Positions 1 through 64,000 of a stretch of 64,000 nucleotides of DNA are shown here, piece by piece. The notes beneath the pieces were generated by a model that worked only from the letters and a program-made list of their open reading frames with translations, was not told the origin of the DNA and did no database searches. The position numbers and the translations under genes are program-made. This DNA is from Tepidiphilus sp. J10 (GTDB lineage Bacteria > Pseudomonadota > Gammaproteobacteria > Burkholderiales > Thiobacillaceae): positions 1-64,000 of the forward strand of contig CAMDGQ010000007.1 in the NCBI GenBank assembly GCA_945897955.1, in the 5' to 3' direction. Position 1 is the first letter of the stretch, and every line of letters begins with the position of its first letter.

Positions 1-1
1 C

Positions 2-655
2 TCACCAGTTGTAGTCCGGCATGTCCCAGTCGTGGATCACCCGCTTCTGGTTGGATTTGTACCAGTCGAATTTCTCCGCGTACTGGTTGGCGCCTTCCGC
101 CTTGCCGGCGCGGATCAGTTTCTTCAGGTCTTCGAAACCGGCCAGCAGCGCTTCCGGGCGCGGCATGCAGCCGACAATGTAGAGATCGACCGGCATGTAG
201 TCGTCGAGCCGCTTGATGGTGTTGTAGGAATCCCAGTACATGCCGCCGTTGATGGTGCAGGAGCCGAGGCCGACGACATATTTCGGGCTCTGCATCTGCT
301 CGTAGGCGCGGATCGCGCGCTTCAGCGTCTTCACCGAAAGGTAGCCGGAAATCACCAGCAGATTGGCCTGACGCGGCGTCGGCCGCCACTGGATGCCGTA
401 TCGATAAGCATCGAAGCGCGGCGTCATCAGCGGACGCATTTCGATGGCGCCGCAGCCGGTGCCGAAGCCGAGGATCCACAGGGAATGCGAGCGCGCCCAG
501 TTGAAGAAGTCCTCGACAATTCCGATGTAGGCGCCGTGCTGCACGGTCGGCAACGCTTCGCAGAAATAGTCGCGCAGCGGTTCGACTTCGAATTCGACGC
601 CGTCCGGGCCTTTGACGAAACGTTTTTGCAGTTCTGGTTTCAGTTCTTGTGTCAT
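2..655 (-). CDS. NuoB/MbsJ-like iron-sulfur subunit of an Mrp-linked membrane complex
   Basis: A 217-residue homologue of the NuoB/PSST subunit, which carries the terminal [4Fe-4S] cluster (N2 in complex I) next to the membrane arm. C133 lies in a GSCxxxGGMY motif and C163 in a GCMPRPEAL motif, both as in NuoB. The tandem Cys pair of NuoB is reduced to one: C68 is followed by G69 (codons TGC GGC), so one of the four usual ligands is absent. The gene is the last complete one of a minus-strand operon and starts one base after the stop of the NuoH-like gene. Its TGA lies at the window edge; NuoC/NuoD-like genes should follow outside. Position in the cluster matches MbsJ/MbxJ rather than a stand-alone complex I gene. 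Family certain, exact complex inferred. Confidence 0.88.
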   Translation of the reverse strand: MTQELKPELQKRFVKGPDGVEFEVEPLRDYFCEALPTVQHGAYIGIVEDFFNWARSHSLWILGFGTGCGAIEMRPLMTPRFDAYRYGIQWRPTPRQANLLVISGYLSVKTLKRAIRAYEQMQSPKYVVGLGSCTINGGMYWDSYNTIKRLDDYMPVDLYIVGCMPRPEALLAGFEDLKKLIRAGKAEGANQYAEKFDWYKSNQKRVIHDWDMPDYNW

Positions 656-656
656 C

Positions 657-1562
657 TCACACCCACAAAATCGCCAGCACGCCGAGCGGCACGGCCCAGA
701 TCAGGAACCAGCGGATCGACTGCTCGACCCGGAAGCGCGGGAAGCAGACGCCGACGAAAGCCGAGAACAGATAGAGCAGGAACACCTTGACGGCGAATTC
801 CGGCCAGCTGGTCGCGCCGCCAAAGAACAGGTTCATGTAGATCACCATCTTGGCGACCGGGAAGATCGCCCGGTTGGTCTGCATCAGCGCCAGATAGGCG
901 GAGTGGTATTCGGTCGGCGGGCCGATCGGGATTTCCTGCGGCGCGATCACCACGTCGAATGGCGGCCGCATCATCGAACCGAGGAAGGCCAGCATCGCCG
1001 CCGCCACCGCCAGCGGGTTGGTGAACAGCGTCCAGTTCAGCATGCCGCCCTGCTGCGCGGCGACGATGTCGGTGACCGACAGCGTCTGGTATTGCAACGC
1101 CACCGCGAACACCGCCAGCGCGAACGGCAGTTCGGCGACGCTGACCTGCGACAGGCCGCGGGTGATGCCGATCGCCGCATGTGGATGGCCGCTCTCGCCA
1201 GCGCCCAGGGCCATGCCGAGGGTGCCGAAGAAGACGAAATACAGCGCCAGAATCAGATCGCCGGCGAACGACAGGTTGGAGAACATGTACGAGCCGTAGA
1301 TGGTCGGCACGAACAGCAGCAGGCCGATGCCGCCGGTCAGCCGGAACACCGGGCCGAGGTAGAACATCACGCCATGGGTGATCGAGGTGCGCTGGCCGTA
1401 GTTCTTGATCAGGTCGATATAGTTCTGCCAGATCGGAATGCCGTGACGGCGGCCGGCGCGGGCGCCGATCTTCTGGATCAATGCGCCGAGCAGCAGGCCG
1501 TAGTTGAACACGATGAACACGGTCAGCAGCGCGTAGGGAATCTTCATCCAGTCGAAGCTCAT
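657..1562 (-). CDS. NuoH/MbsM-like membrane subunit (respiratory complex I subunit 1 family)
   Basis: A 301-residue polytopic membrane protein of the NuoH/HyfD/MbhM family, which forms the joint between the redox arm and the ion-pumping arm. Recognisable are the hydrophobic N-terminal helix with GALIQKIGARAGRR, a loop beginning near GIPIWQNYIDLIKNYGQR, and a string of hydrophobic helices to the C-terminus. The start overlaps the stop of the double antiporter gene by four bases, so the two are probably translationally coupled. NuoH immediately followed by NuoB is the M-J order of archaeal MBX/MBS operons; in MBH operons the NuoH homologue comes later. The product is inner-membrane and should contact the NuoB-like protein encoded next. 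Confidence 0.87.
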   Translation of the reverse strand: MSFDWMKIPYALLTVFIVFNYGLLLGALIQKIGARAGRRHGIPIWQNYIDLIKNYGQRTSITHGVMFYLGPVFRLTGGIGLLLFVPTIYGSYMFSNLSFAGDLILALYFVFFGTLGMALGAGESGHPHAAIGITRGLSQVSVAELPFALAVFAVALQYQTLSVTDIVAAQQGGMLNWTLFTNPLAVAAAMLAFLGSMMRPPFDVVIAPQEIPIGPPTEYHSAYLALMQTNRAIFPVAKMVIYMNLFFGGATSWPEFAVKVFLLYLFSAFVGVCFPRFRVEQSIRWFLIWAVPLGVLAILWV

Positions 1563-4500
1563 GGCCGGACTCCCATGCCAAACAGATAGACGATCATCAC
1601 GAAGGCGAGCAGATGGAAAGCGTAGGTCTGGCCGTTGCCGGTATAGAAGCGCCGCGCCAGATCGCCTGCGGTATGCAGCAGATCAGTGACCGTTGACCAG
1701 AACATCGTCGCCAGCGGCAACGTCAGGAAGCCCAGCGCCTTGCGGTAAGGAGCGAAGAAATTCCACGCGAAGTGGGTGGTTTCCGGCCGGAAGGGACGTT
1801 CGGCGGAGAACACGATGTTGAATTGCTTGACCTTCTGCGCGCGGCGATTGACGAACAGCAGCCAGGCGAACAAGGTCATGAAGATCACGCCGACGATGAT
1901 CATGATCGCCACCGGATTCCAGTAGCCGAACTGGCTGGTGATGGTGCTGCCTTCCCAGACCAGGCCGCCGTTGGGGAAGAACGCGTTCAGGTAGCTGTCG
2001 ACATGGCGCAGCACCAGGCCGGGCACCACCGCCACCACCAGCAGGATGGCGACATAGATCATCTGCGGCAGCACGATCCAGAACGGCGCTTCTTTCACGC
2101 GCCTGAATTCATCCTTCAACTGGCCGAGGAAGATGGTGTAGATCAGGCGGAACAGGTACAGGAAGGCGATCGGGCCGGCGAGGAAGATGATGACCATCGG
2201 CAGCCGAGCCTCGGCGGTGAGGATGGCGTTGTAGAAGATCCAGCGGCCGCCGAAGCCGGACAGCGGCGGCACGCCGGACACCGCGATGATGCCGATCAAT
2301 GTGGCGATGAACGACAGCGGCATCAGCGTGATCAGGCCGCCCATGCGGTACATCTCGCGCGTGCCGGTGCGCTTGGCGACGCCGCCGATCGACAGGAACA
2401 GCATCGACTTGTAGACGTAATGGTTGATGACGAACATCAGCGCCATCAGCCAGCCCAGGTGATTCATCAGCGCCAGGCCGAACATCGCGTAGCCCATCTG
2501 GCCGATCGAGGAATAAGCCAGCAGGCGCTTGGCATCTTCCTGGAAGATCGCCAGCAAATTGCCGATCAGCGCGGTGATGGCGCCGATCCAGAGCATGACG
2601 TTGATCAGTTCGACGCCGTAGAAGTCCTGCCGGCCCATGGTCAGCAGCAGCACGATCAGGCCGTACAGACCGGCCTTCAGCAGGATGCCGGAGACCATCG
2701 GCGAGACATCGGTTTCCGCCTCGGCATGCGCGCCGGGCAGCCAGATGTGCAGGCCGATGGCGGCGGTCTTGGTCATGAAACCGATCGCCAGCAGCAGGAA
2801 CACCCAGGGCGCCAGCGGCTGCACCAGATCGGCCAGCGCCGACAGATCGAAATGCGGTGCGCCCTGGGTCGCCAGCGCGAAGCCGGCGAGGATCAGGAAA
2901 GCGCCGCCGAGCGAGAACAGGATGTAGGACAGCGCATGCGGTTCGGAATGCTTGCCGCGCAGGATCAGGAAGTAGGAGCCGACCGTCAGCAGTTCCCAGG
3001 CGACGAAGAAATCGAACGTGTCGGTGGCGCGGATCAGCATGGCCAGGCCGGCAAACATCAGCATCGCCGACGGATAGAAGCCGCTGCGCTGGCCGTGCGC
3101 ATGGTAGCTGGCCAGCAGCGTCAGCGAGCCGCCGATCAGGAAGATCACCGCGAAGATCATGCGCAGCGGGTCGTATTCGGTGTAGGTCAGGTAGAACCAG
3201 GCCAGCAGGCCGGCAATCGCCAGTGTGTTCTTCAACCAGGCCGGCAGCGGGTCGAGGGCCAGGAACGTCAATGCGAACAGCAGCGGCAGCGCCAGCAGCA
3301 GGTTGCCGCGTTCGAATTGCAGGACCGACAGTTCGCCCCAGACCAGGCTCAGGGCCCAGGCGGCAGCCAGCGCCGCGATGACAGCAACGACTTTGTGTGC
3401 AGCGTTGTCGACAACCTCGGCCGGCGCTTCGCGCTTCATGATGTAGCCGAACCAGCGGAACAGATAGCCGGCTTCGATCAGCGCACCCAACAGGATCAGC
3501 CCGAGCAAGGCGATGCGGCCTTCGCCGGCGAGCAGGTGGATCAGTTCCCACTTGGCATAGAAGCCGGGGAACGGCGGCAAGCCGGTGAGCATGCAGATGA
3601 AGCTGACAAAGGCGAAGATCAACACCGGATGGCCGCGCAGCGCCGCCCAGGCTTCGAGACCGCGTTCGGCGATCAGGCCGGACAGCCAGAACAGGCCGGC
3701 CTTGGCCACCGCGTGCGACAGCAGCAGACCGCCGGCGATGTACAGCGTGTGGTCGCCGAGGATGTCGCGTTGGCCGAGAACGGCCAGGATCAAGCCGGTT
3801 TGCGCGATCGACGAATAGCCGAGCAGACGCCGGTCATTCGTTTGCGGCAGCGCCAGCAGGTTGGCTGCGATGAAGGTGATGATGCCGATGCCTGTCGCCA
3901 TCGGTAGCCAGGCGTCGCCGCCGATCAGCAGCAGCTTGTCGACCGCGAACAGCGCGGCGGCGCCGGTGGCGGCCGAGAACAGCGCGGAGAACGCCGGATG
4001 CGCCGATTCGTAGATGTCCAGCGCCCAGCCGTTGGCCGGGAAGGGTTTCAGTTCGGCGACGATGGCGATGAAGATCAGAAAAAATGCCAGTGAGAACGCC
4101 TGCGCGGCACTACCGCTGAGCAGCGGAGCCGCGGCGGCCATGCCGTCGATGTTGAGCGTGCCGGTGGTGTGGTAGGCGAAGATGATGCCGATCAGCAGGA
4201 ACGCCGAGATGAACTGCGACACGACCAGATATTTGAAGCCGGCCGCCAGCGCCTGGCCGTCATTTTTCGAGTGTTCGGACAGCAGCACCAGACCGGCAGT
4301 GGCAATCACGGTCATCTCGAAAAACACAAACAGATTGAACAGGTCGCGGGTCAGCACGATGCCGGACAGCGCCATCACCGCCACCAGCCACACCGCCATC
4401 GCCCGGCGTCCCAACGCCAGCAGCGTGTCCTTCAGCGCCAGCGCGGAAAACAGGCCAGTCAGGTTGATCAGCAGGGTCAGCGCCGCTTCGGCCAGGCCGA

Positions 4501-4726
4501 TGCGCAGATTGATGGCGAACGGCGGCTGTGTGCCGGCGGTGAAGATTTCCACGGCGGCGGTGTCGGTACTGGCGAAGGTCCACAGCCAGCCGGCGGAAAT
4601 CCAGCTCATGAAGGCTAGCGTCACCAGCGTGATGCCGAAAGCGAGGCCGCGTTGTTGCTCTTTCAGCAGCCCCATCAGGAAGGCGGCTGCCAGCGCCGCG
4701 GTGATGATGTGCAGGGCGCTTACCAT
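1559..4726 (-). CDS. Fused double proton/cation antiporter subunit (two MrpD/NuoM-type modules)
   Basis: One 1055-residue protein holding two complete proton-conducting transporter modules (PF00361 type), roughly residues 1-500 and 500-960, followed by a C-terminal extension of about 90 residues with a long helix and a last membrane segment. Each module keeps the helix-5 glutamate (E137 in FFEMTVIA; AWELLTVGSY in the second) and channel lysines (FKYLVVSQ and VDKLLLI; GFMTKTAAIG and ILLKAGLYG). MrpD, MbhH and MbxH are normally about 490-510 residues, so this equals two such subunits in one chain. In archaeal MBX/MBS operons MbxH and MbxH' are separate neighbours. It overlaps the upstream MrpC-like gene by seven bases and the downstream NuoH-like gene by four. 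Confidence 0.88.
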   Translation of the reverse strand: MVSALHIITAALAAAFLMGLLKEQQRGLAFGITLVTLAFMSWISAGWLWTFASTDTAAVEIFTAGTQPPFAINLRIGLAEAALTLLINLTGLFSALALKDTLLALGRRAMAVWLVAVMALSGIVLTRDLFNLFVFFEMTVIATAGLVLLSEHSKNDGQALAAGFKYLVVSQFISAFLLIGIIFAYHTTGTLNIDGMAAAAPLLSGSAAQAFSLAFFLIFIAIVAELKPFPANGWALDIYESAHPAFSALFSAATGAAALFAVDKLLLIGGDAWLPMATGIGIITFIAANLLALPQTNDRRLLGYSSIAQTGLILAVLGQRDILGDHTLYIAGGLLLSHAVAKAGLFWLSGLIAERGLEAWAALRGHPVLIFAFVSFICMLTGLPPFPGFYAKWELIHLLAGEGRIALLGLILLGALIEAGYLFRWFGYIMKREAPAEVVDNAAHKVVAVIAALAAAWALSLVWGELSVLQFERGNLLLALPLLFALTFLALDPLPAWLKNTLAIAGLLAWFYLTYTEYDPLRMIFAVIFLIGGSLTLLASYHAHGQRSGFYPSAMLMFAGLAMLIRATDTFDFFVAWELLTVGSYFLILRGKHSEPHALSYILFSLGGAFLILAGFALATQGAPHFDLSALADLVQPLAPWVFLLLAIGFMTKTAAIGLHIWLPGAHAEAETDVSPMVSGILLKAGLYGLIVLLLTMGRQDFYGVELINVMLWIGAITALIGNLLAIFQEDAKRLLAYSSIGQMGYAMFGLALMNHLGWLMALMFVINHYVYKSMLFLSIGGVAKRTGTREMYRMGGLITLMPLSFIATLIGIIAVSGVPPLSGFGGRWIFYNAILTAEARLPMVIIFLAGPIAFLYLFRLIYTIFLGQLKDEFRRVKEAPFWIVLPQMIYVAILLVVAVVPGLVLRHVDSYLNAFFPNGGLVWEGSTITSQFGYWNPVAIMIIVGVIFMTLFAWLLFVNRRAQKVKQFNIVFSAERPFRPETTHFAWNFFAPYRKALGFLTLPLATMFWSTVTDLLHTAGDLARRFYTGNGQTYAFHLLAFVMIVYLFGMGVRP

Positions 4727-5085
4727 TTCAGTTCCGTCATTTTGGCGATGTCCAGCGTGTGCTTGCGCGCATGCAGTTTGAGCGCGTAGGCCAGCATCAA
4801 CGCGGTCACGCCAAGGCCGATGACGATGGCGGTGAGCACCAGCGCTTGCGGCACCGGGTCGATGACGCGGGCCACCGCGTCGGCCGCCGGCACGGCGACA
4901 TCAAGAATCGGCGCGGTGCGGCCGCGCATGTGGCCGACCGCCACCAGCACGATGTTCACCCCGGTGTCGGCGATCGTGAATGCGACGATCATGCGCAGCA
5001 GGTTGCGCTGCGTCAGCGCGCCGTAGAAGCCGATCAGAATCAGGATGAAACCGGCGGCCATGGCCATCTGGGCGAGGCTGATCAT
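4720..5085 (-). CDS. mnhC: MrpC/MnhC-like (NuoK family) antiporter subunit
   Basis: A 121-residue membrane protein with three hydrophobic helices, the size and pattern of MrpC/MbhG (NuoK family). The motif around TIADTGVNIVLVAVGHMRGRTAPILD in helix 2 and the following loop is typical of MrpC, including the small polar residues of the conserved helix. The C-terminus is a short basic tail. The start codon overlaps the stop of the MnhB-like gene (ATGA), and the end overlaps the double antiporter gene by seven bases. It should sit between the MrpB-like and MrpD-like subunits in the membrane arm. The family call is firm; the transported ion cannot be read from the sequence. Confidence 0.85.
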   Translation of the reverse strand: MISLAQMAMAAGFILILIGFYGALTQRNLLRMIVAFTIADTGVNIVLVAVGHMRGRTAPILDVAVPAADAVARVIDPVPQALVLTAIVIGLGVTALMLAYALKLHARKHTLDIAKMTELKW

Positions 5086-5783
5086 GTTTCCTCCGTTTCT
5101 GAAAGGCTGGCCAGCATCGAGGAGAACTCGGCGCCGACCTTGAGGCCGATCAGCGAATAAATGACCGGAATGACCCCGGCCGAGAACAGTTCGCCGAGCG
5201 TGCCTATCGGCAGCAATCGGTTGTCGAGGAAGCCGCCGGCGAGCAGCACGCCGAGGACGCCGATGCCGACGAAGAGCAGGCCGGACAGCGATTCCAGCAC
5301 CGAGATCAGTTGGTGGCTGAACTGCTTCAGCGGGTCGGCCAGCAACAACAGCAACATGCCGGAAGCGACGATGGCGCCGCCCTGGAAGCCGCCGCCGGGC
5401 GTCAGATGGCCGTTGACGAAGACATACACACCCAACAGCAGGATCAGTGGCGTCAGCGCGCGGCTGCCGGTGCTGAGCAGTTCGCTCACCGGCACCCGAG
5501 GTTGACGCGGCGCGTCGCTTGGCAGCCGGTCTTGCGCCAGCACTAGACCGACGATGGCTGCGGAGATGAACAGCACGGTGACTTCGCCGAGGGTGTCGAG
5601 GCCGCGATAGGTGACGACGATGGCGGTGACGATGTTCGCCGCCCCGACGTCCCCGGCGGTGCGTTCGGCGTAATAGCGGGCGGTGTGGTTGAGTTCGCTG
5701 TCCGGGACATAACCAAGCAGCAGACTGGCGAACAGCGTGCCGACGGCAAACAGCAACAACAGGGCAATGGCGCGCTTAATCAT
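5082..5783 (-). CDS. mnhB: MnhB/MrpB-domain protein (MbhE+MbhF equivalent)
   Basis: About 233 residues from the chosen start (MIKRAIALLL). The start is preferred over an upstream extension that would overlap the previous gene by 90 bases, because ATG at 5783 gives the usual eight-base overlap with the DUF4040 gene. The N-terminal 100 residues (one helix, then RYYAERTAGDVGAANIVTA and YRGLDTLGEVTV) resemble the C-terminal end of MrpA/MbhE. The rest, beginning near LLSTGSRALTPLI and including HLTPGGGFQGG, is a classic MnhB domain. So MbhE-like and MbhF-like parts are joined in one chain. Inner-membrane, part of the antiporter module. High confidence in the domain call. Confidence 0.85.
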   Translation of the reverse strand: MIKRAIALLLLFAVGTLFASLLLGYVPDSELNHTARYYAERTAGDVGAANIVTAIVVTYRGLDTLGEVTVLFISAAIVGLVLAQDRLPSDAPRQPRVPVSELLSTGSRALTPLILLLGVYVFVNGHLTPGGGFQGGAIVASGMLLLLLADPLKQFSHQLISVLESLSGLLFVGIGVLGVLLAGGFLDNRLLPIGTLGELFSAGVIPVIYSLIGLKVGAEFSSMLASLSETEET

Positions 5784-6093
5784 GTGAGTCTGCCTTGTTG
5801 TCTGCCTCGTTGTCAGCGTCGATATTGGCGCCACCATGTCCGGCACCTCGAATGCGGGCCAGCACAAAGAAGAACAGGAAGGTGGTCAGGCCGCTGCCGA
5901 TCGCCGCCTCGGTCATAGCCACATCGGGCGCGGCGAGTACCAGAAACAGAATCGAAGCGACCAGACTGACCAGACCGGCGGCGAGGATCGCAACCGGCAG
6001 CCGTTTGGCGCGGATCGCCATCAGCGCCGCGCCGATCATCGTGATGCACAGCACCAGCGTGATGCCGAAGACCAAAGGACTCATGGGGCTCAT
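5776..6093 (-). CDS. DUF4040 / MbhD-like antiporter subunit
   Basis: A 105-residue protein with three hydrophobic helices and an acidic C-terminal tail (DADNEADNKADSHD). The stretch LAAPDVAMTEAAIGSGL is the hallmark of the DUF4040/MbhD domain, equal to a piece of the C-terminal part of MrpA. Stand-alone MbhD genes are typical of Mbh/Mbx-linked Mrp clusters, whereas free-living Mrp antiporters carry this segment inside MrpA. No MrpA N-terminal (NuoL-like) module is present in the operon, which supports a respiratory complex rather than a plain Na+/H+ antiporter. Start and stop overlap both neighbours by a few bases. Confidence 0.82.
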   Translation of the reverse strand: MSPMSPLVFGITLVLCITMIGAALMAIRAKRLPVAILAAGLVSLVASILFLVLAAPDVAMTEAAIGSGLTTFLFFFVLARIRGAGHGGANIDADNEADNKADSHD

Positions 6094-6431
6094 GCTTGAT
6101 CTCCCCGCCGGTCATCAGCCAACCGATCAACGCCGGTCAGCGGCGACTTTTCCGCGCCGCCGCGATGCGCGGCGCGCGCCAGCACATGCGAGGAAAGCGG
6201 GTTGGTGAACAGGATGAACAAGCCGATCAGCGCCAACTTCAGCGCCCAGGCCGGTTGCAGGCAGGCGATGCCGGCCAGCGACAGCAGCGTGCCCAGTGTC
6301 GTCGCCTTGGTGCCGGCCTGGATGCGGTTGAACACGTCCGGCATGCGCACCAGCCCGAGGCCGCCCAGCAGCAGGAAGGCTGCACCGGCGACCAGCAGGA
6401 CGCCGCCGATGAATGCAAGCAGCGATTCCAT
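6090..6431 (-). CDS. mnhG: MnhG/MrpG-like antiporter subunit
   Basis: A 113-residue protein with three membrane helices and the MnhG signature around LLGGLGLVRMPDVFNRIQAGTKATTLG, followed by a hydrophobic pair of helices and a cytoplasmic tail with an Arg/Ala-rich stretch. The ATG at 6431 overlaps the last base of the MnhF TGA stop; a GTG three bases upstream is also possible. MrpG-type subunits lie with MrpE and MrpF at the distal end of the antiporter module and are needed for its assembly in studied systems. Second call from the operon start after MrpE and MrpF, the same order as in mbh/mbx operons. Confidence 0.85.
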   Translation of the reverse strand: MESLLAFIGGVLLVAGAAFLLLGGLGLVRMPDVFNRIQAGTKATTLGTLLSLAGIACLQPAWALKLALIGLFILFTNPLSSHVLARAAHRGGAEKSPLTGVDRLADDRRGDQA

Positions 6432-6691
6432 CACAGACCCCGCTCAAGATAACGGGCGACAACAATCACCCCGAGGAAGGACAGCAGCGCGTAGACCAGC
6501 GCCACATCGAGATAGATGCCGCGTCCTTCCAGCAGCGCCAGCAGCGCGATGGCGGTGATGCCGATGATGGTCAGCACGTCGAAGGCGATGACCCGGTCGG
6601 CGGTCGACGGGCCCTTGACGAAGCGATACAGCGCAAGCAGCAACGCCAGGCCGGTCAGTGCCGCCGCCAGATAGATCAGAAACTCAACCAT
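6431..6691 (-). CDS. mnhF: MnhF/MrpF-like antiporter subunit
   Basis: An 86-residue three-helix membrane protein. The central motif LYRFVKGPSTADRVIAFDVLTIIGI is the conserved MrpF signature, including the basic and acidic residues flanking helix 2. It overlaps the MnhE-like gene upstream by eight bases and shares the TGATG junction with MnhG. Such small subunits are only found in Mrp-type modules, so they identify the whole operon as Mrp-linked. Nothing unusual in length or sequence was seen. Confidence 0.86.
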   Translation of the reverse strand: MVEFLIYLAAALTGLALLLALYRFVKGPSTADRVIAFDVLTIIGITAIALLALLEGRGIYLDVALVYALLSFLGVIVVARYLERGL

Positions 6692-7184
6692 ACATGACCT
6701 CGAGATAGTCCTCGAAACCCGAGACGATGGCGGCGGTGGCCGCCTCGATATCGGCCGAATCCACCGTCACCCAATGGATGTACAGCCATTCGCCGTCGAT
6801 ATCGACGGTCAGCGTGCCGGGAGTCAGCGTGATCGAATTGGCCAGCAGCAGCCGCCCCATGCGGCTTTTCAGCCGGGTCCGCACTTTGACGATGCCGGGG
6901 TTCAGCGGCAGGGCGGGAGAAAGCACAATGCCGGCAAGGTTGAGGTTCGACTTGACCAGTTCCCTGGCGAAGAACAAGACATAGCCGACTGCCGCAATCA
7001 GCGCGCGCGGCGTCATCCGCAATTCCGACACGACCGCGAGGCTGTTGCGGAACAGCAGGGTGATCAGAAACGCCGCGATCAGGCCGACCAGCAGGACATC
7101 CCCGGCCAGCGAACCGTTCAACAGAACCCAGAATCCGAACAGGGTGGCAAACAGCAGCGTCATATCGCGTGTTCCGGTCATCAA
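6684..7184 (-). CDS. mnhE: MnhE/MrpE-like antiporter subunit
   Basis: A 166-residue protein: two N-terminal membrane helices followed by a soluble domain with TPGTLTVDIDGEWLYIHWV, the conserved MnhE core. It is the first gene of the Mrp-linked operon. A strong ribosome binding site (GGAAGGAAGGGG) stands upstream of tandem ATG codons; the first, at 7184, is used here. The transcript presumably starts in the 7185-7500 stretch. The order E, F, G, DUF4040, B, C, D-D is that of archaeal mbh/mbx operons rather than the bacterial mrpABCDEFG order. Confidence 0.86.
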   Translation of the reverse strand: MMTGTRDMTLLFATLFGFWVLLNGSLAGDVLLVGLIAAFLITLLFRNSLAVVSELRMTPRALIAAVGYVLFFARELVKSNLNLAGIVLSPALPLNPGIVKVRTRLKSRMGRLLLANSITLTPGTLTVDIDGEWLYIHWVTVDSADIEAATAAIVSGFEDYLEVMYG

Positions 7185-7721
7185 GCGCCCCTTCCTTCCG
7201 AGCTGACACCTCGGGCATCCCGCGTAGCATCCAACAAGCTCGATAACAGTGCGCCGTCGGTCAACAACGGGGCATCCACAGACTGCTGGTAAATGCTGAA
7301 TGCGGTCAATTCAGAACACCTCCGTCAGTTTGCACGGCACCAACATGCCTGCTCTTGATGCTCGCGTGATGGGGCAGATGAAGGTCGGGGCGGGGAATAA
7401 GATGGTCAACAGAAACTCGAATCAAAAAATCGGCTAGACGAAGCAATGAGGTGAGTGCAGGTTTGTTTAGCACGCTTCGTGCCAATGCCGGACCGGCTGA
7501 AATTGCGCAGGCCGCGATGGTATTTCTGCTGTGTTACGGAATGAATATTCGCGGGGGCGGCAGGATAACAGAGGCGTAGTGCTGCAACTCACTTATCGGG
7601 GCGGGAATTGCCGTGAATGAAAGACTTGTTGCAACCAGCCGACCCAAGTGAAATCGGGGCATGATTTGCAGTCGCTCCCGCCTGACCAGAGCATCAGTCT
7701 TCAGCGCTGATTTCCCGGCAA
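7185..7721. other. Gene-free stretch upstream of the Mrp-linked operon
   Basis: No convincing gene is seen between the MnhE start and the terminator at 7722. The only open frames are short and lack a ribosome binding site and family resemblance. The operon promoter should lie here, but no clear -35/-10 pair was identified by eye. Confidence 0.5.
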
Positions 7722-7757
7722 CCAAACAAAACGCCCACCCCCTTGAGGAGGTGGGCG
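7722..7757 (-). terminator. Intrinsic terminator of the sox/fcc operon
   Basis: On the minus strand an 8-bp perfect stem, CGCCCACC (from 7757) pairing with GGTGGGCG (7739-7732), closes a 10-base loop and is followed by a T-rich run (TTTTGTTT). It lies 49 bases after the stop of the pentahaem cytochrome gene and ends the operon. Confidence 0.85.
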
Positions 7758-7806
7758 GATGAAAAACACGATGGTTACCGTGGCTTCGTTCGGGCAGTCT
7801 ATGGCC

Positions 7807-9327
7807 TCAGTTGCTGGAGACCTTAACCGGCGCTTCGATGGCCTTCAGATCGGCCGCGCCGTAAACCCGATTGATGGACTTCATTTCCACCACGGGCACT
7901 TTCACCGCCCCCTTGCCCAGCAGCTTGTCCGCCACCGCCTGGTCGTAGCTCATGTAGTTGAGCTTGGCATCAACCTTGAAAGCCTTGGTATCCGACGGCA
8001 GCTTGAAAGCATATTTGCCGTAGCGATACCCCTTCGGCGGGATGGTGTTCATCTCTTCGAATCGGGCGATTTCCCAGGGGTTGACGGTGGGTTTGCCATC
8101 CTTGTCCACCGATTTGTTGCCGAACACCACGGCGTCTTCATCGAAGCGGTTGTCCGCGCCCAGTTCGCCCGAACGCAACAGCACGCGGCCCTGATCGTCG
8201 GTCACGGTGACATCGAGCCAGATCAGGCGGATGAAGGTCAGGCTGGTGGGGAGATGATGGCCGGCGCGGGCATTGATGACCTTGACGCGCAATTCATGCG
8301 CGCCGCCCTTGCCGCTCTTGATATCCATATCCAGCTCGGCCACGTTCTGCAAACGCTTGATCGCCTCGATCTTGTGTTCTTCCGCATTGGCCACGCCCAG
8401 GGCGGGAGCGATGACGGCATTGCCGCCGACAAAACCGTGGTCATGCACCAGGTCGCGTGTTTCCCTCGCCTTGGTCGAGGATTTACCGCCCAGGCCATGC
8501 TGATCCAGATCCCTGGCGCGCTTCATCTCGTCGGCGACACGCACGGCGGTTTCCACCGGCACCATATGGCAATCCTGACAGGGGATGTCGGCCTGCGCAT
8601 AGGGTGAGGTCTTCCACTCGTCATAGGTATGTTCGATCGGGAACTGGTTGAACGGATGGAAGATGTTGTGGCAGTTGCCGCAGAACTCGGCCTTGGTGTG
8701 CAGATCCGAATACTGGGTTTCGTGATAGCCCGATTTCGCGTTCTTCAGCGGACCGTACTTGGTTTCACCCGGATCGAGCACCAGCGAGGCATTGCCCGGG
8801 TCGCCCGACGCGGACTGGGCATGATTGGAGCGGACGGTGCTGTGGCAGACGTCGCAGGTGACGCCTTCCTCGGCGACCTTGGGCGCGGTAAAGCCGCCAT
8901 GCTTGCCAAGGGAAGGATCGAACTTGATTGTTCCGGTCGTCACGCCGATCGGGCTGTGGCAACCGCCGCAATGGTTCATCAATTGCCCGCCCATGGCCTT
9001 TTCCGCCAGCGCCCACTCAGCCTGGAACACCGGATCCTTGAACGCGATGGAATGCATGGAACCGAGCCAGCCCTTGGTCTGGCGCGGGTGGCAGGTGGCG
9101 CAATTGCGCGCCTCCTCGAAATCCTCGACCTTGAGCTTGCGATTGTTGGCTACCGCCAGCATGGAAGGCGGGAAGGGTTGCGCGATATTGCGGGGCGCGG
9201 GGTTGTCGGCTTCCTTGCTTTCGACTTTAGCCGGTTCATCGGCGCCGGCGGAGTACATCAGGCTGACGGAAATGCCGGTGACCAGGCCGACTATCAGCAT
9301 CATCCGGTTACGCAGGGTGCTTTTCAT
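7807..9327 (-). CDS. Periplasmic pentahaem cytochrome c (cytochrome c554-like)
   Basis: A 506-residue secreted protein with an N-terminal signal segment and five CXXCH haem sites at C76, C120, C158, C216 and C250. The first, CATCHPRQTKGWLGSMHS, and its surroundings resemble the cytochrome c554 family used by multihaem electron carriers and some oxidoreductases. The last 240 residues have no haem motif and look like a beta-rich domain (ARAGHHLPTSLTFIRLIWLDV), as in other c554-like proteins found with redox operons. It is the last gene of the sox/fcc operon, 89 bases after fccB, so it probably passes electrons from, or acts together with, sulfide or sulfur oxidation. Substrate unknown; an enzyme role (polysulfide, tetrathionate) is as possible as a carrier role. 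Confidence 0.75.
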   Translation of the reverse strand: MKSTLRNRMMLIVGLVTGISVSLMYSAGADEPAKVESKEADNPAPRNIAQPFPPSMLAVANNRKLKVEDFEEARNCATCHPRQTKGWLGSMHSIAFKDPVFQAEWALAEKAMGGQLMNHCGGCHSPIGVTTGTIKFDPSLGKHGGFTAPKVAEEGVTCDVCHSTVRSNHAQSASGDPGNASLVLDPGETKYGPLKNAKSGYHETQYSDLHTKAEFCGNCHNIFHPFNQFPIEHTYDEWKTSPYAQADIPCQDCHMVPVETAVRVADEMKRARDLDQHGLGGKSSTKARETRDLVHDHGFVGGNAVIAPALGVANAEEHKIEAIKRLQNVAELDMDIKSGKGGAHELRVKVINARAGHHLPTSLTFIRLIWLDVTVTDDQGRVLLRSGELGADNRFDEDAVVFGNKSVDKDGKPTVNPWEIARFEEMNTIPPKGYRYGKYAFKLPSDTKAFKVDAKLNYMSYDQAVADKLLGKGAVKVPVVEMKSINRVYGAADLKAIEAPVKVSSN

Positions 9328-9416
9328 GATTGTTCAACTCCTCGATAGGGTTGCTGCTTCGGGTTGCTTCATTTCGTCGCGCCGGGCGAGCCGGCGCGAC
9401 GATCGTTCGAACTCGT

Positions 9417-10712
9417 TCAGGCGAAGGCGTCGGCCATGACGTTGTTGAACCAGCCAACGCAATACTCGGCTTCCAGCTTGCGTTGCAGGGGTGGCGCGTC
9501 GAGCGGAGAAATTCCGCCGGCAGTCTTCACATAGACGAACTGGTTGTTCTCGACGCGATAGATATGCACCACCGAGATACCCCAATCCGGCGCCAGCGTG
9601 CTGTAGCAGGTATTGACGTAGTAAGGCTGCGGCACCGGCAAGCCGTTGAGTTTGGCGACAATGGCGCCGGCCGCCACCTTGGCCTGGGTCATCGCCATAT
9701 GCGCGGACTTGGGCATGTCGTACACCGGCAACTCGCCGGCAATGCAGGCATCGCCGATCGGGTAGATGTCCTTGTGCCGCGTCGATTCCATCGTCATCGG
9801 CGTCACCTCGCACCAGCCCTGGGCATTGGCCAGCCCGCTGCGCACGGCGATCTGGCCGGCATGGTGCGGCGGGATCAGGTTGACCACATCACCCTGATGC
9901 TCGTTCAGGCCGGTGAAGCAGGTTCTGCTGGCGACATCGACCCGCTCCACCTTGCCGTCGCCGGCGCCCGGCACCCATTCGATCATGCCCGGATAGAGCG
10001 CCTTCCAGCCCTGCTCGAACAAGCCCTTCTTGGAGAAGGAATCGTTGGCGTCGAGGATCAGTACCTTGCTCCTGGCCTTGCCGTTATGCAGGCAGTAGTG
10101 CGCGACCTGGGCGGCGCGCTCGTAGGGGCCGGGCGGGCAACGGAAGGGTTTCGGCGGCACGCTGATGATGAACACGCCGCCATCGGCCATGGCTTGCAGT
10201 TGCCATTTCAGAATCCGGGTCTGCTCGCCGGCCTTGTAGGCATGCGGCATATCGGTCACGGCATCCTCTGAATAGCCGGCCACCGCTGTGTAATCGAACG
10301 AGATGCCGGGCGCCATGATCAGTGCGTCATAGGACAGCTTCCGGCCACCCTGGGTAGCGACCGTTTTCTTCAACGGGTCCACCGCCGTGACGAAGTCGTG
10401 AACGACATTGACCCCGCGCCTGGCGATCTTGTCGTACCCGGTTTGCAGGCTCTCGATCTCGCGGTGGCCGGAGATGACTTCGTTCGACAACGGGCAGGCG
10501 GTGTAGGTCTGATTGGCTTCGATCAGCGTGACATCGATGGCCGAATCCATCAGCTTGATGTACTTGGCGGCGGTGGCGCCGCCGAAGCCGCCGCCGATCA
10601 CGACAACCCTGGCTTTGACGCCGGCATGCGCACGGGCGGGTATGGTCAGCACCGAGGCGGAGCTGGCGGCGGCAATGGCCTTGAGAAAGGCGCGACGATT
10701 GACTGGGTTCAT
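9417..10712 (-). CDS. fccB: Flavocytochrome c sulfide dehydrogenase, FAD subunit
   Basis: Flavoprotein of sulfide dehydrogenase (FccB/SoxF): oxidises sulfide in the periplasm and passes electrons to the dihaem partner FccA. About 431 residues from ATG 10712. A twin-arginine signal (NRRAFLKAIAAASSASVL) is followed by the FAD-binding fingerprint VVIGGGFGGATAAKYIK. The redox-active cysteine regions are visible as FRCPPGPYERA and YYVNTCYST, as in FCSD. A GTG at 10727 that overlaps the fccA stop (GTGA) is an alternative start adding five residues. It lies directly downstream of fccA in an operon with soxXYZ. Confidence 0.9.
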   Translation of the reverse strand: MNPVNRRAFLKAIAAASSASVLTIPARAHAGVKARVVVIGGGFGGATAAKYIKLMDSAIDVTLIEANQTYTACPLSNEVISGHREIESLQTGYDKIARRGVNVVHDFVTAVDPLKKTVATQGGRKLSYDALIMAPGISFDYTAVAGYSEDAVTDMPHAYKAGEQTRILKWQLQAMADGGVFIISVPPKPFRCPPGPYERAAQVAHYCLHNGKARSKVLILDANDSFSKKGLFEQGWKALYPGMIEWVPGAGDGKVERVDVASRTCFTGLNEHQGDVVNLIPPHHAGQIAVRSGLANAQGWCEVTPMTMESTRHKDIYPIGDACIAGELPVYDMPKSAHMAMTQAKVAAGAIVAKLNGLPVPQPYYVNTCYSTLAPDWGISVVHIYRVENNQFVYVKTAGGISPLDAPPLQRKLEAEYCVGWFNNVMADAFA

Positions 10713-10723
10713 GGTATTTGCAC

Positions 10724-11299
10724 TCACTTCTGGCTGGCGAAGAACTCGGGCGCGGACTTGAGCCCTTCTTCGTCGAGTTTTCTGGCGTTGGTGCGCATCT
10801 TCTTGTGCGTCATCTTTACGGCATCATCGCGATACTTCATCAGCTCCAGCTCCATGTATTGCGCCCACTGGCCGTTGAGTTTCGGTGTCACATCGTCGTC
10901 CGGCTCGCTGCCGGTATCGCCGTGGCAGGTCACGCACCGTTCGACCGCGTCCTTGCCATGCGCGACGCGCCTTGCATCGGTGTTCTGGGCCACCGGCACC
11001 CAGGGCAGTCTGGCGTAATAACCGGCAATGGCGGCCAGTTCCTCGTCGCTGTACCCCTTGACCAGTCGACCCATGCTGGCCGAGAAGCGTTCGCCGCTCT
11101 TCCACTGCATCAAGATCTGCTTCAGGTAGGCCTCGGACAGGCCGCCGATCGAGGGCATCGACTGGCCGACGCTGACGCCGTTGATGCCGTGGCAGTTGTT
11201 GCAGGTACGCGCCAGCCCCTCGATGTTGATGCCGGCGGCAGCGGCCGGCCCGCCGGCTATCAGCGCCAGGGTGCAAAGCAGACTGGATAGTTTCCGCAT
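10724..11299 (-). CDS. fccA: Dihaem cytochrome subunit of flavocytochrome c sulfide dehydrogenase
   Basis: A 191-residue secreted cytochrome with a signal peptide (MRKLSSLLCTLALIAGGPAAAA) and two class I haem sites, CNNCH and CVTCH, each followed by a cytochrome c4-like domain. Start chosen at ATG 11299 because the signal peptide begins there and a GGAG motif precedes it; an in-frame upstream extension is not convincing. Its overlap with fccB marks it as FccA/SoxE rather than a free cytochrome c4. It accepts electrons from FccB and hands them to the respiratory chain. Confidence 0.87.
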   Translation of the reverse strand: MRKLSSLLCTLALIAGGPAAAAGINIEGLARTCNNCHGINGVSVGQSMPSIGGLSEAYLKQILMQWKSGERFSASMGRLVKGYSDEELAAIAGYYARLPWVPVAQNTDARRVAHGKDAVERCVTCHGDTGSEPDDDVTPKLNGQWAQYMELELMKYRDDAVKMTHKKMRTNARKLDEEGLKSAPEFFASQK

Positions 11300-11369
11300 C
11301 GTTTCTCCTTTTTTATGGGTTCGCGACCAGATGAGCGGATGTTCCGCCATCTGGCCGATGCATCGACGA

Positions 11370-12059
11370 CTACAAATCGCCTTCGGCGGCGGCTTTCATG
11401 ATGACATCCATCTTGTCGCGGATGTCCTTGGCGTATTCCATCAGCTTGTCCGGCGCGCCCATCTTGCCGGAGAGGGAATCCAGCCAGGAGGTGTTCCAGT
11501 CCAGCGTCAGCACCCAGATGTTCTTGTCGGCGTCTTCCATGATGGCGATGCGGCAAGGCAGGTAAACAATCGATTCCGGCGCGTACTTCAGGATTTCGCG
11601 GCCGGCGGCGATATCGCAATAGTGATAGACCTCCATACGCGGCGCATCCATGTCGCCCAGCACTGCCTGAATGTCTTTCCACATCGGACTCTCGCCGACT
11701 TTCTTGAAATTGAGCTTGTTGGCGCTCAGTTCCATGGACTGTTTGACATCCTCGAAGCTGAGACCCGGCTTGGCCTGGTATTTGATGGCCATCAGATTCA
11801 TCACATCCTTGATGTCCATGCTCTTGACCATGCCCATCATCGGCATGACCTGCTTCATCAGCGCGGCCTTCTCCTCGGGCGTCACGATGCGCGACATTTC
11901 ATAAGGCCGCGTGCCGCGACCGCCGGCGGTAACCGGCAACACGACGGGGCCGGCGGAAAGCGGCACAAATTTCAGATAGGGATTGCCGCCCGCCTGCTGG
12001 GCTGCGGCACCTCCGGAAACCAGCAGCATTGCCGCCAGGATTGCGAGTTGTTTTTTCAT
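11370..12059 (-). CDS. Secreted DUF302-domain protein of the sox cluster
   Basis: A 229-residue protein with a signal peptide (MKKQLAILAAMLLVSGGAAAQ). The C-terminal half matches the DUF302 pattern: a helix-rich section, MEVYHYCDIAAGREILKYAP, VYLPCRIAIMED and WVLTLDW. The two cysteines in YHYCD and LPCRI may form a disulfide or bind a ligand. DUF302 proteins are frequent beside sulfur-oxidation genes, but their biochemical function is not known. Start set at ATG 12059, which gives a normal signal peptide; an upstream in-frame extension would overlap soxZ. Placed between soxZ and fccA in the same operon. Confidence 0.75.
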   Translation of the reverse strand: MKKQLAILAAMLLVSGGAAAQQAGGNPYLKFVPLSAGPVVLPVTAGGRGTRPYEMSRIVTPEEKAALMKQVMPMMGMVKSMDIKDVMNLMAIKYQAKPGLSFEDVKQSMELSANKLNFKKVGESPMWKDIQAVLGDMDAPRMEVYHYCDIAAGREILKYAPESIVYLPCRIAIMEDADKNIWVLTLDWNTSWLDSLSGKMGAPDKLMEYAKDIRDKMDVIMKAAAEGDL

Positions 12060-12113
12060 GATGCTTCCTGTCGCGAAAATGGAGCCGGCAGTCCGGCTCC
12101 GCATGTTGACCAA

Positions 12114-12428
12114 TCAGCCGATGGCGGCTTCGGCGGTGTTCTTGTCGCCGGTGTTGTCCACCCAGTTGACGACAACCTTGTCGCCCTTCTTGGCGCCCTT
12201 GACCTTGAATGCCAGGTAGGGGTTCTTGGAAATGCCGCCGCCCCACTGCGCGTCCAGCACTTTCGCACCGTTCACCGTCGCCGTGACGTTGGTGATGTGG
12301 TGCGCCGGCACCACGGCGCCGGTCTTCGCGTCCTTGCGCAGGCCGGTCTCCATCGGGTGGTTCATCAGACACTTCACTTCGGCGCTGTCGCCTGCCATCG
12401 AGGCGCGGATCTTCATCGGTTCTGCCAT
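12114..12428 (-). CDS. soxZ: Sulfur carrier complex subunit SoxZ
   Basis: A 104-residue beta-sandwich protein with the SoxZ pattern: MKIRAS near the start, KCLMNHPMETGLRKD, VPAHHITNVTATVNG, NPYLAFKVKGAKKGD and a final VVNWVDNTGD. SoxZ pairs with SoxY; the SoxYZ dimer carries sulfur intermediates between Sox enzymes in the periplasm. SoxZ has no signal peptide of its own and is co-exported with SoxY. An AGGAG motif sits seven bases before ATG 12428. It follows soxY by about 50 bases. Family call is firm. Confidence 0.93.
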   Translation of the reverse strand: MAEPMKIRASMAGDSAEVKCLMNHPMETGLRKDAKTGAVVPAHHITNVTATVNGAKVLDAQWGGGISKNPYLAFKVKGAKKGDKVVVNWVDNTGDKNTAEAAIG

Positions 12429-12478
12429 TTTCTTGCTCCTAGGGTTTAACGGGTTCGGTCAAGTCGGTGAACAAGCAA

Positions 12479-12946
12479 TCAGCCGCCGCAGCCGCCGATG
12501 GTGACTTTCACTTCCTTCGCGGCGGTGTACATCTTGCCGCCCGCCTTCACCACGGCGCGAACATTGGCGGTGGTTCCCATCTTGATACGGGTGGATACGA
12601 AGCCCTGCGCGCCGTTCGACAGGTCGAACTGGGCGATCATCGGCAGCGTGTTCTTCTCGCCAATGATGATGATCGACTCGGTGCCGGCAATGTTGGAGGT
12701 GATTTCAACCGGCACAACCGCGCCGTTCTCCGCAATGTCCGGCGCTTTCACGCTGATATCGCCCGCTGCCGCGCCGGCGCCGCCGACCGCGCTCATCACG
12801 CCGCCCAGATCCTTGCTGTCGAATACGGCCTTGTTCCACTCGGCCGCGAATACCGCGCCCGGGGTCAGCAGTCCGGCGGCCATGGCCACGCTCACCGCGC
12901 CGGCTGCGCCAGCGCCCTTCAGTACGTTTCTGCGCAAAATGTTCAT
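12479..12946 (-). CDS. soxY: Sulfur carrier protein SoxY
   Basis: A 155-residue protein with a twin-arginine signal (RRNVLKGAGAAGAVSVAMAAG) and the diagnostic C-terminal swinging arm GGCGG, whose cysteine carries thiosulfate-derived sulfur during oxidation. ATG 12946 has AGAGGAG at good spacing; a GTG two codons earlier is possible. It works with SoxZ (next gene), SoxXA, SoxB and SoxCD in classical systems, of which only SoxX is encoded here. Sequence features are complete, so the carrier should be functional. Confidence 0.94.
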   Translation of the reverse strand: MNILRRNVLKGAGAAGAVSVAMAAGLLTPGAVFAAEWNKAVFDSKDLGGVMSAVGGAGAAAGDISVKAPDIAENGAVVPVEITSNIAGTESIIIIGEKNTLPMIAQFDLSNGAQGFVSTRIKMGTTANVRAVVKAGGKMYTAAKEVKVTIGGCGG

Positions 12947-12982
12947 ATGCACTCCTCTGTCAGTTCGGTTGGTTACAGTTAC

Positions 12983-13339
12983 TTACAGGCTGTGAATAAA
13001 GTCGACGACCTTATCGATTTCTTCCTCGCTCATCGCTTGGTGTTTGCCAAACGGCGGCATGAAAGTCTTGGGATTGGAAGCAGTGGCATCCCAGATTCTG
13101 GCGCGCAAAACCGCCTTGTCGGGAAACCTTGCCTGCATGGCGATCATCGGTGGACCGCTGTTGCCGGTCTGCTCGGCGTCCGGCAGAGTCGGGAAACCAT
13201 GGCAGGCCAGACAATTTCCTTTGGCGCGGTTGTAAACAATGTCCTTGCCTGTCTCGCCTTGCCTGGATTGCTGCGCACAGACCGGCATCACGACAAAGGC
13301 TGCGAGAAATCCGGCAACCATGGCTGAACCATTCCGCAT
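12983..13339 (-). CDS. soxX: Monohaem cytochrome SoxX
   Basis: A 118-residue secreted cytochrome c: signal peptide, haem site CLACH within NRAKGNCLACHGFPTL, and the distal section MPPFGKHQAMSEEEIDKVVDFI typical of SoxX. SoxX joins SoxA to attach thiosulfate to SoxY. Start at ATG 13339, preceded by AAGGAGAC; longer in-frame versions would include non-signal sequence and are rejected. First gene of the operon soxX-soxY-soxZ-DUF302-fccA-fccB-pentahaem cytochrome. No soxA gene follows, which is unusual because SoxX needs SoxA; it must be elsewhere if the pathway runs. Confidence 0.88.
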   Translation of the reverse strand: MRNGSAMVAGFLAAFVVMPVCAQQSRQGETGKDIVYNRAKGNCLACHGFPTLPDAEQTGNSGPPMIAMQARFPDKAVLRARIWDATASNPKTFMPPFGKHQAMSEEEIDKVVDFIHSL

Positions 13340-13478
13340 GACGTCTCCTTCCTCTATCGAAAGCTGTCTGGCTGGGTATGACATTCGCCGATGCAAATTC
13401 CATCGATCGGATGTCCCGGCGTTGGGGCGACGAAGATTATTCGCAACATCCCGCATGACACAAGAGCGAATCCAACCA

Positions 13479-13519
13479 CTTGGTACGATATTTTTGCCGT
13501 CGAGTATGTTAGTACCAAG
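13479..13519. promoter_or_regulatory. Inverted repeat upstream of soxX, possible operator
   Basis: Perfect 8-bp arms CTTGGTAC (13479-13486) and GTACCAAG (13512-13519) with a 25-base spacer, 140 bases upstream of the soxX start and just beyond the 5' side of the operon. The position suits a regulator site for the sox operon, though it also borders the end of the bepA-like gene. Function inferred only. Confidence 0.35.
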
Positions 13520-13536
13520 CACCACGAAGCCCGATT

Positions 13537-14955
13537 TCAGCGCGGCGGTTCCCGTTCCGCATCCTTTTGCCGTAACTCGCGCAGCCGCGCGTCGATGATC
13601 GACAAGGTATAGAAATCGGCCTTGCCCTGGCGTTGCGCCATCTGCAACTGCTCGATCGCAGCGCCGATACGATCCGCCAGCACATAGGCCTCGGCCTGGG
13701 CGAGATAGGCTTCCGTGCTTTGTCCGAGCGCCTGATGGGCCTGCGCCTTCAACTCCTGCAACGCACCGTCGGAAGTCCAGATGCGTTGCCGTTCGACCAG
13801 AAAATCCAGCGCTTCGCGCGGTTTTTTTGCGCGCAACAACGCCTTGGCATGCAAATAAGCCAAGGGTCTGTAGGTGCTGTGCCTGACCAGCGCGGTGCCC
13901 GACAACTCGGCCGCCAAACCGGCCTGGTCACGCGCCAGGGCAAGTTCGGCCCGAGCCAGTTCAATCACGGGAGAAGGCGGCGACAAGCCGGCAGCCGTTT
14001 CCAGCGCAGCCGCCGCCTGATCCGGTTCGCCGACGCGCAGACGCGCCTGGGCCAGACCGAACCAGGCGCCGGCCGAGGCTTGCTCAAGAACTCGGGCCTC
14101 GAACTCCCGCACTGCATCACGCGCCTCGCCCGCAGCCGCCTGCACGCGCGCGCGCACCAGGGTGAACTCCAGGCTATCGGAGAATTGCCGGTAAGGAATG
14201 CTGGCAAGGCGATTCTGGATGTCGGCGATACGCTCGTAGGTCAACGGGTGCGTGCGCAGATACGCCGGGGCATTGTTGTCATACACCCGCCCCTGCGCCT
14301 GCAAGCGTTCAAAGAACGTCCCCATGCCCTGTGGGGCGAAACCGGCCGACGACAAGGTCTGCAAGCCGACGCGATCCGCCTCGCGTTCGTGTTCCCGTGT
14401 GAAGTCGAGTTGATTCTGGATGCTCATGGCCTGTGCGGTCACAATTGCGGCCTGCGCCGCATCCGGATTCGAACGCGCCGCGAGTATGGCGATGGCCAGC
14501 GCCGCGAGGGACGCCAGACCCGATGACTTTTGTGCATCGACAATGCGAGCGATGTGATTCTGGGTAACGTGCGCAATTTCATGCGCCAGCACACCGGCCA
14601 GTTCCGACTCGTTGCGTGCGGCGGATATCAGACCGGTATGAACGCCGACATAGCCGCCGGGCAAGGCAAACGCATTGATGCTGTCGTCTCGAACCGGAAA
14701 AAACTCGAACTGCCGACCCGGCGCGGGCGATGCTGCAATCAGGCGCTCGCCCAGCGAGTTCAGGTATTCGGACAGAACCGGGTCATCCACATATGCGGCA
14801 TCGTTGCGAATCTGGCGCATGATTTCGCGACCGATGCGATCTTCGTTCGCCTCGCTCAATACCATGCGCGAGACCTCGCCCAGATCGGGCAATTCAATCG
14901 CATGCACCGGGAAAGCGATCAGGAGAACAAGGGCAATGGAAGGCAGTTTCGGCAT
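13537..14955 (-). CDS. bepA: M48 metalloprotease with TPR region (BepA/YfgC-like)
   Basis: A 472-residue periplasmic protease. After a signal peptide (SIALVLLIAFPVHA) the M48 domain carries the zinc motif HEIAH (in AGVLAHEIAHVTQNH) and a later REHEREADRVG motif giving the third zinc ligand. The C-terminal half is helical with TPR-like repeats (EQASAGAWFGLAQARLRVGEPDQA). This is the architecture of BepA, which handles stalled LptD and outer-membrane assembly in E. coli. Divergent from moaC, 43 bases away. The name is by architecture; orthology was not tested. Confidence 0.85.
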   Translation of the reverse strand: MPKLPSIALVLLIAFPVHAIELPDLGEVSRMVLSEANEDRIGREIMRQIRNDAAYVDDPVLSEYLNSLGERLIAASPAPGRQFEFFPVRDDSINAFALPGGYVGVHTGLISAARNESELAGVLAHEIAHVTQNHIARIVDAQKSSGLASLAALAIAILAARSNPDAAQAAIVTAQAMSIQNQLDFTREHEREADRVGLQTLSSAGFAPQGMGTFFERLQAQGRVYDNNAPAYLRTHPLTYERIADIQNRLASIPYRQFSDSLEFTLVRARVQAAAGEARDAVREFEARVLEQASAGAWFGLAQARLRVGEPDQAAAALETAAGLSPPSPVIELARAELALARDQAGLAAELSGTALVRHSTYRPLAYLHAKALLRAKKPREALDFLVERQRIWTSDGALQELKAQAHQALGQSTEAYLAQAEAYVLADRIGAAIEQLQMAQRQGKADFYTLSIIDARLRELRQKDAEREPPR

Positions 14956-14998
14956 CGGGCTATGATACTTGCCCTCTTAACCAGTTCCTCCCGCGAGC

Positions 14999-15475
14999 AT
15001 GAACAACTTCACGCATTTTGACGAGCAGGGCCGTGCATTGATGGTCGGCGTTGGCGAAAAGGCCGAAACCCGCCGCGTCGCCGTTACCGCCGGTCGTATT
15101 TGCATGCAGGCCGCAACCCTTGCAATGATTCGCGATGGCGGCGCCAGGAAAGGCGATGTCCTCGGCGTCGCCAGGCTTGCCGGCATCATGGCCTCGAAGC
15201 GCACCGCCGACCTGATTCCGCTCTGCCATCCGATCGCACTGACCAGGGTCACCGTCGATTTCACGCTGGACGAAGCCGCCAATGCCATCGAATGCCGCGC
15301 CATAGCGGAAACCGTCGGCCGGACCGGCGTCGAAATGGAAGCCCTCACCGCTGCCAGCGTCGCCCTGCTGACTATTTATGACATGTGCAAGGCGGTGGAT
15401 CGCGGCATGGTCATTGAATCAGTCCGCCTGATTGAAAAACTGGGCGGAAAATCGGGACACTGGAAAGACTGCTGA
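14999..15475 (+). CDS. moaC: Cyclic pyranopterin monophosphate synthase
   Basis: A 158-residue MoaC, the second step of molybdenum cofactor biosynthesis. Conserved blocks are all visible: [82 protein letters not shown] and [13 protein letters not shown]. The lysine of KRT and the aspartate of YDMCKAVD correspond to catalytic residues of the family. Normal length. Another Moco gene, mogA, lies 35 kb away in the same window. The terminator-like hairpin at 15587 closes it. Confidence 0.95.
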
Positions 15476-15584
15476 AGTGGCGTTTTTCCGGATTTCACAA
15501 GCAGGATCAAACCGACTCGCACGCCATACGCCACGCGTTCGGGCACGCCGACATTCCGATTGCCTGACTGGTAGACACCTTTGC

Positions 15585-15616
15585 ATGACACTCAGCGCCG
15601 AGTGTCGGTTTTCTTT
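15585..15616 (+). terminator. Intrinsic terminator downstream of moaC
   Basis: Stem GACACTC (15587-15593), loop AGCGCC, stem GAGTGTC (15600-15606), followed by GGTTTTCTTT. Seven-base perfect stem with a T-rich tail, 111 bases after the moaC stop. Confidence 0.7.
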
Positions 15617-15714
15617 ACAGCACGTCCAAACCAGATACATCAAATAGTTGCTCGAAACACGAAAATCACTCCAAACCCATGATTTATAAAGAAACAATCC
15701 GGCCGGATTTTAGT
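15617..15714. other. Non-coding spacer between the moaC terminator and the sigma-54-like site
   Basis: Part of the gene-free interval 15476-15821. It is AT-richer than its surroundings and shows no coding frame. It is where enhancer sites for an NtrC-type activator would be expected, but none was recognised. Confidence 0.4.
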
Positions 15715-15730
15715 TGGCATCAAATATGCT
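15715..15730 (+). promoter_or_regulatory. Sigma-54 (-24/-12) promoter candidate for the PEP-CTERM gene
   Basis: TGGCAT at 15715-15720 and ATGCT at 15726-15730 give the GG-N10-GC spacing required by RpoN, matching TGGCAC-N5-TTGCW at most positions. It lies 92 bases before the ATG of the PEP-CTERM gene. PEP-CTERM genes in related bacteria are known to depend on RpoN and the PrsK/PrsR system. Confidence 0.55.
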
Positions 15731-15821
15731 TTAACTGTTTCACATCAGATTTGAGGCGCTTGTGGCACCACAGACTGTGTTTGGTTCGAATGAAATTTTT
15801 TCAACTACAGGAGTTACAAAC

Positions 15822-16649
15822 ATGAAACGCAAAGTTCTGAACAGCTTGGTCGGTGTAGCGATGCTGGGCGCTGCCGCCAGCGCCAACGCCTTCATCTTCA
15901 ATGCCGCAAACTATGATTTGAACGGCGCCCCGATGGCGATCAACAATCTCGGCGCCGGCACCCCCGGTTTCAACATCGTGATCCAACTAGGCGCTCTTGA
16001 CAGCGCCTCCCTCGTGTCCAGCAGCATTACCTCCGATCTCGGCGGCATGACTGTCGGTCAGACCGTTTCCGCCACCACCCTGCACACCAAGGGTCAGGTC
16101 GGTCTGGACAACCCCGCGACTCCCCAAATGGATTTCAAGCGCACCTACGACGAAACCACTTTCTTTGGTTCGGTTTCCACCACGTTGATGTCTCTGGTTG
16201 GTGCAGCTGCGCTCCCCGGCACGCTTGACACGAGTACCGCCAGCTTCAGCGGCGCCATGAATGTCACCTACGACGGCATCTTCAATGATTTCCCGCTGCT
16301 CCAGATCAGCGGTGCCGGCGCCGGCAACATGGCCATCGCTTTCGTCTTCAATGACGCGTTGGACACTCTCGCCATGACCGTTGTTGAATCCGGTCTCTCT
16401 GGCTGGACCGGCCTGGAAGCCGCGCTGAAGAATCTGGACGGTTTCCTTAGCGGCGCAATTGACGACTCCGTGAGCGCCTTCGTCTATGCCGGCAATACCG
16501 TGTCCGACACCGCCCCCCTGACCAAAGGCGGCTTTGTTCAAACCAGCACCGGCAACCTGGTCGTCTCCGCCGTTCCCGAACCCGCTTCCCTGGCCCTGCT
16601 GGGACTCGGTCTCGCCGGTCTCGGCATGATGCGCCGTCGCAAAGCCTGA
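15822..16649 (+). CDS. PEP-CTERM sorting-domain protein
   Basis: A 275-residue secreted protein. The signal peptide (MKRKVLNSLVGVAMLGAAASANA) and the C-terminal signal AVPEPASLALLGLGLAGLG followed by MMRRRKA are those of exosortase substrates: VPEP motif, hydrophobic helix, basic end. The middle is Gly/Ala/Ser/Thr-rich, without cysteine or catalytic motifs, so a structural or matrix role fits. Start at ATG 15822, with CAGGAG eight bases upstream. PEP-CTERM proteins are exported, cut by an exosortase (not encoded in this window) and associated with exopolysaccharide; the EPS cluster follows directly. No specific function is known. Confidence 0.88.
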   Translation: MKRKVLNSLVGVAMLGAAASANAFIFNAANYDLNGAPMAINNLGAGTPGFNIVIQLGALDSASLVSSSITSDLGGMTVGQTVSATTLHTKGQVGLDNPATPQMDFKRTYDETTFFGSVSTTLMSLVGAAALPGTLDTSTASFSGAMNVTYDGIFNDFPLLQISGAGAGNMAIAFVFNDALDTLAMTVVESGLSGWTGLEAALKNLDGFLSGAIDDSVSAFVYAGNTVSDTAPLTKGGFVQTSTGNLVVSAVPEPASLALLGLGLAGLGMMRRRKA

Positions 16650-16676
16650 TTAACCATCAGCTTATTCGGCATCTTG

Positions 16677-16706
16677 AAAACGGCGGTCTCGGCCGCCGTT
16701 TTTTTT
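16677..16706 (+). terminator. Intrinsic terminator after the PEP-CTERM gene
   Basis: Perfect stem ACGGCGG (16680-16686) and CCGCCGT (16693-16699) with a TCTCGG loop and eight consecutive T residues. It separates the PEP-CTERM transcript from the EPS operon. Confidence 0.92.
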
Positions 16707-16980
16707 CGCGCTCGATTTATCATTGCCCGGCATGTCGGAATTTTTTACACTTTTTCGGCGAATAGTGCTCAAGCAATCTGCATTGCTTGCCGATGAAGGA
16801 GGGCCGCGTTGCGCTGAACAGCTTTGACTTCTGTTGTTTTGCTTGCCGCACCCCAGATTTCTTGGCGTGACGGGGCTCGGCGCACCGGGTGGCAGCGAGT
16901 CAGCGGCCGGCAATTCTGATGTACCTATTCGTGCATGACTTAAGTCTTCATAGCGGCTTTCAGCAGGAGCGCAGCAAAGC
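16707..16980. other. Gene-free leader of the exopolysaccharide operon
   Basis: No gene is seen in this stretch, which with the terminator completes a 331-base gap. It should contain the promoter of the EPS operon. A perfect 10-bp palindrome GACTTAAGTC lies near 16937. A TTGGCGTGACGGGGC stretch near 16861 resembles a sigma-54 site, but the GG-to-GC spacing is nine, one short. Confidence 0.4.
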
Positions 16981-18477
16981 ATGTCTTTTGTGATGTTGTT
17001 TGTCATCGGCCTGATTGTTTCCGCAATCACGATACATCTGGCCATAACGCTGGCACATCGGTTCAACGTCGTTGATCAGCCTGGCGGACACAAACTGCAT
17101 AAATCCAGCACCCCCTTCGTGGGCGGTGTAGGGGTTTTCTCGGCGCTGCTATGCGCCTTGTTCCTGCTCGATCAGCAACAACTCTTTCCCGCTTCCCATT
17201 GGAGCGCATTGACTCTGGGGTCTCTGCTCATCTTCCTGACCGGTTTTGCCGATGACGTCTGGAGGCTGAGTTTCAAATTCCGCTTTGTGATCCAGGCTGT
17301 TGCTGCCCTGCTGATGGCTTTTTGGGCAGGTGTGGTATTGCTGGATCTCGGCGCCCTGGCCTGGGGATTGCCACTCCAACTCGGCATGCTTTCCATCCCG
17401 TTCACCATCTTTGCCACGATCGGGGTAATCAACGCCTTGAACATGATTGACGGCATTGACGGACTGTCGGGAACCCTGTCCCTGGTCAGCCTGTTCCTGA
17501 TTTCTCTGGTGGCCTTGTCGACCGAGTCGCAAGCTTATTTGATCCTGCTGGTAGTCCTGATTGGCGGGGTCGTGGGATTTCTCTATTACAACCTGCGCTA
17601 TCCGACCAATCGCACTGCGCGTGTATTTCTGGGTGACAACGGCAGCATGCTGCTGGGCTTCCTGTTCGCATGGATATTGATCGACTTGTCTCAGGGCGAG
17701 CAGCGGGCCATGTCGCCGGTGCTTGCGCTTTGGTTCTTTTCGGTTCCGTTGATGGACACTGTGGTCGTCATGCTGCGTCGGATGTGGCTTGGCAAGTCAC
17801 CCTTTCATCCCGACCGTCATCACCTTCACCATCTTTTCATCCGCGCCGGATTCCGCATTCAGGAAACGGTTTATGCCATCGCACTGTTGCATTTTCTGTT
17901 CGGTTTTGCAGGGCTGACCTGGGCGCGTGCAGGCGCTTCCGACGTGGTCATGCTTGCGGCATTCCTTGCCGCTTTTATCGTCTACTTCTATCTCATCCAG
18001 CGGCCCTGGCGTTTTGTGCCGGTTCTCAGACGCATTCATGCCGTGCTTGGACTCCCCAGCCCCGACACCAAGGGGGTGTTCATCGGCCACTGCTCCGTTC
18101 AGGGCGCCGCCTTGTTGATTGAAAGCCTGACTGAACAAATGAAAACCTCGGATGACTATCAACTCGCCGTTTACAAGACCACGCGGGAAGGCAGCAAGGA
18201 TTCGTCGGTGTACGCGGTTATCGAGCTATTGACCGAAGACAACGATGCAGCTGCCGAGGATGCCAAGAAACTGGTCAATACCCTGAAAAAACGCTTGCAG
18301 GGCCGCATGGGGATCAGAGTCCGCCAGTTTCGGGTGCGCAGCAACCCGAACGATCGCAGAACCGGATCAAAGGAGACCGGCAAGGAGCGAAGAGTCTCGG
18401 ACCGCCGCTCGAAGCACAGCAAGATATTGATTCATACCGCGCACGGCTTCAGCCAGCCTGATGCGATCATTGCCTGA
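16981..18477 (+). CDS. WecA-like polyprenyl-phosphate sugar-1-phosphate transferase with long C-terminal extension
   Basis: A 498-residue MraY/WecA-family enzyme that loads a sugar-1-phosphate (usually HexNAc-1-P) onto undecaprenyl phosphate, the first step of a surface polysaccharide. Seen are DQPGGHKLHKSSTPFVGG, LTGFADDVWRLSFKFR, NMIDGIDGLSG, VFLGDNGSMLLG and the late HPDRHHLHHLF motif, all typical of WecA. About 11 membrane helices occupy residues 1-340. The last 150 residues are extra, soluble and end in a basic stretch (RRTGSKETGKERRVSDRR); WecA is usually 340-370 long. Their role is unknown. First gene of the EPS operon. Confidence 0.85.
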   Translation: MSFVMLFVIGLIVSAITIHLAITLAHRFNVVDQPGGHKLHKSSTPFVGGVGVFSALLCALFLLDQQQLFPASHWSALTLGSLLIFLTGFADDVWRLSFKFRFVIQAVAALLMAFWAGVVLLDLGALAWGLPLQLGMLSIPFTIFATIGVINALNMIDGIDGLSGTLSLVSLFLISLVALSTESQAYLILLVVLIGGVVGFLYYNLRYPTNRTARVFLGDNGSMLLGFLFAWILIDLSQGEQRAMSPVLALWFFSVPLMDTVVVMLRRMWLGKSPFHPDRHHLHHLFIRAGFRIQETVYAIALLHFLFGFAGLTWARAGASDVVMLAAFLAAFIVYFYLIQRPWRFVPVLRRIHAVLGLPSPDTKGVFIGHCSVQGAALLIESLTEQMKTSDDYQLAVYKTTREGSKDSSVYAVIELLTEDNDAAAEDAKKLVNTLKKRLQGRMGIRVRQFRVRSNPNDRRTGSKETGKERRVSDRRSKHSKILIHTAHGFSQPDAIIA

Positions 18478-18497
18478 ACACACATTCCAAAAACATC

Positions 18498-18938
18498 ATG
18501 TTCAATCACATTCTCGTCGTCTGTACCGGAAACATCTGCCGCAGCCCGATGGCCGAAATATTGCTCCAGCAGCAATTGAGGCAAGCTGGCCGCAATGCGG
18601 AAGTCCGCTCTGCTGGTGTCGGGGCGCTGGTCCACTACCCCGCAGATGCCCCCGCTGTCGATCGCATGCAAGCCAGGGGGCTGGATCTTTCCGAACACCG
18701 CGCCCGCCAGTTCACCTCGGAATTGGCCCGTTGGGCCGATCTCATTCTGGTTATGGACGTGCGGCATCGTGATGCCGTGGTGGATATAGAACCCGCTGCG
18801 CGTGGCAAAACGTTTCTTCTCGGCCATTGGATCGGCGGTGTCGAAGTGCCGGACCCCTACAAGCTTTCCGACGATGTCTACAACCAGGCGCTGGACCTCA
18901 TCGACCAGTCGCTGGCTGCCTGGATAAAAAAACTATGA
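18498..18938 (+). CDS. wzb: Low-molecular-weight protein tyrosine phosphatase (Wzb-like)
   Basis: A 146-residue phosphatase. The catalytic P-loop CTGNICRSP (C9, R15) and the acid-loop DPYKLSDDVY near the C-terminus are intact. In EPS operons this enzyme dephosphorylates the tyrosine autokinase Wzc, encoded 1.5 kb downstream, and so sets polymer length and export. Lies 20 bases after the WecA-like gene. The stop overlaps the start of a small open frame (18935). Family and role are well supported by context. Confidence 0.92.
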   Translation: MFNHILVVCTGNICRSPMAEILLQQQLRQAGRNAEVRSAGVGALVHYPADAPAVDRMQARGLDLSEHRARQFTSELARWADLILVMDVRHRDAVVDIEPAARGKTFLLGHWIGGVEVPDPYKLSDDVYNQALDLIDQSLAAWIKKL

Positions 18939-19144
18939 GCCAGCCTCGAGAAAAACCGGGTTGCGAAACTCGCGCACAAGCGAAGGATTCCGCCCGTACC
19001 GTCAAATTGCTGCGACGTCTGCCGCGCAACTACAATCCGCCCGGCCTCCGCTACACCCGATTCAATCGACAGCGGACCGAATCCATGTCAGTTACCGGCC
19101 AGTGCTTCGCAATACGAAACGCCACCCCTGATTTCGCGCTCTAG
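18935..19144 (+). CDS. Possible small basic protein, unknown
   Basis: A 69-residue open frame whose ATG overlaps the wzb stop (ATGA) and ends 14 bases before the wza-like start. It is Arg-rich (KLLRRLPRNYNPPGLRYTRFNRQR) with no membrane segment or known motif. The coupling suggests translation; the lack of any family resemblance argues for chance. No function is proposed. Confidence 0.25.
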   Translation: MSQPREKPGCETRAQAKDSARTVKLLRRLPRNYNPPGLRYTRFNRQRTESMSVTGQCFAIRNATPDFAL

Positions 19145-19157
19145 CAAGGAACCCAGC

Positions 19158-20372
19158 ATGTCATTCTCTGCCCTCCCCCGCATGAACACACCCCACAAAC
19201 CGACGCTCGCCTGTCGCTCGCTGGCGCTTGTCGCCATGCTTTCAGCACTCGGTGGCTGCGCCATCGTGCCTGGCACACATACCTATGACATGCGCGAGCA
19301 GTCATCGGTCGCTCTGCCGACACAGCAGAACAACGAACTGGTCCCTGCCCACGTCAAGGTCAAGGCGATCAATGCCGAATTGATCATCGAACAAAGCAGG
19401 TCCACTGCCAGGGCGGGCAAGGAAAGCGGCATAACCCCTAGCGGCAAGGTCGAACGTGGCAGCAAGATGGGTAATGCCGCCGAGCAGGCCATGCTCGATT
19501 ACAAGCTTGGCCCCGGAGACATCCTGAACATCACTGTCTGGGATCATCCGGAACTGACCATCCCGGCCGGCTCATTCCGCTCTGCAGAACAGACCGGCAC
19601 ACTTGTCACGGAAGACGGCACGATCTTTTATCCCTATGTCGGCATCATCCAGGTAGTCGGCAAGACGGCACGGGAAGTGCGGGCCATACTGGCGCAGAAA
19701 CTGGCCAAGGTGATTGAAAAAGTCCAGATCGACGTGCGCGTCATTTCATATCGCAGCAAGCGGGTTTATCTGGTTGGAGAAGTCAACAAACCGGGGCAAC
19801 AACCGGTAACCGACATCCCGATGACCATTCTTGAAGCAGTCAGTCTGGCCGGCGGGTTTACCAAGGATGCCGACCACAGCCAGGTATTGCTGACCCGCGA
19901 CGACACCACCTGGCGGGTGGATCTGCAATCACTCTATGAAGACGGCGCTGTCGCGCAGAACATCCAGCTCCAGCCCGGTGACATTGTCAACGTACCGGAC
20001 CGCTCGCTGAACAAGGTCTTCGTTCTGGGCGAAGTGCAAAAACCCGGCTCCTTCTTCATGAACAAGAAGCGCATCACACTGGCCGAGGCGTTGGCTGATG
20101 CCGGATATGTCAACGAATTTAGCTCGAATCCTAAATACATCTTTGTCATGCGCGGCCAGACCGACAGTCCCGAGTTGTTTCATCTCGACGCGAAATCGCC
20201 CGACGCGCTGCTCTTGGCCGATCGCTTTCCGCTGCGTCCGCGTGACATCGTTTTTGTCGATGCCGCCGAAGTTGCACGCTGGAACCGTGTGATCAGCAAC
20301 ATCCTGCCTACCGCAACCATGCTTAACACCATTAGCGGTATTGACTATCCATTGTTTGGCGGGCGCCAGTAA
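19158..20372 (+). CDS. wza: Polysaccharide export outer-membrane lipoprotein (Wza-like)
   Basis: A 404-residue lipoprotein with lipobox LGGC (cleavage before the Cys of GGCAIVPGTHTYD). The polysaccharide-export domain starts at YKLGPGDILNITVWDHPEL and is followed by SLBB-type repeats (RVYLVGEVNKPGQQPVTD; KVFVLGEVQKPGSFFMNK). Such proteins form the outer-membrane channel through which Wzy- or ABC-made polysaccharide leaves the cell. AAGGAA precedes ATG 19158. A start 27 bases downstream (MNTPHKP) would also give a signal peptide. Works with the Wzc-like protein encoded next. Confidence 0.9.
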   Translation: MSFSALPRMNTPHKPTLACRSLALVAMLSALGGCAIVPGTHTYDMREQSSVALPTQQNNELVPAHVKVKAINAELIIEQSRSTARAGKESGITPSGKVERGSKMGNAAEQAMLDYKLGPGDILNITVWDHPELTIPAGSFRSAEQTGTLVTEDGTIFYPYVGIIQVVGKTAREVRAILAQKLAKVIEKVQIDVRVISYRSKRVYLVGEVNKPGQQPVTDIPMTILEAVSLAGGFTKDADHSQVLLTRDDTTWRVDLQSLYEDGAVAQNIQLQPGDIVNVPDRSLNKVFVLGEVQKPGSFFMNKKRITLAEALADAGYVNEFSSNPKYIFVMRGQTDSPELFHLDAKSPDALLLADRFPLRPRDIVFVDAAEVARWNRVISNILPTATMLNTISGIDYPLFGGRQ

Positions 20373-20490
20373 TGCTTGACCGGCCGGAAGCTGTTTCGCG
20401 AGTGAACGCAAGATTTTTTCACTCACCGGCTGGCTTGACGCTATAGCCGCCTGATCGAATTCGACAACACAACCTAGTTAGCACACGCCC

Positions 20491-22722
20491 ATGTCCGCAG
20501 ACCAGATGACCAATGTCCCCATTTCAAGTCAGCCGCAGAACGCCATCGAAGAAGGCGAGGACGAAATCAACCTGGGCGAGATTCTTGCCACCCTGCTCGA
20601 ATTCAAATGGCTGATCATTGCCGTCACGACCCTGTCGGTATTGATGGGGGCCGCCTGGCTCTATGTTGCAACGCCAATTTATAAAGCAGATGGTCTGCTC
20701 CAGATTGAAGATCAGAAAAGCGCCGGTCTGACCGCGCTGGCAGAGCTGCAACCCTTGATGGGAGAAAGTGTTTCCGTTCAGGCGCAACAGGAAATTCTCA
20801 ACTCACGAATGATTCTTGGACGGGTTGTCGATCAGCTCAAACTGGATATCAAGGCCACCCCCGACTACGTGCCGGTCATCGGCAAGGCAATTGCACGACG
20901 CCATGCCAAAGGAAGTCTCGCCGAACCCTTGTTTGGCCTGGCCGATTACGCCTGGGGCGGAGAACAGATCAAGGTCGAATCGCTGGAATTACCGAATGGC
21001 CTGCTCGGTGTACCAATGCGACTGGTAGCGGGAAAGAACGGCAGTTACCAGTTGTTCAATGAGGAAGGTGAAAAGCTGCTTGATGGCGTAGTCGGTCAAC
21101 CCGTGGCGGCGAAGGACATCACCTTGTTTGTCTCCCAACTTACCGCCAGGCCGGGCACCCGCTTCAATTTGACCAGGGTTCTGGATCAGGATGCCATCAG
21201 CAATCTGCGGCAAAATTTCTTGGTCAAGGAACGGGCAAAACAATCCGGCGTTCTGGAAGCCACTCTGCAAGGCGAAAATTCGGCCCAGCTTGGTCTGATA
21301 CTCGACGATATTCTCAATAGCTATGTGCGTCAGAACGTCGAAGTCCGCTCTGCCGAAGCCGCCAATACGCTCAAGTTTCTTGAAGCGCAGTTGCCGGTAC
21401 TGAAAACCCAGGTCGATAACGCCGAAGCCGCGTTCAACAGCTATCGCCAGAGCCGGGGATCGGTCGATCTGGCGATGGAAACCCAGGGCGTGCTTTCCTC
21501 CATCGTCGACGTCGACAAGGAAACCGTGAAGTTGCAGCAGATGCGCGATGAACTGCGCCAGCAATTCACACCCGAACATCCGCGCATGCAGGCGCTGGAC
21601 TCGCAAATCGAGCGGCTCAAGGCCAAGCGCGGCCAATTCGACAACCGTGTCGCCAGCCTGCCGGCGACACAGCAGACCGTGCTGCGGTTACAACGCGACG
21701 TCGAAGTCTCCAACAAGCTGTATATCGAACTGCTCAACAGCGCCCAGCAATTGCGCGTTTCCAAAGCCGGGACAGTCGGCGACTCGCGCATCATCGACTC
21801 CGCGGTGGTAGCCAGCAAACCCATTTCTCCGAAGGGCGCACTGATCCTGGCGGTTTCACTGTTGATGGGGCTGTTGTTCAGCGTGGTCCTGATCTGGGTG
21901 ATGCGATCCCTCCGGGTCATGGTGGAAGACCCCGACAAGATCGAGAAGCAGCTTGGTCTGCCGGTGTACGCCACCATTCCGCACAGCAAGATCGAAGTCA
22001 CGCTCGCGCGAGATATCAAGAACGGCAAACGCAAGGGCGAACTCCTTGCCATCGACTACCCGGACGAGATCGCAGTGGAAAGTCTGCGCAGCCTGCGCAC
22101 CACGATACATTTCGCGCTGCTCGATGCGGACAAAGGTTCATTGCTGATCACCGGACCGAGTCCGGGTATCGGCAAGAGCTTCATTTCCAAGAATCTCGGC
22201 GCTGTTCTGGCTCAATCCGGCAAGCGTGTCGCCATTGTCGATGCCGACCTGCGCAAAGGCCACATCCACCGTGAATTCGACATGAAGCGTGAAATCGGCG
22301 TTTCGGAATTCGTCAGCGGCACTGCCAGCCTGAGTGAAATCGTCAAGCTTTCCACCGTACCAAACCTATCGGTCATCACAACTGGACAACGCCCGCCAAA
22401 TCCGTCCGAGCTTTTGATGCACCCGAATTTCGCGGAGTTGCTTGAACAACTTGGCGGCCTCTTCGATATTCTCATCGTTGATGCGCCGCCCATCCTGGCC
22501 GTCTCCGACGCTGCCATCATTGGACGCCATACCGGCGCCACGCTGATGGTCGCCCGAGCGGGCAAACACCCGATCCGTGAAATCGAACAAGCCGTCAAGC
22601 GACTGGCCCAATCCGGCGTGCAGGTCAAAGGCTTCGTCTTCAACGACATGGACACGGTGCGGCAGCGCTATCGCTACGGCTATCACGGCTATGTCTACAA
22701 CTATTCCTACAAAGACAATTGA
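20491..22722 (+). CDS. wzc: Polysaccharide co-polymerase / tyrosine autokinase (Wzc-like)
   Basis: A 743-residue BY-kinase. An N-terminal Wzz domain lies between two membrane helices (about residues 40-60 and 450-470), with a long coiled-coil periplasmic part. The cytoplasmic kinase has Walker A GPSPGIGKS, Walker A' VAIVDADLRKG and Walker B ILIVDAPPIL. The C-terminus is a tyrosine cluster (YRYGYHGYVYNYSY), the autophosphorylation tail. It controls chain length and export together with Wza; Wzb removes the phosphates. Full length, no defects. The usual Wzx/Wzy genes are not in the window. Confidence 0.93.
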   Translation: MSADQMTNVPISSQPQNAIEEGEDEINLGEILATLLEFKWLIIAVTTLSVLMGAAWLYVATPIYKADGLLQIEDQKSAGLTALAELQPLMGESVSVQAQQEILNSRMILGRVVDQLKLDIKATPDYVPVIGKAIARRHAKGSLAEPLFGLADYAWGGEQIKVESLELPNGLLGVPMRLVAGKNGSYQLFNEEGEKLLDGVVGQPVAAKDITLFVSQLTARPGTRFNLTRVLDQDAISNLRQNFLVKERAKQSGVLEATLQGENSAQLGLILDDILNSYVRQNVEVRSAEAANTLKFLEAQLPVLKTQVDNAEAAFNSYRQSRGSVDLAMETQGVLSSIVDVDKETVKLQQMRDELRQQFTPEHPRMQALDSQIERLKAKRGQFDNRVASLPATQQTVLRLQRDVEVSNKLYIELLNSAQQLRVSKAGTVGDSRIIDSAVVASKPISPKGALILAVSLLMGLLFSVVLIWVMRSLRVMVEDPDKIEKQLGLPVYATIPHSKIEVTLARDIKNGKRKGELLAIDYPDEIAVESLRSLRTTIHFALLDADKGSLLITGPSPGIGKSFISKNLGAVLAQSGKRVAIVDADLRKGHIHREFDMKREIGVSEFVSGTASLSEIVKLSTVPNLSVITTGQRPPNPSELLMHPNFAELLEQLGGLFDILIVDAPPILAVSDAAIIGRHTGATLMVARAGKHPIREIEQAVKRLAQSGVQVKGFVFNDMDTVRQRYRYGYHGYVYNYSYKDN

Positions 22723-22731
22723 ACAAGGCTC

Positions 22732-22755
22732 GCAATAACGGCTTGCCGTTATTGC
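22732..22755 (+). other. Perfect hairpin between wzc and the secretion genes
   Basis: GCAATAACGGC and GCCGTTATTGC form an 11-bp perfect stem with a TT loop, ten bases after the wzc stop. There is no T-run, so an mRNA-stability or processing hairpin is more likely than a terminator. A second small hairpin, CCGGCT-TCG-AGCCGG followed by CTTTCTC, sits at 22789-22810. Confidence 0.55.
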
Positions 22756-22903
22756 AGGGAGGCAATAAACCGATGCGGCATTACAGTTCCGGCTTCGAGC
22801 CGGCTTTCTCACCACGCCACGAAAAGATCGGCTTCCGGATTGGCGCACCGGCCAGGATGGGCATGACCCATAGCTGCACTGACCAAACCACGACGACACT
22901 GAC

Positions 22904-24595
22904 ATGAAATGGCTGTTCTCCCCCGCGCTAAAACCCTTTGTCATCCTGGCCGGGGTTTCCAGTCTGGTGCTCAACATGGCCATGCTGGTGCCATCACTGT
23001 ACATGTTGCAGTTGTTCGACCGGGTGTTTTCCAGCCGCAGTCTGGAAACGCTGACCATGCTCTCGCTGCTGGCGGTGGCCAGCCTGATCCTGATGTATCT
23101 GATGGATACCGCGCGCGCGGCCTCGCTGTACTGGGCCGGCAAGATCCTTGATGGCCGACTCGGACCGCTGGCCATCCACAAGCTGATCGAGGACGCCTCG
23201 CGGCCGCATCTCAAGAGCAATGTCCATGCATCGCGCGATGTCAGCCTGCTGCGCACATTTCTCACAGGAAACGGCATTTTTTCGCTGTTCGACGCCCCCT
23301 GGCTGCCGATCTACCTGATCGTCATCTACCTGCTCCACCCGCTGCTCGGCCTCTGCGCGACCGTCGGCGCATTGATCTACTTCGTGCTGGCGCTGCTCAA
23401 CGAACGCCTGACGCGCGCGCCCACCGAAAAGATGCTGCTGACCTCCCGTACCGCCTCACGATATATCGACGCCGCAGTCAGAAATTCCGAAGTGGTGGTC
23501 GGCATGGGCATGGAAAAAGGCGTTGTCTCGCGCTGGAACGAGCTCAACAACCAGGTTCAGGACGATTCCGCCCGCCTCTCCGTCACCAGCGCTCGCATGG
23601 GCGCGCTGGTGCGCGCGCTGCGTTCCGGCATGCAGGTGGTGATGCTGGCGGTGGGCGCCTGGCTGGTAGTGGCCGAAAACGTCTCGCCCGGCATCATGGT
23701 CGCCGGCACCATCCTGCTGTCCAAGGCATTTCAACCGGTGGAACTGCTGATCACGGGCTGGAAAAGCCTGATCGAAGCACGGGGCGCCTGGCAGCGTTTA
23801 TCTGCGCAAAGTGAATCCGCGCAAATCGAAGAACCCGCAATGAACTTGCCCAAGCCGCAGGGCCGGCTCGACGTCGAGCGGGTCGTGTTCGGCGGCAGCC
23901 CGACCAGGCCGGCTTTCATCAAGGGCATTTCCTTCAGCCTGCAACCGGGCGAAATGCTTGGTTTGATCGGCCCCAGCGCCTCCGGCAAGACCACCCTGGC
24001 GCGCCTGATACTGGGCATATGGAAGCCACAAGCCGGCTGCGTCCGTCTGGATGCCGCAGACACCGCGCAATGGCCACGCCACCAGCTCGGTCCGCACATC
24101 GGCTACTTGCCGCAGGATGTGGAGCTGTTCTCCGGCACGGTGGCCGAAAACATCGCGCGCATGGGCAATGTCGATTCTGAAGCCGTACTGCTCGCTGCCC
24201 AGCAATCCAACGCGCATGAAATGATCCTGCGTCTGCCGGAAGGCTACGAAACCCAGATCGGCGAGGGTGGCGCCACCCTCTCGGGCGGCCAGCGCCAACG
24301 CATCGGACTGGCGCGCGCGCTGTTCGGCCAGCCCCAGTTCATCCTGCTCGACGAGCCCAACGCCAATCTCGACCGGGAAGGCGAGATGGCGCTCGGGTCC
24401 GCGCTTGCCAGTCTGAAGCAGCGCGGCGCGACGGTCGTCCTGATCGGCCACCGGCCGGCGATGATGGCGCAGACCGACAAGATCGCCGTACTCAAGGATG
24501 GCCAGTTGGAAGCATTCGGCCCCACCCAGGAAATCCTCGCCAAGTTCTCACCAGTCCGGCCGGTTGAAACACCGACCCGGACCGTAGCCTCCTGA
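22904..24595 (+). CDS. Type I secretion ABC transporter permease/ATPase (PrtD/LapB family)
   Basis: A 563-residue fused permease-ATPase. Six membrane helices occupy residues 1-300; the nucleotide-binding domain has Walker A GPSASGKT, signature LSGGQRQR, Walker B ILLDEPNANLD and the switch histidine in IGHRP. Without an N-terminal C39 peptidase domain, this is the PrtD/HasD/AprD class, which exports proteins with a C-terminal uncleaved signal. The adaptor gene follows after nine bases. No TolC-like outer-membrane gene and no clear substrate gene is in the window. Its setting in an EPS operon suggests a matrix protein as cargo. Confidence 0.9.
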   Translation: MKWLFSPALKPFVILAGVSSLVLNMAMLVPSLYMLQLFDRVFSSRSLETLTMLSLLAVASLILMYLMDTARAASLYWAGKILDGRLGPLAIHKLIEDASRPHLKSNVHASRDVSLLRTFLTGNGIFSLFDAPWLPIYLIVIYLLHPLLGLCATVGALIYFVLALLNERLTRAPTEKMLLTSRTASRYIDAAVRNSEVVVGMGMEKGVVSRWNELNNQVQDDSARLSVTSARMGALVRALRSGMQVVMLAVGAWLVVAENVSPGIMVAGTILLSKAFQPVELLITGWKSLIEARGAWQRLSAQSESAQIEEPAMNLPKPQGRLDVERVVFGGSPTRPAFIKGISFSLQPGEMLGLIGPSASGKTTLARLILGIWKPQAGCVRLDAADTAQWPRHQLGPHIGYLPQDVELFSGTVAENIARMGNVDSEAVLLAAQQSNAHEMILRLPEGYETQIGEGGATLSGGQRQRIGLARALFGQPQFILLDEPNANLDREGEMALGSALASLKQRGATVVLIGHRPAMMAQTDKIAVLKDGQLEAFGPTQEILAKFSPVRPVETPTRTVAS

Positions 24596-24604
24596 GTCCG
24601 CGCC

Positions 24605-25954
24605 ATGAAAAAACCGATGCAACCCGCCTCTGGCGCGCTCACCGCGCCGCTCGAACTGCCCCTCGCGGCCGGCCCGGACATGACCGCCTGGACGCGCCAG
24701 GCACGCGCGATCAGCCTGACCCTGCTGATCTTTCTGGGTGGCTGGCTGCTCTGGTCGGTCATCGCCCCGCTCAGCGGCGCCATTGTTTCCAGCGGTGTGG
24801 TGAAGACCGAACTCAACCGGAAAACCATCCAGCACCAGGAAGGCGGCATCGTCAAAGCCATTCTGGTGCGTGAAGGCGAGACCGTGAAAGCCGGCCAGCC
24901 GCTGATCGAAATCGGCGATGTCCGCACCGATGCCACCAACAGCATCCTGCTCGATCGCCTTGCCTCCGAGCAGATCCGGCGCGCCAGGGTGCAAGCAGAA
25001 CTAATACTGGCGGCTGATTTTTCCGCGCCCAAGGTCGGCGGCGACGTCAAGCGCGCCGCCGAGTACATCGCCCGCGAACGCGCCATCTTTGTCGCCCAGC
25101 GCCGCACGCTGGACCAGCAGGTCGCCGTGCTGGAAGCGCAAATCAACGAAACCGAGCGCCAGATCAAGGCCCTGGAAGCGCAAAGCGCCGCCACCGAGCA
25201 ATCGCTGAAACTCTCGCGCGAAGAACTCGAAATCAACCGCAATCTGGTCAAGGAAGGCTTCATCCAGCGCACCCGGATTCTTGTGCTGGAACGGACCGTC
25301 ACCGACTACGCCAGCAACCTCGGCGAATTCCAGGGCAACCTCGCACAGGCGCGGCAACGCATCGACGACTATCGCCTGCGCATCGTGCAGACCCGCAACC
25401 AGTATCAGCAGCAGGCCGCTGCCGACCTCAAGGAAGCAGTCGCCCGCATCGACGAAGCGGAAGAACAATTGCGCTCCTCGCTCGACCAGGTCGAGCGACA
25501 AATCGTTCGTGCGCCGGTGGATGGCGTTGTCATGTCGCTGCGCGTCGGTGCGCCCGGCATGGCCATCGGCCCGCGTGAGCCCATTCTCGATGTCGTCCCG
25601 CTCAAGGAACGGCTGGTCGTGGAAGCACGCATCGACCCGAACGACATCGACCATGTCCGTGTCGGCGACAGCGCCGAAGTCCGCCTGTCCGCCTACGAAT
25701 ACCGCAAGATGCCCTTGCTGATCGGCAAGGTCGGCACTGTTTCGGCGGATCGCATCACCGACCAGCAAACCGGCCAGAGCTGGTACAGCGTGCTGATCGA
25801 TGTCGACGCCAGCAAACTGGCCGGCCACCCCGGCACCCAGATGCAGACCGGCATGACAGCAGAAGTCTTTGTCACCACCCCGGGCCGAACCCTGTTCGAA
25901 TACATGATGCGACCGTTGACCAACTACGCCACCCGGGGCATGCGCGAGCCCTGA
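24605..25954 (+). CDS. HlyD-family membrane-fusion adaptor of the type I system
   Basis: A 449-residue adaptor with one membrane helix near residues 35-55, a biotinyl-lipoyl-like segment (IVKAILVREGETVKAGQPLIEIGD), a long coiled coil (residues 110-280) and a C-terminal beta-barrel (RAPVDGVVMSLRVGAPG; VVPLKERLVVEARIDPNDIDHV). This is the PrtE/HlyD pattern linking the inner-membrane ABC protein to TolC. It follows the ABC gene and precedes a glycosyltransferase gene by ten bases, so all three are probably co-transcribed. Confidence 0.91.
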   Translation: MKKPMQPASGALTAPLELPLAAGPDMTAWTRQARAISLTLLIFLGGWLLWSVIAPLSGAIVSSGVVKTELNRKTIQHQEGGIVKAILVREGETVKAGQPLIEIGDVRTDATNSILLDRLASEQIRRARVQAELILAADFSAPKVGGDVKRAAEYIARERAIFVAQRRTLDQQVAVLEAQINETERQIKALEAQSAATEQSLKLSREELEINRNLVKEGFIQRTRILVLERTVTDYASNLGEFQGNLAQARQRIDDYRLRIVQTRNQYQQQAAADLKEAVARIDEAEEQLRSSLDQVERQIVRAPVDGVVMSLRVGAPGMAIGPREPILDVVPLKERLVVEARIDPNDIDHVRVGDSAEVRLSAYEYRKMPLLIGKVGTVSADRITDQQTGQSWYSVLIDVDASKLAGHPGTQMQTGMTAEVFVTTPGRTLFEYMMRPLTNYATRGMREP

Positions 25955-25963
25955 ACTAATCTA

Positions 25964-27214
25964 ATGAAACTGCTGTTGGTCCACCAGAACTTCCCAGGCC
26001 AATACAAGCACCTCGCCGCGCGTTTCGGCGCCGATCCCGGGGTACAGGTTGTCGCCATCGGCGAGCAGGACAATCTCTCCAAACGACCCGACATCCCCGG
26101 CGTACAGCGCCTGGCCTATCGCGTTGCGCGAGAAGTCGGCAAGGAAATACACCCCTACCTGCGCAACATCGAAGCCGCCGTGCTGCGCGGACAGGCTGTC
26201 GCCCGCATCGCCATGCAACTGCGCGCAAAAGGCTTCGTGCCCGACCTGATCTGCGCTCACCCGGCCTGGGGCGAAGCGTTATACCTGCGTGAAATCTTCC
26301 CCGACAGCCGCATCCTCGCTTTCTTCGAGTTCTATTACCTAAGCCAGGGCGCCGACATGGGCTTCGACCCTGAGTTTCCCGCCACGCTGGACGACCACCT
26401 GCGCATCCGCACCTGGAACATGGTGCAGCAATCCAGCTTTTTCTCGGCCGACGCCGGCATCACCCCCACGCGCTGGCAAGCCTCGGTCTATCCAGCCGAA
26501 TTCCAGGCGAAGATGAACATCATCCACGACGGCATCGACACCGATACGCTGCGCCCAAACCCGGCCGCCCGTTTCCCTCTGTCGGACGGCCGCTTCCTGA
26601 CGCGCAGCGACGAAGTCATCAGTTTCATCAGCCGAGGCCTCGAACCCTATCGTGGCTTCCATATCTTCATGCGCGCCCTGCCCGACCTGATGCGACGCCG
26701 ACCGAACGCGCAAATCGTCATCGTCGGCGGCGACACCCCCAGCTACGGCCGCCGCCCGAAGGATGCCGCCAACTGGCGCGAATACCTGTTGCGCGAAATC
26801 GGCGACGAAATCGACCCAAACCGCCTGCACTTTGTCGGCAAGATTCCCTACCCCGGATTCGTCAGCCTGTTGCAGATATCGCGCGCGCACGTTTACCTCA
26901 GTTACCCGTTCGTGCTGTCCTGGTCGATGCTGGAAGCCATGGCCGCCGGCGCCCCGGTCATCGCCTCGCGCACCCCGCCGGTAACCGAATTCATTCGGCA
27001 CGAGACAAACGGTCTGCTGTTCGACTTCTTCGACCGGCAAGCCCTGGTCGAAGCAGTCTGTCGCGCATTGGACGATGCCGACCTGAGTCAGGCCCTGACC
27101 CGGTCGGCTCGCCAGACCATCGTCGAAGGCTACGACCTGGAACGGGTCTGTCTGCCGGCCCAAATCAAACTGATGCAAGCATTGGCTCGGCCCCTGGCAG
27201 AGCCAAATCAATAA
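25964..27214 (+). CDS. Glycosyltransferase family 4 protein
   Basis: A 416-residue GT-B-fold glycosyltransferase. The N-terminal domain begins LLLVHQNFPGQYKHLA, typical of the group with a Glyco_trans_4_3-like domain. The C-terminal domain has FISRGLEPYRGFHIFMRALP, IVIVGGD, and the E-x7-E type region SWSMLEAMAAGAPVIASRTPPVTEFI near residue 330. It should add a sugar from a nucleotide donor onto the EPS lipid carrier or onto a secreted product. Donor and acceptor cannot be read. Last gene of the EPS/T1SS operon, convergent with rsgA. Confidence 0.88.
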   Translation: MKLLLVHQNFPGQYKHLAARFGADPGVQVVAIGEQDNLSKRPDIPGVQRLAYRVAREVGKEIHPYLRNIEAAVLRGQAVARIAMQLRAKGFVPDLICAHPAWGEALYLREIFPDSRILAFFEFYYLSQGADMGFDPEFPATLDDHLRIRTWNMVQQSSFFSADAGITPTRWQASVYPAEFQAKMNIIHDGIDTDTLRPNPAARFPLSDGRFLTRSDEVISFISRGLEPYRGFHIFMRALPDLMRRRPNAQIVIVGGDTPSYGRRPKDAANWREYLLREIGDEIDPNRLHFVGKIPYPGFVSLLQISRAHVYLSYPFVLSWSMLEAMAAGAPVIASRTPPVTEFIRHETNGLLFDFFDRQALVEAVCRALDDADLSQALTRSARQTIVEGYDLERVCLPAQIKLMQALARPLAEPNQ

Positions 27215-27231
27215 AACTCACGGAAGTATTA

Positions 27232-28098
27232 CTACCCGCTCAACTGCCCGATCAGGCTTTGATAGACCCGCAGCCGGTTCGGCAGCATGTCCCCTGCTTG
27301 TACCGCCGCCAGCACGGCGCAGCCGGGTTCCTTCAGGTGGCGGCAGTTATAGAAACGGCACTGTCCGGCGCGGTCGCGAATTTCCGGGAAGGCATCCATC
27401 AGCGCGGCAGCGGTGAGATGTTGCAGGCCGAATTCCTGCATGCCGGGCGAGTCGATCAGGTCGCCGCCGCCGGCTGTCGGCAAGTGGTAAAGGCGAGCCT
27501 GCGTGGTGGTGTGTTTGCCGGCATCGAGCGCGAGCGAGATTTCGCCGGTAGCAGCACCCGCATCGGGAATCAGATGATTCAGCAGCGTGCTCTTGCCGAC
27601 ACCGGATGCTCCGACCAGAACGCTGGTCTTGCCGCCGAGCAGGGTCTGGAGTTCGGTCAGATCGCCGCGCGCCGATACAGTGATCTGCGGATATCCCAAC
27701 CGGGCGTAAGTCTCCAGATGTCGATGCAGCGCCTGGGTTTCCGGCAAGTCGGCTTTGTTCAGCACGATCAATACCGGAATATCGGCGCTTTCGCAGGCGA
27801 CCAGACAACGGATCAGCAGTTCTTCACGGAAATACGGAACGGCGGCGACCACGACGACGGCCTGGTCGAGATTGGCGGCGATCAGCTTGCTGCGGAATTC
27901 GTCGGAGCGATAAAGCAGATTCCTGCGCGGCGCGACGTTTTCGATGACGCCGTTATCGACATGAGTCAGGTTGAAATCGACCCGATCACCACAGACGATG
28001 TCGCTTTTACGGCCCCGGGTGACACATTCGACGATGTTCTCGCCGTCGTCGATCAGGAATCGGCGGCCGTGCGCGGCGACGACACGGCCGCTGATCAA
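27232..28098 (-). CDS. rsgA: Small ribosomal subunit biogenesis GTPase RsgA
   Basis: A 288-residue circularly permuted GTPase that helps mature the 30S subunit. The motif order is diagnostic: OB domain first, then G4 LNKADLPE, then G1 GASGVGKSTLLNHL and G3 DSPGMQEFGL. The C-terminal zinc-binding module is CRFYNCRHLKEPGC. Length is normal. The rsgA-phhB-cytochrome-ste24 gene string, divergent from orn, is a familiar betaproteobacterial neighbourhood. It ends 17 bases from the convergent glycosyltransferase gene. Confidence 0.95.
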   Translation of the reverse strand: MISGRVVAAHGRRFLIDDGENIVECVTRGRKSDIVCGDRVDFNLTHVDNGVIENVAPRRNLLYRSDEFRSKLIAANLDQAVVVVAAVPYFREELLIRCLVACESADIPVLIVLNKADLPETQALHRHLETYARLGYPQITVSARGDLTELQTLLGGKTSVLVGASGVGKSTLLNHLIPDAGAATGEISLALDAGKHTTTQARLYHLPTAGGGDLIDSPGMQEFGLQHLTAAALMDAFPEIRDRAGQCRFYNCRHLKEPGCAVLAAVQAGDMLPNRLRVYQSLIGQLSG

Positions 28099-28113
28099 TG
28101 GTGCAATGCCATA

Positions 28114-28467
28114 TTACAGATCGAACAGCGCGTCGATCTTGGCGGCGCAAATGAAGTCGGATTCCGACAGGCCGTTGATCGCGTGGGTGATGTATTCGAC
28201 CCGGCAGGTATTCCAGCCCACGCTCAGGTCGGGGTGATGGCCCTGCTGGTGCGAGACCCACGCGATGGCGTTGACGAAAGTCATCGTGATGTAGTGGTCG
28301 GCGAACTTGAAATCGCGCCGCAGCTTGCCATCGACGACTTGCCAGTCTTTTGCCAGCTTGGGCATCAGCGCGGCAATTTCGTCGACGGTCAGCGGCGGAA
28401 TGCCGCCTTCGCAGGGTTTGCACTTGCCCTTGGACAAGTCGCAGAAGGTATCGGTCATGGTTGTCAT
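28114..28467 (-). CDS. phhB: Pterin-4a-carbinolamine dehydratase
   Basis: A 117-residue DCoH/PhhB enzyme that dehydrates 4a-hydroxytetrahydropterin. The active-site motif HQQGHHPDLSVGWN is intact. An N-terminal extension contains CDLSKGKCKPCEGG, a cysteine-bearing lead typical of proteobacterial forms. ATG 28467 overlaps the stop of the small cytochrome gene (ATGA); a second ATG three codons later is also possible. No phenylalanine hydroxylase gene is nearby, so the pterin served is unknown. Confidence 0.92.
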   Translation of the reverse strand: MTTMTDTFCDLSKGKCKPCEGGIPPLTVDEIAALMPKLAKDWQVVDGKLRRDFKFADHYITMTFVNAIAWVSHQQGHHPDLSVGWNTCRVEYITHAINGLSESDFICAAKIDALFDL

Positions 28468-28781
28468 TTGAACTTGTAAAACTGTCCGTTCAGGTAGGCC
28501 GAAAGATGCAGTTCGTCTTCCGGGAACAGCTGGTTGCCGAGCATGGAATTGCAGGTAGTGATCTGTTGGCTCAAACCTGAGGCGCTTTTTACGCGGCGGT
28601 CGGCGCGGGTGTAGATCTTGCTGCCGTCGCCGCCGAAGCGGGCGACATGGCAATCCTTGCATTGTTTGTCATGCGTCGCCTGGCCGGCTTTCGGATCGCC
28701 TTTATCAAAGGGGGCGGCGACAGCGGGCGTGATCAGCACCGGGGTGACTGCGAGGGCTAGAACGATGGCGAGGGTTTTCAT
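28464..28781 (-). CDS. Small periplasmic monohaem cytochrome c
   Basis: A 105-residue protein: signal peptide (MKTLAIVLALAVTPVLITPAVA), one haem site CKDCH preceded by KAGQATHDKQ, and a short C-terminal helix (FPEDELHLSAYLNGQFYKFK). The pattern is that of small cytochrome c proteins encoded beside phhB and ste24 in betaproteobacteria. A strong GGAGGAAA ribosome site precedes ATG 28781. An electron-carrier role is inferred; partner unknown. Confidence 0.85.
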   Translation of the reverse strand: MKTLAIVLALAVTPVLITPAVAAPFDKGDPKAGQATHDKQCKDCHVARFGGDGSKIYTRADRRVKSASGLSQQITTCNSMLGNQLFPEDELHLSAYLNGQFYKFK

Positions 28782-28806
28782 GCGCGTTTCCTCCAATTGA
28801 AAATAA

Positions 28807-30081
28807 TCAGGCCTGTACGGCTTGCAGATTGCGGGTTTGCGTGTCGTAGGACTCGAGTTTTGCAATTCGTTCCACCGCCTTCGGGTGGCTGTCATAGAAC
28901 AGCGAATAGATCGGGTCCGGGGTCAGTGTGGCAGCGTTGTCGCGATACATCCGCACCAGCGCGGAGACGAGATGGCCGGGATGGGTCAATTCGGCGGCAA
29001 ACGCGTCAGCCTCGAATTCATGCTTGCGCGAATACAGGCTCATCAGCGGCGAAACCGGAAACAGGAACACCGGCAGCGTGAGGAAGAACAGCGCCAGCGC
29101 GCTTGCGTCGGTCTGGCTGGTGACGCCGAGGCCCTGGTAGAACCAGTCTGCTTCCTTCAACGTCGCAAGCAATGCCAGCATGACCAGACTGAGTACGAAC
29201 ATCAGGCCGATGCGCTTGACGATATGGCGGCGCTTGAAATGGCCGAGTTCGTGCGCCAGCACGGCTTCGATCTGTTCCGGCGTCAGTTGCGACAGCAAGG
29301 TGTCGTAGAACACGATGCGCTTGTTCTTGCCGAGGCCGGTGAAGTAGGCGTTGCCGTGGCTGGAGCGGCGTGAGCCGTCCATCACAAAGACACCGCTGGC
29401 ATGAAAGCCGGCGCGCGCGAGCAGGTCTTCGATGCGTTGCTTCAGACTGGCGTCGGCCAGCGGTGTGAACTTGTTGAACAGCGGCGCAATCAGGGTGGGA
29501 TAAACCGTCAGGATCAACAGATTGAAGCCCATCCAGACCGCCCAGACCCAAAGCCACCAGGCTTCGCCCATGATGCCCATCAACCAGAGTACGAGCAGGA
29601 TCAGCGGCCCGCCAAGAGCGAAGCCAAGCAAGGTCTGCTTGAGCAGGTCGGCAAAGAAACCGGCCGGGGTCTGGCGATTGAAGCCGAAGCGGCTTTCGAT
29701 ACGGAACTGGTGATACAAACTGAGCGGCAATTCGACCGCGCCGCTGATCAGGGTCAGCCCGAGCAGGACGCCAACGCCGGCCAGCAGCGGTTCTGAAATC
29801 GCGCCGGACAGGCTGTCATGCAACCATTGCAGGCCGCCACCGAGGGTGAAGGCATACAGCAGAGCGCCTTCCAGAACCAGGTTGATCAGGCCGACGCGCG
29901 CCTTGGCCAGCGTGTAGGACGCGGCTTTCTGATGCTCGGCGAGCGGTATGCTGGCGGCGAAAGCGTTCGGCGGGGTGTCGCGGTGTAGCCAGACATGCCG
30001 CATCTGACGCAGCAGCAACCATAATTTCAGGCCGAACGCGACGCAGAATGCGGCCAAAAATATGCTTTGAAATGAAGGCAT
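28807..30081 (-). CDS. M48 membrane metalloprotease (Ste24/CAAX protease-like)
   Basis: A 424-residue polytopic protease with the zinc motif HELGH in AVLAHELGHFKRRH and the downstream EFEADAFA, giving the third ligand. Several long hydrophobic helices surround the catalytic domain, as in Ste24. The N-terminal region FLAAFCVAFGLKLWLLLRQMRHV and HQKAASYTLAKAR also fit. The start is set at ATG 30081; an in-frame extension to 30153 would overlap the orn promoter region and lacks hydrophobic character. Bacterial members probably act in membrane protein quality control. No CAAX substrate is expected. Confidence 0.88.
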   Translation of the reverse strand: MPSFQSIFLAAFCVAFGLKLWLLLRQMRHVWLHRDTPPNAFAASIPLAEHQKAASYTLAKARVGLINLVLEGALLYAFTLGGGLQWLHDSLSGAISEPLLAGVGVLLGLTLISGAVELPLSLYHQFRIESRFGFNRQTPAGFFADLLKQTLLGFALGGPLILLVLWLMGIMGEAWWLWVWAVWMGFNLLILTVYPTLIAPLFNKFTPLADASLKQRIEDLLARAGFHASGVFVMDGSRRSSHGNAYFTGLGKNKRIVFYDTLLSQLTPEQIEAVLAHELGHFKRRHIVKRIGLMFVLSLVMLALLATLKEADWFYQGLGVTSQTDASALALFFLTLPVFLFPVSPLMSLYSRKHEFEADAFAAELTHPGHLVSALVRMYRDNAATLTPDPIYSLFYDSHPKAVERIAKLESYDTQTRNLQAVQA

Positions 30082-30188
30082 TAGCGTGATTTTTTGAATG
30101 AAACCAGAGTGGCTCCGGGCGGCCGATTGTGCCACAAACTGTGCCACAATCACGCGCCCTCAATCGACGCCGTTTCGGCCTTTACCGC

Positions 30189-30734
30189 ATGCCGCAAAAC
30201 AACACTCATCTGGTCTGGATCGACATGGAAATGTCCGGTCTGAACCCCGACACCGATGCCGTTCTGGAAGTCGCCTTGGTAGTAACCGACAAGGATCTCA
30301 ACCTGGTCGAGGAAGGCCCGGTGCTGGTGTTGCATCAGCCCGACGCCGTGCTCGATGCGATGGACAACTGGAACAAGGGCACGCATGGCAAATCCGGCCT
30401 GATCGACAAGGTCAAAGCATCCACGCTGACGGCAGCGGAAGTTTCGCAACGGATGATCGAGTTCATGAAGCTGCATGTGCCGGCGCGCACCTCGCCGATG
30501 TGCGGCAACTCGATCTGCCAGGACCGCCGCTTCATGGCGCGCCATCTGCCCGACATGGAAGCCTATTTTCATTACCGCAATCTGGATGTCTCCACGCTGA
30601 AGGAACTGGCCGGCCGCTGGCGGCCTGAGCTGAAGGACGGCTTCAAGAAGGCCAACAGCCATACCGCGCTGGCCGACATCCAGGAATCCATCGAAGAACT
30701 CAAGTATTACCGCGAACATTTCATCAAAATCTAG
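30189..30734 (+). CDS. orn: Oligoribonuclease
   Basis: A 181-residue DEDDh exonuclease that finishes RNA decay by degrading 2-5 nt fragments, including pGpG. Catalytic motifs are visible: WIDMEMSGL (DxE), [13 protein letters not shown], and [13 protein letters not shown] (the H and last D). Starting at ATG 30189 gives the normal Orn length; a longer in-frame version is unlikely. Divergent from the Ste24-like gene. Confidence 0.96.
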
Positions 30735-30782
30735 CGAATCGCGAGTCGCCACTCGCCACTTGCCAATAAACAAGAGGAAATC

Positions 30783-33335
30783 ATGAAACCCGGTACGCCG
30801 TTCGTTGTTGAAGTCAATCCACGCATTCCGCGTCGCCTGTCTCGCCTTTCCGAACTGGCGGACAACCTCTGGTATGGCTGGGACCGCCCCAGCCGGACAC
30901 TGTTCGCGCGTCTGCATCCCGGTCTGTGGGACGCGGTCAACCACAATCCGAAAGCCTTCCTGAAACGGGTGGACGAAGAGCGTCTGACCGAGGCGGCGGA
31001 AGACCACATCTTCCTGGGCAGCTACAACCGCGTGCTGTCGGCGTTCGACACCTACATGAGCGAGCCGCTGCGGCGCGACATGCAGCTCGAACTGCATCCG
31101 GGCGATCTGATCGCCTACTTCTGCGCCGAATTCGGTTTCCACGAGAGCTTCCCGGTCTATTCCGGCGGCCTCGGCATCCTTGCCGGCGACCATTGCAAGT
31201 CGGCCTCCGACATGCGCTTGCCGTTCATCGCCGTCGGGCTGCTCTACCGCCAGGGTTACTTCTTCCAGCGCATCGACAACGACGGCAACCAGATTGCCAA
31301 CTACACCGATTCCGAGTTCGACGATCTGCCGGTACATCCGGCCATGAGCGAGGAAGGCGGCGAAGTCCACATCCAGATCGAACTGCCCGGCCGCATGCTG
31401 GAGGTCAAGGTCTGGGAAGCGCATGTCGGCCATGTCCGCCTGTGCCTGCTCGACACCGACCTGCCCGTCAACAGCGTCGAAGACCGCTATATCACGCACC
31501 AGCTCTACGGCGGCGACAAGCACACACGCATTCAGCAGGAGATCGTGCTCGGCGTCGGCGGCATGCGCGCGCTGGAGAAGCTGGGGGTCAAGCCCACCGC
31601 CTATCACATCAACGAAGGCCATGCCGCCTTCCTGGTGCTGGAACGGGTGCGGCGCAAGGTGCAGGGCGGACTCTCTTTCCATGCCGCGCTGGAGGCGGTG
31701 GCGGCCAATACCGTGTTCACCACGCACACGCCGGTACCGGCCGGGCACGACCATTTCGGCGAGGAAATGGTGTGGGACTACTTTGCCCGCTGCTGCAACG
31801 ACCTTGGCGTCAGTCGCGCCGAATTCATGCGCCTGGGCGGCGCCGAGCATGGCCAGGACTTCAACATGACCAAGCTGGCCCTGCATGGATCACGCCACCA
31901 CAACGGCGTCTCGCGAATTCACGGCCAGGTTTCGTCGCACATTCTTTCCGACATGTGGCCGCAACTGTCGCCGGAAGATTCGCCGATGGGCTACATCACC
32001 AACGGCGTCCATGTTTCCACCTTCCTGGCCCAGGAATGGCAGGATCTGTTCGACAACAAGCTCGGTTACGAATGGCGCCGGCGGCTGGCCGACATCGAGT
32101 TCTGGAGCAAGGTGGATGCCATCCCGGATCACCATTTCTGGTCCGTGCATCAGGCCCTGAAAACCCAGATGCTGCACAGCCTGCACCATCGCATTACCCA
32201 GCAACACCTGCGCAATCATGGTTCCGAGGCGCACCTGGAGCGCATGCTCAAGTACGCCAATCCGCTTGATCCCAACGTGCTGACCATCGGCTTCGCGCGT
32301 CGCTTCGCGACCTACAAACGCGCCACGCTGATGTTTGAAAACATGGACTGGATGCGCCAGATCATCAACGATGCCGACCGGCCGGTGCTGTTCATTTTCG
32401 CCGGCAAGGCGCACCCGGCCGACAAGCCCGGCCAGGAGTTGATCCGCCGCATCCACGAAATCTCGCGCTGGCCCGAGTTCGAGGGCAAGTTGCTGATGGT
32501 GGAAGGCTATGACCTCGGCTTCGCGCGCCGGCTGGTGTCCGGCTGCGATGTCTGGCTGAACAACCCGATCTATCCGCTGGAAGCCTCAGGCACCTCCGGC
32601 ATGAAGGCGGCGATGAACGGCGTGCTCAACCTGTCGGTTACCGACGGCTGGTGGGACGAGGGCTACGACGGCGCCAACGGCTGGGCGATCAAGCCGGCGC
32701 CGGAAAATTACGACGACGGTCGGCGCAACCGGGAAGACAGCCAGACCCTTTATGAACTGCTGCAGGATCAGGTTATCCCGATGTATTACCGCCGGCATGA
32801 ACTCGGCTTCTCAGCCGAGTGGGTCAAGATGGCCAAGCGCTCGATCACCACCCTGCTGCCGCGCTTCAACTCCACCCGCATGGTCACGGAATATGTGAAC
32901 AAGTTCTACGGTCCGGCCTCGCGCCAATGGCGGCGCTATTCCGAGAACGGCTTTGCCGGCGCGCAAAACCTGGCGGCCTGGAAGACCAAGGTGCGCCAGG
33001 CCTGGAGCGGCGTCACGCTGAAACGCCAGGAGGAGCCGCTGAAACGCATCACCTACGGCGAGAGCATCGAACTCAAGGTAGCGGTCAATCTGAATGGTTT
33101 GCAACCCGAGGACGTCCGCGTCGAAGTGCTGGTCGGTCGCGCTTCCAAGCAGGGCCAGGACAAGGATATCCAGGCCGTGCCGATGAAGCCGGAAGACTGG
33201 TCGGGCAGCGAATGCCAGTACCGGCTGGAACTGACGCCGGAACTATGCGGCAAGCTGCTCTACCGGGTGCGCATCTATCCGTACCACGAAATGCTGACGC
33301 ATCCGTTCGAAACCGGGTTGATGATCTGGCTTTGA
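30783..33335 (+). CDS. glgP: Alpha-glucan phosphorylase (GlgP family with DUF3417 N-terminus)
   Basis: An 850-residue enzyme that releases glucose-1-phosphate from glycogen or other alpha-glucans. The N-terminal DUF3417 segment (RRLSRLSELADNLWYGWD) marks the bacterial/archaeal short phosphorylase family. The PLP site EASGTSGMKAAMNG, with its lysine, and SGGLGILAGDHCKSASD are intact. AAGAGGAAATC stands before ATG 30783. The last 150 residues form an extra domain found in this family. A small GCGAGT/ACTCGC hairpin lies between orn and this gene. No other glycogen gene is nearby. Confidence 0.93.
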   Translation: MKPGTPFVVEVNPRIPRRLSRLSELADNLWYGWDRPSRTLFARLHPGLWDAVNHNPKAFLKRVDEERLTEAAEDHIFLGSYNRVLSAFDTYMSEPLRRDMQLELHPGDLIAYFCAEFGFHESFPVYSGGLGILAGDHCKSASDMRLPFIAVGLLYRQGYFFQRIDNDGNQIANYTDSEFDDLPVHPAMSEEGGEVHIQIELPGRMLEVKVWEAHVGHVRLCLLDTDLPVNSVEDRYITHQLYGGDKHTRIQQEIVLGVGGMRALEKLGVKPTAYHINEGHAAFLVLERVRRKVQGGLSFHAALEAVAANTVFTTHTPVPAGHDHFGEEMVWDYFARCCNDLGVSRAEFMRLGGAEHGQDFNMTKLALHGSRHHNGVSRIHGQVSSHILSDMWPQLSPEDSPMGYITNGVHVSTFLAQEWQDLFDNKLGYEWRRRLADIEFWSKVDAIPDHHFWSVHQALKTQMLHSLHHRITQQHLRNHGSEAHLERMLKYANPLDPNVLTIGFARRFATYKRATLMFENMDWMRQIINDADRPVLFIFAGKAHPADKPGQELIRRIHEISRWPEFEGKLLMVEGYDLGFARRLVSGCDVWLNNPIYPLEASGTSGMKAAMNGVLNLSVTDGWWDEGYDGANGWAIKPAPENYDDGRRNREDSQTLYELLQDQVIPMYYRRHELGFSAEWVKMAKRSITTLLPRFNSTRMVTEYVNKFYGPASRQWRRYSENGFAGAQNLAAWKTKVRQAWSGVTLKRQEEPLKRITYGESIELKVAVNLNGLQPEDVRVEVLVGRASKQGQDKDIQAVPMKPEDWSGSECQYRLELTPELCGKLLYRVRIYPYHEMLTHPFETGLMIWL

Positions 33336-33340
33336 GTCGC

Positions 33341-33414
33341 GTGAAAAGTGACTCACCGCTGCGCGGCTCAGGTGAAACGTGAACAGTGTGCCCACGTTTC
33401 ACGTTTCACTTTTC
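33341..33414. repeat. Nested inverted repeats between glgP and crcB
   Basis: Outer arms GTGAAAAGTG (33341-33350) and CACTTTTCAC (33405-33414) enclose inner arms GTGAAACGTG (33370-33379) and CACGTTTCAC (33391-33400). All arms are perfect and closely similar to each other. The structure could fold as a two-tier hairpin in the glgP-crcB transcript or be a decayed repeat element. It does not match the fluoride riboswitch. Confidence 0.65.
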
Positions 33415-33427
33415 ACCCTTCACCCCC

Positions 33428-33805
33428 ATGACCACTTTCCTCGCCATCGGACTTGGCGCCGCCATCGGCGCCTGGCTGCGCTGGGGGCTGGGTTTGTGGC
33501 TGAACCCGGTGTTTCCGACGCTGCCTTACGGCACGCTGGCGGCGAATCTGCTTGGCGGTTATCTGGTCGGCGTCACGGTGGCCTACTTTGCACAACACCC
33601 GGGGTTGCCGCCGGAAGTCAGGCTGTTCGCGATCACCGGTTTTCTCGGCGGCCTGACCACCTTCTCCACCTTTTCCGCCGAAGTTTTCACGCTGATCAGC
33701 CGCAACCAGCTCGGCTGGGCGTTGACGGCGGCCTCGGCGCACCTGTTCGGCTCGCTGGCGATGACGGCGCTGGGCGTGTGGACATTCAAACTGTTGCGGG
33801 GTTGA
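33428..33805 (+). CDS. crcB: Fluoride channel CrcB (Fluc)
   Basis: A 125-residue four-helix membrane protein of the Fluc family, which exports fluoride as a dimer. Motifs LGAAIGAWLRWGLG, YGTLAANLLGGYLVG and GFLGGLTTFSTFSAE (the central GGxTTFSTF) are complete. The start is ATG 33428; an upstream in-frame stretch comes from the repeat and is not coding. Followed after two bases by a DUF190 gene, a common partner. Confidence 0.94.
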   Translation: MTTFLAIGLGAAIGAWLRWGLGLWLNPVFPTLPYGTLAANLLGGYLVGVTVAYFAQHPGLPPEVRLFAITGFLGGLTTFSTFSAEVFTLISRNQLGWALTAASAHLFGSLAMTALGVWTFKLLRG

Positions 33806-33807
33806 GC

Positions 33808-34125
33808 ATGCAGGCGATCTGTATTCGATTCTTTGCCCAGGAAGGCATGAAGCACGCCCATCAACTGGTGCATGAATGGCTGTTCCAGCAGGCCGGCGAA
33901 CTGGGCATACCCGGCGGCACGGTATTTCGCGCGGCGGCTGGATTCGGCCGGCATGGCGCGCTGGAGGACGCCTTTTTCGAACTCGCCGGCACGTTGCCGG
34001 AAAGCATCGAGTTCGCCGCCGACGCGGCGCGCATTGCCGCGCTGATTGAGCGCGTCGGCGCGGCGGGACTCAAGCTGGTGTATGTCACGCACCCGGTGAC
34101 AACAGGCGTCACCGGCCAGGCTTGA
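33808..34125 (+). CDS. DUF190 domain protein
   Basis: A 105-residue protein of the DUF190 family: an N-terminal beta strand (AICIRFFAQEG), HQLVHEWLFQQAGELGIPGGTVFRAAAGFG, and a final strand with VYVTHPV. The fold is PII-like (ferredoxin-like) in this family. Such genes very often follow crcB and may regulate or support the fluoride channel, though no mechanism is established. ATG starts just after the crcB stop, so it is probably co-translated. Confidence 0.85.
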   Translation: MQAICIRFFAQEGMKHAHQLVHEWLFQQAGELGIPGGTVFRAAAGFGRHGALEDAFFELAGTLPESIEFAADAARIAALIERVGAAGLKLVYVTHPVTTGVTGQA

Positions 34126-34139
34126 TAGATCAGCCTCGT

Positions 34140-35483
34140 TCAGACATCCAGCAAAGTGATCCAGTGCACCACCGGCACGCTGCTGGCAGCGGCGAGGTGG
34201 CTCTGGCAACCGATATTGGCGCTGGCGATCAGTTCCGGGCCGCGCGCTTGCAGATGCGACAGCTTGCGCTCGCGCAACTGGCCGGACAGTTCCGGCTGCA
34301 GCACCGAGTAGGTGCCGGCTGAACCGCAACACAGATGCGCTTCGTCCACCGGCAATAGTTCAAAGCCGGCGCGGGTCAGGATGCCTTCGATGACGCCGCG
34401 CAGTTTTTGCCCGTGTTGCAGGCTGCAAGGCGGGTGGAAAGCGATGCGGCGGGGTTGCGCGGGCCGCAGGATGCTCAGGTCTTCGTCGCGCAGCACTTCG
34501 GACAGATCGCGCGTCAGTTCAGCCACACGGGCGGCCTTGGCGGCGTAGGCCGGATCGTGGCGCAGATGATGGCCATATTCCTTGACCATGCTGCCGCAGC
34601 CGCTGGCGGTCATCACAATAGCCTCGATGTTCCCCCCGGCGCCGCCCTGAATGAACGGCCACCAGGCGTCGATGTTGCGCCGCATCGCCGCCCTGGCGGC
34701 ATCCGGCGCGGCCAGATGCTGGTCGATGGCGCCGCAGCAGCCGGCATTCGGCGCGACAACCAGGTTGATACCGAGGCGGGCGAGCACGCGTTTGGCGGCA
34801 GCGTTGGTTTCCGGCGCCATCGCCGGTTGCACGCAGCCTTCCAGCACCAGCATGTGGCGGGTCAACGTCGCACTGGCTTCGCGCGCATCGGGCGAATCCT
34901 GAATATCGGTTTGCAGCGAACCGCCACCAGCGCCGTTGTAGCCCGGATGGAGCTTGCGGAATCCGGGATGTGTGCGCTCAGAATCCCCGGATTCCGCTAG
35001 CGCTGCATCCGGGCTACGTGCCGCAGCCGGCACATGTTCGCGCAGAACACCCGGCAACACGCCGCGCACACTTTGCCCGATTTTCAGCAGCGAGCCGAAC
35101 AGCAGCGGCGATTGCAGGCCTTTGCGCAACCCCGCGCGCAGCAGACGTTCCGCCGCCGGGCGCGGGCTGAGTTGCTCGACCACCTCGCGGCCGATGTCGA
35201 TCAGGCGGCCGTATTGCACGCCGGACGGACAGGTGGTTTCGCAGTTGCGGCAACTCAGGCAGCGATCCAGATGTAAACGGGTAACGGCGCTGACCGGCTG
35301 GCCTTCGAACATCTGCTTCATCAGGTAGATGCGGCCGCGCGGCCCGTCGAGTTCGTCGCCGAGCAGTTGATAGGTCGGGCAGGTGGCGTTGCAGAAGCCG
35401 CAATGCACACAGGAACGCAGAATCGCTTCGGCTTCCTGGCCTTGCGCGGTGTCGCGGATGAAGTCGGCAAGCTGGGTTTGCAT
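34140..35483 (-). CDS. glcF: Glycolate oxidase iron-sulfur subunit GlcF, with a repeat-derived insert
   Basis: A 447-residue subunit with two [4Fe-4S] ferredoxin-type motifs, CVHCGFCNATCP and CLSCRNCETTCP, and the two CCG domains (LEGCVQPAMAP..GCCGAIDQH and HPPCSLQHGQK..LCCGSAGTYSVL) typical of GlcF. It transfers electrons from GlcD/GlcE to quinone. Residues about 156-182 are encoded by an 80-bp palindromic repeat (34938-35017) that sits in frame in the linker between the ferredoxin domain and the first CCG domain. Start ATG 35483 overlaps the glcE stop (TGATG). All catalytic motifs remain, so the protein is probably functional. Confidence 0.9.
   Translation of the reverse strand: MQTQLADFIRDTAQGQEAEAILRSCVHCGFCNATCPTYQLLGDELDGPRGRIYLMKQMFEGQPVSAVTRLHLDRCLSCRNCETTCPSGVQYGRLIDIGREVVEQLSPRPAAERLLRAGLRKGLQSPLLFGSLLKIGQSVRGVLPGVLREHVPAAARSPDAALAESGDSERTHPGFRKLHPGYNGAGGGSLQTDIQDSPDAREASATLTRHMLVLEGCVQPAMAPETNAAAKRVLARLGINLVVAPNAGCCGAIDQHLAAPDAARAAMRRNIDAWWPFIQGGAGGNIEAIVMTASGCGSMVKEYGHHLRHDPAYAAKAARVAELTRDLSEVLRDEDLSILRPAQPRRIAFHPPCSLQHGQKLRGVIEGILTRAGFELLPVDEAHLCCGSAGTYSVLQPELSGQLRERKLSHLQARGPELIASANIGCQSHLAAASSVPVVHWITLLDV
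34938..35017. repeat. Palindromic repeat (family A) inside glcF
   Basis: An 80-bp element with perfect 11-bp ends GTAGCCCGGAT (34938-34948) and ATCCGGGCTAC (35007-35017). It contains two opposed copies of the GCATCCGGGCTAC / GCGGAATCCGGG half-unit. Other copies lie at 42659, 42730, 42905, 50075 and 52445, where they are intergenic. Here it is read as protein in frame. Confidence 0.85.
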
Positions 35484-36589
35484 CAGAGACCTTCGTACAG
35501 GCGGCCGGGATTGAAGATGCCAAGTGGATCGAGCGCATGCTTGATGCGCTGCTGCAGCGCCAGCATGGCTGGCGGCAGCGGCTGGAAGATGTCGCCGCTG
35601 CCCGCGTGATTGCGGAACAGCGTGGCATGGCCGCCGAGCGCGTTGACCCGTTGCCTGATTGTTTGGGCAGCATGATCCGTAGCCAGCCAGCGCTGCGCGC
35701 CGGACCATTCGATCAACTCGTCGCCCGGCAGATTCAGTGCCGGCGCGGCGGGCGGCAGAGAAATACGCCAGAGCGGCAGATTGGTCTGGAAGAAGGGTAG
35801 TGTCTGGTCGCGCGCGGCAGCCCAGACCGCCGGATCGGCGGCCTCGCCACCGAGCGAGTCGGAGGCCATTTCAACGCAACGCGTACTGGCCGACAGGCGG
35901 AGATACAAGCGGCCATCGAGTTCCAGGCTGGCGCTGATCGGCATCTGTGGGGCGGTATTCGTAGGGCGGAAAAGCGGCTTTATCGCGCCTTCCGCCGGAA
36001 GTTGGGACGCCCATTCGGCGGAAGGCGCCTGGCGGCTTTTCCGCCCTACGTTCTCAAACACCAATGTGCGTTCACAGGCCGGGCGCGGCAGCACTTTCAC
36101 CGACACTTCCAGCAGCACGCCGAGCGTGCCCAGCGCGCCGACCATCAGGCGCGAGACATCGTAGCCGGCGACGTTTTTCATGACCTGGCCACCCAGGCGC
36201 AACACCTCGCCGCGCCCGTTGAGCAGTTTGACGCCGAGCACCGCGTCGCGCACCGAACCGCCCCAGGGCCGGCGCGGACCGGACAGGCCGGCGGCGACCA
36301 TGCCGCCGAAAGTGGCATGCTCGGAAAAGTGCGGCGGTTCGAACGGCAGCATCTGGTTATTGGCCGCCAATGCGGCTTCTATTTCCGCCAGCGGGGTGCC
36401 GGCGCGCGCGGTGATGACCAGTTCGGTCGGCTCATAGGCGACGATGCCGCGATGGCCGGACACCTCCAACCGTTCGCCGGCGCAGGCGGCGCCATAAAAG
36501 GCTTTGCTGCCGCCGCCGACGATGCACAAGGGCGCGCGGCGGGAGGCGGCCTGCTTGACCTGCTCGATCAGTTCGGTTTCGAGAGACAT
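35483..36589 (-). CDS. glcE: Glycolate oxidase FAD-binding subunit GlcE, with a repeat-derived insert
   Basis: A 368-residue FAD-binding (PCMH-type) subunit. Seen are GGGSKAFYGA, FGGMVAAGLSGPRRPWGGSVRDAVLGV, GGQVMKNVAGYDVSRLMVGALGTLGVLLEVSVKVLPRP (nucleotide-binding lobe) and a C-terminal domain ending RIKHALDPLGIFNPGRLY. Residues about 181-210 come from an 89-bp palindromic repeat (35961-36049) placed in frame between TLVFEN and PQMPISAS. An unrelated repeat interrupts glcF. ATG 36589 overlaps the glcD stop; a TTG one codon earlier is possible. Confidence 0.88.
   Translation of the reverse strand: MSLETELIEQVKQAASRRAPLCIVGGGSKAFYGAACAGERLEVSGHRGIVAYEPTELVITARAGTPLAEIEAALAANNQMLPFEPPHFSEHATFGGMVAAGLSGPRRPWGGSVRDAVLGVKLLNGRGEVLRLGGQVMKNVAGYDVSRLMVGALGTLGVLLEVSVKVLPRPACERTLVFENVGRKSRQAPSAEWASQLPAEGAIKPLFRPTNTAPQMPISASLELDGRLYLRLSASTRCVEMASDSLGGEAADPAVWAAARDQTLPFFQTNLPLWRISLPPAAPALNLPGDELIEWSGAQRWLATDHAAQTIRQRVNALGGHATLFRNHAGSGDIFQPLPPAMLALQQRIKHALDPLGIFNPGRLYEGL
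35961..36049. repeat. Palindromic repeat (family B) inside glcE
   Basis: An 89-bp element with perfect 15-bp ends GTAGGGCGGAAAAGC (35961-35975) and GCTTTTCCGCCCTAC (36035-36049) and an inner pair CGCCTTCCGCC / GGCGGAAGGCG. It differs at 8 of 89 positions from the intergenic copy at 38049-38137. It is translated in frame within glcE. Confidence 0.88.
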
Positions 36590-38040
36590 CAAAACCTCGG
36601 CAATTCAGGAAACGGCAGCGCGCCGCCATGCACATGCATGCGGCCCATTTCGGCGCAGCGATGCAGCGTCGGCACGGCCTTGCCGGGGTTGAGCAGGCCG
36701 GCCGGATCGAATGCGGCCTTGATGGCGTGAAACTGCGAGAGTTCTTCCGGCGTGAACTGGCTGCATGCCGCGTCCAGCTTCTCGACGCCGATGCCGTGCT
36801 CGCCGGTGACCGTGCCGCCGACTTCGACGCACAGCTTCAGGATGTCGGTGCCAAAGGCTTCGGCGCGATGCAGTTCATCCGGCTGGTTGGCGTCGAACAG
36901 GATCAGCGGATGCAGATTGCCGTCGCCGGCATGGAACACGTTGGCGACGCGCAGGCCGTATTGCGTGGACAGTTCGCCGATGCGGCCAAGCACGCGCGCC
37001 AGATGCTGACGCGGAATGGTGCCGTCCATGCAGTAGTAATCCGGCGAGATGCGCCCCACCGCCGGGAACGCGCCCTTGCGGCCGGCCCAGAATTTCAGGC
37101 GCTGCGCCTCGTCCTCCGCCGTGCGCACCTCGGTCGCGCCGGCATCGAGCAATACCGCGCGCAGGGCCAGAATCTGCTCGGATACCTCGGCGTTGGAGCC
37201 ATCCAGCTCGCACAACAAAATGGCCGCCGCATCGACCGGATAACCGGCATGCACGAAGTCCTCGGCGGCGCGGATAGACAGGTTGTCCATCATTTCCAGT
37301 CCGGCCGGCAGGATGCCGGCGCCGATAATTTTCGCCACCGCCGCGCCCGCTGTTTCCACCGAGTCGAACGCCGCCAGCACAACTTGCGCGCGTTCCGGCT
37401 TGACCAGCAGTTTGACGGTGACTTCGACGACGATGCCGAGCAGACCCTCCGAACCGGTCATCAGCGCAAGCAGGTCGTAGCCGGGGCTATCAAGCCCCTG
37501 CAAGCCGATGTCGAGCAATTCGCCATCGATGGTCAGCACCTTCAGGGCCAGCACGTTATGCACGGTCAGGCCGTATTTCAGGCAATGCACGCCGCCGGAG
37601 TTTTCCGCGACATTGCCGCCGATGGAACAGGCGATCTGCGACGACGGGTCGGGCGCGTAATACAGGCCGAGATGCGCGACGGCCTCGGAAATGGCCAGGT
37701 TGCGCACGCCCGGCTGCACCCGCGCCAGTCGATTTTCCGCGTCGATCTCCAGAATGCGGTTGAAGCGGGCCAGCGACAGAATCACGCCATTGGCCAGCGG
37801 CAGCGCGCCGCCCGACAAACCGGTACCGGCGCCGCGCGCGACCACCGGCACGTTGTGCTGGCGACAAGCCCGCAACACCGCTTGCGCCTGCTCCAGCGTC
37901 TCCGGCAGGCATACCGCCAGCGGCACTTGCCGATAGGCGGAAAGCCCGTCGCATTCGTAGGGGCGCAGCGCCTCGGGTTCGATCAGCAACGATTGCGGCG
38001 GCAGCGCGGTTTTCAGCGCAGTGATGAAGGTAGGCGTCAT
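36589..38040 (-). CDS. glcD: Glycolate oxidase FAD-linked subunit GlcD
   Basis: A 483-residue catalytic flavoprotein that oxidises glycolate (or D-lactate-type 2-hydroxy acids) to glyoxylate. The PCMH FAD motif is VPVVARGAGTGLSGGALPLANGVILSLARFN; CSIGGNVAENSGGVHCLKYG and the C-terminal HAGDGNLHPLILFD and GEHGIGVEK motifs are intact. Upstream lie a family-B repeat and the DUF1537 kinase gene; downstream glcE and glcF overlap. A full glycolate oxidase is therefore encoded, presumably feeding glyoxylate metabolism. Confidence 0.93.
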   Translation of the reverse strand: MTPTFITALKTALPPQSLLIEPEALRPYECDGLSAYRQVPLAVCLPETLEQAQAVLRACRQHNVPVVARGAGTGLSGGALPLANGVILSLARFNRILEIDAENRLARVQPGVRNLAISEAVAHLGLYYAPDPSSQIACSIGGNVAENSGGVHCLKYGLTVHNVLALKVLTIDGELLDIGLQGLDSPGYDLLALMTGSEGLLGIVVEVTVKLLVKPERAQVVLAAFDSVETAGAAVAKIIGAGILPAGLEMMDNLSIRAAEDFVHAGYPVDAAAILLCELDGSNAEVSEQILALRAVLLDAGATEVRTAEDEAQRLKFWAGRKGAFPAVGRISPDYYCMDGTIPRQHLARVLGRIGELSTQYGLRVANVFHAGDGNLHPLILFDANQPDELHRAEAFGTDILKLCVEVGGTVTGEHGIGVEKLDAACSQFTPEELSQFHAIKAAFDPAGLLNPGKAVPTLHRCAEMGRMHVHGGALPFPELPRF

Positions 38041-38048
38041 CTTGAAAA

Positions 38049-38137
38049 GTAGGGCGGAAAAGCGGCTTCATCGCGCCTTCCGCCGGAAGGTGGGACATTC
38101 ATTCGGCGAAAGGCGCCTATCGGCTTTTCCGCCCTAC
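38049..38137. repeat. Palindromic repeat (family B), intergenic copy
   Basis: An 89-bp copy with the same 15-bp perfect ends as the glcE copy and eight internal differences. It fills the gap between glcD and the DUF1537 kinase gene and may form a long hairpin in the transcript. Confidence 0.88.
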
Positions 38138-38161
38138 GAGGGTTGCTTTGCATGGTTTCGA

Positions 38162-39514
38162 TTATGGCAAAACCGGTGCCGAAAGCCGCTGATATGCCGT
38201 CGCCAGCGCGGCGTCGTCGCCGACGTTGCCTGGGAAGATCACCACCGGCAGGTTCGGGTAGCGAGGATGCTCGGCCGGGCAACGCACCACCGAGCAGCCG
38301 GGCAGGATCTGGCCGAGCACGGTGGAGGTGCGCAGCGCGAGTCCATCCGACAGCACATCGTTGGAGGTGATGCCGCCCTTGCTGATCAGAAAGCCAAGTG
38401 TGGTCGGCAGGCCGCGCACGACGTCCATCAAAAAGGCCGACACCGCTTCGCCGAAGGCCAGGCGCGTCGCTTGGTCGGGGAACTGGCGCTCGACGCGGCT
38501 GGTGTAGATAGCCGGAGTGCGGCCTTGAGCATGCGCGACCTCCGCCTGAGCAAGTATTTCGGTCAGCAATTTTTCGCGCTCGATCTCGATCCGGTCGACA
38601 TCGACTTCCAGCGGCACGATGCCGGGCTGTTCGAGCAGGATGGCGAGTTGCGCGGTGGTCTTCTTGACGTGAGAACCGACGATGACCGCACCCGCGCATT
38701 GGCCAGATTCGTTATTTCGGACATAGGCATGCATCGCCTCGGCTGGCACCGGTTGCGGCGGCAGTTTGGCCAGCGCGGTAAGCAGGCTGGCGGCGGAGCG
38801 GAACAGGAAACGCTTGCCCTGCCGCGCGGCGGCGGTAAGCTGTTCGGCAAAATGATTCAGATCGGCCTGGGTTTCGGCATCGACTACGCAACAGCGGTTG
38901 CCGTGCAAGGCCAGCAGACGCGCTGATACATCGCCGCGCACGTCGTTCAGCACAAAGCGTTCGACCTCGCTCGCCTTGATCCGGCCGGCGGTCTTTTCTT
39001 CGACGTAATCCGGCAGGTAGCTGTGCCGGTAGCCGAACACCGAGTCGCGCGCAAATTCGGTTTCGGCAACCGGCGTCGGCACGCCATTGACGATGAGGTA
39101 ATGAATACTGTCGCGCGTGAAGCGGCCGCCTTCGAAGAAGGCCGGGGTCAGGAAATGTGCATCGAAGCTTGCCCCCTCCCGGCCCAGTTCTTCCGCCATC
39201 ACATCGGTTTCCACCGGGTAATGGCCACGCAACGTCGAGTCCGACCGGCTGACGAAGATCGGGTTGAACAGCGCCCCCCCCGCCGCCAGATCGGCCAGCG
39301 CCAGTTTGATGTTCTGGCACACCTCGCGAGTTACCGAAGCCGCGCGCGCCGCGTCCATGCCGCGCGTGTTGGTCAGCACGAAGAACAGGGGTGACGCATC
39401 GAGCAACGCGGCCTGCAACGTGACGGCATCCCAGCGCGTCAACAACTGGCAGGAATGCACGGTCTGCGAGCCGGTCGGGTCGTCGTCGAGAACGATGATT
39501 TTGGTTCGGGTCAT
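38162..39514 (-). CDS. Four-carbon acid sugar kinase family protein (DUF1537, OtnK/DtnK-like)
   Basis: A 450-residue kinase. The N-terminal domain starts IIVLDDDPTGSQTVHS with the conserved DDPTGS motif and contains FVSRSDSTLRGHYPVE; the C-terminal nucleotide-binding domain has FLISKGGITSNDVLSDG. Known members phosphorylate 3- or 4-keto acid sugars (threonate, erythronate or 2-oxo-tetronate derivatives). ATG 39514 gives the right N-terminus. It lies between the transketolase-like gene and glcDEF in one transcription direction. The companion dehydrogenase or isomerase of known pathways is absent, so the substrate is open. Confidence 0.85.
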   Translation of the reverse strand: MTRTKIIVLDDDPTGSQTVHSCQLLTRWDAVTLQAALLDASPLFFVLTNTRGMDAARAASVTREVCQNIKLALADLAAGGALFNPIFVSRSDSTLRGHYPVETDVMAEELGREGASFDAHFLTPAFFEGGRFTRDSIHYLIVNGVPTPVAETEFARDSVFGYRHSYLPDYVEEKTAGRIKASEVERFVLNDVRGDVSARLLALHGNRCCVVDAETQADLNHFAEQLTAAARQGKRFLFRSAASLLTALAKLPPQPVPAEAMHAYVRNNESGQCAGAVIVGSHVKKTTAQLAILLEQPGIVPLEVDVDRIEIEREKLLTEILAQAEVAHAQGRTPAIYTSRVERQFPDQATRLAFGEAVSAFLMDVVRGLPTTLGFLISKGGITSNDVLSDGLALRTSTVLGQILPGCSVVRCPAEHPRYPNLPVVIFPGNVGDDAALATAYQRLSAPVLP

Positions 39515-39580
39515 ATTCAATTCCGTAGATTGCGCCGTGCGCACCCATGTTGTGAACCGGTGCGCACGGCGCACCTGCGA

Positions 39581-41794
39581 TTAACCCAATAGCGCCATCG
39601 CCCGTGCCGCCATCGCCTCGCCGGTCAAGCCGTTGAAGGCCATGATTTCGCCCGGGCTGGCGGTGGTTTCGCCGCGCTTCCAGGCCATCACGTCACGGCG
39701 AGCGGCGCGGGTGCGCAGCATGATCGGCTCCAGCGGTCCGGACGGGCCGCCGGTGACGCCGATCAATGCATCCGCATCGAACAAGGCGTTGAAATGGTCG
39801 TCATCCATGAACGCGTTGTCGGGTTCGGACACCGTGTCCCAGGCCACATCGGTCGGACGATACAGCCGGCGCGGGTTGGCGGCGCTGACGATGCGCACCT
39901 TGTGGCCGGCGGCTTCCAGCTTGTCCTTCGCCTCGAACACCGGCAGCAGAACCATGTCGCCGGTAACCGCGAACACCACCGTCTTGTCTCCCTTGTCACT
40001 TTCGTACAGCGTGATCGCGCCACGTTCGATGCCCGCGCGCGCCTGCTCCAGCGTCGTGTACACCGGCAGCGGCGACTTCGAGGCGATGATCGCGATGCCC
40101 TTGTTGTGCGTGCCCAGCGCCCAGTCATAAGCGACCTGGATCTGGTTGGCGTCGCACGGGAACAGCGGATAGACATTGCCGTTACGCATTTGCGCGGCGA
40201 AGTAGTTCTCGATTTCCGGACGTTGATGGGTCCACCCGTTGCGGCCCTGTTCCAGCGCACCGGCGGTAAACATGCAGATGAACGATGGCGTCTTGCGGCG
40301 CAGTTCGGCCATCGCCTGCGTCACTGTCTGCACGATCGGCCAGCCGTTGATCGCGAAGCTCTCGTAAGAAAGCCAGATCGAACGTGCGCCGAACAGCGCC
40401 ATGCCGGCGGCCAGACCCGCACAGGCGTCCTCGTTGAGCGGCTCGTAAACCTGGCCGTTCGGCTCCTGGTGATACAGCGGATCGTCCACCGGGTGGCGAA
40501 TCTTCAGCGCGACGTTGATGTTGGCCATTGCACTGGCTTCATTGCCGTCGGCATTGGTCACCACAAAATACGGATCGCTCTGGCCGACCGCCGCGACCAG
40601 CGCGCCGAAGGCGGTCGCCGGCACCTGTTTCTCGCCCGGCTCGAAGGCGCGAATCGGCAATTCGGGCAACGGCACGATGTCCAGTACATGCTCGGTCACC
40701 GCCGTCTTCGCGGCCGGCCCGCCGCCGGCGCGGCTGAAGTTGTCGCGCACCAGTTGCCAGGCTTCGGGGCTGATCGCACGGCGTTGCAGGCCGGCGACGA
40801 TATGCTCGGCATCCAGCGTGTCAGCCGGATACAGGTTGTGCGCCTTGGCGCCAACCTTGTGTACGCCGGCGCCCTTCAACTGCTTCAGGATCAGCACCGT
40901 GCGCTTGCCGCCCAGCGCGCTCTTCGCGGCGCCATCGGCTGCCTGCAACACCGCAGCGGCGAAGGCCTGGCGGCGATCGAAGGAGAACGCGGTGCTGTCA
41001 ACGTAGGCGCCAACCTGGTCGCGATCATCGAAATTCTTGGCATCGACCAGGAACACGTTTTCGAAACCGTGGCCCTTCCAGTAGGCCGTCATCTCGGCAT
41101 TGCTCCAGGTCGTACACATTGAATGGTGTTCCTGGCTGTAGCCGTTCCAGATCAGCACCGGCAGGAAGTTGGTCACCTTCGGATAAGCGGTATTGAAATG
41201 CATCATCGAATTCAGAATGTACGGCTCGCCCATGCCGCCGTCGCCGATGGTCACCGGGAACAGCGTGCCGGGATGCAGCAGCGCGCCGGCCATGGCGAAA
41301 TGCTGGCCCTGGCCGAGCGGACCGGCGGGCGCGAGCAGACCGGGAATGGCGCCGGACAGGTGGCCAAGCAGGCCATGCTTTTCGCGGAAGCGCTCGCGCA
41401 GTTGATCAACGGTCTTGATCCCCATCTCTTCCAGCGAGCGGTCGAGGAACATCGCGGAATAGAAACCGGGTGCGTGGTGGCCGACCTCGGTGACGATATT
41501 GGTATGGCCCAGCATGACCAGCGCGGCATAGGCCTCGGCGCTGGAGGCGAATCCGCCGGGGTGGCCGGAAGCCTTCGCGCCGCAGATTTGCAGGGTCAGA
41601 TAGCGCAGTGCGTCGGCCGCGAGCAGCGTCTGATAGGCGGCGGCGGATGAGTTGGCGCTCTTGATCGACTTGGCATTGGCGGCGATTGCCGGCTCGGCGG
41701 CCAGATCGGCAAAACCAGGCCAGGCCGGTCCGTAGTATTGAATGCCTGCGCAGAATTCAGGGGCGAGATTGGCGGGGAGAGTGGTGGCGTTCAT
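39581..41794 (-). CDS. Thiamine-diphosphate enzyme, transketolase-like with phosphoketolase-like features
   Basis: A 737-residue ThDP enzyme. Transketolase features: ASGHPGGFASSAEAY, GDGGMGEPYILNSMMHFN and a C-terminal transketolase domain (KVRIVSAANPRRLYRP). Phosphoketolase-like features: SYESFAINGWPIVQ, GRNGWTHQRPEIENYF, FPCDANQIQVAYDWAL and AIIASKSPLPV, which recall NGFTHQDPG and PVDANSL of that family. The length lies between transketolase (about 660) and phosphoketolase (about 790). GGAG stands six bases before the ATG. It heads the operon with the DUF1537 kinase and glcDEF. Substrate not assignable from the sequence. Confidence 0.8.
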   Translation of the reverse strand: MNATTLPANLAPEFCAGIQYYGPAWPGFADLAAEPAIAANAKSIKSANSSAAAYQTLLAADALRYLTLQICGAKASGHPGGFASSAEAYAALVMLGHTNIVTEVGHHAPGFYSAMFLDRSLEEMGIKTVDQLRERFREKHGLLGHLSGAIPGLLAPAGPLGQGQHFAMAGALLHPGTLFPVTIGDGGMGEPYILNSMMHFNTAYPKVTNFLPVLIWNGYSQEHHSMCTTWSNAEMTAYWKGHGFENVFLVDAKNFDDRDQVGAYVDSTAFSFDRRQAFAAAVLQAADGAAKSALGGKRTVLILKQLKGAGVHKVGAKAHNLYPADTLDAEHIVAGLQRRAISPEAWQLVRDNFSRAGGGPAAKTAVTEHVLDIVPLPELPIRAFEPGEKQVPATAFGALVAAVGQSDPYFVVTNADGNEASAMANINVALKIRHPVDDPLYHQEPNGQVYEPLNEDACAGLAAGMALFGARSIWLSYESFAINGWPIVQTVTQAMAELRRKTPSFICMFTAGALEQGRNGWTHQRPEIENYFAAQMRNGNVYPLFPCDANQIQVAYDWALGTHNKGIAIIASKSPLPVYTTLEQARAGIERGAITLYESDKGDKTVVFAVTGDMVLLPVFEAKDKLEAAGHKVRIVSAANPRRLYRPTDVAWDTVSEPDNAFMDDDHFNALFDADALIGVTGGPSGPLEPIMLRTRAARRDVMAWKRGETTASPGEIMAFNGLTGEAMAARAMALLG

Positions 41795-41830
41795 GGCGGG
41801 CTCCAGGGGGTTTCAGTGGCGATGGGAAAT

Positions 41831-41859
41831 ACTGTACAGAAACAATCAACTTTTCACAA
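41831..41859 (-). promoter_or_regulatory. Promoter candidate of the transketolase-kinase-glcDEF operon
   Basis: On the minus strand TTGTGA (41859-41854) and TACAGT (41836-41831) are 17 bases apart, each matching the sigma-70 consensus at four of six positions. Transcription would start near 41824, 30 bases before the ATG. The -35 box overlaps the TTTTCACAATG half-site shared with the IclR palindrome. Confidence 0.45.
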
Positions 41860-41869
41860 TGCAGATTAC

Positions 41870-41886
41870 GTTTCATAATGTGAAAC
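41870..41886. promoter_or_regulatory. IclR-type operator candidate
   Basis: Palindrome GTTTCATAATGTGAAAC (6-bp perfect arms, 5-base centre) directly abuts the iclR-like start codon. A related half-site TTTTCACAATG lies at 41851-41861. It probably mediates autoregulation and control of the divergent operon. Confidence 0.6.
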
Positions 41887-42645
41887 ATGAACGAAGACAA
41901 ACACTCCCCCATCCAGGTCATCGACCGCATGGCCGCACTGCTCGATGCCCTTGCCGCGCAGGAAGGCGGCGCCTCGTTGAAGATCCTTTCGGCGGAGACC
42001 GGCCTGCATCCTTCCACCGCCTTCCGAATCCTTTCCTCATTGATTCAGCATGGCTTTGTCGCGCGCGACGAATCCGGCCTCTACCTGCTCGGCCCGCATT
42101 TGCTGCAACTGGCGGCAAAAGTGCGCGTCGGCCTGGATGTGCGCGCGGTGGCACGGCCGGAAATGGAATGGCTGCGCGATCAGGTCGGCGAGACGGTGAA
42201 CCTGACCGTGCGCCAGGGCGACGAGATGGTGTACGTCGAACGCGTCACGCCGAACCGCATGATGCGCGTCGAACAACTGATCGGCAGCCGCGCGCCGCTG
42301 CATGTCACCGCCGTCGGCAAACTGATGCTGGGCGAAGCCGGCGCCGCCGCCACCCGCGACTACGCCAAGCGCACCCGGCTGCCGGCATACACCGCCAACA
42401 CCCGCCACGAGGTCAAAGCGTTGCTGGAAGACATCGGCGTCAGCACGGCGCGTGGCTATGCGCTGGATGATGAAGAAGCCGAACTCGGCGTCGGCTGCAT
42501 CGGCGCATTGATTCGAGATGCCACCGGCGCAGCGGTCGCCGGGCTGTCGGTCTCCGCACCGATGGAGCGGCGGCAATTGCGGTGGGCGCAACTGGTACAG
42601 GAAGCCGCGCGAAGAATTTCAGCGCGGTTGGGATTTGCGGAGTGA
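41887..42645 (+). CDS. IclR-family transcriptional regulator
   Basis: A 252-residue regulator. The N-terminal winged helix has IQVIDRMAALLDALAAQ, LKILSAETGLHPSTAFRILSSLIQHGFV; the C-terminal effector domain has VRQGDEMVYVERVTPNRMMRVEQLIGSRAPLHVTAVGKLML and GYALDDEEAELGVGCIGALI. It probably senses a small acid or sugar acid and controls the divergent transketolase-kinase-glcDEF operon. No ribosome binding site precedes the ATG, and a -10-like CATAAT (41874-41879) lies only eight bases upstream, which suggests a leaderless transcript. Confidence 0.9.
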   Translation: MNEDKHSPIQVIDRMAALLDALAAQEGGASLKILSAETGLHPSTAFRILSSLIQHGFVARDESGLYLLGPHLLQLAAKVRVGLDVRAVARPEMEWLRDQVGETVNLTVRQGDEMVYVERVTPNRMMRVEQLIGSRAPLHVTAVGKLMLGEAGAAATRDYAKRTRLPAYTANTRHEVKALLEDIGVSTARGYALDDEEAELGVGCIGALIRDATGAAVAGLSVSAPMERRQLRWAQLVQEAARRISARLGFAE

Positions 42646-43037
42646 CGCCGGACTTGCAGTAGCCCGGATGCAGCTCAGCGAAATCCGGGGGGGGGCGAAG
42701 CGATCGCGCGATGGTCTCAAGCTGGCGTGGCGCTCCCCGGGTTTCGCTATCGCTGCATCCAGCTGTTCGTAGCTCGTAGGATGGGTCAAGCGCAGCGGAC
42801 CCATCAATGCACCGAACGTGATGGGCCCGCTGCGCTTGGCCCATCCTACAGACTGGCAGCGAAGCCGCGCGATGGTCTCAAGCTGGCTTGGCGCACTTGG
42901 CGCTCCCCGGACTTCGCTATCGCTGCATCCAGGCTACAAAAACGATGCGTCGCGCGGTCGTCGATCAAGCGCCTCGGAACGCGGCAAAAGCGGGATAATC
43001 CGCGCCTTCCAGAAATCCCCGGCAAACAGGCAATCCA
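42646..43037. repeat. Gene-free repeat cluster upstream of ubiC
   Basis: A 392-base stretch with no gene. It holds family-A units at 42659-42692 and 42733-42763, a 74-bp family-C inverted repeat at 42776-42849, and another family-A-containing segment at about 42868-42937. The segments from 42706 and 42868 share GCGCGATGGTCTCAAGCTGG and a later TTCGCTATCGCTGCATCCAG. The ubiC promoter should lie in the last 100 bases. Confidence 0.8.
42776..42849. repeat. Palindromic repeat (family C)
   Basis: A 74-bp inverted repeat: GTAGGATGGGTCAAGCGCAGC with GACCCATCA at one end and TGATGGGCCC with GCTGCGCTTGGCCCATCCTAC at the other, one mismatch in the outer arms. This is a common type of dispersed repeat in GC-rich proteobacteria. 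Only one copy is in the window. Confidence 0.8.
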
Positions 43038-43562
43038 GTGGCAACTCAATGGCTGACTTCGGCATGGCAGGCGGGCGCGTGGCGTCACTGGCTGACGGAT
43101 CGCGGCTCGTTGACGCGGCGTTTGCAGCAGGCCTGCCCGGCATTTCGCGTTATGCGACTGCAACAGGCGCCCGGCCGGCCCAACCTGGATGAGTGCGCCA
43201 CATTGGGGCTGTTTCCCGGTCGGCTGGCGGTCATACGCGAAGTCCTGCTGCTGAATGCCGACTCGCCGCTGGTCTTCGCGCACAGCGTGATACCCCTCGA
43301 CAGCCTGATCGGACCGTGGGCCGGTCTCGCCGGACTGGGCAACCGCCCGCTCGGCGCGGCATTGTTCACCAACCCGCGCATTCAGCGCCAGGCGCTGGAA
43401 TACCAGCATCTGGATCGCCGTCATTCGCTCTACCGCGACGCCGCCCGCCATCTCGTCGCGCCGCCACGCACGCTGTGGGCGCGACGCTCGTTGTTCGCGC
43501 TCGACGCTCACCCCATTCTGGTCACCGAAGTCTTCCTGCCCGCCACCTTGCAACTGTCATGA
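43038..43562 (+). CDS. ubiC: Chorismate lyase UbiC
   Basis: A 174-residue enzyme that converts chorismate to 4-hydroxybenzoate and pyruvate, the entry to ubiquinone. Family features: [49 protein letters not shown] and [21 protein letters not shown] with [21 protein letters not shown] at the end. GTG start at 43038. It overlaps ubiA by four bases (ATGA). The neighbouring ubiA product uses 4-hydroxybenzoate, so the call is firm. Confidence 0.92.
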
Positions 43563-44446
43563 CGCCCCCCGCTTTGACCCTCGCCGAACGCCTGACCGAA
43601 TACGAGAAACTGATGCGCCTGGACAAGCCCATCGGCATCCTGCTGCTGGCCTGGCCGACGTTATGGGGTTTGTGGCTGTCCAGCGCCGGCCGTCCGGATT
43701 TGATCGTGCTCTGGATCTTCGTCATCGGCGTCGTGCTGATGCGGTCCGCCGGCTGCGTGGTCAACGACTATGCCGACCGCAAGTTCGACCCGCATGTCGA
43801 GCGCACCAAAAACCGCCCGCTGGCGGCCGGCCGGGTGAGCGAGAAGGAAGCCCTGATCCTGGCCGGCGTGCTCGCCCTGCTCGCCTTCCTGCTGATCCTG
43901 CCATTGAAGAATCTGTTGCTGATCGAACTCTCCGTCGCCGCCGCTTTCCTCGCCGCCAGCTATCCCTACACCAAGCGTTTCCTCGCCATTCCGCAGGCCT
44001 ACCTCGGCATCGCCTTCGGCTTCGGCATCCCGATGGCCTATGCCGCCCACCTCGACGCCGTACCGCCCATTGCCTGGCTGCTGATGGCCGCCAACGTGAC
44101 CTGGGCCGTCGCCTACGACACCGAATACGCCATGGTGGACCGCGCCGACGACCTCAAGATCGGCATCAAGACTTCCGCCATCACCTTCGGCCGCCACGAC
44201 ATCACGGCGGTCATGCTGTGTTACGCCATCACGCTTGCGCTGCTCGGCTTTATCGGATGGGAAATGCATCTGGGCTGGCCGTATTACCTAGGCCTTGCAG
44301 CTGCGGCCGGCATCGCCGGCTACCACTACACGCTGATCAAGGATCGCGACCCGAAGCGCTGCTTCAAAGCCTTCCTGCACAACAACTGGTTCGGCGCGGC
44401 GGTGTTCGCCGGCATGGCGGCCGGCCTGCTGCCCTTGTTTCAATGA
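43559..44446 (+). CDS. ubiA: 4-hydroxybenzoate polyprenyltransferase UbiA
   Basis: A 295-residue membrane prenyltransferase that attaches the polyprenyl tail to 4-hydroxybenzoate. Both aspartate motifs are seen: [20 protein letters not shown] and [19 protein letters not shown]. About eight to nine helices. Start ATG 43559 overlaps the ubiC stop; the TGA at its end overlaps the start of tcdA. Complete and typical. Confidence 0.95.
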
Positions 44447-45171
44447 GTGTTCCCGCGCAATTCGAACGCGCCGAGATCCTGATCGGCGCCGCCGGCCTGG
44501 AGAAACTCGCCGGCAAGCATGTCTTCCTTGCAGGTCTCGGCGGCGTCGGCTCCTGGTGCGCCGAAATGCTCGCCCGCGCCGGCATCGGCCGCCTGACGCT
44601 GGTGGACATGGACGTCGTCGCCGCCTCCAACATCAACCGGCAACTCCCCGCGCTGCTGTCCACCGTCGGCCAGCGCAAGGCCGACGTCATGGCCGCGCGC
44701 ATCCGCGACATCAACCCGGCCTGCCGGCTCACCCTGCTGACCGATTTTCTGACCCCGGAAAACATCCCCGACCTGCTGCCGACCGATGCCGACTACGTCA
44801 TCGACTGCATCGACTCGCTCAACTGCAAGGTCGCGTTGATCGTCACCGCCCGCGAACGCGGCCTGGCCGTAGCAGCCAGCATGGGCGCCGGCAACAAGCT
44901 CGACGTGACACGCGTCAAGGTATCCGACATCAGCCAAACCGAAGTCGACACGCTGGCCCGCATCGTGCGCAAACGCCTGCGCAAACGCGGCGTCGAAACA
45001 GGCGTGCTCTGCGTCTGGACCGACGAACCCGGCGCCACACCGCGCCCACCGGAAGAAGTCAGCCACGGCCGCGCCCGCGCCGTGAACGGCACCATCTCCT
45101 ACATGCCCCCGCTGTTCGGGTTGATGCTGGCCGGCGCAGTGGTGAAACAACTCCTGGCTGACAAGTCCTGA
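44443..45171 (+). CDS. tcdA: tRNA threonylcarbamoyladenosine dehydratase TcdA (CsdL)
   Basis: A 242-residue E1-like (ThiF/MoeB family) enzyme that cyclises t6A37 in tRNA to ct6A using ATP. The nucleotide motif [33 protein letters not shown] and [13 protein letters not shown] are intact, and the C-terminal [18 protein letters not shown] is as in TcdA. ATG 44443 overlaps the ubiA stop (ATGA). It lacks the zinc CXXC pairs of MoeB/ThiF, which supports TcdA. Confidence 0.9.
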
Positions 45172-45377
45172 CAGACGCCGGGGTAAACGGGCAAGGCGCC
45201 GGAACAAGCCGGGCTGGATTACAGGTATCACACACATAGGTCACCGTCGAAATTACGTTTCTCGACACCCTGTCAATCACAGCAGCCCGAATAACCCGTG
45301 TTAACGACGAGCGCTGCTTTGACCCTGTACGCGAACAATGACAGACTAGATAAATGACCAGTTCGAGAGGATTCACC

Positions 45378-45635
45378 ATGCATACATGGCCGGTTCAGGA
45401 TGCAAAAGCACGGTTCAGTGAGTTTCTGGATGCCTGCCTTGTAGAGGGGCCACAGATGGTGACCAGACGCGGCGCTGAAGCCGCCGTGCTGGTGCCTGTT
45501 CAGGAATGGCGTCGTTTGCAGTCCGCGACCCGTCCTTCCTTGAAACAACTACTACTCGCCGACCAGGCGCGTACCGACATGATCATGCCTGCCCGTGGCC
45601 AGGCAAAGCGCCGCAAGGTCGAGTCGATGCTGTGA
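45378..45635 (+). CDS. Phd/YefM-type antitoxin (module 1)
   Basis: An 85-residue antitoxin beginning MHTWPVQDAKARFSEFLDACLVEGPQMVTRRGAEAAVLVPVQEW, the standard N-terminal DNA-binding Phd/YefM fold, with a charged toxin-binding tail (ARGQAKRRKVESML). ATG 45378 has GAGAGG seven bases upstream; an earlier in-frame ATG at 45354 is less likely. Its TGA overlaps the GTG start of the PIN toxin. Plus-strand gene opening an accessory island after tcdA. Confidence 0.88.
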   Translation: MHTWPVQDAKARFSEFLDACLVEGPQMVTRRGAEAAVLVPVQEWRRLQSATRPSLKQLLLADQARTDMIMPARGQAKRRKVESML

Positions 45636-46054
45636 CAAGCCGCTACCTGCTGGACACGAATGTGGTTTCCGAACTGCGCAAACCGCGCCCGCACGGCGGG
45701 GTGGTTGCCTGGCTGGAATCAATCAACGATGCGCAACTGTTTCTGTCCGCAGTGACCCTGGGCGAGATACAGGCCGGCATTGAATTGACGCGAGAGCAAA
45801 ACGCAGAGAAAGCCAACGAAATCGAAGCGTGGCTGGAATTGCTGGCCGGCGCCTATAACGTTTTGCCGATGGATGCGGCAACCTTCAGGGCTTGGGCGCG
45901 CTTGATGCACAGGAAGTCCGATACGCTCTACGAGGACGCCATGATTGCGGCAACTGCGCAAGTGCATGGTCTGACCGTTGCCACAAGAAATGTCACAGAC
46001 TTCAACGCGTTTGGAATTCGGATTTTCAATCCGTTTACGCCAGCTCAGACGTGA
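45632..46054 (+). CDS. VapC-type PIN-domain toxin (module 1)
   Basis: A 140-residue PIN-domain ribonuclease. Acidic residues: LLDTNVVSEL (D8), LGEIQAGIE, TLYEDAMIAATAQ and VATRNVTDF, forming the Mg-binding set. GTG start at 45632 overlaps the antitoxin stop (GTGA). VapC toxins cut tRNA or rRNA when freed from the antitoxin. Sequence is complete, so the pair should be active. Confidence 0.9.
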   Translation: MTSRYLLDTNVVSELRKPRPHGGVVAWLESINDAQLFLSAVTLGEIQAGIELTREQNAEKANEIEAWLELLAGAYNVLPMDAATFRAWARLMHRKSDTLYEDAMIAATAQVHGLTVATRNVTDFNAFGIRIFNPFTPAQT

Positions 46055-46150
46055 ATTGCCGGCTGGGTTGAAAGGGCGAGCTGTCGAATAGGGCATGCAC
46101 GAACTTGAGATGGCTTGCCAACCGAGTTAATTCGCGAACGCGGGATTGGC

Positions 46151-46402
46151 TCATGACGGGCATTCGGCCAGTAAGGGTTCCGACTTTTCATACAAGGTAT
46201 CAGGGCAAAGGTCGATTTCGCCAGGCCATTCCACCGTGCCGGCAACGACCCGCACCTGGCTGAAGCGCGAGAAATCGAGTAACTCGCGGATCACACCCTT
46301 GTCGAGATAAGGCCGAACATCGAATCGACGCCGCTCACCATTGCTGAAAGTCAGGTGCAGTTCAAAACCGGGCGTAGGGAAAACGCATAGGACATTCATC
46401 AT
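46151..46402 (-). CDS. DUF2442 domain protein
   Basis: An 83-residue protein of the DUF2442 type: VLCVFPTPGFELHLTFSNGERRRFDVRPYL and the closing VEWPGEIDLCPDTLYEKS motif. Function unknown; such genes are often linked to DUF4160 genes and toxin-antitoxin islands. The ATG overlaps the stop of the GGCT-like gene. A 39-residue open frame (MSQSRVRELTRLASHLKFVH...) overlaps its end at 46035-46154 but is not recognised. Last clear gene of the six-gene minus operon. Confidence 0.75.
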   Translation of the reverse strand: MMNVLCVFPTPGFELHLTFSNGERRRFDVRPYLDKGVIRELLDFSRFSQVRVVAGTVEWPGEIDLCPDTLYEKSEPLLAECPS

Positions 46403-46944
46403 GCAGGATTCCAGCCCAGGGCAGCTTCAATACGACGGCGGTAGAGTGTGTCAATTTGGCGGGGGGTGTTGCGGACGTAACGCTCTGCATTGTCGCGCAC
46501 ATTACCAACAAGCCCTCTGAGGTAATCCGTTACTTCGTCCACAGATGGCGGCTCACCGTCCTGCTTGCCATCAAATTTCGGAGGCAAAGCAGTCCAAACT
46601 ACTGCATACAAACCTTGGCGAACCGCCCAATCGGGCAATCCAAGCACAAGCGAAGGCGCGTCCTCACCTTGGCGCCACACTCCAATATGATTTTTAGAAA
46701 CCCTGCCTTCCCGAAGGCGAAGCGCCTCTTTCGCCACGTCGATATCTTCACTATCCATCACCGCCCAAAGTGACCGGACCGGAACAGCACTTTCATGCAG
46801 TACCAAGGTCATTCGGCCGTCTTTGGATTTCCGGAGATAGTCAACCGGGAGAAAAGGCCCATCGGAAAACCATTGCCGTTGTATAGGCAACTCCCGTGGA
46901 TCCCAGATGAGCGATCCCCAGCCGAGACAGGCAATACGCTTCAC
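46399..46944 (-). CDS. Gamma-glutamylcyclotransferase-like protein, function unknown
   Basis: A 181-residue protein beginning VKRIACLGWGSLIWDPRELP. The GWGSL segment resembles the YGSL substrate loop of the gamma-glutamylcyclotransferase (GGCT) fold, and the mid-part (LHESAVPVRSLWAVMD; AKEALRLREG) fits an alpha/beta fold. The catalytic glutamate of GGCT was not located with certainty, so activity is open. GTG 46944 overlaps the stop of the Sel1/trypsin gene (GTGA); an in-frame upstream ATG would lie inside that gene. Related proteins are usually annotated as hypothetical. Confidence 0.7.
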   Translation of the reverse strand: MKRIACLGWGSLIWDPRELPIQRQWFSDGPFLPVDYLRKSKDGRMTLVLHESAVPVRSLWAVMDSEDIDVAKEALRLREGRVSKNHIGVWRQGEDAPSLVLGLPDWAVRQGLYAVVWTALPPKFDGKQDGEPPSVDEVTDYLRGLVGNVRDNAERYVRNTPRQIDTLYRRRIEAALGWNPA

Positions 46945-48761
46945 TTCCAGCACTCCACCACAACCGTGTACTTGCGTGCCTCGGCAGCAGTTTCTTCCAA
47001 ACTCTTGCTCATCAGGTTCCACCATTTCCCGGTCTTGTAGGGCACTTGGTTACTATCCAGGAAAGTGCGGGTCGTTGCTTCATTGATGGCAAAGTTGACG
47101 TTCTGGGGGACATCGCCAGTCAGTTTTGCCACCTTCACCGCATCCAACTTCTGCACAAAAACGCCCACAACCTGACCCTTTCCATCCAATACCGGGCCAC
47201 CGCTATTTCCCGGTTGCACCGGGGCAGTAATCTGAATCTGGCTGGTGTTGTTGCCTAAGCCAGCCAAGGCACTGACCACGCCAGGGGAAAGATTACCGCC
47301 TGCGGCCAATGTGCCTTCCAGCGGATAACCATAAATGACAATGCTCTCACCCTGGCGAAGGTCGTTGGCTGCGCGAAACACCGCGACAGCCTGGGGCTTG
47401 TCCGGCATCTGCAACAAAGCCAGGTCATTGGCCGCATCCTGAGGTAACAATTTGAGCGGCTTGTCACTCCCGGCCAGACGCACCTGACTACAGCTAGAAA
47501 CGACATGATGATTGGAGAGTAGATGCCCCTGATCGCTGACCACAAAGGCGGTGGCGGTACCAATCTTGGCAATCTCCCCACCTAACTTGGCTGAAAAACC
47601 TGTTGCGACATCTGACTGGCCGGGTTTCCATTCTCGGGTGAGTCTTTGCGCCTCGGCGATTTGATCTGATGTCATCCGGTTATCGAACCAATCTCGGTTC
47701 TTGATAGCGTCCGAATTTCCTTGGGCAGCCGCCAGATTGGCCCACATGTAGGCGCGCACCTTGTCTTGAGGGCACCCCGTACCGAACCAATAATTGATAC
47801 TCAGGTTTGTCTGGGCGTAGGAATCGCCCTGATTGGCCGCTTTTCGCCACCACGCCACCGCCGTGGCAGCGTCCTTGGGCACACCAGTGCCATGATCGTA
47901 TGACCATCCCAAAGCTGTTTGTGCTGAGGCATCGTTCTGATCGGCCGCTTTTCTCCACCACTCCACCGCCTTGCTTGCATCCTTGGGTACACCAGTGCCT
48001 TCGTGGTAAGCCCGACCCAACCTTTCTTGCGCATGGGGATTACCCTGTTCGGCCGCTTTACGGTACCACTCCACTGCCTTAACTAGGTCTTTGGAAACAC
48101 CTTGGCCGCTTGCGTAAGCCCACCCCAGATAGTTCTGAGCATCGGCATTCCCTTGCTCCGCCGCTTTGCTGAACCAATCAACAGCTTTGAGCATATCCTT
48201 GGCTACGCCCGCACCCTGTGCGTATGCCTTGCCCAGTTCGAACTGGGCATCATCCGATCCCTGATCTGCCGCCTTTCCAATCCAATAAACAGATTTAACT
48301 TGGTCTTTCAATTTTGGTACACATACTGCGTCCCAAGCACCAACCTCCAGATCAGAATAGAGAAAACCTAATACTTCCTGAGCGAACGTATCATTTTGAA
48401 TGGCAGCTTTTTCAATGAGCGCCAGTGCAGAACGGTATTCGTCTGCCGTAATACTCTTGGCACATAAAACCAACCCCAGCATTGCCTGTGCAATGGGGAA
48501 CCTCTGTTCTGCTGACTTACGCAACAAATTCATAGCCTTGTTAGCATCCTTCGTCACCCCCTCCCCATCGAGGTATCGAGAGCCTAATTCATATTGCGCT
48601 TGCGCATCTCCAGCTTCTGCCTTATGGATCAATGCGCGGAGAGATTTTTCAGCAGTAGGTTTCTGTGATTCCTTGGACTGACCAATATCTACAGAATCGG
48701 AACAGCCACCCAGCAAGATTGCGGCTAAGTACCAGGCATATCCTCCAGTAAGCCACTTCAT
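46941..48761 (-). CDS. Lipoprotein with Sel1 repeats and a C-terminal trypsin-like protease
   Basis: A 606-residue lipoprotein (lipobox LLGGC near residue 20). Residues about 45-390 hold eight or nine Sel1-like repeats of about 36 residues, e.g. AEQGNADAQNYLGWAYASGQG, with one longer irregular repeat. Residues about 400-560 are a trypsin-like serine protease: H418/H419 in SNHHVVSSC, D446 in NDLALL, S520 in PGNSGGPVL, a full triad. Two cysteines or a basic tail follow. Placed in the periplasm by its lipobox. The start overlaps the HEPN-like gene stop (ATGA). This base stretch is visibly lower in GC than the flanking core genes. Confidence 0.82.
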   Translation of the reverse strand: MKWLTGGYAWYLAAILLGGCSDSVDIGQSKESQKPTAEKSLRALIHKAEAGDAQAQYELGSRYLDGEGVTKDANKAMNLLRKSAEQRFPIAQAMLGLVLCAKSITADEYRSALALIEKAAIQNDTFAQEVLGFLYSDLEVGAWDAVCVPKLKDQVKSVYWIGKAADQGSDDAQFELGKAYAQGAGVAKDMLKAVDWFSKAAEQGNADAQNYLGWAYASGQGVSKDLVKAVEWYRKAAEQGNPHAQERLGRAYHEGTGVPKDASKAVEWWRKAADQNDASAQTALGWSYDHGTGVPKDAATAVAWWRKAANQGDSYAQTNLSINYWFGTGCPQDKVRAYMWANLAAAQGNSDAIKNRDWFDNRMTSDQIAEAQRLTREWKPGQSDVATGFSAKLGGEIAKIGTATAFVVSDQGHLLSNHHVVSSCSQVRLAGSDKPLKLLPQDAANDLALLQMPDKPQAVAVFRAANDLRQGESIVIYGYPLEGTLAAGGNLSPGVVSALAGLGNNTSQIQITAPVQPGNSGGPVLDGKGQVVGVFVQKLDAVKVAKLTGDVPQNVNFAINEATTRTFLDSNQVPYKTGKWWNLMSKSLEETAAEARKYTVVVECWK

Positions 48762-49381
48762 ATTTGCCCCCCTACTTGGGCGCTGATTACGCCTGTTCCA
48801 TTTCGTTCGCAGTTATTACATATCTTCCGCATCTTGATTTTGAGGTTTTCCCAGAGCTGAGGGTCGTTCTGAAACTGAATGACATACGTAGACACGGCGT
48901 CCTTTAAGCCCTGGATAAAAAGCTCGGCATTTATCGTCCTCCCAACTTCGTCAAGTAACGGTGCATTGGAACTACGGGTTATGCGCCAACCACCTCGAAT
49001 CTCGGCCTGATGCAGAATGCCACAGCGGATATCAGAATAAAACGTAACGACCTTTCCGAACGGCTTCAAGGGTGTGTCTCTTGCGAAGAAGTCGATAAAC
49101 ATTCTTTTGCTTTTTCTATCTGTATCTTCCAACCCCTGATAGAAGGACTCGAGCGTCTCAATGACCAAGCATCCAATCGCCAACATGGTGAAACCATGCC
49201 TACTGCGAGAGTTCAACACCGGAGAAAAATAGCGTTCTTCGAAACGCTGAACTATGAAGTCAGCAATCGCAGCCTTGTCCTCATTCTTTTCAAGTAGCTT
49301 GTATTTGTCGACGGTAACTGACGCTGATAGCTTCGTTTCACCGACTGTTCTTGATGGTTCATTTTTTACTTGTGTCACCAA
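48758..49381 (-). CDS. HEPN-like protein, possible ribonuclease
   Basis: A 207-residue, mostly helical, cytosolic protein without signal peptide. The stretch SDIRCGILHQAEIRGGW contains R119-x4-H124, the Rx4-6H motif of HEPN-superfamily RNases. The C-terminal CNNC pair could bind a metal. The gene overlaps the PIN toxin gene by seven bases at its start and the Sel1/trypsin gene by four bases at its end. No close family is recognised; the HEPN call rests on the motif and its context and needs profile comparison. Base composition is lower in GC than in the core genes. Confidence 0.6.
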   Translation of the reverse strand: MVTQVKNEPSRTVGETKLSASVTVDKYKLLEKNEDKAAIADFIVQRFEERYFSPVLNSRSRHGFTMLAIGCLVIETLESFYQGLEDTDRKSKRMFIDFFARDTPLKPFGKVVTFYSDIRCGILHQAEIRGGWRITRSSNAPLLDEVGRTINAELFIQGLKDAVSTYVIQFQNDPQLWENLKIKMRKICNNCERNGTGVISAQVGGQI

Positions 49382-49773
49382 ATGCCACCTGAAAAGTTGT
49401 CCCGGATTGTCCGATCCCGCGTCACGAGAGACGCCCCTTCATGCAAGGCCTGTGCGGTAATAAGCCGGTCGAATACATCGCGAGTCCAGTTCAGCAACAG
49501 GGATGTTTTCACGACCACATCGAAATCACTGTCGGCGATATCCAGTTCCATGTCCTTGCGCAGCGCAGCAAGGACAGAATCGGCATCCAGGACGGTTCGG
49601 CCGATTTCGAACAGGTATTGCAGTTCCAGTCGCACCATCGGTGAAATGACACACCTTCCGCGTTCAATCAACGCGCTTGCGGTTGGTGAAATGAACTCGG
49701 CGCGCCCTTCATACAACCAGATCACCACATGCGTATCGAGGTGGACTAGCCCAGGTTGTTCGGTTCGCCCCAT
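49375..49773 (-). CDS. PIN-domain toxin (module 2)
   Basis: A 132-residue PIN protein of the type with HLDTHVVIWLYEG, ISPMVRLELQYLFEIG, TRDVFDRLITAQALHEGASLVTRD and a C-terminal DNFSGGIW; the acidic PIN residues are present. It overlaps the antitoxin gene by 28 bases at its start and the HEPN-like gene by seven at its end. Probably a VapC-like RNase neutralised by the Phd/YefM antitoxin encoded just before it. Unlike module 1 it is the second gene of a longer operon. Confidence 0.88.
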   Translation of the reverse strand: MGRTEQPGLVHLDTHVVIWLYEGRAEFISPTASALIERGRCVISPMVRLELQYLFEIGRTVLDADSVLAALRKDMELDIADSDFDVVVKTSLLLNWTRDVFDRLITAQALHEGASLVTRDRTIRDNFSGGIW

Positions 49774-49991
49774 TCGGCTTCATCCCAGGTTTTGATATTG
49801 ACGAGTTCGTCCGGGTCACCTTTGAAAAGGGACCGGCGCGGCAATTTGGCGATGTCCAGTTTTGGACGCTCGGCCACCAGCAGCAAATGGCGGCCATTGC
49901 GCTCGATCATCAGCGGTTCTCCGGTTTCCAGAACCTGATCGGCCAATTGGAAGATGTTTTGACGAAGTGCGGTGAGGGTGACGGCTGCCAT
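49746..49991 (-). CDS. Phd/YefM-type antitoxin (module 2)
   Basis: An 81-residue antitoxin: MAAVTLTALRQNIFQLADQVLETGEPLMIERNGRHLLLV is the Phd/YefM DNA-binding fold, followed by a toxin-binding tail. ATG 49991, with GGAG upstream, is preferred to the in-frame extension from 50021 that would run through the operator. It opens the six-gene minus-strand operon. It is expected to repress the operon together with the toxin. Confidence 0.86.
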   Translation of the reverse strand: MAAVTLTALRQNIFQLADQVLETGEPLMIERNGRHLLLVAERPKLDIAKLPRRSLFKGDPDELVNIKTWDEAEWGEPNNLG

Positions 49992-50006
49992 GACACGCTC
50001 CGTGAT

Positions 50007-50035
50007 ATGTACATGATTCATGTTAGCACGTACAT
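50007..50035 (-). promoter_or_regulatory. Operator candidate of the six-gene operon
   Basis: Perfect palindrome ACATGATTCATGT (50011-50023) within outer arms ATGTAC (50007) and GTACAT (50030). It lies 16-44 bases before the antitoxin start, the usual place for Phd/YefM self-repression. Confidence 0.55.
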
Positions 50036-50074
50036 AAACCGCGCCAGCCGATCCTCCGCGTCTGCAACAAAGGC

Positions 50075-50108
50075 CCTGGATTCCGCTTTCGCTGCATCCA
50101 GGCTACGC
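50075..50108. repeat. Palindromic repeat (family A), half-unit
   Basis: TGGATTCCGC, GCTGCATCCAGGCTACGCG: a decayed half of the family-A element at the edge between the island and mogA. Confidence 0.65.
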
Positions 50109-50681
50109 GGGCGCACAACTTTGGCCTGGTTGGCGGCCGCCCGCCGGTTTGATCGCCGATTTCGGCCGAAACGCCTTGACCACGTCTTCCCGTGTTTCCA
50201 GGTAGGGGCCGCCGATCAGGTCGATGCCGTAGGGAACGGCGGCGAAGACGCCGTCCAGGGTTTCCTTGATGGCTTTGGGTTGACCGGGCAGGTTGAGGAT
50301 CAGGCAGTTTCCGCGCACGACGCCGACCTGGCGCGAGAGGATGGCAGTGGGGACGTATTTCAGGCTGACCGCGCGCATCTGTTCGCCGAAGCCCGGCAGC
50401 ACCTTGTCGGCGATGGCCAGGGTGGCTTCCGGGGTGACGTCGCGCGGGGCGGGGCCGGTGCCGCCGGTGGTGAGCACCAGGCAGCATTGCGTGGCGAGGT
50501 CGATCAGGGTCTGTTCGATGATCGGCTGTTCGTCGGGAATGAGTTTTTCGATGAATTCGAGCGGGTTGTGCAGGGTGGCGGCCAGCCATTCCTTCAGGGC
50601 GGGCAAGCCCTTGTCTTCGTAAACGCCGCTGCTGGCGCGGTCGCTGATGGAGACGATGCCGATGCGGGCGGGTTGGTACAT
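50103..50681 (-). CDS. mogA: Molybdopterin adenylyltransferase MogA
   Basis: A 192-residue enzyme of molybdenum cofactor synthesis that adenylates molybdopterin. Motifs IGIVSISDRASSGVYEDKG and LVLTTGGTGPAPRDVTPEAT (the TGGTGxxxRDxTPE core) are intact, plus LPGQPKAIKETLD. Normal length. The C-terminal residues overlap the decayed family-A repeat by a few bases. Together with moaC in this window it points to active Moco enzymes in the cell. Confidence 0.94.
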   Translation of the reverse strand: MYQPARIGIVSISDRASSGVYEDKGLPALKEWLAATLHNPLEFIEKLIPDEQPIIEQTLIDLATQCCLVLTTGGTGPAPRDVTPEATLAIADKVLPGFGEQMRAVSLKYVPTAILSRQVGVVRGNCLILNLPGQPKAIKETLDGVFAAVPYGIDLIGGPYLETREDVVKAFRPKSAIKPAGGRQPGQSCAPA

Positions 50682-50743
50682 GCGTTGGGTTCCTTTTTTG
50701 CGGAGGCGGGGAGAATATCCCGCAATCAGCCAGGAGACGATCC

Positions 50744-51244
50744 ATGCCTTTCATTCCCAACCTTGTCTGCGGCCTGCTTGCCCTGGCCCTTTGTGTCACC
50801 GCCGCCCGGGCCGATCCGCCGGCCGGTTATCCCTTCGTCGGCCACGATGCCGGGCTGGCGCGGGCGAAGGCGGAGAACCGGCCGGTTATGTTGTACTTTG
50901 GCCGTTATGGCTGCGCCTGGTGCGACCACGTCAATCGCAAGACGTTTTCCGATGCCGGCCTGAAACAGCTTTTTTCCGAAAACTATGTGCTGATCTACGT
51001 CGATGCCGAGGGCGGCAAGCGGCTGCGCATGCCCAACGGCGAGCGCCTGACCGAGGGCGAACTCGGCGCGCGCCTGGGCGCGTTCGCGACACCGTTGTTC
51101 GTGTTCATGACGCCGGAAGGCAAGGTGGTCGCCAAGATTCCCGGCTTCAAGACGGTGGACGATTTCAGGGATTACGACCGCTATGTGCGCGGCGGCCATT
51201 ATCAGAAGCAGACCTTGCTCGAATTCCTCGGGAGCAAGCCGTGA
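50744..51244 (+). CDS. Periplasmic thioredoxin-like protein (SoxW-like)
   Basis: A 166-residue secreted protein with a signal peptide (LVCGLLALALCVTAARA) and a thioredoxin fold containing CAWC in YFGRYGCAWCDHV, followed by a cis-proline region FATPLFVFMTPEG. Such SoxW/thioredoxin_2-like proteins keep periplasmic cysteines reduced, in some bacteria that of SoxY. It is far from the sox operon here. Its TGA overlaps the GTG of the next gene, suggesting a shared role. Substrate not readable. Confidence 0.85.
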   Translation: MPFIPNLVCGLLALALCVTAARADPPAGYPFVGHDAGLARAKAENRPVMLYFGRYGCAWCDHVNRKTFSDAGLKQLFSENYVLIYVDAEGGKRLRMPNGERLTEGELGARLGAFATPLFVFMTPEGKVVAKIPGFKTVDDFRDYDRYVRGGHYQKQTLLEFLGSKP

Positions 51245-52425
51245 GGTTCGCCACCTTGTGGCTGGCCGGGATGCTGTTGTGCGCGGCGCTGCCGGCTTCC
51301 GGCGCGGCGGAGGTGGTCGAAATTGCCGCCGCCAGGGCCGGCGTATTCCATCATCTCGACGCTTCCGGCCGCAACAGTCTGGCAGTCGCGGGGGATAACG
51401 CGGCGCTGGTCTGGGAAGACAACCGTGCCGGTGCGCCAGGGTGTTATCTGGCGGTGAAAAGCGGTGCGGCGAATGTATTCAAGGAATTTGCCTTCGGCCG
51501 GGGCGAGTGTTTCGAGCCGGCCATCGCGGCATTCGATGGCGAGCGCTTTCTGTTGATCTGGGAGGATGCCGATGGCGTCAAGGTTGCACTGGCCGATGGC
51601 GCCGGACCGGGTGTGGCGACGCGACTGGCGGAGAGCGGCGGCCACGGCAATGTCGCGGTGCATGCGTCGCTCGGCGCGGTTGCCGCCTGGAGCGCGCCGG
51701 ATGGTCGCTGGCGTCGTATCTGGTCGGCGCGGTTGCGGCTCGAAGGCGGCCATTTGCAAGTTGCCGACGCGCGCCCGGCCGATGCTGCGCCGGCCGCCGA
51801 TGATCAGACTTTTCCCGTCCTCGCCGCCAGCCCGCAAGGCCTGACACTGGCCTGGGAAGATCGCCGGCACGGCCATACCGTGATCTACGGCAGCCAGTCC
51901 GCCGACACGCAAACCTGGTCGGCGCCGTTCCGGATCAGCGGCAACCCGACCGGCAAGGCAGCCGGCGATCTCGGGCGCGGCACCGGCGCGATGCGACCGG
52001 CGCTGACGCGCTTCGGCGAGCGCATCGCGGCGGCCTGGCTGGACAAGCGCGATTTTCTGTCCGGCTATGACGTTTACGCCGCGCTGAGCGCCGGGACGGG
52101 CTTCACCAGGGATCAGAAGGCGCAGGACAGTTTCGGCGACGCCATCGCGCAATGGCACGTCGCGGCTGCGGGCAATGTGCAAGGCGAGTTGGTCATCGCC
52201 TGGGACGACAACCGCGACGGCACGCCGGATATCTGGCTGACCCGCCTGGGCGATGCCGGATATGGCGAGAACTTCACACTGCCGGAAGCCTCCGGCCCCG
52301 GCGACCAAAGCGATCCGGCCATCGCGCTGGACACTGCCGGCAACCTGCATCTGGCCTGCATCGAGCGGAATGAAGCCGGAATGACGCGGTTGCGTTATCT
52401 GCGCCGGCAGTTGCCGCCACGCTGA
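51241..52425 (+). CDS. Secreted beta-propeller-like protein, function unknown
   Basis: A 394-residue protein with a signal peptide (LWLAGMLLCAALPASG) and repeated blade-like segments: ALVWEDNRAGAPGCYLAV, LLIWEDADGVKVAL, TLAWEDRRHGHTVIYGS, AAWLDKRDFLSGYDVYAA, VIAWDDNRDGTPDIWLTR. The repeats resemble BNR/sialidase-type propellers without catalytic residues. GTG 51241 overlaps the stop of the thioredoxin-like gene. Possibly a binding or scaffold protein whose folding depends on its neighbour; function unknown. Confidence 0.75.
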   Translation: MRFATLWLAGMLLCAALPASGAAEVVEIAAARAGVFHHLDASGRNSLAVAGDNAALVWEDNRAGAPGCYLAVKSGAANVFKEFAFGRGECFEPAIAAFDGERFLLIWEDADGVKVALADGAGPGVATRLAESGGHGNVAVHASLGAVAAWSAPDGRWRRIWSARLRLEGGHLQVADARPADAAPAADDQTFPVLAASPQGLTLAWEDRRHGHTVIYGSQSADTQTWSAPFRISGNPTGKAAGDLGRGTGAMRPALTRFGERIAAAWLDKRDFLSGYDVYAALSAGTGFTRDQKAQDSFGDAIAQWHVAAAGNVQGELVIAWDDNRDGTPDIWLTRLGDAGYGENFTLPEASGPGDQSDPAIALDTAGNLHLACIERNEAGMTRLRYLRRQLPPR

Positions 52426-52444
52426 TCGTTTGTGATGCGGTCTT

Positions 52445-52478
52445 GTAGCCCGGATGCAGCGATAGCGGAATCCGGGGG
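52445..52478. repeat. Palindromic repeat (family A), single half-unit
   Basis: GTAGCCCGGATGCAGCGATAGC followed by GGAATCCGGGGG: one half of the family-A element between convergent genes. Confidence 0.75.
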
Positions 52479-52493
52479 CACCATTTGGCTTGT

Positions 52494-53633
52494 TTACGCG
52501 CTGCCCCAGGCGGCGAACAGCGGGTCGGAGTAGAGGCGGTTTTCGATGTATTTGTCGTCCGCCGGGCGTTGCAGGCCGCGTCGGGTTTCGCTGTGCAGGT
52601 TGCCGAAACCGGCGTCGCGCAGCAGCGTGAGAACCAGGCCGAGGCGCTCGAACGGGTGCAGGTCGCTCCAGACCTGGATCGCCTTGGTGGGGAACCAGCG
52701 GTCGGAGAAGGTGACGATGCACGCGCCGCCCGGCTTCAGCACGCGGCGGACTTGCGCCAGCACCGCCGCCGGGTCGAGCAGATATTCGATGGAAGCGGTA
52801 CAGATCACGACGTCGAAATGTGCATCCGGCCAGGGCAATTCGGCGCTGGCGTTGAGGTCTTGCACAATTCGTTCGGACAGGCGCGGGTTGGCGTCGAGCT
52901 CGGCCTGGTTCATGCCCAGGCCGGTGATCCGCAATTCTTCAGCCGTTGCCGGCAAATGCGAGACCCAACTGCTCATCAGGTCCAGAACGCGCTGGCCGGG
53001 TTGCAGAAAGCGGCCGTAAAGCGCGCTGATTTCGGCGCGGCAGACGGCGTCAAGATGATGCGTCAGGCGCGGCCGCGCGTAGAACACCGTATCGACGGCG
53101 GCGTCCTGGCGCGCCATTCCTTGCTGCCGCAGGTAGGTGTCGCCGGCGGATGCGACCGGCGCCTGCATGCCGGGTCCGTCGAACAGTTCGGCCATGCGCA
53201 CGCCGCGCGTGGCTTCGCGCGGCTGTTCACGAAATTCCAGTTTCGCGCCGGTTGCGGCAAGCGGGTGATTCGGATCGAGCTTGAGTACGCCGTCGGCGGC
53301 GGCGAGCAGACGCGCCGGGCGCATGTCGCGCGGATTGCGAGCCAGGCCGGCAAACGCCATGTGCGGATAGAAACGGCCGGGAACAGGAACAACGCCGGGC
53401 AATGTCGGCAGACGAAACCGGTCGGTAGCCAGTTCAACGCTGGCCTGCCCCGCCGGTTGCAGCCAGGGCGCGGCGTCGATCTCGATCTGCACGGCATCCG
53501 CGCTGCGTCCGCGCGCCTGTGCCGCCGCCGAGGCCCAGCGGCCATCGGCAAGCAGCGCGCTATCGGGTACCAGCAGGCTGTCGCGGTGGCTTGCCTGCGG
53601 GCTTTGCCAGACCAGGCTGGCTTCGATCGACAT
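52494..53633 (-). CDS. FKBP-like domain fused to a class I SAM methyltransferase
   Basis: A 379-residue protein. Residues about 1-140 resemble the SlyD/FKBP type: VPVPGRFYPHMAFAGLA and LKLDPNHPLAATGAKLEF recall the FKBP C-terminal motif with its NHPLAG. Residues about 190-379 are a class I methyltransferase with RVLDLMSSWVSHLP, LNASAELPWPDAHFDVVIC and VRRVLKPGGACIVTFSDRWFP. The link resembles known chaperone-methyltransferase pairings, but no substrate is known. Upstream is surA, another peptidyl-prolyl isomerase gene. Confidence 0.78.
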   Translation of the reverse strand: MSIEASLVWQSPQASHRDSLLVPDSALLADGRWASAAAQARGRSADAVQIEIDAAPWLQPAGQASVELATDRFRLPTLPGVVPVPGRFYPHMAFAGLARNPRDMRPARLLAAADGVLKLDPNHPLAATGAKLEFREQPREATRGVRMAELFDGPGMQAPVASAGDTYLRQQGMARQDAAVDTVFYARPRLTHHLDAVCRAEISALYGRFLQPGQRVLDLMSSWVSHLPATAEELRITGLGMNQAELDANPRLSERIVQDLNASAELPWPDAHFDVVICTASIEYLLDPAAVLAQVRRVLKPGGACIVTFSDRWFPTKAIQVWSDLHPFERLGLVLTLLRDAGFGNLHSETRRGLQRPADDKYIENRLYSDPLFAAWGSA

Positions 53634-53644
53634 CGCCGGGGCGG

Positions 53645-54985
53645 TCAGTTTTCTTCCAGGCGATACTCGACGTAAGCGCGGTCGCGCGCCTGCCGCACCC
53701 AGTCTTCGAAGGCTTCTTCCGATTTGCGCTCGCGGATGGCGCGGCGCGCGTCGAGGCGTTTGCGTTCCTCGGTAACGTCCTGGTCGCGCCGTTCGAGCAC
53801 CTGGATCAGGTGCCAGCCGAACGGCGATTGCACCGGCGTGGATATTTCATTCGGCTTCAGGCTGTCCATCATGCGTTCGAATTCCGGCACGGTATCGCCG
53901 GGATTGAGCCAGCTCAGGTCGCCGCCGCGATTTGCGGAGAGATCGTCGGAATGCAGTTTGGCCAGTTCAACGAAGTCGGCGCCGTTTTCGAGCCGCTCCT
54001 TCAGGAGCAGCAGACGATTCCTGGCGTCCTTGTCGGTGACCACTTCGTTGGTCTTGACCAGGATATGGCGCGCATGCGTCTGCTTGATCACGGTCTGCAC
54101 ATCCTTGCCGCGCTTGTCGAGCAGTTTGAGGATGTGGAAACCGTTGCCGCTCTTCAGCACCGGCGACAGATCGCCCGCTTTCATGTCGCGCAGCGCGGTG
54201 GAATACAGGCTGGGTAACTGACCTTCGTTGCGCCAGCCGAGGACTCCGCCCTGGACGGCATTCTGGGTGTCGGAGTAGCTCGCGGAGACCTGCACGAAAT
54301 CGGCGCCGGCCTTGAGTTCGGCAAGCGCCTTTTCCGCCTTCGCTTTCAGTTCGGTCAACTTTTCCGGACTGGCGCCTTCCGGCGTCAGCACCAGAATGTG
54401 AGCCAGCTTGAATTCGTCCTTTTGCGGGCCGCCCTGGGAGGCATTGGCGAGGAAGTTGTCGATTTCCGCGTCGGTGATGACCAGTTTGTTGTCAACCTCG
54501 CGTTCCTTCAGGCGGGCGATGGTCATTTCGGAACGGATCTGCTCGCGGAATGCGTTGAAATTCGCGCCCTCGGCTTCCAGGGCCTTGCGAAATGCTTCGG
54601 GCGTCATGTTGTTGTTCTGCGCGATGCGTGCGATGGCGCGATCCAGCGCCAGGCCTTCAAAGCGGATATTGGTGTCCTCGGCAACCTGCATCAGCGCCTT
54701 CTCGGTGATCATGCGCTCCAGCAATTGCTTTTCCAGCAGTCGACGCGGCGGCAATGCGCCCTTTCCCTGATTCTGGCCGGCCAGTTGCGCCATGGCCTGC
54801 TCGACGCGGTTGTTCAGCTCGAATTCGGTAATCACGCTGGTATTGACGACCGCGACGATGCGATCGATTTCCATCGGTGCGGCGTACGCGCCGGTTTGCG
54901 GCGCAAGCGAGACCAGGCCGGCAAGCAACAGGCTCGCCACCGCAAACAAGCGGGGCTTATTCGGAAAATTCGCTACTTTGGGCAT
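53645..54985 (-). CDS. surA: Periplasmic chaperone SurA
   Basis: A 446-residue chaperone/peptidyl-prolyl isomerase that guides outer-membrane proteins. Signal peptide, SurA N-terminal domain (DRIVAVVNTSVITEFELNNRVEQ), two parvulin domains (KLAHILVLTPEGA..YSDTQNAVQGGVLGWRNEGQLP and THARHILVKTNEVV..HSDDLSANRGGDLSWLNPGDTVPEFE). Overlaps lptD by 29 bases, the classical arrangement, as LptD is a SurA client. Confidence 0.95.
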   Translation of the reverse strand: MPKVANFPNKPRLFAVASLLLAGLVSLAPQTGAYAAPMEIDRIVAVVNTSVITEFELNNRVEQAMAQLAGQNQGKGALPPRRLLEKQLLERMITEKALMQVAEDTNIRFEGLALDRAIARIAQNNNMTPEAFRKALEAEGANFNAFREQIRSEMTIARLKEREVDNKLVITDAEIDNFLANASQGGPQKDEFKLAHILVLTPEGASPEKLTELKAKAEKALAELKAGADFVQVSASYSDTQNAVQGGVLGWRNEGQLPSLYSTALRDMKAGDLSPVLKSGNGFHILKLLDKRGKDVQTVIKQTHARHILVKTNEVVTDKDARNRLLLLKERLENGADFVELAKLHSDDLSANRGGDLSWLNPGDTVPEFERMMDSLKPNEISTPVQSPFGWHLIQVLERRDQDVTEERKRLDARRAIRERKSEEAFEDWVRQARDRAYVEYRLEEN

Positions 54986-57269
54986 AACCGGTAATGCTCC
55001 GTTTCAGGACATCGAGCGGATTGGGGCCGAGTTTGGTCAGGCCGCGCAATTCGAGTTGCAGAAAGAAGGCGCTGGTGGCGGTGGCTTCGCTGGTCGCCAG
55101 TTGTTGCATGACGCCACGCAACGACCAGCAGCCGGCGTTGTATTCGAAGCCGGCCAGTCCTTCAACCAGGCGCGTGTCCTTGATCGAATAATTCAGCCGG
55201 CCGAGTCCGTACCATTTCCGCGCCAGCGGCCATTGGAACGAGACATCGATCTGATTGAGACTGCCCTGCGCGAGCGAGCCCTGGGTGTAACGGTAGTCGG
55301 CGTTGACCAGGCGGCCGGGACCATAGCGCCAGGCGCCACCCAGATTGGCCTTGGTCAGACTGCCCTCGCCGGTGTCGTACTGAACGCCGGTATTCAGGCG
55401 CAGGTAGCGATTGATCTGGCCGCTGGCCTGCGCCAGCAGTTCGGTCGATTTGCTGGAGCGCGCGACCAGTCCAGGCAGGGTGACGCGCTGATCGGAAAAG
55501 TAGAAGCGCTGACCAAGCGTGACTTGCAGCCGCTCTGCGCCGGTGTTCGGTTCGAGGAAGCGTGAAGTGACCGCCAGCGTGAGCTGGTTGGCGTCGTTGA
55601 TCCGATCGACGCCGATGTACTGGTTTTCGGCGAACAACTGGTCGAGGGATAGATCGCGGTTGCTGCTGTCGAACACCGGAATCCGGGTCTGGTCGCGATA
55701 CGGGATATAGACGTAGTAGGCGCGCGGTTCAAGCGTCTGAGTGATGTTCTTGCCCAGCAGGGTCCAGTCGCGCTCCAGGAACAGGCTGGAATCGAGGCTG
55801 AACATCGGCAGACTGCGCGTTGCGTCGTTGAAGCCGCCGGCTGCCGGCAACGCCAGGCTGTCCGACAGCGTGCGTGTGGCATCGTCGAGCGCGTAATGGC
55901 TGAGATACCAGCCCAGGCGCGGCGTGACCACCGAATAAGCGGTTTGCAGCGGGATGCTGAGGCTGGGGTTGGCATGCAGGCGCGCGCCCTGCACCCGGCT
56001 GCCGCCCGGGTGATCGAAGTAAACCATTTCGCTGTTGAAATCGAATCGCATGCCGGATGCGCCGCTGGTCGCGCCGCCCCGGTAAACATCGCTCGATGCG
56101 GTCAGGGTGACTTGCGGCAAGCGGCTGTAAGGTTCGACGACAGCAACGGCGGAAGGATCCTGCAAGGTCTGGAAGCTCTGCACCAGACCGTTTGCCTGCC
56201 ACCAGTCGCCGTTGTAGCGCGCGGTGATCTGGCGCGGCAGATTGACCTGGGAGGTCTGGTTGACCGAGTCGGAAAGGTTGGCAAAGTAATTGTTGTCGGA
56301 AACGTTTTCGTACTCGAGCGCGCCCGACCAGCGCGCATCGAATTGCTGCCGATGCCGGATCAGCACCCGGTGCCGGTTGCGGTCGGCCAGCTGATCGTTG
56401 GGCAGGAACTCGCCGGTCAGCTCGCCGCTGTATTTGGGCTCCAGATAGCGGAACTCGCCGCCGAGCTGAACGCCGCGCTTGGACATCAGGCGCGGGGCGA
56501 TAGTGGCATCCCGGTTGTGCGCGATATTCCAGTACCAGGGCGTGCGCAGTTCGAGACCGCGCGCATCGGACGCGCCGTAGCTGGGCGCCAGAAAACCGCT
56601 CTTGCGCTGATCGTCCAGGGCAAAGTCCATCCACGGCGTGTAAAGGATCGGCACATCCATGAATTTGACCCGCACCTTTCGCGCGGAACCCAGACTGGCA
56701 AGATAGTCGAGTCGCAGATCGTCCATCCGTAACTCCCAGTCCTGATTGTCCGGCGCGCAGGTGGTATAGGAGGCGTCATTCATGCGATACACATCCGGCC
56801 CGGAAAAAGTGAGCGTTTCCGCCCCGCCGCGAACTTTTCCGCCTTGCTTGCCGGCAAACTGAAAGCGCACATTTTTCATGTCGCCCAGTCGGGCTTCGAG
56901 CTTCAGTTGCAGCGAATCCCCCTCCAGACGGTCCTGACCGCGCGCGAACACGACGTTGCCGCGTGCCTCGACCTGATCCGAAGGCAGGTCATAGCGCACC
57001 CAATCGGCTTCCATTTGCTCGCGCAGGTTTCGAATCACCACCTTGCCTTCTGCAACCATATCGCGCTGATTGTGGCCTGTGATGCTATCGGCCTCGATAT
57101 GCGTCGGCCCCGGCAAGGGTTGTCCGACCGGGCTGGCAGGCGACAAACCCGCCGTACTCTTGAGATGGATCGAGTTGTCCGCGCCGGCCTCGCCGCGCGC
57201 CAGAGTCAGACAGAAAACAAGCAACAGGCGCGCAACAGGAGGCAGAACAGGGGGCGCGGCGAGTGGCAT
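54957..57269 (-). CDS. lptD: LPS-assembly outer-membrane protein LptD
   Basis: A 770-residue outer-membrane protein that inserts lipopolysaccharide at the cell surface. After a signal peptide comes an OstA/LptA-like jellyroll (THIEADSITGHNQRDMVAEGKVVIRNL) and the LptD barrel (NDNYFANLSDSVNQTSQ; AGFEYNAGCWSLRGVMQQL). Cysteines in YTTCAPDNQDWEL and NAGCWSL are candidates for inter-domain disulfides, though fewer than in E. coli. Divergent from amgK and upstream of surA. Length and order are normal. Confidence 0.95.
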   Translation of the reverse strand: MPLAAPPVLPPVARLLLVFCLTLARGEAGADNSIHLKSTAGLSPASPVGQPLPGPTHIEADSITGHNQRDMVAEGKVVIRNLREQMEADWVRYDLPSDQVEARGNVVFARGQDRLEGDSLQLKLEARLGDMKNVRFQFAGKQGGKVRGGAETLTFSGPDVYRMNDASYTTCAPDNQDWELRMDDLRLDYLASLGSARKVRVKFMDVPILYTPWMDFALDDQRKSGFLAPSYGASDARGLELRTPWYWNIAHNRDATIAPRLMSKRGVQLGGEFRYLEPKYSGELTGEFLPNDQLADRNRHRVLIRHRQQFDARWSGALEYENVSDNNYFANLSDSVNQTSQVNLPRQITARYNGDWWQANGLVQSFQTLQDPSAVAVVEPYSRLPQVTLTASSDVYRGGATSGASGMRFDFNSEMVYFDHPGGSRVQGARLHANPSLSIPLQTAYSVVTPRLGWYLSHYALDDATRTLSDSLALPAAGGFNDATRSLPMFSLDSSLFLERDWTLLGKNITQTLEPRAYYVYIPYRDQTRIPVFDSSNRDLSLDQLFAENQYIGVDRINDANQLTLAVTSRFLEPNTGAERLQVTLGQRFYFSDQRVTLPGLVARSSKSTELLAQASGQINRYLRLNTGVQYDTGEGSLTKANLGGAWRYGPGRLVNADYRYTQGSLAQGSLNQIDVSFQWPLARKWYGLGRLNYSIKDTRLVEGLAGFEYNAGCWSLRGVMQQLATSEATATSAFFLQLELRGLTKLGPNPLDVLKRSITGYAQSSEFSE

Positions 57270-57276
57270 GGCGGGA

Positions 57277-58341
57277 ATGATAGAATTCGGCGGATTTTTT
57301 CAGCGACGGATTATAGCTTTGGAACGTCCCGAACACCTTGTACAGCCTGAACGCATCGAACGCCTGACCGCCTGGGCAAGCGCCGTTCTTCCCGCTCCCC
57401 TGCTCGATTTGCAGACCGCCTCGGCCGACGCCAGTTTTCGCCGCTATTTTCGCGCCCATACGGCAGCCGGCAGCTTCATCGTGATGGACGCGCCGCCCAG
57501 CCATGAAGACTGCAAGCCGTTCATCCATGTCGCCCGCCTGTTCCGCGCCGCCGGCGCCAATACGCCGGAAATCCTGGCCGAGAATCTGGCCGAGGGCTTC
57601 TTGCTGCTGTCCGATTTCGGCGACACCACCTATCTCGCCGCGCTCGATGAAAACAGCGCCGACCGCCTCTATCTCGACGCCAATGCCGCGCTGATCAAGA
57701 TTCAACTTGCCAGCCGGCCGGATGAACTGCCGCCCTACGACGCGGAATTGCTGCTGCGCGAAATGCGTTTGTTCCCGGACTGGTATCTGGCCCGCCATCT
57801 CGACATCCAGCTCAACGACGAGCAACGCAACACGCTCGACACCACGTTCGACAGGATCCTCGCCAACAATCTGGCGCAGCCCCGGGTCTATGTGCATCGC
57901 GACTGGCATTCGCGCAATCTGATGCTGACCGATGCCGACAACCCCGGCGTGCTCGACTTCCAGGACGCCGTGTACGGCCCGATCACCTACGACCTCGCCT
58001 CGATCTACAAGGACGCCTACATTCGCTGGGACGAGGAGCGCGTGCTCGACTGGCTGGTACGCTACTGGGAGGCGGCGCGCAAGTCCGGCCTGCCGGTGCA
58101 TGCCGACTTCGGCGAGTTCTACCGCGATTTCGAATGGATGGGCGCGCAGCGCCATATCAAGGTGCTCGGCATCTTCGCCCGCCTGTGCCACCGCGACGGC
58201 AAGACCGCCTATCTGAAAGACATGCCGCTGGTGATGGACTATCTGCGCCGCGCCTGTGCCCGCTACAACGGGCTCGGCGACTTCCTGCGCCTGCTGGACC
58301 ATATCGAAGGCAAACAGGCCGCAGTCGGTTACACCTTCTGA
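57277..58341 (+). CDS. amgK: Anomeric N-acetylmuramate/N-acetylglucosamine kinase AmgK
   Basis: An aminoglycoside-phosphotransferase-family kinase of about 354 residues that phosphorylates C1 of MurNAc/GlcNAc in cell-wall recycling. Motifs: SADASFRRYFRA, VYVHRDWHSRNLML (catalytic HxDxxxxN, with W in the x position), and GVLDFQDAVYGPITYDLAS (the DFQD metal site). The start is uncertain: ATG 57277 is used; TTG 57319 would remove 14 residues. Directly followed by murU with a TGATG overlap. This pair gives an anabolic recycling path to UDP-MurNAc. Confidence 0.9.
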   Translation: MIEFGGFFQRRIIALERPEHLVQPERIERLTAWASAVLPAPLLDLQTASADASFRRYFRAHTAAGSFIVMDAPPSHEDCKPFIHVARLFRAAGANTPEILAENLAEGFLLLSDFGDTTYLAALDENSADRLYLDANAALIKIQLASRPDELPPYDAELLLREMRLFPDWYLARHLDIQLNDEQRNTLDTTFDRILANNLAQPRVYVHRDWHSRNLMLTDADNPGVLDFQDAVYGPITYDLASIYKDAYIRWDEERVLDWLVRYWEAARKSGLPVHADFGEFYRDFEWMGAQRHIKVLGIFARLCHRDGKTAYLKDMPLVMDYLRRACARYNGLGDFLRLLDHIEGKQAAVGYTF

Positions 58342-59048
58342 TGCCCATCACGTCCCCTTACAAGGCCATGATTCTGGCGGCCGGCCTCGGTGAGCGCATG
58401 CGTCCGCTCACCGACCACACGCCTAAGCCCCTGCTGCAAGCCGGCGGCAAGGCGCTCATCGTCTGGCAGATCGAGCGCCTGGGCGCGGCGGGCTTCGTCG
58501 ATCTGATCATCAACCTCGCCCATCTCGGCCGGCAGATCGAGGATTTCCTGGGCGACGGCTCGGCTTACGGCGCGCGCATCCAGTATTCGCGCGAGCCGCA
58601 GCCGCTGGAAACCGCCGGCGGCATCGCCACCGCGCGCGGCCTGCTCGGCGACGCGCCGTTTCTGGTCTGCAACGGCGATGTCTATGCCGATTTCGACTTC
58701 AGCCGGCTGCAAGCCGTGCTGACCAAGATGCAAGCCGCCCCGAACCGGCTGGCGTATCTGGTGCTGGTCGATAACCCGCCGCATCATCCGCAGGGCGACT
58801 TCGCGTTGATGAACGGCAAGGTGCTCGACCAGCCGCGCCTGACTTTTTCCGGCATCGGCTGCTATCGCCCGGAACTGTTCTCCGGCATCGCGCGCGGCGA
58901 AAAAGCCAAACTGGCGCCCCTGCTGAAAGGGGCGATGGCGACCGGCCGCGTGTCGGGCGAACATTTTTCCGGCCGCTGGGAGGATGTCGGCACCCCGGCG
59001 CGACTGGCCGCGCTGGACATTGAATTGGGGCAAAAACATGCAAGCTGA
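58341..59048 (+). CDS. murU: N-acetylmuramate-1-phosphate uridylyltransferase MurU
   Basis: A 235-residue nucleotidyltransferase: MILAAGLGERMRPLTDHTPKPLLQAGGK is the GxG-RM-P-K pattern, ICNGDVYADFDF the sugar-binding region and HFSGRWEDVGTPARLAAL the C-terminal end. It converts MurNAc-1-phosphate from AmgK into UDP-MurNAc. The order amgK-murU beside lptD-surA is that of Pseudomonas and betaproteobacteria. Start ATG 58341 overlaps the amgK stop. Confidence 0.92.
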   Translation: MPITSPYKAMILAAGLGERMRPLTDHTPKPLLQAGGKALIVWQIERLGAAGFVDLIINLAHLGRQIEDFLGDGSAYGARIQYSREPQPLETAGGIATARGLLGDAPFLVCNGDVYADFDFSRLQAVLTKMQAAPNRLAYLVLVDNPPHHPQGDFALMNGKVLDQPRLTFSGIGCYRPELFSGIARGEKAKLAPLLKGAMATGRVSGEHFSGRWEDVGTPARLAALDIELGQKHAS

Positions 59049-60366
59049 GATCACCCGGAATCCCGCCATCCACCGCGCCCGCCGCGAACGCGTGCTGGCA
59101 ACAATGGGCGCCGGCGTGCTGATCCTGGCCACCGCGCCGGAAGTCATCCGCAATCGCGACGCGCATTTTCCCTATCGCTATGACAGCCACTTCCATTACC
59201 TGACCGGGTTCCCGGAACCTGAAGCGGTGCTGGTGCTGATCGCCGGCGATTCGGACAAAACCCCGCCGAAGCAGATTCTGTTCTGCCGCGAGAAGAACAT
59301 GGAGCGGGAAATCTGGGACGGCTTCCGTTTCGGCCCCGAGGCCGCGCTGGAAACCTTCCGCTTCGATGCAACCTTCGCATACGACAAGCTGGATGAGGAA
59401 CTGCCCAGGCTGCTGGAGAATCAGCCCGCGCTGCATTACGCCATCGGCTTCGACACGGCCTGGGACACGCGCATGCTGGGCTGGCTGAACGCGGTGCGCG
59501 CGAAGGCCCGTACCGGCGTAGCCGCGCCGACCACGCTGCTCGACGCACGCGCGATCATCGACGAAATGCGGCTGTTCAAGGACACGCACGAACTTGCGCT
59601 GATGCAACGCGCCGCCGACATTTCCGCCGCCGGCCACCGCGCCGCGCTGCTCGCCTGCAAGCCGGGGATGGGCGAGTGGGAAATCGAGGCGGAACTGCTG
59701 TACCACTTCCGCAAGGGCGGCTGCCAGGCACCGGCCTATACCGCCATCGTCGCCGGTGGCGCCAATGCCTGCGTGCTGCACTACGTCAACAATGATCAAA
59801 TCCTGCGCGCCGGTGACCTGTTGCTGATCGATGCGGCCGGCGAATACCAGGGCTACGCGGCCGACATCACGCGCACCTTCCCGGTGAATGGCCGCTTCAG
59901 CACGCCGCAACGCGACGTGTACGAAATCGTGCTGGCCGCCCAGTTTGCCGCCATTGCCGCCGTCAAACCCGGCAATACCTGGAACGCGCCGCACGAAGCC
60001 GCGCTGCGCGTGCTGACCCAGGGCCTGTGCGATCTGAAGCTGCTGGACGGTGAAATCGACGGCCTGATCGAACAGGAAGCCCACAAGCCGTTCTACATGC
60101 ACAAGACCGGTCATTGGCTGGGCCTCGATGTGCATGATGCGGGCGAATACAAATTGCATGGCGAGTGGCGCCCCCTGCAACCGGGCATGACGCTGACCGT
60201 CGAACCCGGTCTGTACATCCGTCCGTCCGACAGCGTGCCGGAAGCGTTCTGGAATATCGGCATCCGCATCGAGGACGATGTGGCGGTGACCCGGGACGGG
60301 TGCGATGTGTTGACTGCCGCCGCACCGAAAACGGTGGCCGAGATTGAAACCGCGATGCGCGGATGA
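59038..60366 (+). CDS. pepP: Xaa-Pro aminopeptidase PepP
   Basis: A 442-residue dimetal peptidase that removes N-terminal residues before proline. Metal ligands: D and D in LLIDAAGEYQGYAADITRTFP, H in KTGHWLGLDVHDAG, E in LTVEPGLYI and E in RIEDDVAVT, all in the standard order. The N-terminal creatinase-like domain (RYDSHFHYLTGFPEPEAVLVL) is present. Start ATG 59038 overlaps the murU end by 11 bases. pepP is often followed by ubiH; here dsbC follows instead. Confidence 0.94.
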   Translation: MQAEITRNPAIHRARRERVLATMGAGVLILATAPEVIRNRDAHFPYRYDSHFHYLTGFPEPEAVLVLIAGDSDKTPPKQILFCREKNMEREIWDGFRFGPEAALETFRFDATFAYDKLDEELPRLLENQPALHYAIGFDTAWDTRMLGWLNAVRAKARTGVAAPTTLLDARAIIDEMRLFKDTHELALMQRAADISAAGHRAALLACKPGMGEWEIEAELLYHFRKGGCQAPAYTAIVAGGANACVLHYVNNDQILRAGDLLLIDAAGEYQGYAADITRTFPVNGRFSTPQRDVYEIVLAAQFAAIAAVKPGNTWNAPHEAALRVLTQGLCDLKLLDGEIDGLIEQEAHKPFYMHKTGHWLGLDVHDAGEYKLHGEWRPLQPGMTLTVEPGLYIRPSDSVPEAFWNIGIRIEDDVAVTRDGCDVLTAAAPKTVAEIETAMRG

Positions 60367-60416
60367 ACCATTTTTGCCTACTCCACTCATTGACTAGCCC
60401 TTACCCAGGAAGACCC

Positions 60417-61139
60417 ATGCCCGCCTCTCTCAAACTGTTTGTTGTCACCCTGCTGCTGGCTTTGGCGCCAAGTTTGTCCCATGCCAACGAAGCCGTGGTC
60501 CGCAAGGCGGTCCAGTCGCTGATCGGTCCGAATGACCGCATCGAAAGCATCCGCCGCTCCGGCGCGCTGGACTTCTACGAGGTCCAGGTCAACGGAGAAC
60601 TGCTGTACGTGGATGCCAAGGGCCGCTATGCCCTGCTGGGCAGCATTCTGGACATCCAGTCGCAGCGCAACCTGACGCAGGAGCGAAAAGCTGTACTGTC
60701 GCGCATCAACTTCTCCGAGTTGCCGCTGCATCTGGCGGCCAAGCAGGTGCGCGGCAAGGGCCGCCGCGTGCTGGCCACGTTCGAGGATCCCAATTGCAGC
60801 TATTGCCGCAAACTGGCGCTGGAACTGGAAAAGCTGGACGACGTCACGGTGTACACCTTCTTGCTGCCCATCCTGTCGGATGATTCGGCGGAAAAATCCC
60901 GCGCGATCTGGTGCGCGAAGGATCGCGGCCGCGCCTGGCGCGACTGGATCATCGACGGCAGACTGCCGCCGAACGGACGCTGCGATGCCCCGATCGACAA
61001 ATTGCAGGCGCTCGGCCGCAAATACAACATCACCGGCACGCCAAACATCTTCTTCTCCGATGGCAACCGCCTCGGCGGTTACGCCCCCGTCGCGCAACTC
61101 GAAGCCGCCTTGCGCCAGGCCAGCCAGGCAAAACGTTGA
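60417..61139 (+). CDS. dsbC: Thiol:disulfide interchange protein DsbC
   Basis: A 240-residue periplasmic disulfide isomerase: signal peptide (LFVVTLLLALAPSLSHA), N-terminal dimerisation domain (YEVQVNGELLYVDAKGRYALLGSI) and a thioredoxin domain with CSYCRK and the cis-Pro site GTPNIFFSDG. It corrects wrongly paired disulfides, which LptD and other outer-membrane proteins need. Start ATG 60417 begins the signal peptide; an in-frame ATG at 60363 overlapping pepP is less likely. Confidence 0.93.
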   Translation: MPASLKLFVVTLLLALAPSLSHANEAVVRKAVQSLIGPNDRIESIRRSGALDFYEVQVNGELLYVDAKGRYALLGSILDIQSQRNLTQERKAVLSRINFSELPLHLAAKQVRGKGRRVLATFEDPNCSYCRKLALELEKLDDVTVYTFLLPILSDDSAEKSRAIWCAKDRGRAWRDWIIDGRLPPNGRCDAPIDKLQALGRKYNITGTPNIFFSDGNRLGGYAPVAQLEAALRQASQAKR

Positions 61140-61165
61140 CCTTTTTTCCGAACACAAGGATCTCC

Positions 61166-61594
61166 ATGCACATCAAAACAGTCGTTTCCTCCCTGCTCAC
61201 CGCCCTGTTGCTTGCAGCGCCGGCTTACGCAGCACCCGATCTGACCGCGCCCGAAGCCCTTGCCGCAGCGCAGGCCGGCAAGGTCAAGCTGATCGACATC
61301 CGCACCCAGCGCGAATGGCGTGAAACCGGCATCGCGCCGGGCGCCGGGCGGGTGGACATGTATCAGGGGGCGGCAGCTTTCGCCAAGGGCATCGAGGCGG
61401 CAACCGGCGGCGACAAGAACGCGCCCATCGCGCTGATCTGCCGCACCGGCAACCGCACTACCCAGGCGCAGAAGTTTCTGCAAAGCCAGGGCTATACCCA
61501 GGTGTACAACGTCAAGGAAGGCATGGCCGGCAGTTCCGCCGGTCCGGGCTGGCTGAAGCGCGGCATGCCGGTGGACGCCTGCCGCAACTGCTGA
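61166..61594 (+). CDS. Secreted rhodanese-like sulfurtransferase
   Basis: A 142-residue protein with a signal peptide (VVSSLLTALLLAAPAYA) and one rhodanese domain: KLIDIRTQREWRETGIAPG and active-site loop CRTGNRT (catalytic Cys). It ends in CRNC. A periplasmic sulfur-transfer role is possible and would suit a sulfur oxidiser, but no partner is linked besides dsbC 27 bases upstream. Start ATG 61166 with AAGGATCT upstream. Confidence 0.88.
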   Translation: MHIKTVVSSLLTALLLAAPAYAAPDLTAPEALAAAQAGKVKLIDIRTQREWRETGIAPGAGRVDMYQGAAAFAKGIEAATGGDKNAPIALICRTGNRTTQAQKFLQSQGYTQVYNVKEGMAGSSAGPGWLKRGMPVDACRNC

Positions 61595-61598
61595 CGAA

Positions 61599-62204
61599 TC
61601 AGGCGTCGGCGCCCCAGCGTGGCATCAGGCTGTGCGCGATGCCGAGCTGGTCGAGCACGCGTGCGACGATGAAGTCGATGACCTGATCGACATTCTGCGG
61701 CCGGTGATAAAAACCCGGATTGGCCGGCAGGATGGTTGCGCCGGCCTCCGCCAGCGCAGTCATGTTGCGCAGATGGATCAGCGAAAACGGCGTTTCGCGC
61801 GCAACCAGAATCAGCGGCCGCTTTTCTTTCAGGATCACGTCTGCGGCGCGTTCGATCAGATTGTCGGCGAGGCCGTGCGCGATGGCGGCGAGGCTGCCCA
61901 TCGTGCAGGGACAAATCACCATCGCGTCGGCCGGATTTGAACCGGAAGCCGCTGGAGCGAACCATTCCTCCTTGCCATAGGCGGCCAGTTTTCCGCCGTG
62001 TCCGCTGAAGCGCGCATCGAAGAATTCGACCAGTTGCGAGTTGCCGGACGGCAATTGCAGGTCGAGTTCCTGTTTGGCTACGATGCGCGCGGCCTGCGAC
62101 AGCAACAGATCGACCGAGCAGCCGGCACGCAGCAGACATTCCAGAAGCCGCAAGCCGTAAGCCATGCCGGATGCGCCGGTAAGCGCGAGTGTGATGCGTT
62201 TCAT
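61599..62204 (-). CDS. ubiX: Flavin prenyltransferase UbiX
   Basis: A 201-residue enzyme that makes prenylated FMN for UbiD-type decarboxylases. Motifs LTGASGMAYGLRLLECLL, MVICPCTMGSLAAIAHGLADNLIERAADV, REKRPLILVARETPFSLIHLRNM and ILPANPGFYHRP are typical. ATG 62204 overlaps the stop of the next upstream gene (ATGA). ubiC and ubiA are 18 kb away; ubiD is not in the window. Confidence 0.95.
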   Translation of the reverse strand: MKRITLALTGASGMAYGLRLLECLLRAGCSVDLLLSQAARIVAKQELDLQLPSGNSQLVEFFDARFSGHGGKLAAYGKEEWFAPAASGSNPADAMVICPCTMGSLAAIAHGLADNLIERAADVILKEKRPLILVARETPFSLIHLRNMTALAEAGATILPANPGFYHRPQNVDQVIDFIVARVLDQLGIAHSLMPRWGADA

Positions 62205-62737
62205 GGAGTCGCTTCCTCGTTTTGAGGGTTGGATTTGAGCAGATGCGCCGTCGCCAGGCCATTGGCCAGACCTGTCAGCCATGCCGCGCCAAGGAACAGG
62301 GGCAACAGACCCAGGATGCTGGCGCCTGGCAACAGCCAGACATCGACCACCCACAATTGGGTGCCGATGTGGGCGAAAGCGGCAAGCAGCGACAGGCCGA
62401 CCGGACCGAACCAGCGCCCCGGCAAACGGATGGCGACAGCCAGAACACACAGGCTCATGACGCCGCCCGTCAGGCTGAGCACGAATGCCGGCGTCAGAAA
62501 CTGGCCCAGCGCCAGCGCGCCTGCGACGATGCGCAGACCGGCGACCCAGGCCGCAGTGCGCCAGCCGTATCGGTACAACACGAACAGTGTGACGATGTTG
62601 GCGAGGCCGGGCTTGATGCCGGGAATCGGCAACGGGATGGCGGCTTCCGCCAGCGTCAGGCCGATGGCGGCGGCGGCGAGGCCGGCGACGCGTCGATCCT
62701 CCGCGCTGGAGGTGAATTCAATAGTTGAGCGTGTCAT
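62201..62737 (-). CDS. Gx-transporter / heptaprenyl-diphosphate-synthase-component-I-like membrane protein
   Basis: A 178-residue membrane protein with five or six helices: EDRRVAGLAAAAIGLTLAEAAIPLPIPGIKPGLANIVTLFVLYRYG carries the signature KPGLANIVTL of the Gx-transporter family (PF07456 type). It is usually paired with a NusG_II gene, as here (overlap of 20 bases). The name heptaprenyl synthase component is a database label; an ECF-like transport role is more likely. Transported compound unknown. Confidence 0.82.
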   Translation of the reverse strand: MTRSTIEFTSSAEDRRVAGLAAAAIGLTLAEAAIPLPIPGIKPGLANIVTLFVLYRYGWRTAAWVAGLRIVAGALALGQFLTPAFVLSLTGGVMSLCVLAVAIRLPGRWFGPVGLSLLAAFAHIGTQLWVVDVWLLPGASILGLLPLFLGAAWLTGLANGLATAHLLKSNPQNEEATP

Positions 62738-63077
62738 AACCGGCGGCGGCATTTTCCACGCTGACACGATTCGGCAGGCAGACCGCCGCGCCGCCAGGCG
62801 GAATCCAGCCCTGCCGTACGCAGAGCTGACGCGGGCTGGGGTCGGCGGCGACACGCACGCGACCGGCATGGATTTCGATCCGGCTGACCCCAAGCGGGCC
62901 GGGTACTTCGATCAATCGGTTCAGGCGCAGACTGGCTTCCTGGAACACCTTGCCGTCCAGCCGAATGACGACACGGCCTTCCAGACTATCGGCCTGACGC
63001 AGCCAGAGCCCCGCCACCAACGCCAGGCCGGCAGCGGCAAGCAGCCAGTCGCCCGGACGGAAGTAAGCGGCGATCAC
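62718..63077 (-). CDS. NusG domain II (NusG_II) protein
   Basis: A 119-residue protein: one N-terminal membrane helix (DWLLAAAGLALVAGLWLRQ) followed by a NusG_II domain (VVIRLDGKVFQEASL; RIEIHAGRVRVAADPSPRQLCVRQGWIPPGGAAVCLPNRVSVE). Such proteins are encoded next to Gx-transporter genes and sometimes ApbE/Rnf genes. It lies in the periplasm, anchored in the inner membrane. Function unknown. Confidence 0.82.
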   Translation of the reverse strand: MIAAYFRPGDWLLAAAGLALVAGLWLRQADSLEGRVVIRLDGKVFQEASLRLNRLIEVPGPLGVSRIEIHAGRVRVAADPSPRQLCVRQGWIPPGGAAVCLPNRVSVENAAAGYDTLNY

Positions 63078-63080
63078 CGT

Positions 63081-63914
63081 CTAACCGAGTTCCCGGTGCC
63101 GAATCAGAACCTGCTGGTTTTCGCTGAACAGGTCCGCCAGGGTCTCGGCGAAATAGACGGACCGATGCTGGCCGCCGGTACAGCCGAGGCCGACCGTAAA
63201 GTAGTTGCGGTTGTCCCGGATGTAGGACGGCAACCATTTGGCAACATAGGCGCGGATGTCCTCCAGCATTTCCTGGACCATGCTCTGTGACTGGAGAAAG
63301 GCGATCACCGGGCCATCGCGACCGGTCAGCGGCTTCAAGGTGACGTCGTAATGCGGGTTGGGCAGGCAGCGCACGTCGAAGACCAGATCGGCATCCATCG
63401 GAATGCCATGTTTGAAACCGAATGATTCGAATACCAGCGTGAATCCGGCACTGTTCAGATTGAGGAAATCCTTGATCCAGGCGCGCAGGTTGTTGGCGGA
63501 CAGATCGCTGGTGTCCATCAGGTGGCTGTTGGCGGAAATGCGTTCGAGCATTTCGCGTTCGGCGCGGATGCATTCTTCCAGCGAGCGGCCGCCGGTAGCG
63601 AGCGGGTGTCTGCGGCGAGTTTCCGAGAAACGCGTGACCAGCGTTTCATCCTTGGCCGTGAGAAACAGCACGCGCAGATCGAAACGCTGACGCAGCCGCT
63701 CCAGATCATCGGGCAGGCCGGGCAAACTGGCGCCGCTGCGCGCGTCGATGCTGATGGCGGCATCGGCAACCCCGGACAGGCGCAGATAGTCGACTGTTTC
63801 AGGCAGCAAGGCTGCGGGCAGGTTATCGACACAATAGAACCCGGCGTCTTCAAGCGCCTTGAGTGCGACACTTTTACCCGAACCGGAGAGTCCGCTGATC
63901 ACGACAATACGCAT
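63081..63914 (-). CDS. rapZ: RNase adapter / nucleotide-binding protein RapZ
   Basis: A 277-residue protein with Walker [26 protein letters not shown] and a C-terminal domain with [18 protein letters not shown]. In E. coli RapZ guides RNase E to the sRNA GlmZ and senses glucosamine-6-phosphate. The gene follows hprK, as usual for betaproteobacteria. Full length with good motifs. Confidence 0.94.
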
Positions 63915-63926
63915 GTTGTCCCCGCC

Positions 63927-64000
63927 TCAAAGTCTGTTTGGTTCTTCGCCATCGGCCGCGATCGCGGCGCGCTGGCGTTCAGAAAATTCGTCTGCGGAAT
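63927..64000 (-). CDS. hprK: HPr kinase/phosphorylase, C-terminal fragment cut by window end
   Basis: Only the last 23 codons and the TGA (63927-63929) are inside. The read SADEFSERQRAAIAADGEEP matches the end of HprK, where the motif GID-x-x-x-F-x-x-RQ precedes a variable tail. Gene position directly upstream of rapZ supports this. The assignment rests on the short peptide and synteny. Confidence 0.6.
   Translation of the reverse strand, partial: SADEFSERQRAAIAADGEEPNRL

Follow-up and report, generated by a model that had tools for sequence, protein, structure and literature searches.

Gene content of the locus

The window analysed here is a stretch of 64,000 nucleotides from Tepidiphilus sp. 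J10 (contig CAMDGQ010000007.1), whose start is at the same time a contig end. Between positions 2 and 7184, its minus strand encodes nine proteins in what we take to be the gene order of the archaeal MBX/MBS operon, with MrpD1 and MrpD2 fused (table 1). A sequence-only reading, made without database searches, had given the positions of these genes and their order as MrpE, F, G, DUF4040, MnhB/MbhE, MrpC, MrpD, NuoH and NuoB, which is borne out by Pfam matches far beyond chance. It had also recognized two MrpD modules; both lie in a single open reading frame, of which residues 4-271 match 6u8y_H and residues 478-1052 match 6u8y_X. The best PDB match of the fused MbhE-MnhB protein is 6u8y_E (query residues 2-229 to chain residues 1-229, 3e-47), and NuoB is complete in the window, with its stop at bases 2-4. 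About 0.6 kb separates the sox/fcc block from mrpE, with the hairpin located 3' of the multihaem cytochrome gene.

Table 1. Features of the complex operon and of the adjoining sox/fcc block in the window.
Feature	Position	Strand	Remarks
NuoB / MbsJ-like subunit	2..655	-	Pfam Oxidored_q6 2.4e-21; 6u8y_J 8e-62, next best 1.3e-37
NuoH / MbsM-like membrane anchor	657..1562	-	Pfam NADHdh 3.8e-42
Fused MrpD1-MrpD2, 1055 aa	1559..4726	-	MbsH-like then MbsH'-like; two Proton_antipo_M stretches, 5e-82
MrpC / MbsG-like subunit	4720..5085	-	Pfam Oxidored_q2 1.3e-21
MbhE-MnhB fused subunit, MbsE-like	5082..5783	-	Pfam MnhB 6.3e-24 and MbhE 9.9e-10
DUF4040 / MbhD / MbsD-like subunit	5776..6093	-	Pfam MbhD 7.9e-18
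MrpG / MbsC-like subunit	6090..6434	-	Pfam PhaG_MnhG 2.3e-24
MrpF / MbsB-like subunit	6431..6691	-	Pfam MrpF_PhaF 2e-18
MrpE / MbsA-like subunit	6684..7184	-	Pfam MNHE 1.2e-39; predicted TTG start at 7184
Terminator-like hairpin between sox/fcc block and complex operon	7732..7757	-	11-pair stem then T-rich tail; consensus match only
Multihaem cytochrome, five CxxCH	7807-9327	-	neighbour block
fccB	9417-10727	-	neighbour block
Cytochrome c gene	10724-11350	-	fccA-like by position
DUF302 gene	within 7807..12952	-	neighbour block
soxZ	12117-12428	-	neighbour block
soxY	12479-12952	-	neighbour block, not part of the complex

The redox genes, which had been expected beyond the left edge of the window, were found on a second contig (C49), the start of which is identical over 149 bases to the contig end at which the window begins. 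It carries the genes for NuoC, NuoD, a class D beta-lactamase, a NuoI-GltD fusion and a rubrerythrin, with the beta-lactamase gene being an insertion within the gene set of the complex. Window and C49 together contain the full MBS set, i.e. the peripheral subunits J, K, L and N and the membrane subunits A-E, G, H, H' and M. The same set is present at 14 of the 17 other loci of our class sample, the remaining three being cut by contig ends (one starts at MnhB, two show the last genes only). Of 97 loci, many of them likewise truncated at contig ends, 65 show a rubrerythrin match. The redox subunits of the operon are NuoB, C, D, H and I; among its genes (window and C49), there is no separate MrpA gene, no NuoE, F or G and no second NAD subunit of the NfnA/NfnS type. 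In addition to this operon, the genome encodes NuoB and NuoD of a separate complex I.

Relationship to MBS

MBS, or MBX, converts energy at the membrane and is known above all from archaea that breathe sulfur in hot springs. We compared five of the proteins with structures that have been solved, and their MBS-like parts are closest to chains of the P. furiosus MBS (formerly MBX, PDB 6U8Y). NuoD scores 306 bits with MBS, 206 with complex I and 134 with MBH, the corresponding values for NuoB are 212, 133 and 90, and for the NuoI part of the fusion, MBS is the best NuoI-type solved match (9.8e-22). Trees were calculated with 25 family rows taken from the 96 NuoB and 90 NuoD rows kept after NuoB, NuoD and GltD rows below 70% query coverage had been dropped. 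NuoD groups with MBS (100/98), albeit with a program warning of long branches meeting, and AU tests reject its placement with complex I (p = 0.0103) as well as with hydrogenases (p = 0.0113). NuoB also falls with MBS, at values (89/80) that are under the program's star threshold and with an unsettled bootstrap; NuoB alone does not reject a placement with complex I (p = 0.23) and does not resolve how MBS, type A, type B and complex I branch relative to each other. The structure comparisons, together with the tree and the AU tests of NuoD, uphold the earlier assignment to MBX/MBS rather than to complex I, a hydrogenase or a plain Mrp antiporter. The branching with MBX/MBS/Ehr that had been named as support is seen for NuoD, subject to the long-branch warning, and more weakly for NuoB. 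The nearest named relatives, a 'Betaproteobacteria bacterium' (L042) followed by Gallionellaceae and Thiobacillaceae, fit the betaproteobacterial host that had been proposed.

In NuoB, C68, C133 and C163, which are invariant across all 96 rows, align with MbsJ C28, C93 and C123, whereas in the window MbsJ C25 is replaced by G65, with G69 also a neighbour. In the part of the MBS study covered here, MbsJ C28, C93 and C123 are cluster ligands, and MbsJ C25 and MbsL C385 are dispensable (PMC7684303). The counterpart of C25 is gone in all 84 type A NuoB rows (one of them a duplicate, as L025 and L102 agree in length and scores and represent a single contig), and that of MbsL C385 is kept in just 2 of 78 rows. 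From this pattern, the proximal [4Fe-4S] cluster of NuoB is predicted to have only three cysteine ligands; tandem cysteines of the complex I type (GCC) occur in a single one of the 96 NuoB rows (L039). In NuoD of the window's organism, the region of the first Ni-Fe motif contains cysteines 87 and 90, whereas the C-terminal one, which reads HTYPPEIER, is free of cysteine. It has no Ni-Fe site, as the sequence-only reading had anticipated, and does not qualify as a group 4 [NiFe] hydrogenase, which needs two CxxC motifs in its large subunit. At the positions of the quinone residues H38 and Y87 of Nqo4, all 78 type A NuoD rows, the window's organism included, carry T42 and V91, and all 12 type B rows carry E42 and V91.

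The complex shares NuoB, C, D, H and I homologues with complex I, but its operon is without NuoE, F and G, its NuoB (except in L039) without tandem cysteines, its NuoD without H38 and Y87 and apart in the tree. A Mrp antiporter, with MrpA and without redox subunits, does not agree with the gene content given above. With the P. furiosus MBS, by contrast, it has in common the subunit set, the MbsE-type fusion, two MrpD-type pumps, a NuoD devoid of both the Ni site and the quinone residues, and a three-cysteine NuoB cluster (as far as described in the covered part of PMC7684303). It differs in that H and H' are fused, NuoI shares one polypeptide with a FAD/NAD(P)H module instead of being served by free ferredoxin, a rubrerythrin gene is added, and the window's organism retains no cysteine corresponding to MbsJ C25 or MbsL C385.

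A probable built-in pyridine nucleotide module

The fusion protein on C49 has 599 amino acids, with the NuoI part at its N-terminus followed by a GltD/NfnB-like FAD/NAD(P)H module, which the earlier reading had not foreseen. NuoI is visible in 86 loci, and in 85 of them the module follows it in frame, the exception (L070) being a short contig; 17 cysteines are invariant in all 78 fusion rows kept after frames of 560 amino acids or less had been dropped. The YRR motif, which is linked to NADP(H) (PMC7596348, in the part covered), is present in only 4 of these 78 rows and absent in the window's organism. Since a fusion without the NADP(H) motif predicts NAD(H), the electron donor is probably NAD(H) and not NADP(H). 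Judged from its sequence, this built-in and probably NAD(H)-dependent module appears to replace the ferredoxin that serves as donor of archaeal MBS, and we class the complex as a variant of the MBS type that is distinct from the archaeal MBS.

The NCBIfam model PRK13984 ('putative oxidoreductase'), whose name gives no function, matches the fusion over its full length with 850.8 bits, i.e. below its 946-bit cut-off. A structure model of the fusion has a mean pLDDT of 71, with a good GltD part and a poor NuoI part (residues 1-146); its best fold matches, used for the fold of the GltD part only, are Nfn L subunits (5jca_L, 1.1e-41). DsrL resembles the fusion, as do NfnB and GltD, in its FAD and NAD(P)H domains, two cluster motifs and a ferredoxin part, with the same YRR criterion for NADP(H) (PMC7596348, in the part covered). 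In DsrL, however, the ferredoxin domain is C-terminal and the partner is DsrAB (PMC7596348), whereas the NuoI-type part of the fusion is N-terminal and belongs to a membrane complex.

Distribution and genomic neighbourhood

In a class sample of 369 genomes, which includes the window's own, DsrA is present in 18 of 18 carriers of the complex but in only 99 of 351 non-carriers (p = 4e-10, Fisher), although such Fisher values overstate independence because Dsr genomes cluster by lineage; the family-level test comprises at least 179 families. SoxB is found in 16 of these 18 carriers, and the window's own genome has DsrAB, DsrEFH and SoxB. Genes of the RuBisCO family, including RuBisCO-like proteins, are also more frequent in carriers (15/18 versus 161/351, p = 0.0027), but within DsrA-positive genomes this association is gone (15/18 versus 85/99, p = 0.72), which argues against autotrophy as the driver. 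DsrA is missing in 9 of the 60 Pseudomonadota carriers searched (L092 having been left out of the DsrA search), in all 14 named carriers from Bacteroidota and Marinimicrobia and in all five from other bacteria, and no named carrier outside Pseudomonadota has SoxB above the cut-off. The complex therefore does not need a sulfur-oxidation pathway.

The sulfur link that had been suggested from the adjoining sox/fcc genes is thus supported by genome content and not by this neighbourhood. The adjacency is real here, but the nearest genes do not recur in relatives: with seven neighbour proteins as queries (multihaem cytochrome, FccB, FccA-like cytochrome, DUF302, SoxY, a second cytochrome c and an M48 peptidase, with SoxZ left out), the 97 loci gave matches only for FccB (L074) and the M48 peptidase (L069), and for these nearest genes we reject adjacency as evidence. 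mrpE is in view in 76 loci, and the upstream region shown is at least 2.2 kb in 66, at least 3.5 kb in 27 and at least 5.8 kb in three. As soxYZ lie about 5 kb from the complex in the window, the result covers the nearest genes and hardly soxYZ. When 543 open reading frames of at least 110 amino acids outside the operon (87 loci) were clustered, the largest Pseudomonadota cluster among the 25 largest comprised six loci; the same 25 include, in Bacteroidota, a downstream dihydroorotate dehydrogenase-like gene (8 loci) and an upstream Crp/Fnr-like regulator (7 loci), each named from a family search with one representative. FNR-like boxes upstream of mrpE show no more than a mild excess: they occur in 34 of 77 cases versus 18.7 expected with two mismatches and in 7 versus 2.0 with one, many of them from related Rhodobacterales; upstream of mrpE in the window there is none.

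A putative Mrp-Mbx has been named in Candidatus Endoriftia, a sulfur-oxidizing symbiont with Sox and rDsr, where it is grouped with complexes whose function or direction is not known; its network neighbours are common with the rTCA cycle, as is the case for hydrogenases and sulfur-globule proteins, whereas most sulfur-oxidation genes go with the CBB cycle (PMC11636981, in the part covered). We liken it to the present complex by this description, which in the part covered contains no subunit anatomy, electron donor or distribution. Among the matches listed, no other publication links an MBS-type complex to DsrAB genomes, the literature examined holds no activity of a bacterial member, and the covered part of PMC11406059 has no occurrence of Nuo or Mrp.

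Proposed function

We give about an even chance to the operon encoding an ion-pumping NADH:sulfane-sulfur oxidoreductase of a bacterial MBS type, which would reduce stored sulfane sulfur when oxidants are scarce. NADH would deliver its electrons to the FAD in the GltD/NfnB-like part of the fusion, from where they would pass via two [4Fe-4S] clusters of this part and two of the NuoI part to the NuoB cluster. The latter would sit at the top of a chamber formed by NuoB, NuoD and NuoH, and at its open iron, left by the three cysteine ligands, polysulfide or persulfide may be reductively cleaved, with the energy spent on ion pumping by the fused MbsH-H' protein and the Mrp-like arm. In Dsr-type sulfur oxidizers, stored sulfane sulfur could in this way be reduced when oxygen or nitrate is scarce, and with little driving force, the complex might also reverse. 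Of this picture, the computation itself shows the gene content and order, the cysteine pattern, the trees and the co-occurrence, from which the cofactors, the use of NAD(H), the substrate, the ion pumping and the direction are deduced. Put in its wider form, and more tentatively, a reversible complex with a bare three-cysteine [4Fe-4S] catalyst may be a second coupling site of Dsr-type oxidizers, by which cells that are kept dark or deprived of oxygen would respire their sulfur globules to sulfide and, at a high gradient, perhaps also reduce NAD+ with electrons from sulfane sulfur.

That the complex works mainly backwards, with the ion gradient driving electrons from sulfide or persulfide to NAD+ as reverse electron flow for CO2 fixation, we consider unlikely, though deserving of attention. 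RuBisCO-family and SoxB genes in most class-sample carriers speak for it, and a preference for NAD(H) over NADP(H) fits DsrL-1, the oxidizer type (PMC7596348, in the part covered). Within DsrA-positive genomes, however, RuBisCO adds nothing, Bacteroidota carriers are without DsrA and without SoxB above the cut-off, and the Endoriftia complex goes with rTCA and not with CBB (PMC11636981, in the part covered), so that the reverse role contemplated in the sequence-only reading is possible but not favoured by this one published expression result. Rather improbable, to our mind, is an MBS-type core acting on another substrate, i.e. the disulfide or persulfide of a protein or thiol (DsrC trisulfide, a persulfide of CoA or glutathione, or another carrier) or some other acceptor. 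Sequence cannot fix the substrate, and organic as well as inorganic disulfides are conceivable substrates of the MBS mechanism (PMC7684303, in the part covered), but a hydrophobic chamber as in MBS would probably limit protein substrates.

A bifurcating flavin as in Nfn, with rubrerythrin or a soluble partner taking the second electron, would agree with the modelled Nfn L-like fold and the recurrent rubrerythrin match; yet the NuoI half of that model is of low confidence, the operon has no NfnA/NfnS-like second NAD subunit, and GltD proteins, which share the fold, are not known to bifurcate, all of which makes this very unlikely. Least credible of all is an unusual complex I, energy-converting hydrogenase or plain Mrp antiporter: the NuoB tree alone would tolerate complex I, but structure matches, the NuoD tree and AU tests, the missing Ni and quinone residues, the full MBS gene set and the separate complex I in the same genome stand against it.

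An MBS core apparently rebuilt for pyridine nucleotide is present in many Pseudomonadota and Bacteroidota. If the NADH:sulfane-sulfur oxidoreductase reading is true, it would provide sulfur oxidizers with a reversible energy-coupling site and globule-forming bacteria with a candidate enzyme for forming sulfide from stored sulfur, a step for which, to our knowledge, there is no agreed enzyme. The proposal is testable in named cultured carriers, which include Thiothrix caldifontis, Thiohalocapsa marina, Magnetovibrio blakemorei, Rhodobacter aestuarii and Prolixibacter denitrificans.

An MBS-type complex across two contigs

The MBS-type complex of Tepidiphilus sp. J10 extends beyond the window and forms a more coherent whole than appears there. 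The start of the window is the end of contig C7, and bases 1–149 of a second contig of the same genome, C49, are identical to the end of the C7 reverse strand, so that the operon is taken to continue there (table). This join is supported by relatives, in which the same genes, minus the beta-lactamase, follow each other on single contigs.

Coordinates of the operon and of other features in the window and its genome (G000)
Feature	Location	Strand	Remark
MrpE, MrpF, MrpG, DUF4040/MbhD, MbhE-MnhB fusion, MrpC, double-MrpD, NuoH, NuoB (in order)	window 7184 to 2	minus	two MrpD modules within a single 1055-aa protein
NuoC, NuoD (392 aa), class D beta-lactamase (283 aa), NuoI-GltD fusion (599 aa), rubrerythrin (173 aa)	C49
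Class D beta-lactamase-like gene, complete	L004:1873-2724 (C49)		between nuoD and nuoI-gltD
DUF302 gene	window 11370-12113		between soxZ and fccA-like gene
PEP-CTERM protein and polysaccharide export genes	window 15762-27214		Wza/Wzc/Wzz-type
Glycogen phosphorylase-like gene	window 30783-33335
Phosphoketolase-like gene	window 39581-41794
Three more Oxidored_q6 matches	C29:3030-3467, C29:11134-11631, C3:36436-36873		open frames 338-385 aa
Complex I NuoB	C3:1545-1874

The MBX/MBS classification proposed in the sequence-only reading proved right. Comparison with solved structures took in NuoD, NuoB, the fused MrpD, the MnhB fusion and the 599-aa fusion. The best match of NuoD and NuoB is MBS of Pyrococcus furiosus (PDB 6U8Y; 306 and 212 bits), as against 206 and 133 bits for complex I and 134 and 90 bits for the hydrogenase MBH. 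Residues 478-1052 of the fused MrpD correspond to chain X (H') and residues 4-271 to chain H, the MnhB fusion corresponds to chain E over its whole length, and the 599-aa fusion best matches GltD/Nfn-type chains, its best NuoI-type match being 6u8y_N. Maximum-likelihood trees combined 25 family rows with a small reference set (one MBS, one MBH, FHL, Hyf, two or three complex I). In the NuoD tree the family joins MBS with support 100/98, with a program warning of long branches meeting, and forced placement with complex I (p 0.0103) or with hydrogenases (p 0.0113) is rejected. NuoB also groups with MBS (89/80, a bootstrap that the program flagged as unsettled); here placement with hydrogenases is rejected (p 0.032) and placement with complex I is not (p 0.23). 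The three additional Oxidored_q6 proteins of this genome are perhaps hydrogenase small subunits.

The relatives' loci fall into type A (with the window, L025, L038, L039 and L042-L121) and type B (L026-L036 and L040). MrpD1 and MrpD2 share a single frame in type A (75 of all 97 loci, the gene being cut or out of view in the other type A loci) and are separate in type B, which also retains counterparts of the dispensable MBS cysteines, MbsJ C25 and MbsL C385. The NuoI-GltD fusion of the window is closer to type B (L026-L036, 655-808 bits) than to type A (L038/L039, 515-548 bits), whereas its NuoD shows the opposite (338-379 versus 537-545 bits). These opposite affinities suggest that the electron-input gene was exchanged between lineages.

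The beta-lactamase is a recent passenger and stands outside the complex. Its best NCBIfam match is OXA-198-like (310.9 bits, a score that misses the cut-off of this family but passes the general class D one), and its open frame is flanked by ATGA overlaps on both sides. In locus L042, which is 94-96% identical around the insertion, nuoD and nuoI-gltD are joined at a single ATGA with nothing between, and a beta-lactamase match is absent from all 86 loci in which both neighbouring genes are in view.

Catalytic site and electron input

Could the complex instead be a hydrogenase or a quinone reductase? The excerpt of PMC7684303 names only MbsJ C28, C93 and C123 as ligands of the proximal cluster. 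In the window NuoB, C68, C133 and C163 align with these positions, which are invariant across 96 rows, and G65 aligns with C25; across the 84 rows of type A this last position is always G or A, and the 12 rows of type B all have C. The window NuoD carries RICVPEPD, as does MbsL. Its counterpart of C385 is gone, and it lacks a Ni site, an outcome that the sequence-only reading had named as support for its classification; among 78 type A NuoD rows this cysteine occurs in two (L108, L109), and that at the C85 position in 65, with alanine in 13, while all 12 type B rows have both. Finally, T42 and V91 occupy the positions of the complex I quinone residues H38 and Y87. Retention of the required cysteines with drift of the dispensable ones fits a site-differentiated cluster and, together with T42 and V91, argues against both alternatives. 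Position 42, the quinone histidine in complex I, is threonine in type A and glutamate in all 12 type B rows. The alanine at C85 is found in L038, L039, L106 and ten loci among L105-L121; the L039 NuoB is exceptional in having GCC at the cluster motif, like complex I, and in these two deviations a change of cluster or substrate is possible.

In the NuoI-GltD fusion, 17 cysteines are invariant in all 78 full-length rows, i.e. a NuoI set (46, 49, 52, 56, 87, 88, 90, 93, 97) and an NfnB/GltD set (183, 186, 189, 193, 228, 232, 236, 240), the latter followed by a Pyr_redox domain, and the structure model has the fold of the Nfn L subunit. Aligned Nfn-type chains have YRR at the nucleotide site, residues which in NfnB hold the NADP(H) phosphate, according to the excerpt of PMC7596348. 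Four of the 78 fusions have YRR (L038, L039, L106, L108); TAL is found in that of the window and in 47 more, TSL in nine and other triplets in the remainder. Given this absence of YRR and the DsrL rule as excerpted from PMC7596348, the window complex is predicted to use NAD(H).

Distribution and the link to sulfur

The sulfur role originally argued from the sox/fcc neighbourhood is not supported on that ground. Among 369 class-sample genomes, the fusion occurs in 18 (protein search, E 1e-100 or better) and DsrA in 117. DsrA is found in 18/18 carriers (two as partial genes under cut-off) versus 99/351 non-carriers (p 4e-10); at family level, all 16 families with carriers fall among the 60 that have DsrA, out of about 179 (p 6e-9), both p values being inflated by shared ancestry. 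SoxB (16/18 versus 135/351) and the RuBisCO family (15/18 versus 161/351) are also more frequent in carriers. RuBisCO adds nothing among DsrA-positive genomes (15/18 carriers, 85/99 others), whereas the DsrA association persists among RuBisCO-positive ones (15/15 versus 85/161, p 1.6e-4, again inflated by shared ancestry). The window's genome has DsrA, DsrB, DsrE, DsrF, DsrH and a DsrC/TusE-like gene together, as well as SoxB.

A NuoB scan of named genomes gave at least 588 pattern matches; 542 of these passed confirmation, and the 80 best were retained. These best 80 include Gallionellaceae, Thiobacillaceae, Chromatiaceae, Thiothrix, Sedimenticola, Magnetovibrio, Rhodobacter, Celeribacter, Bacteroidales, Prolixibacter and Marinimicrobia. 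DsrA matches occur in 51 of the 79 genomes searched from this set (47 above cut-off); sorted by record title, these are 51/60 Pseudomonadota, 0/14 Bacteroidota and Marinimicrobia and 0/5 other bacteria. Seven of the nine DsrA-negative Pseudomonadota carriers have SoxB matches (five above cut-off); in the same set none of the 19 carriers outside Pseudomonadota has SoxB above cut-off, and two weak matches below it resemble that in control E. coli. Since the DsrA association, in the set searched, is strong within Pseudomonadota and absent outside, the complex probably belongs with sulfane-sulfur chemistry in itself rather than with Dsr. Bacteroidota flanks (L105, L108, L111, L112, L114-L118) carry a dihydroorotate dehydrogenase-like gene downstream (eight loci) and a Crp/Fnr-like regulator upstream (seven loci).

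With potentials of about -320 mV for NAD and about -270 mV for sulfur/sulfide, the latter being higher at lower sulfide, the energy of the forward reaction suffices for about one to two charges, and both directions are therefore possible. The excerpt of PMC11636981 calls function and direction of the putative Mrp-Mbx unknown. With modest confidence, and partly from a result in that excerpt, we prefer the reading in which stored sulfur is reduced when oxidants run short; sequence alone is compatible with either direction. Storage-carbon breakdown, for which the window has glycogen phosphorylase-like and phosphoketolase-like genes, would fit dark sulfur reduction.
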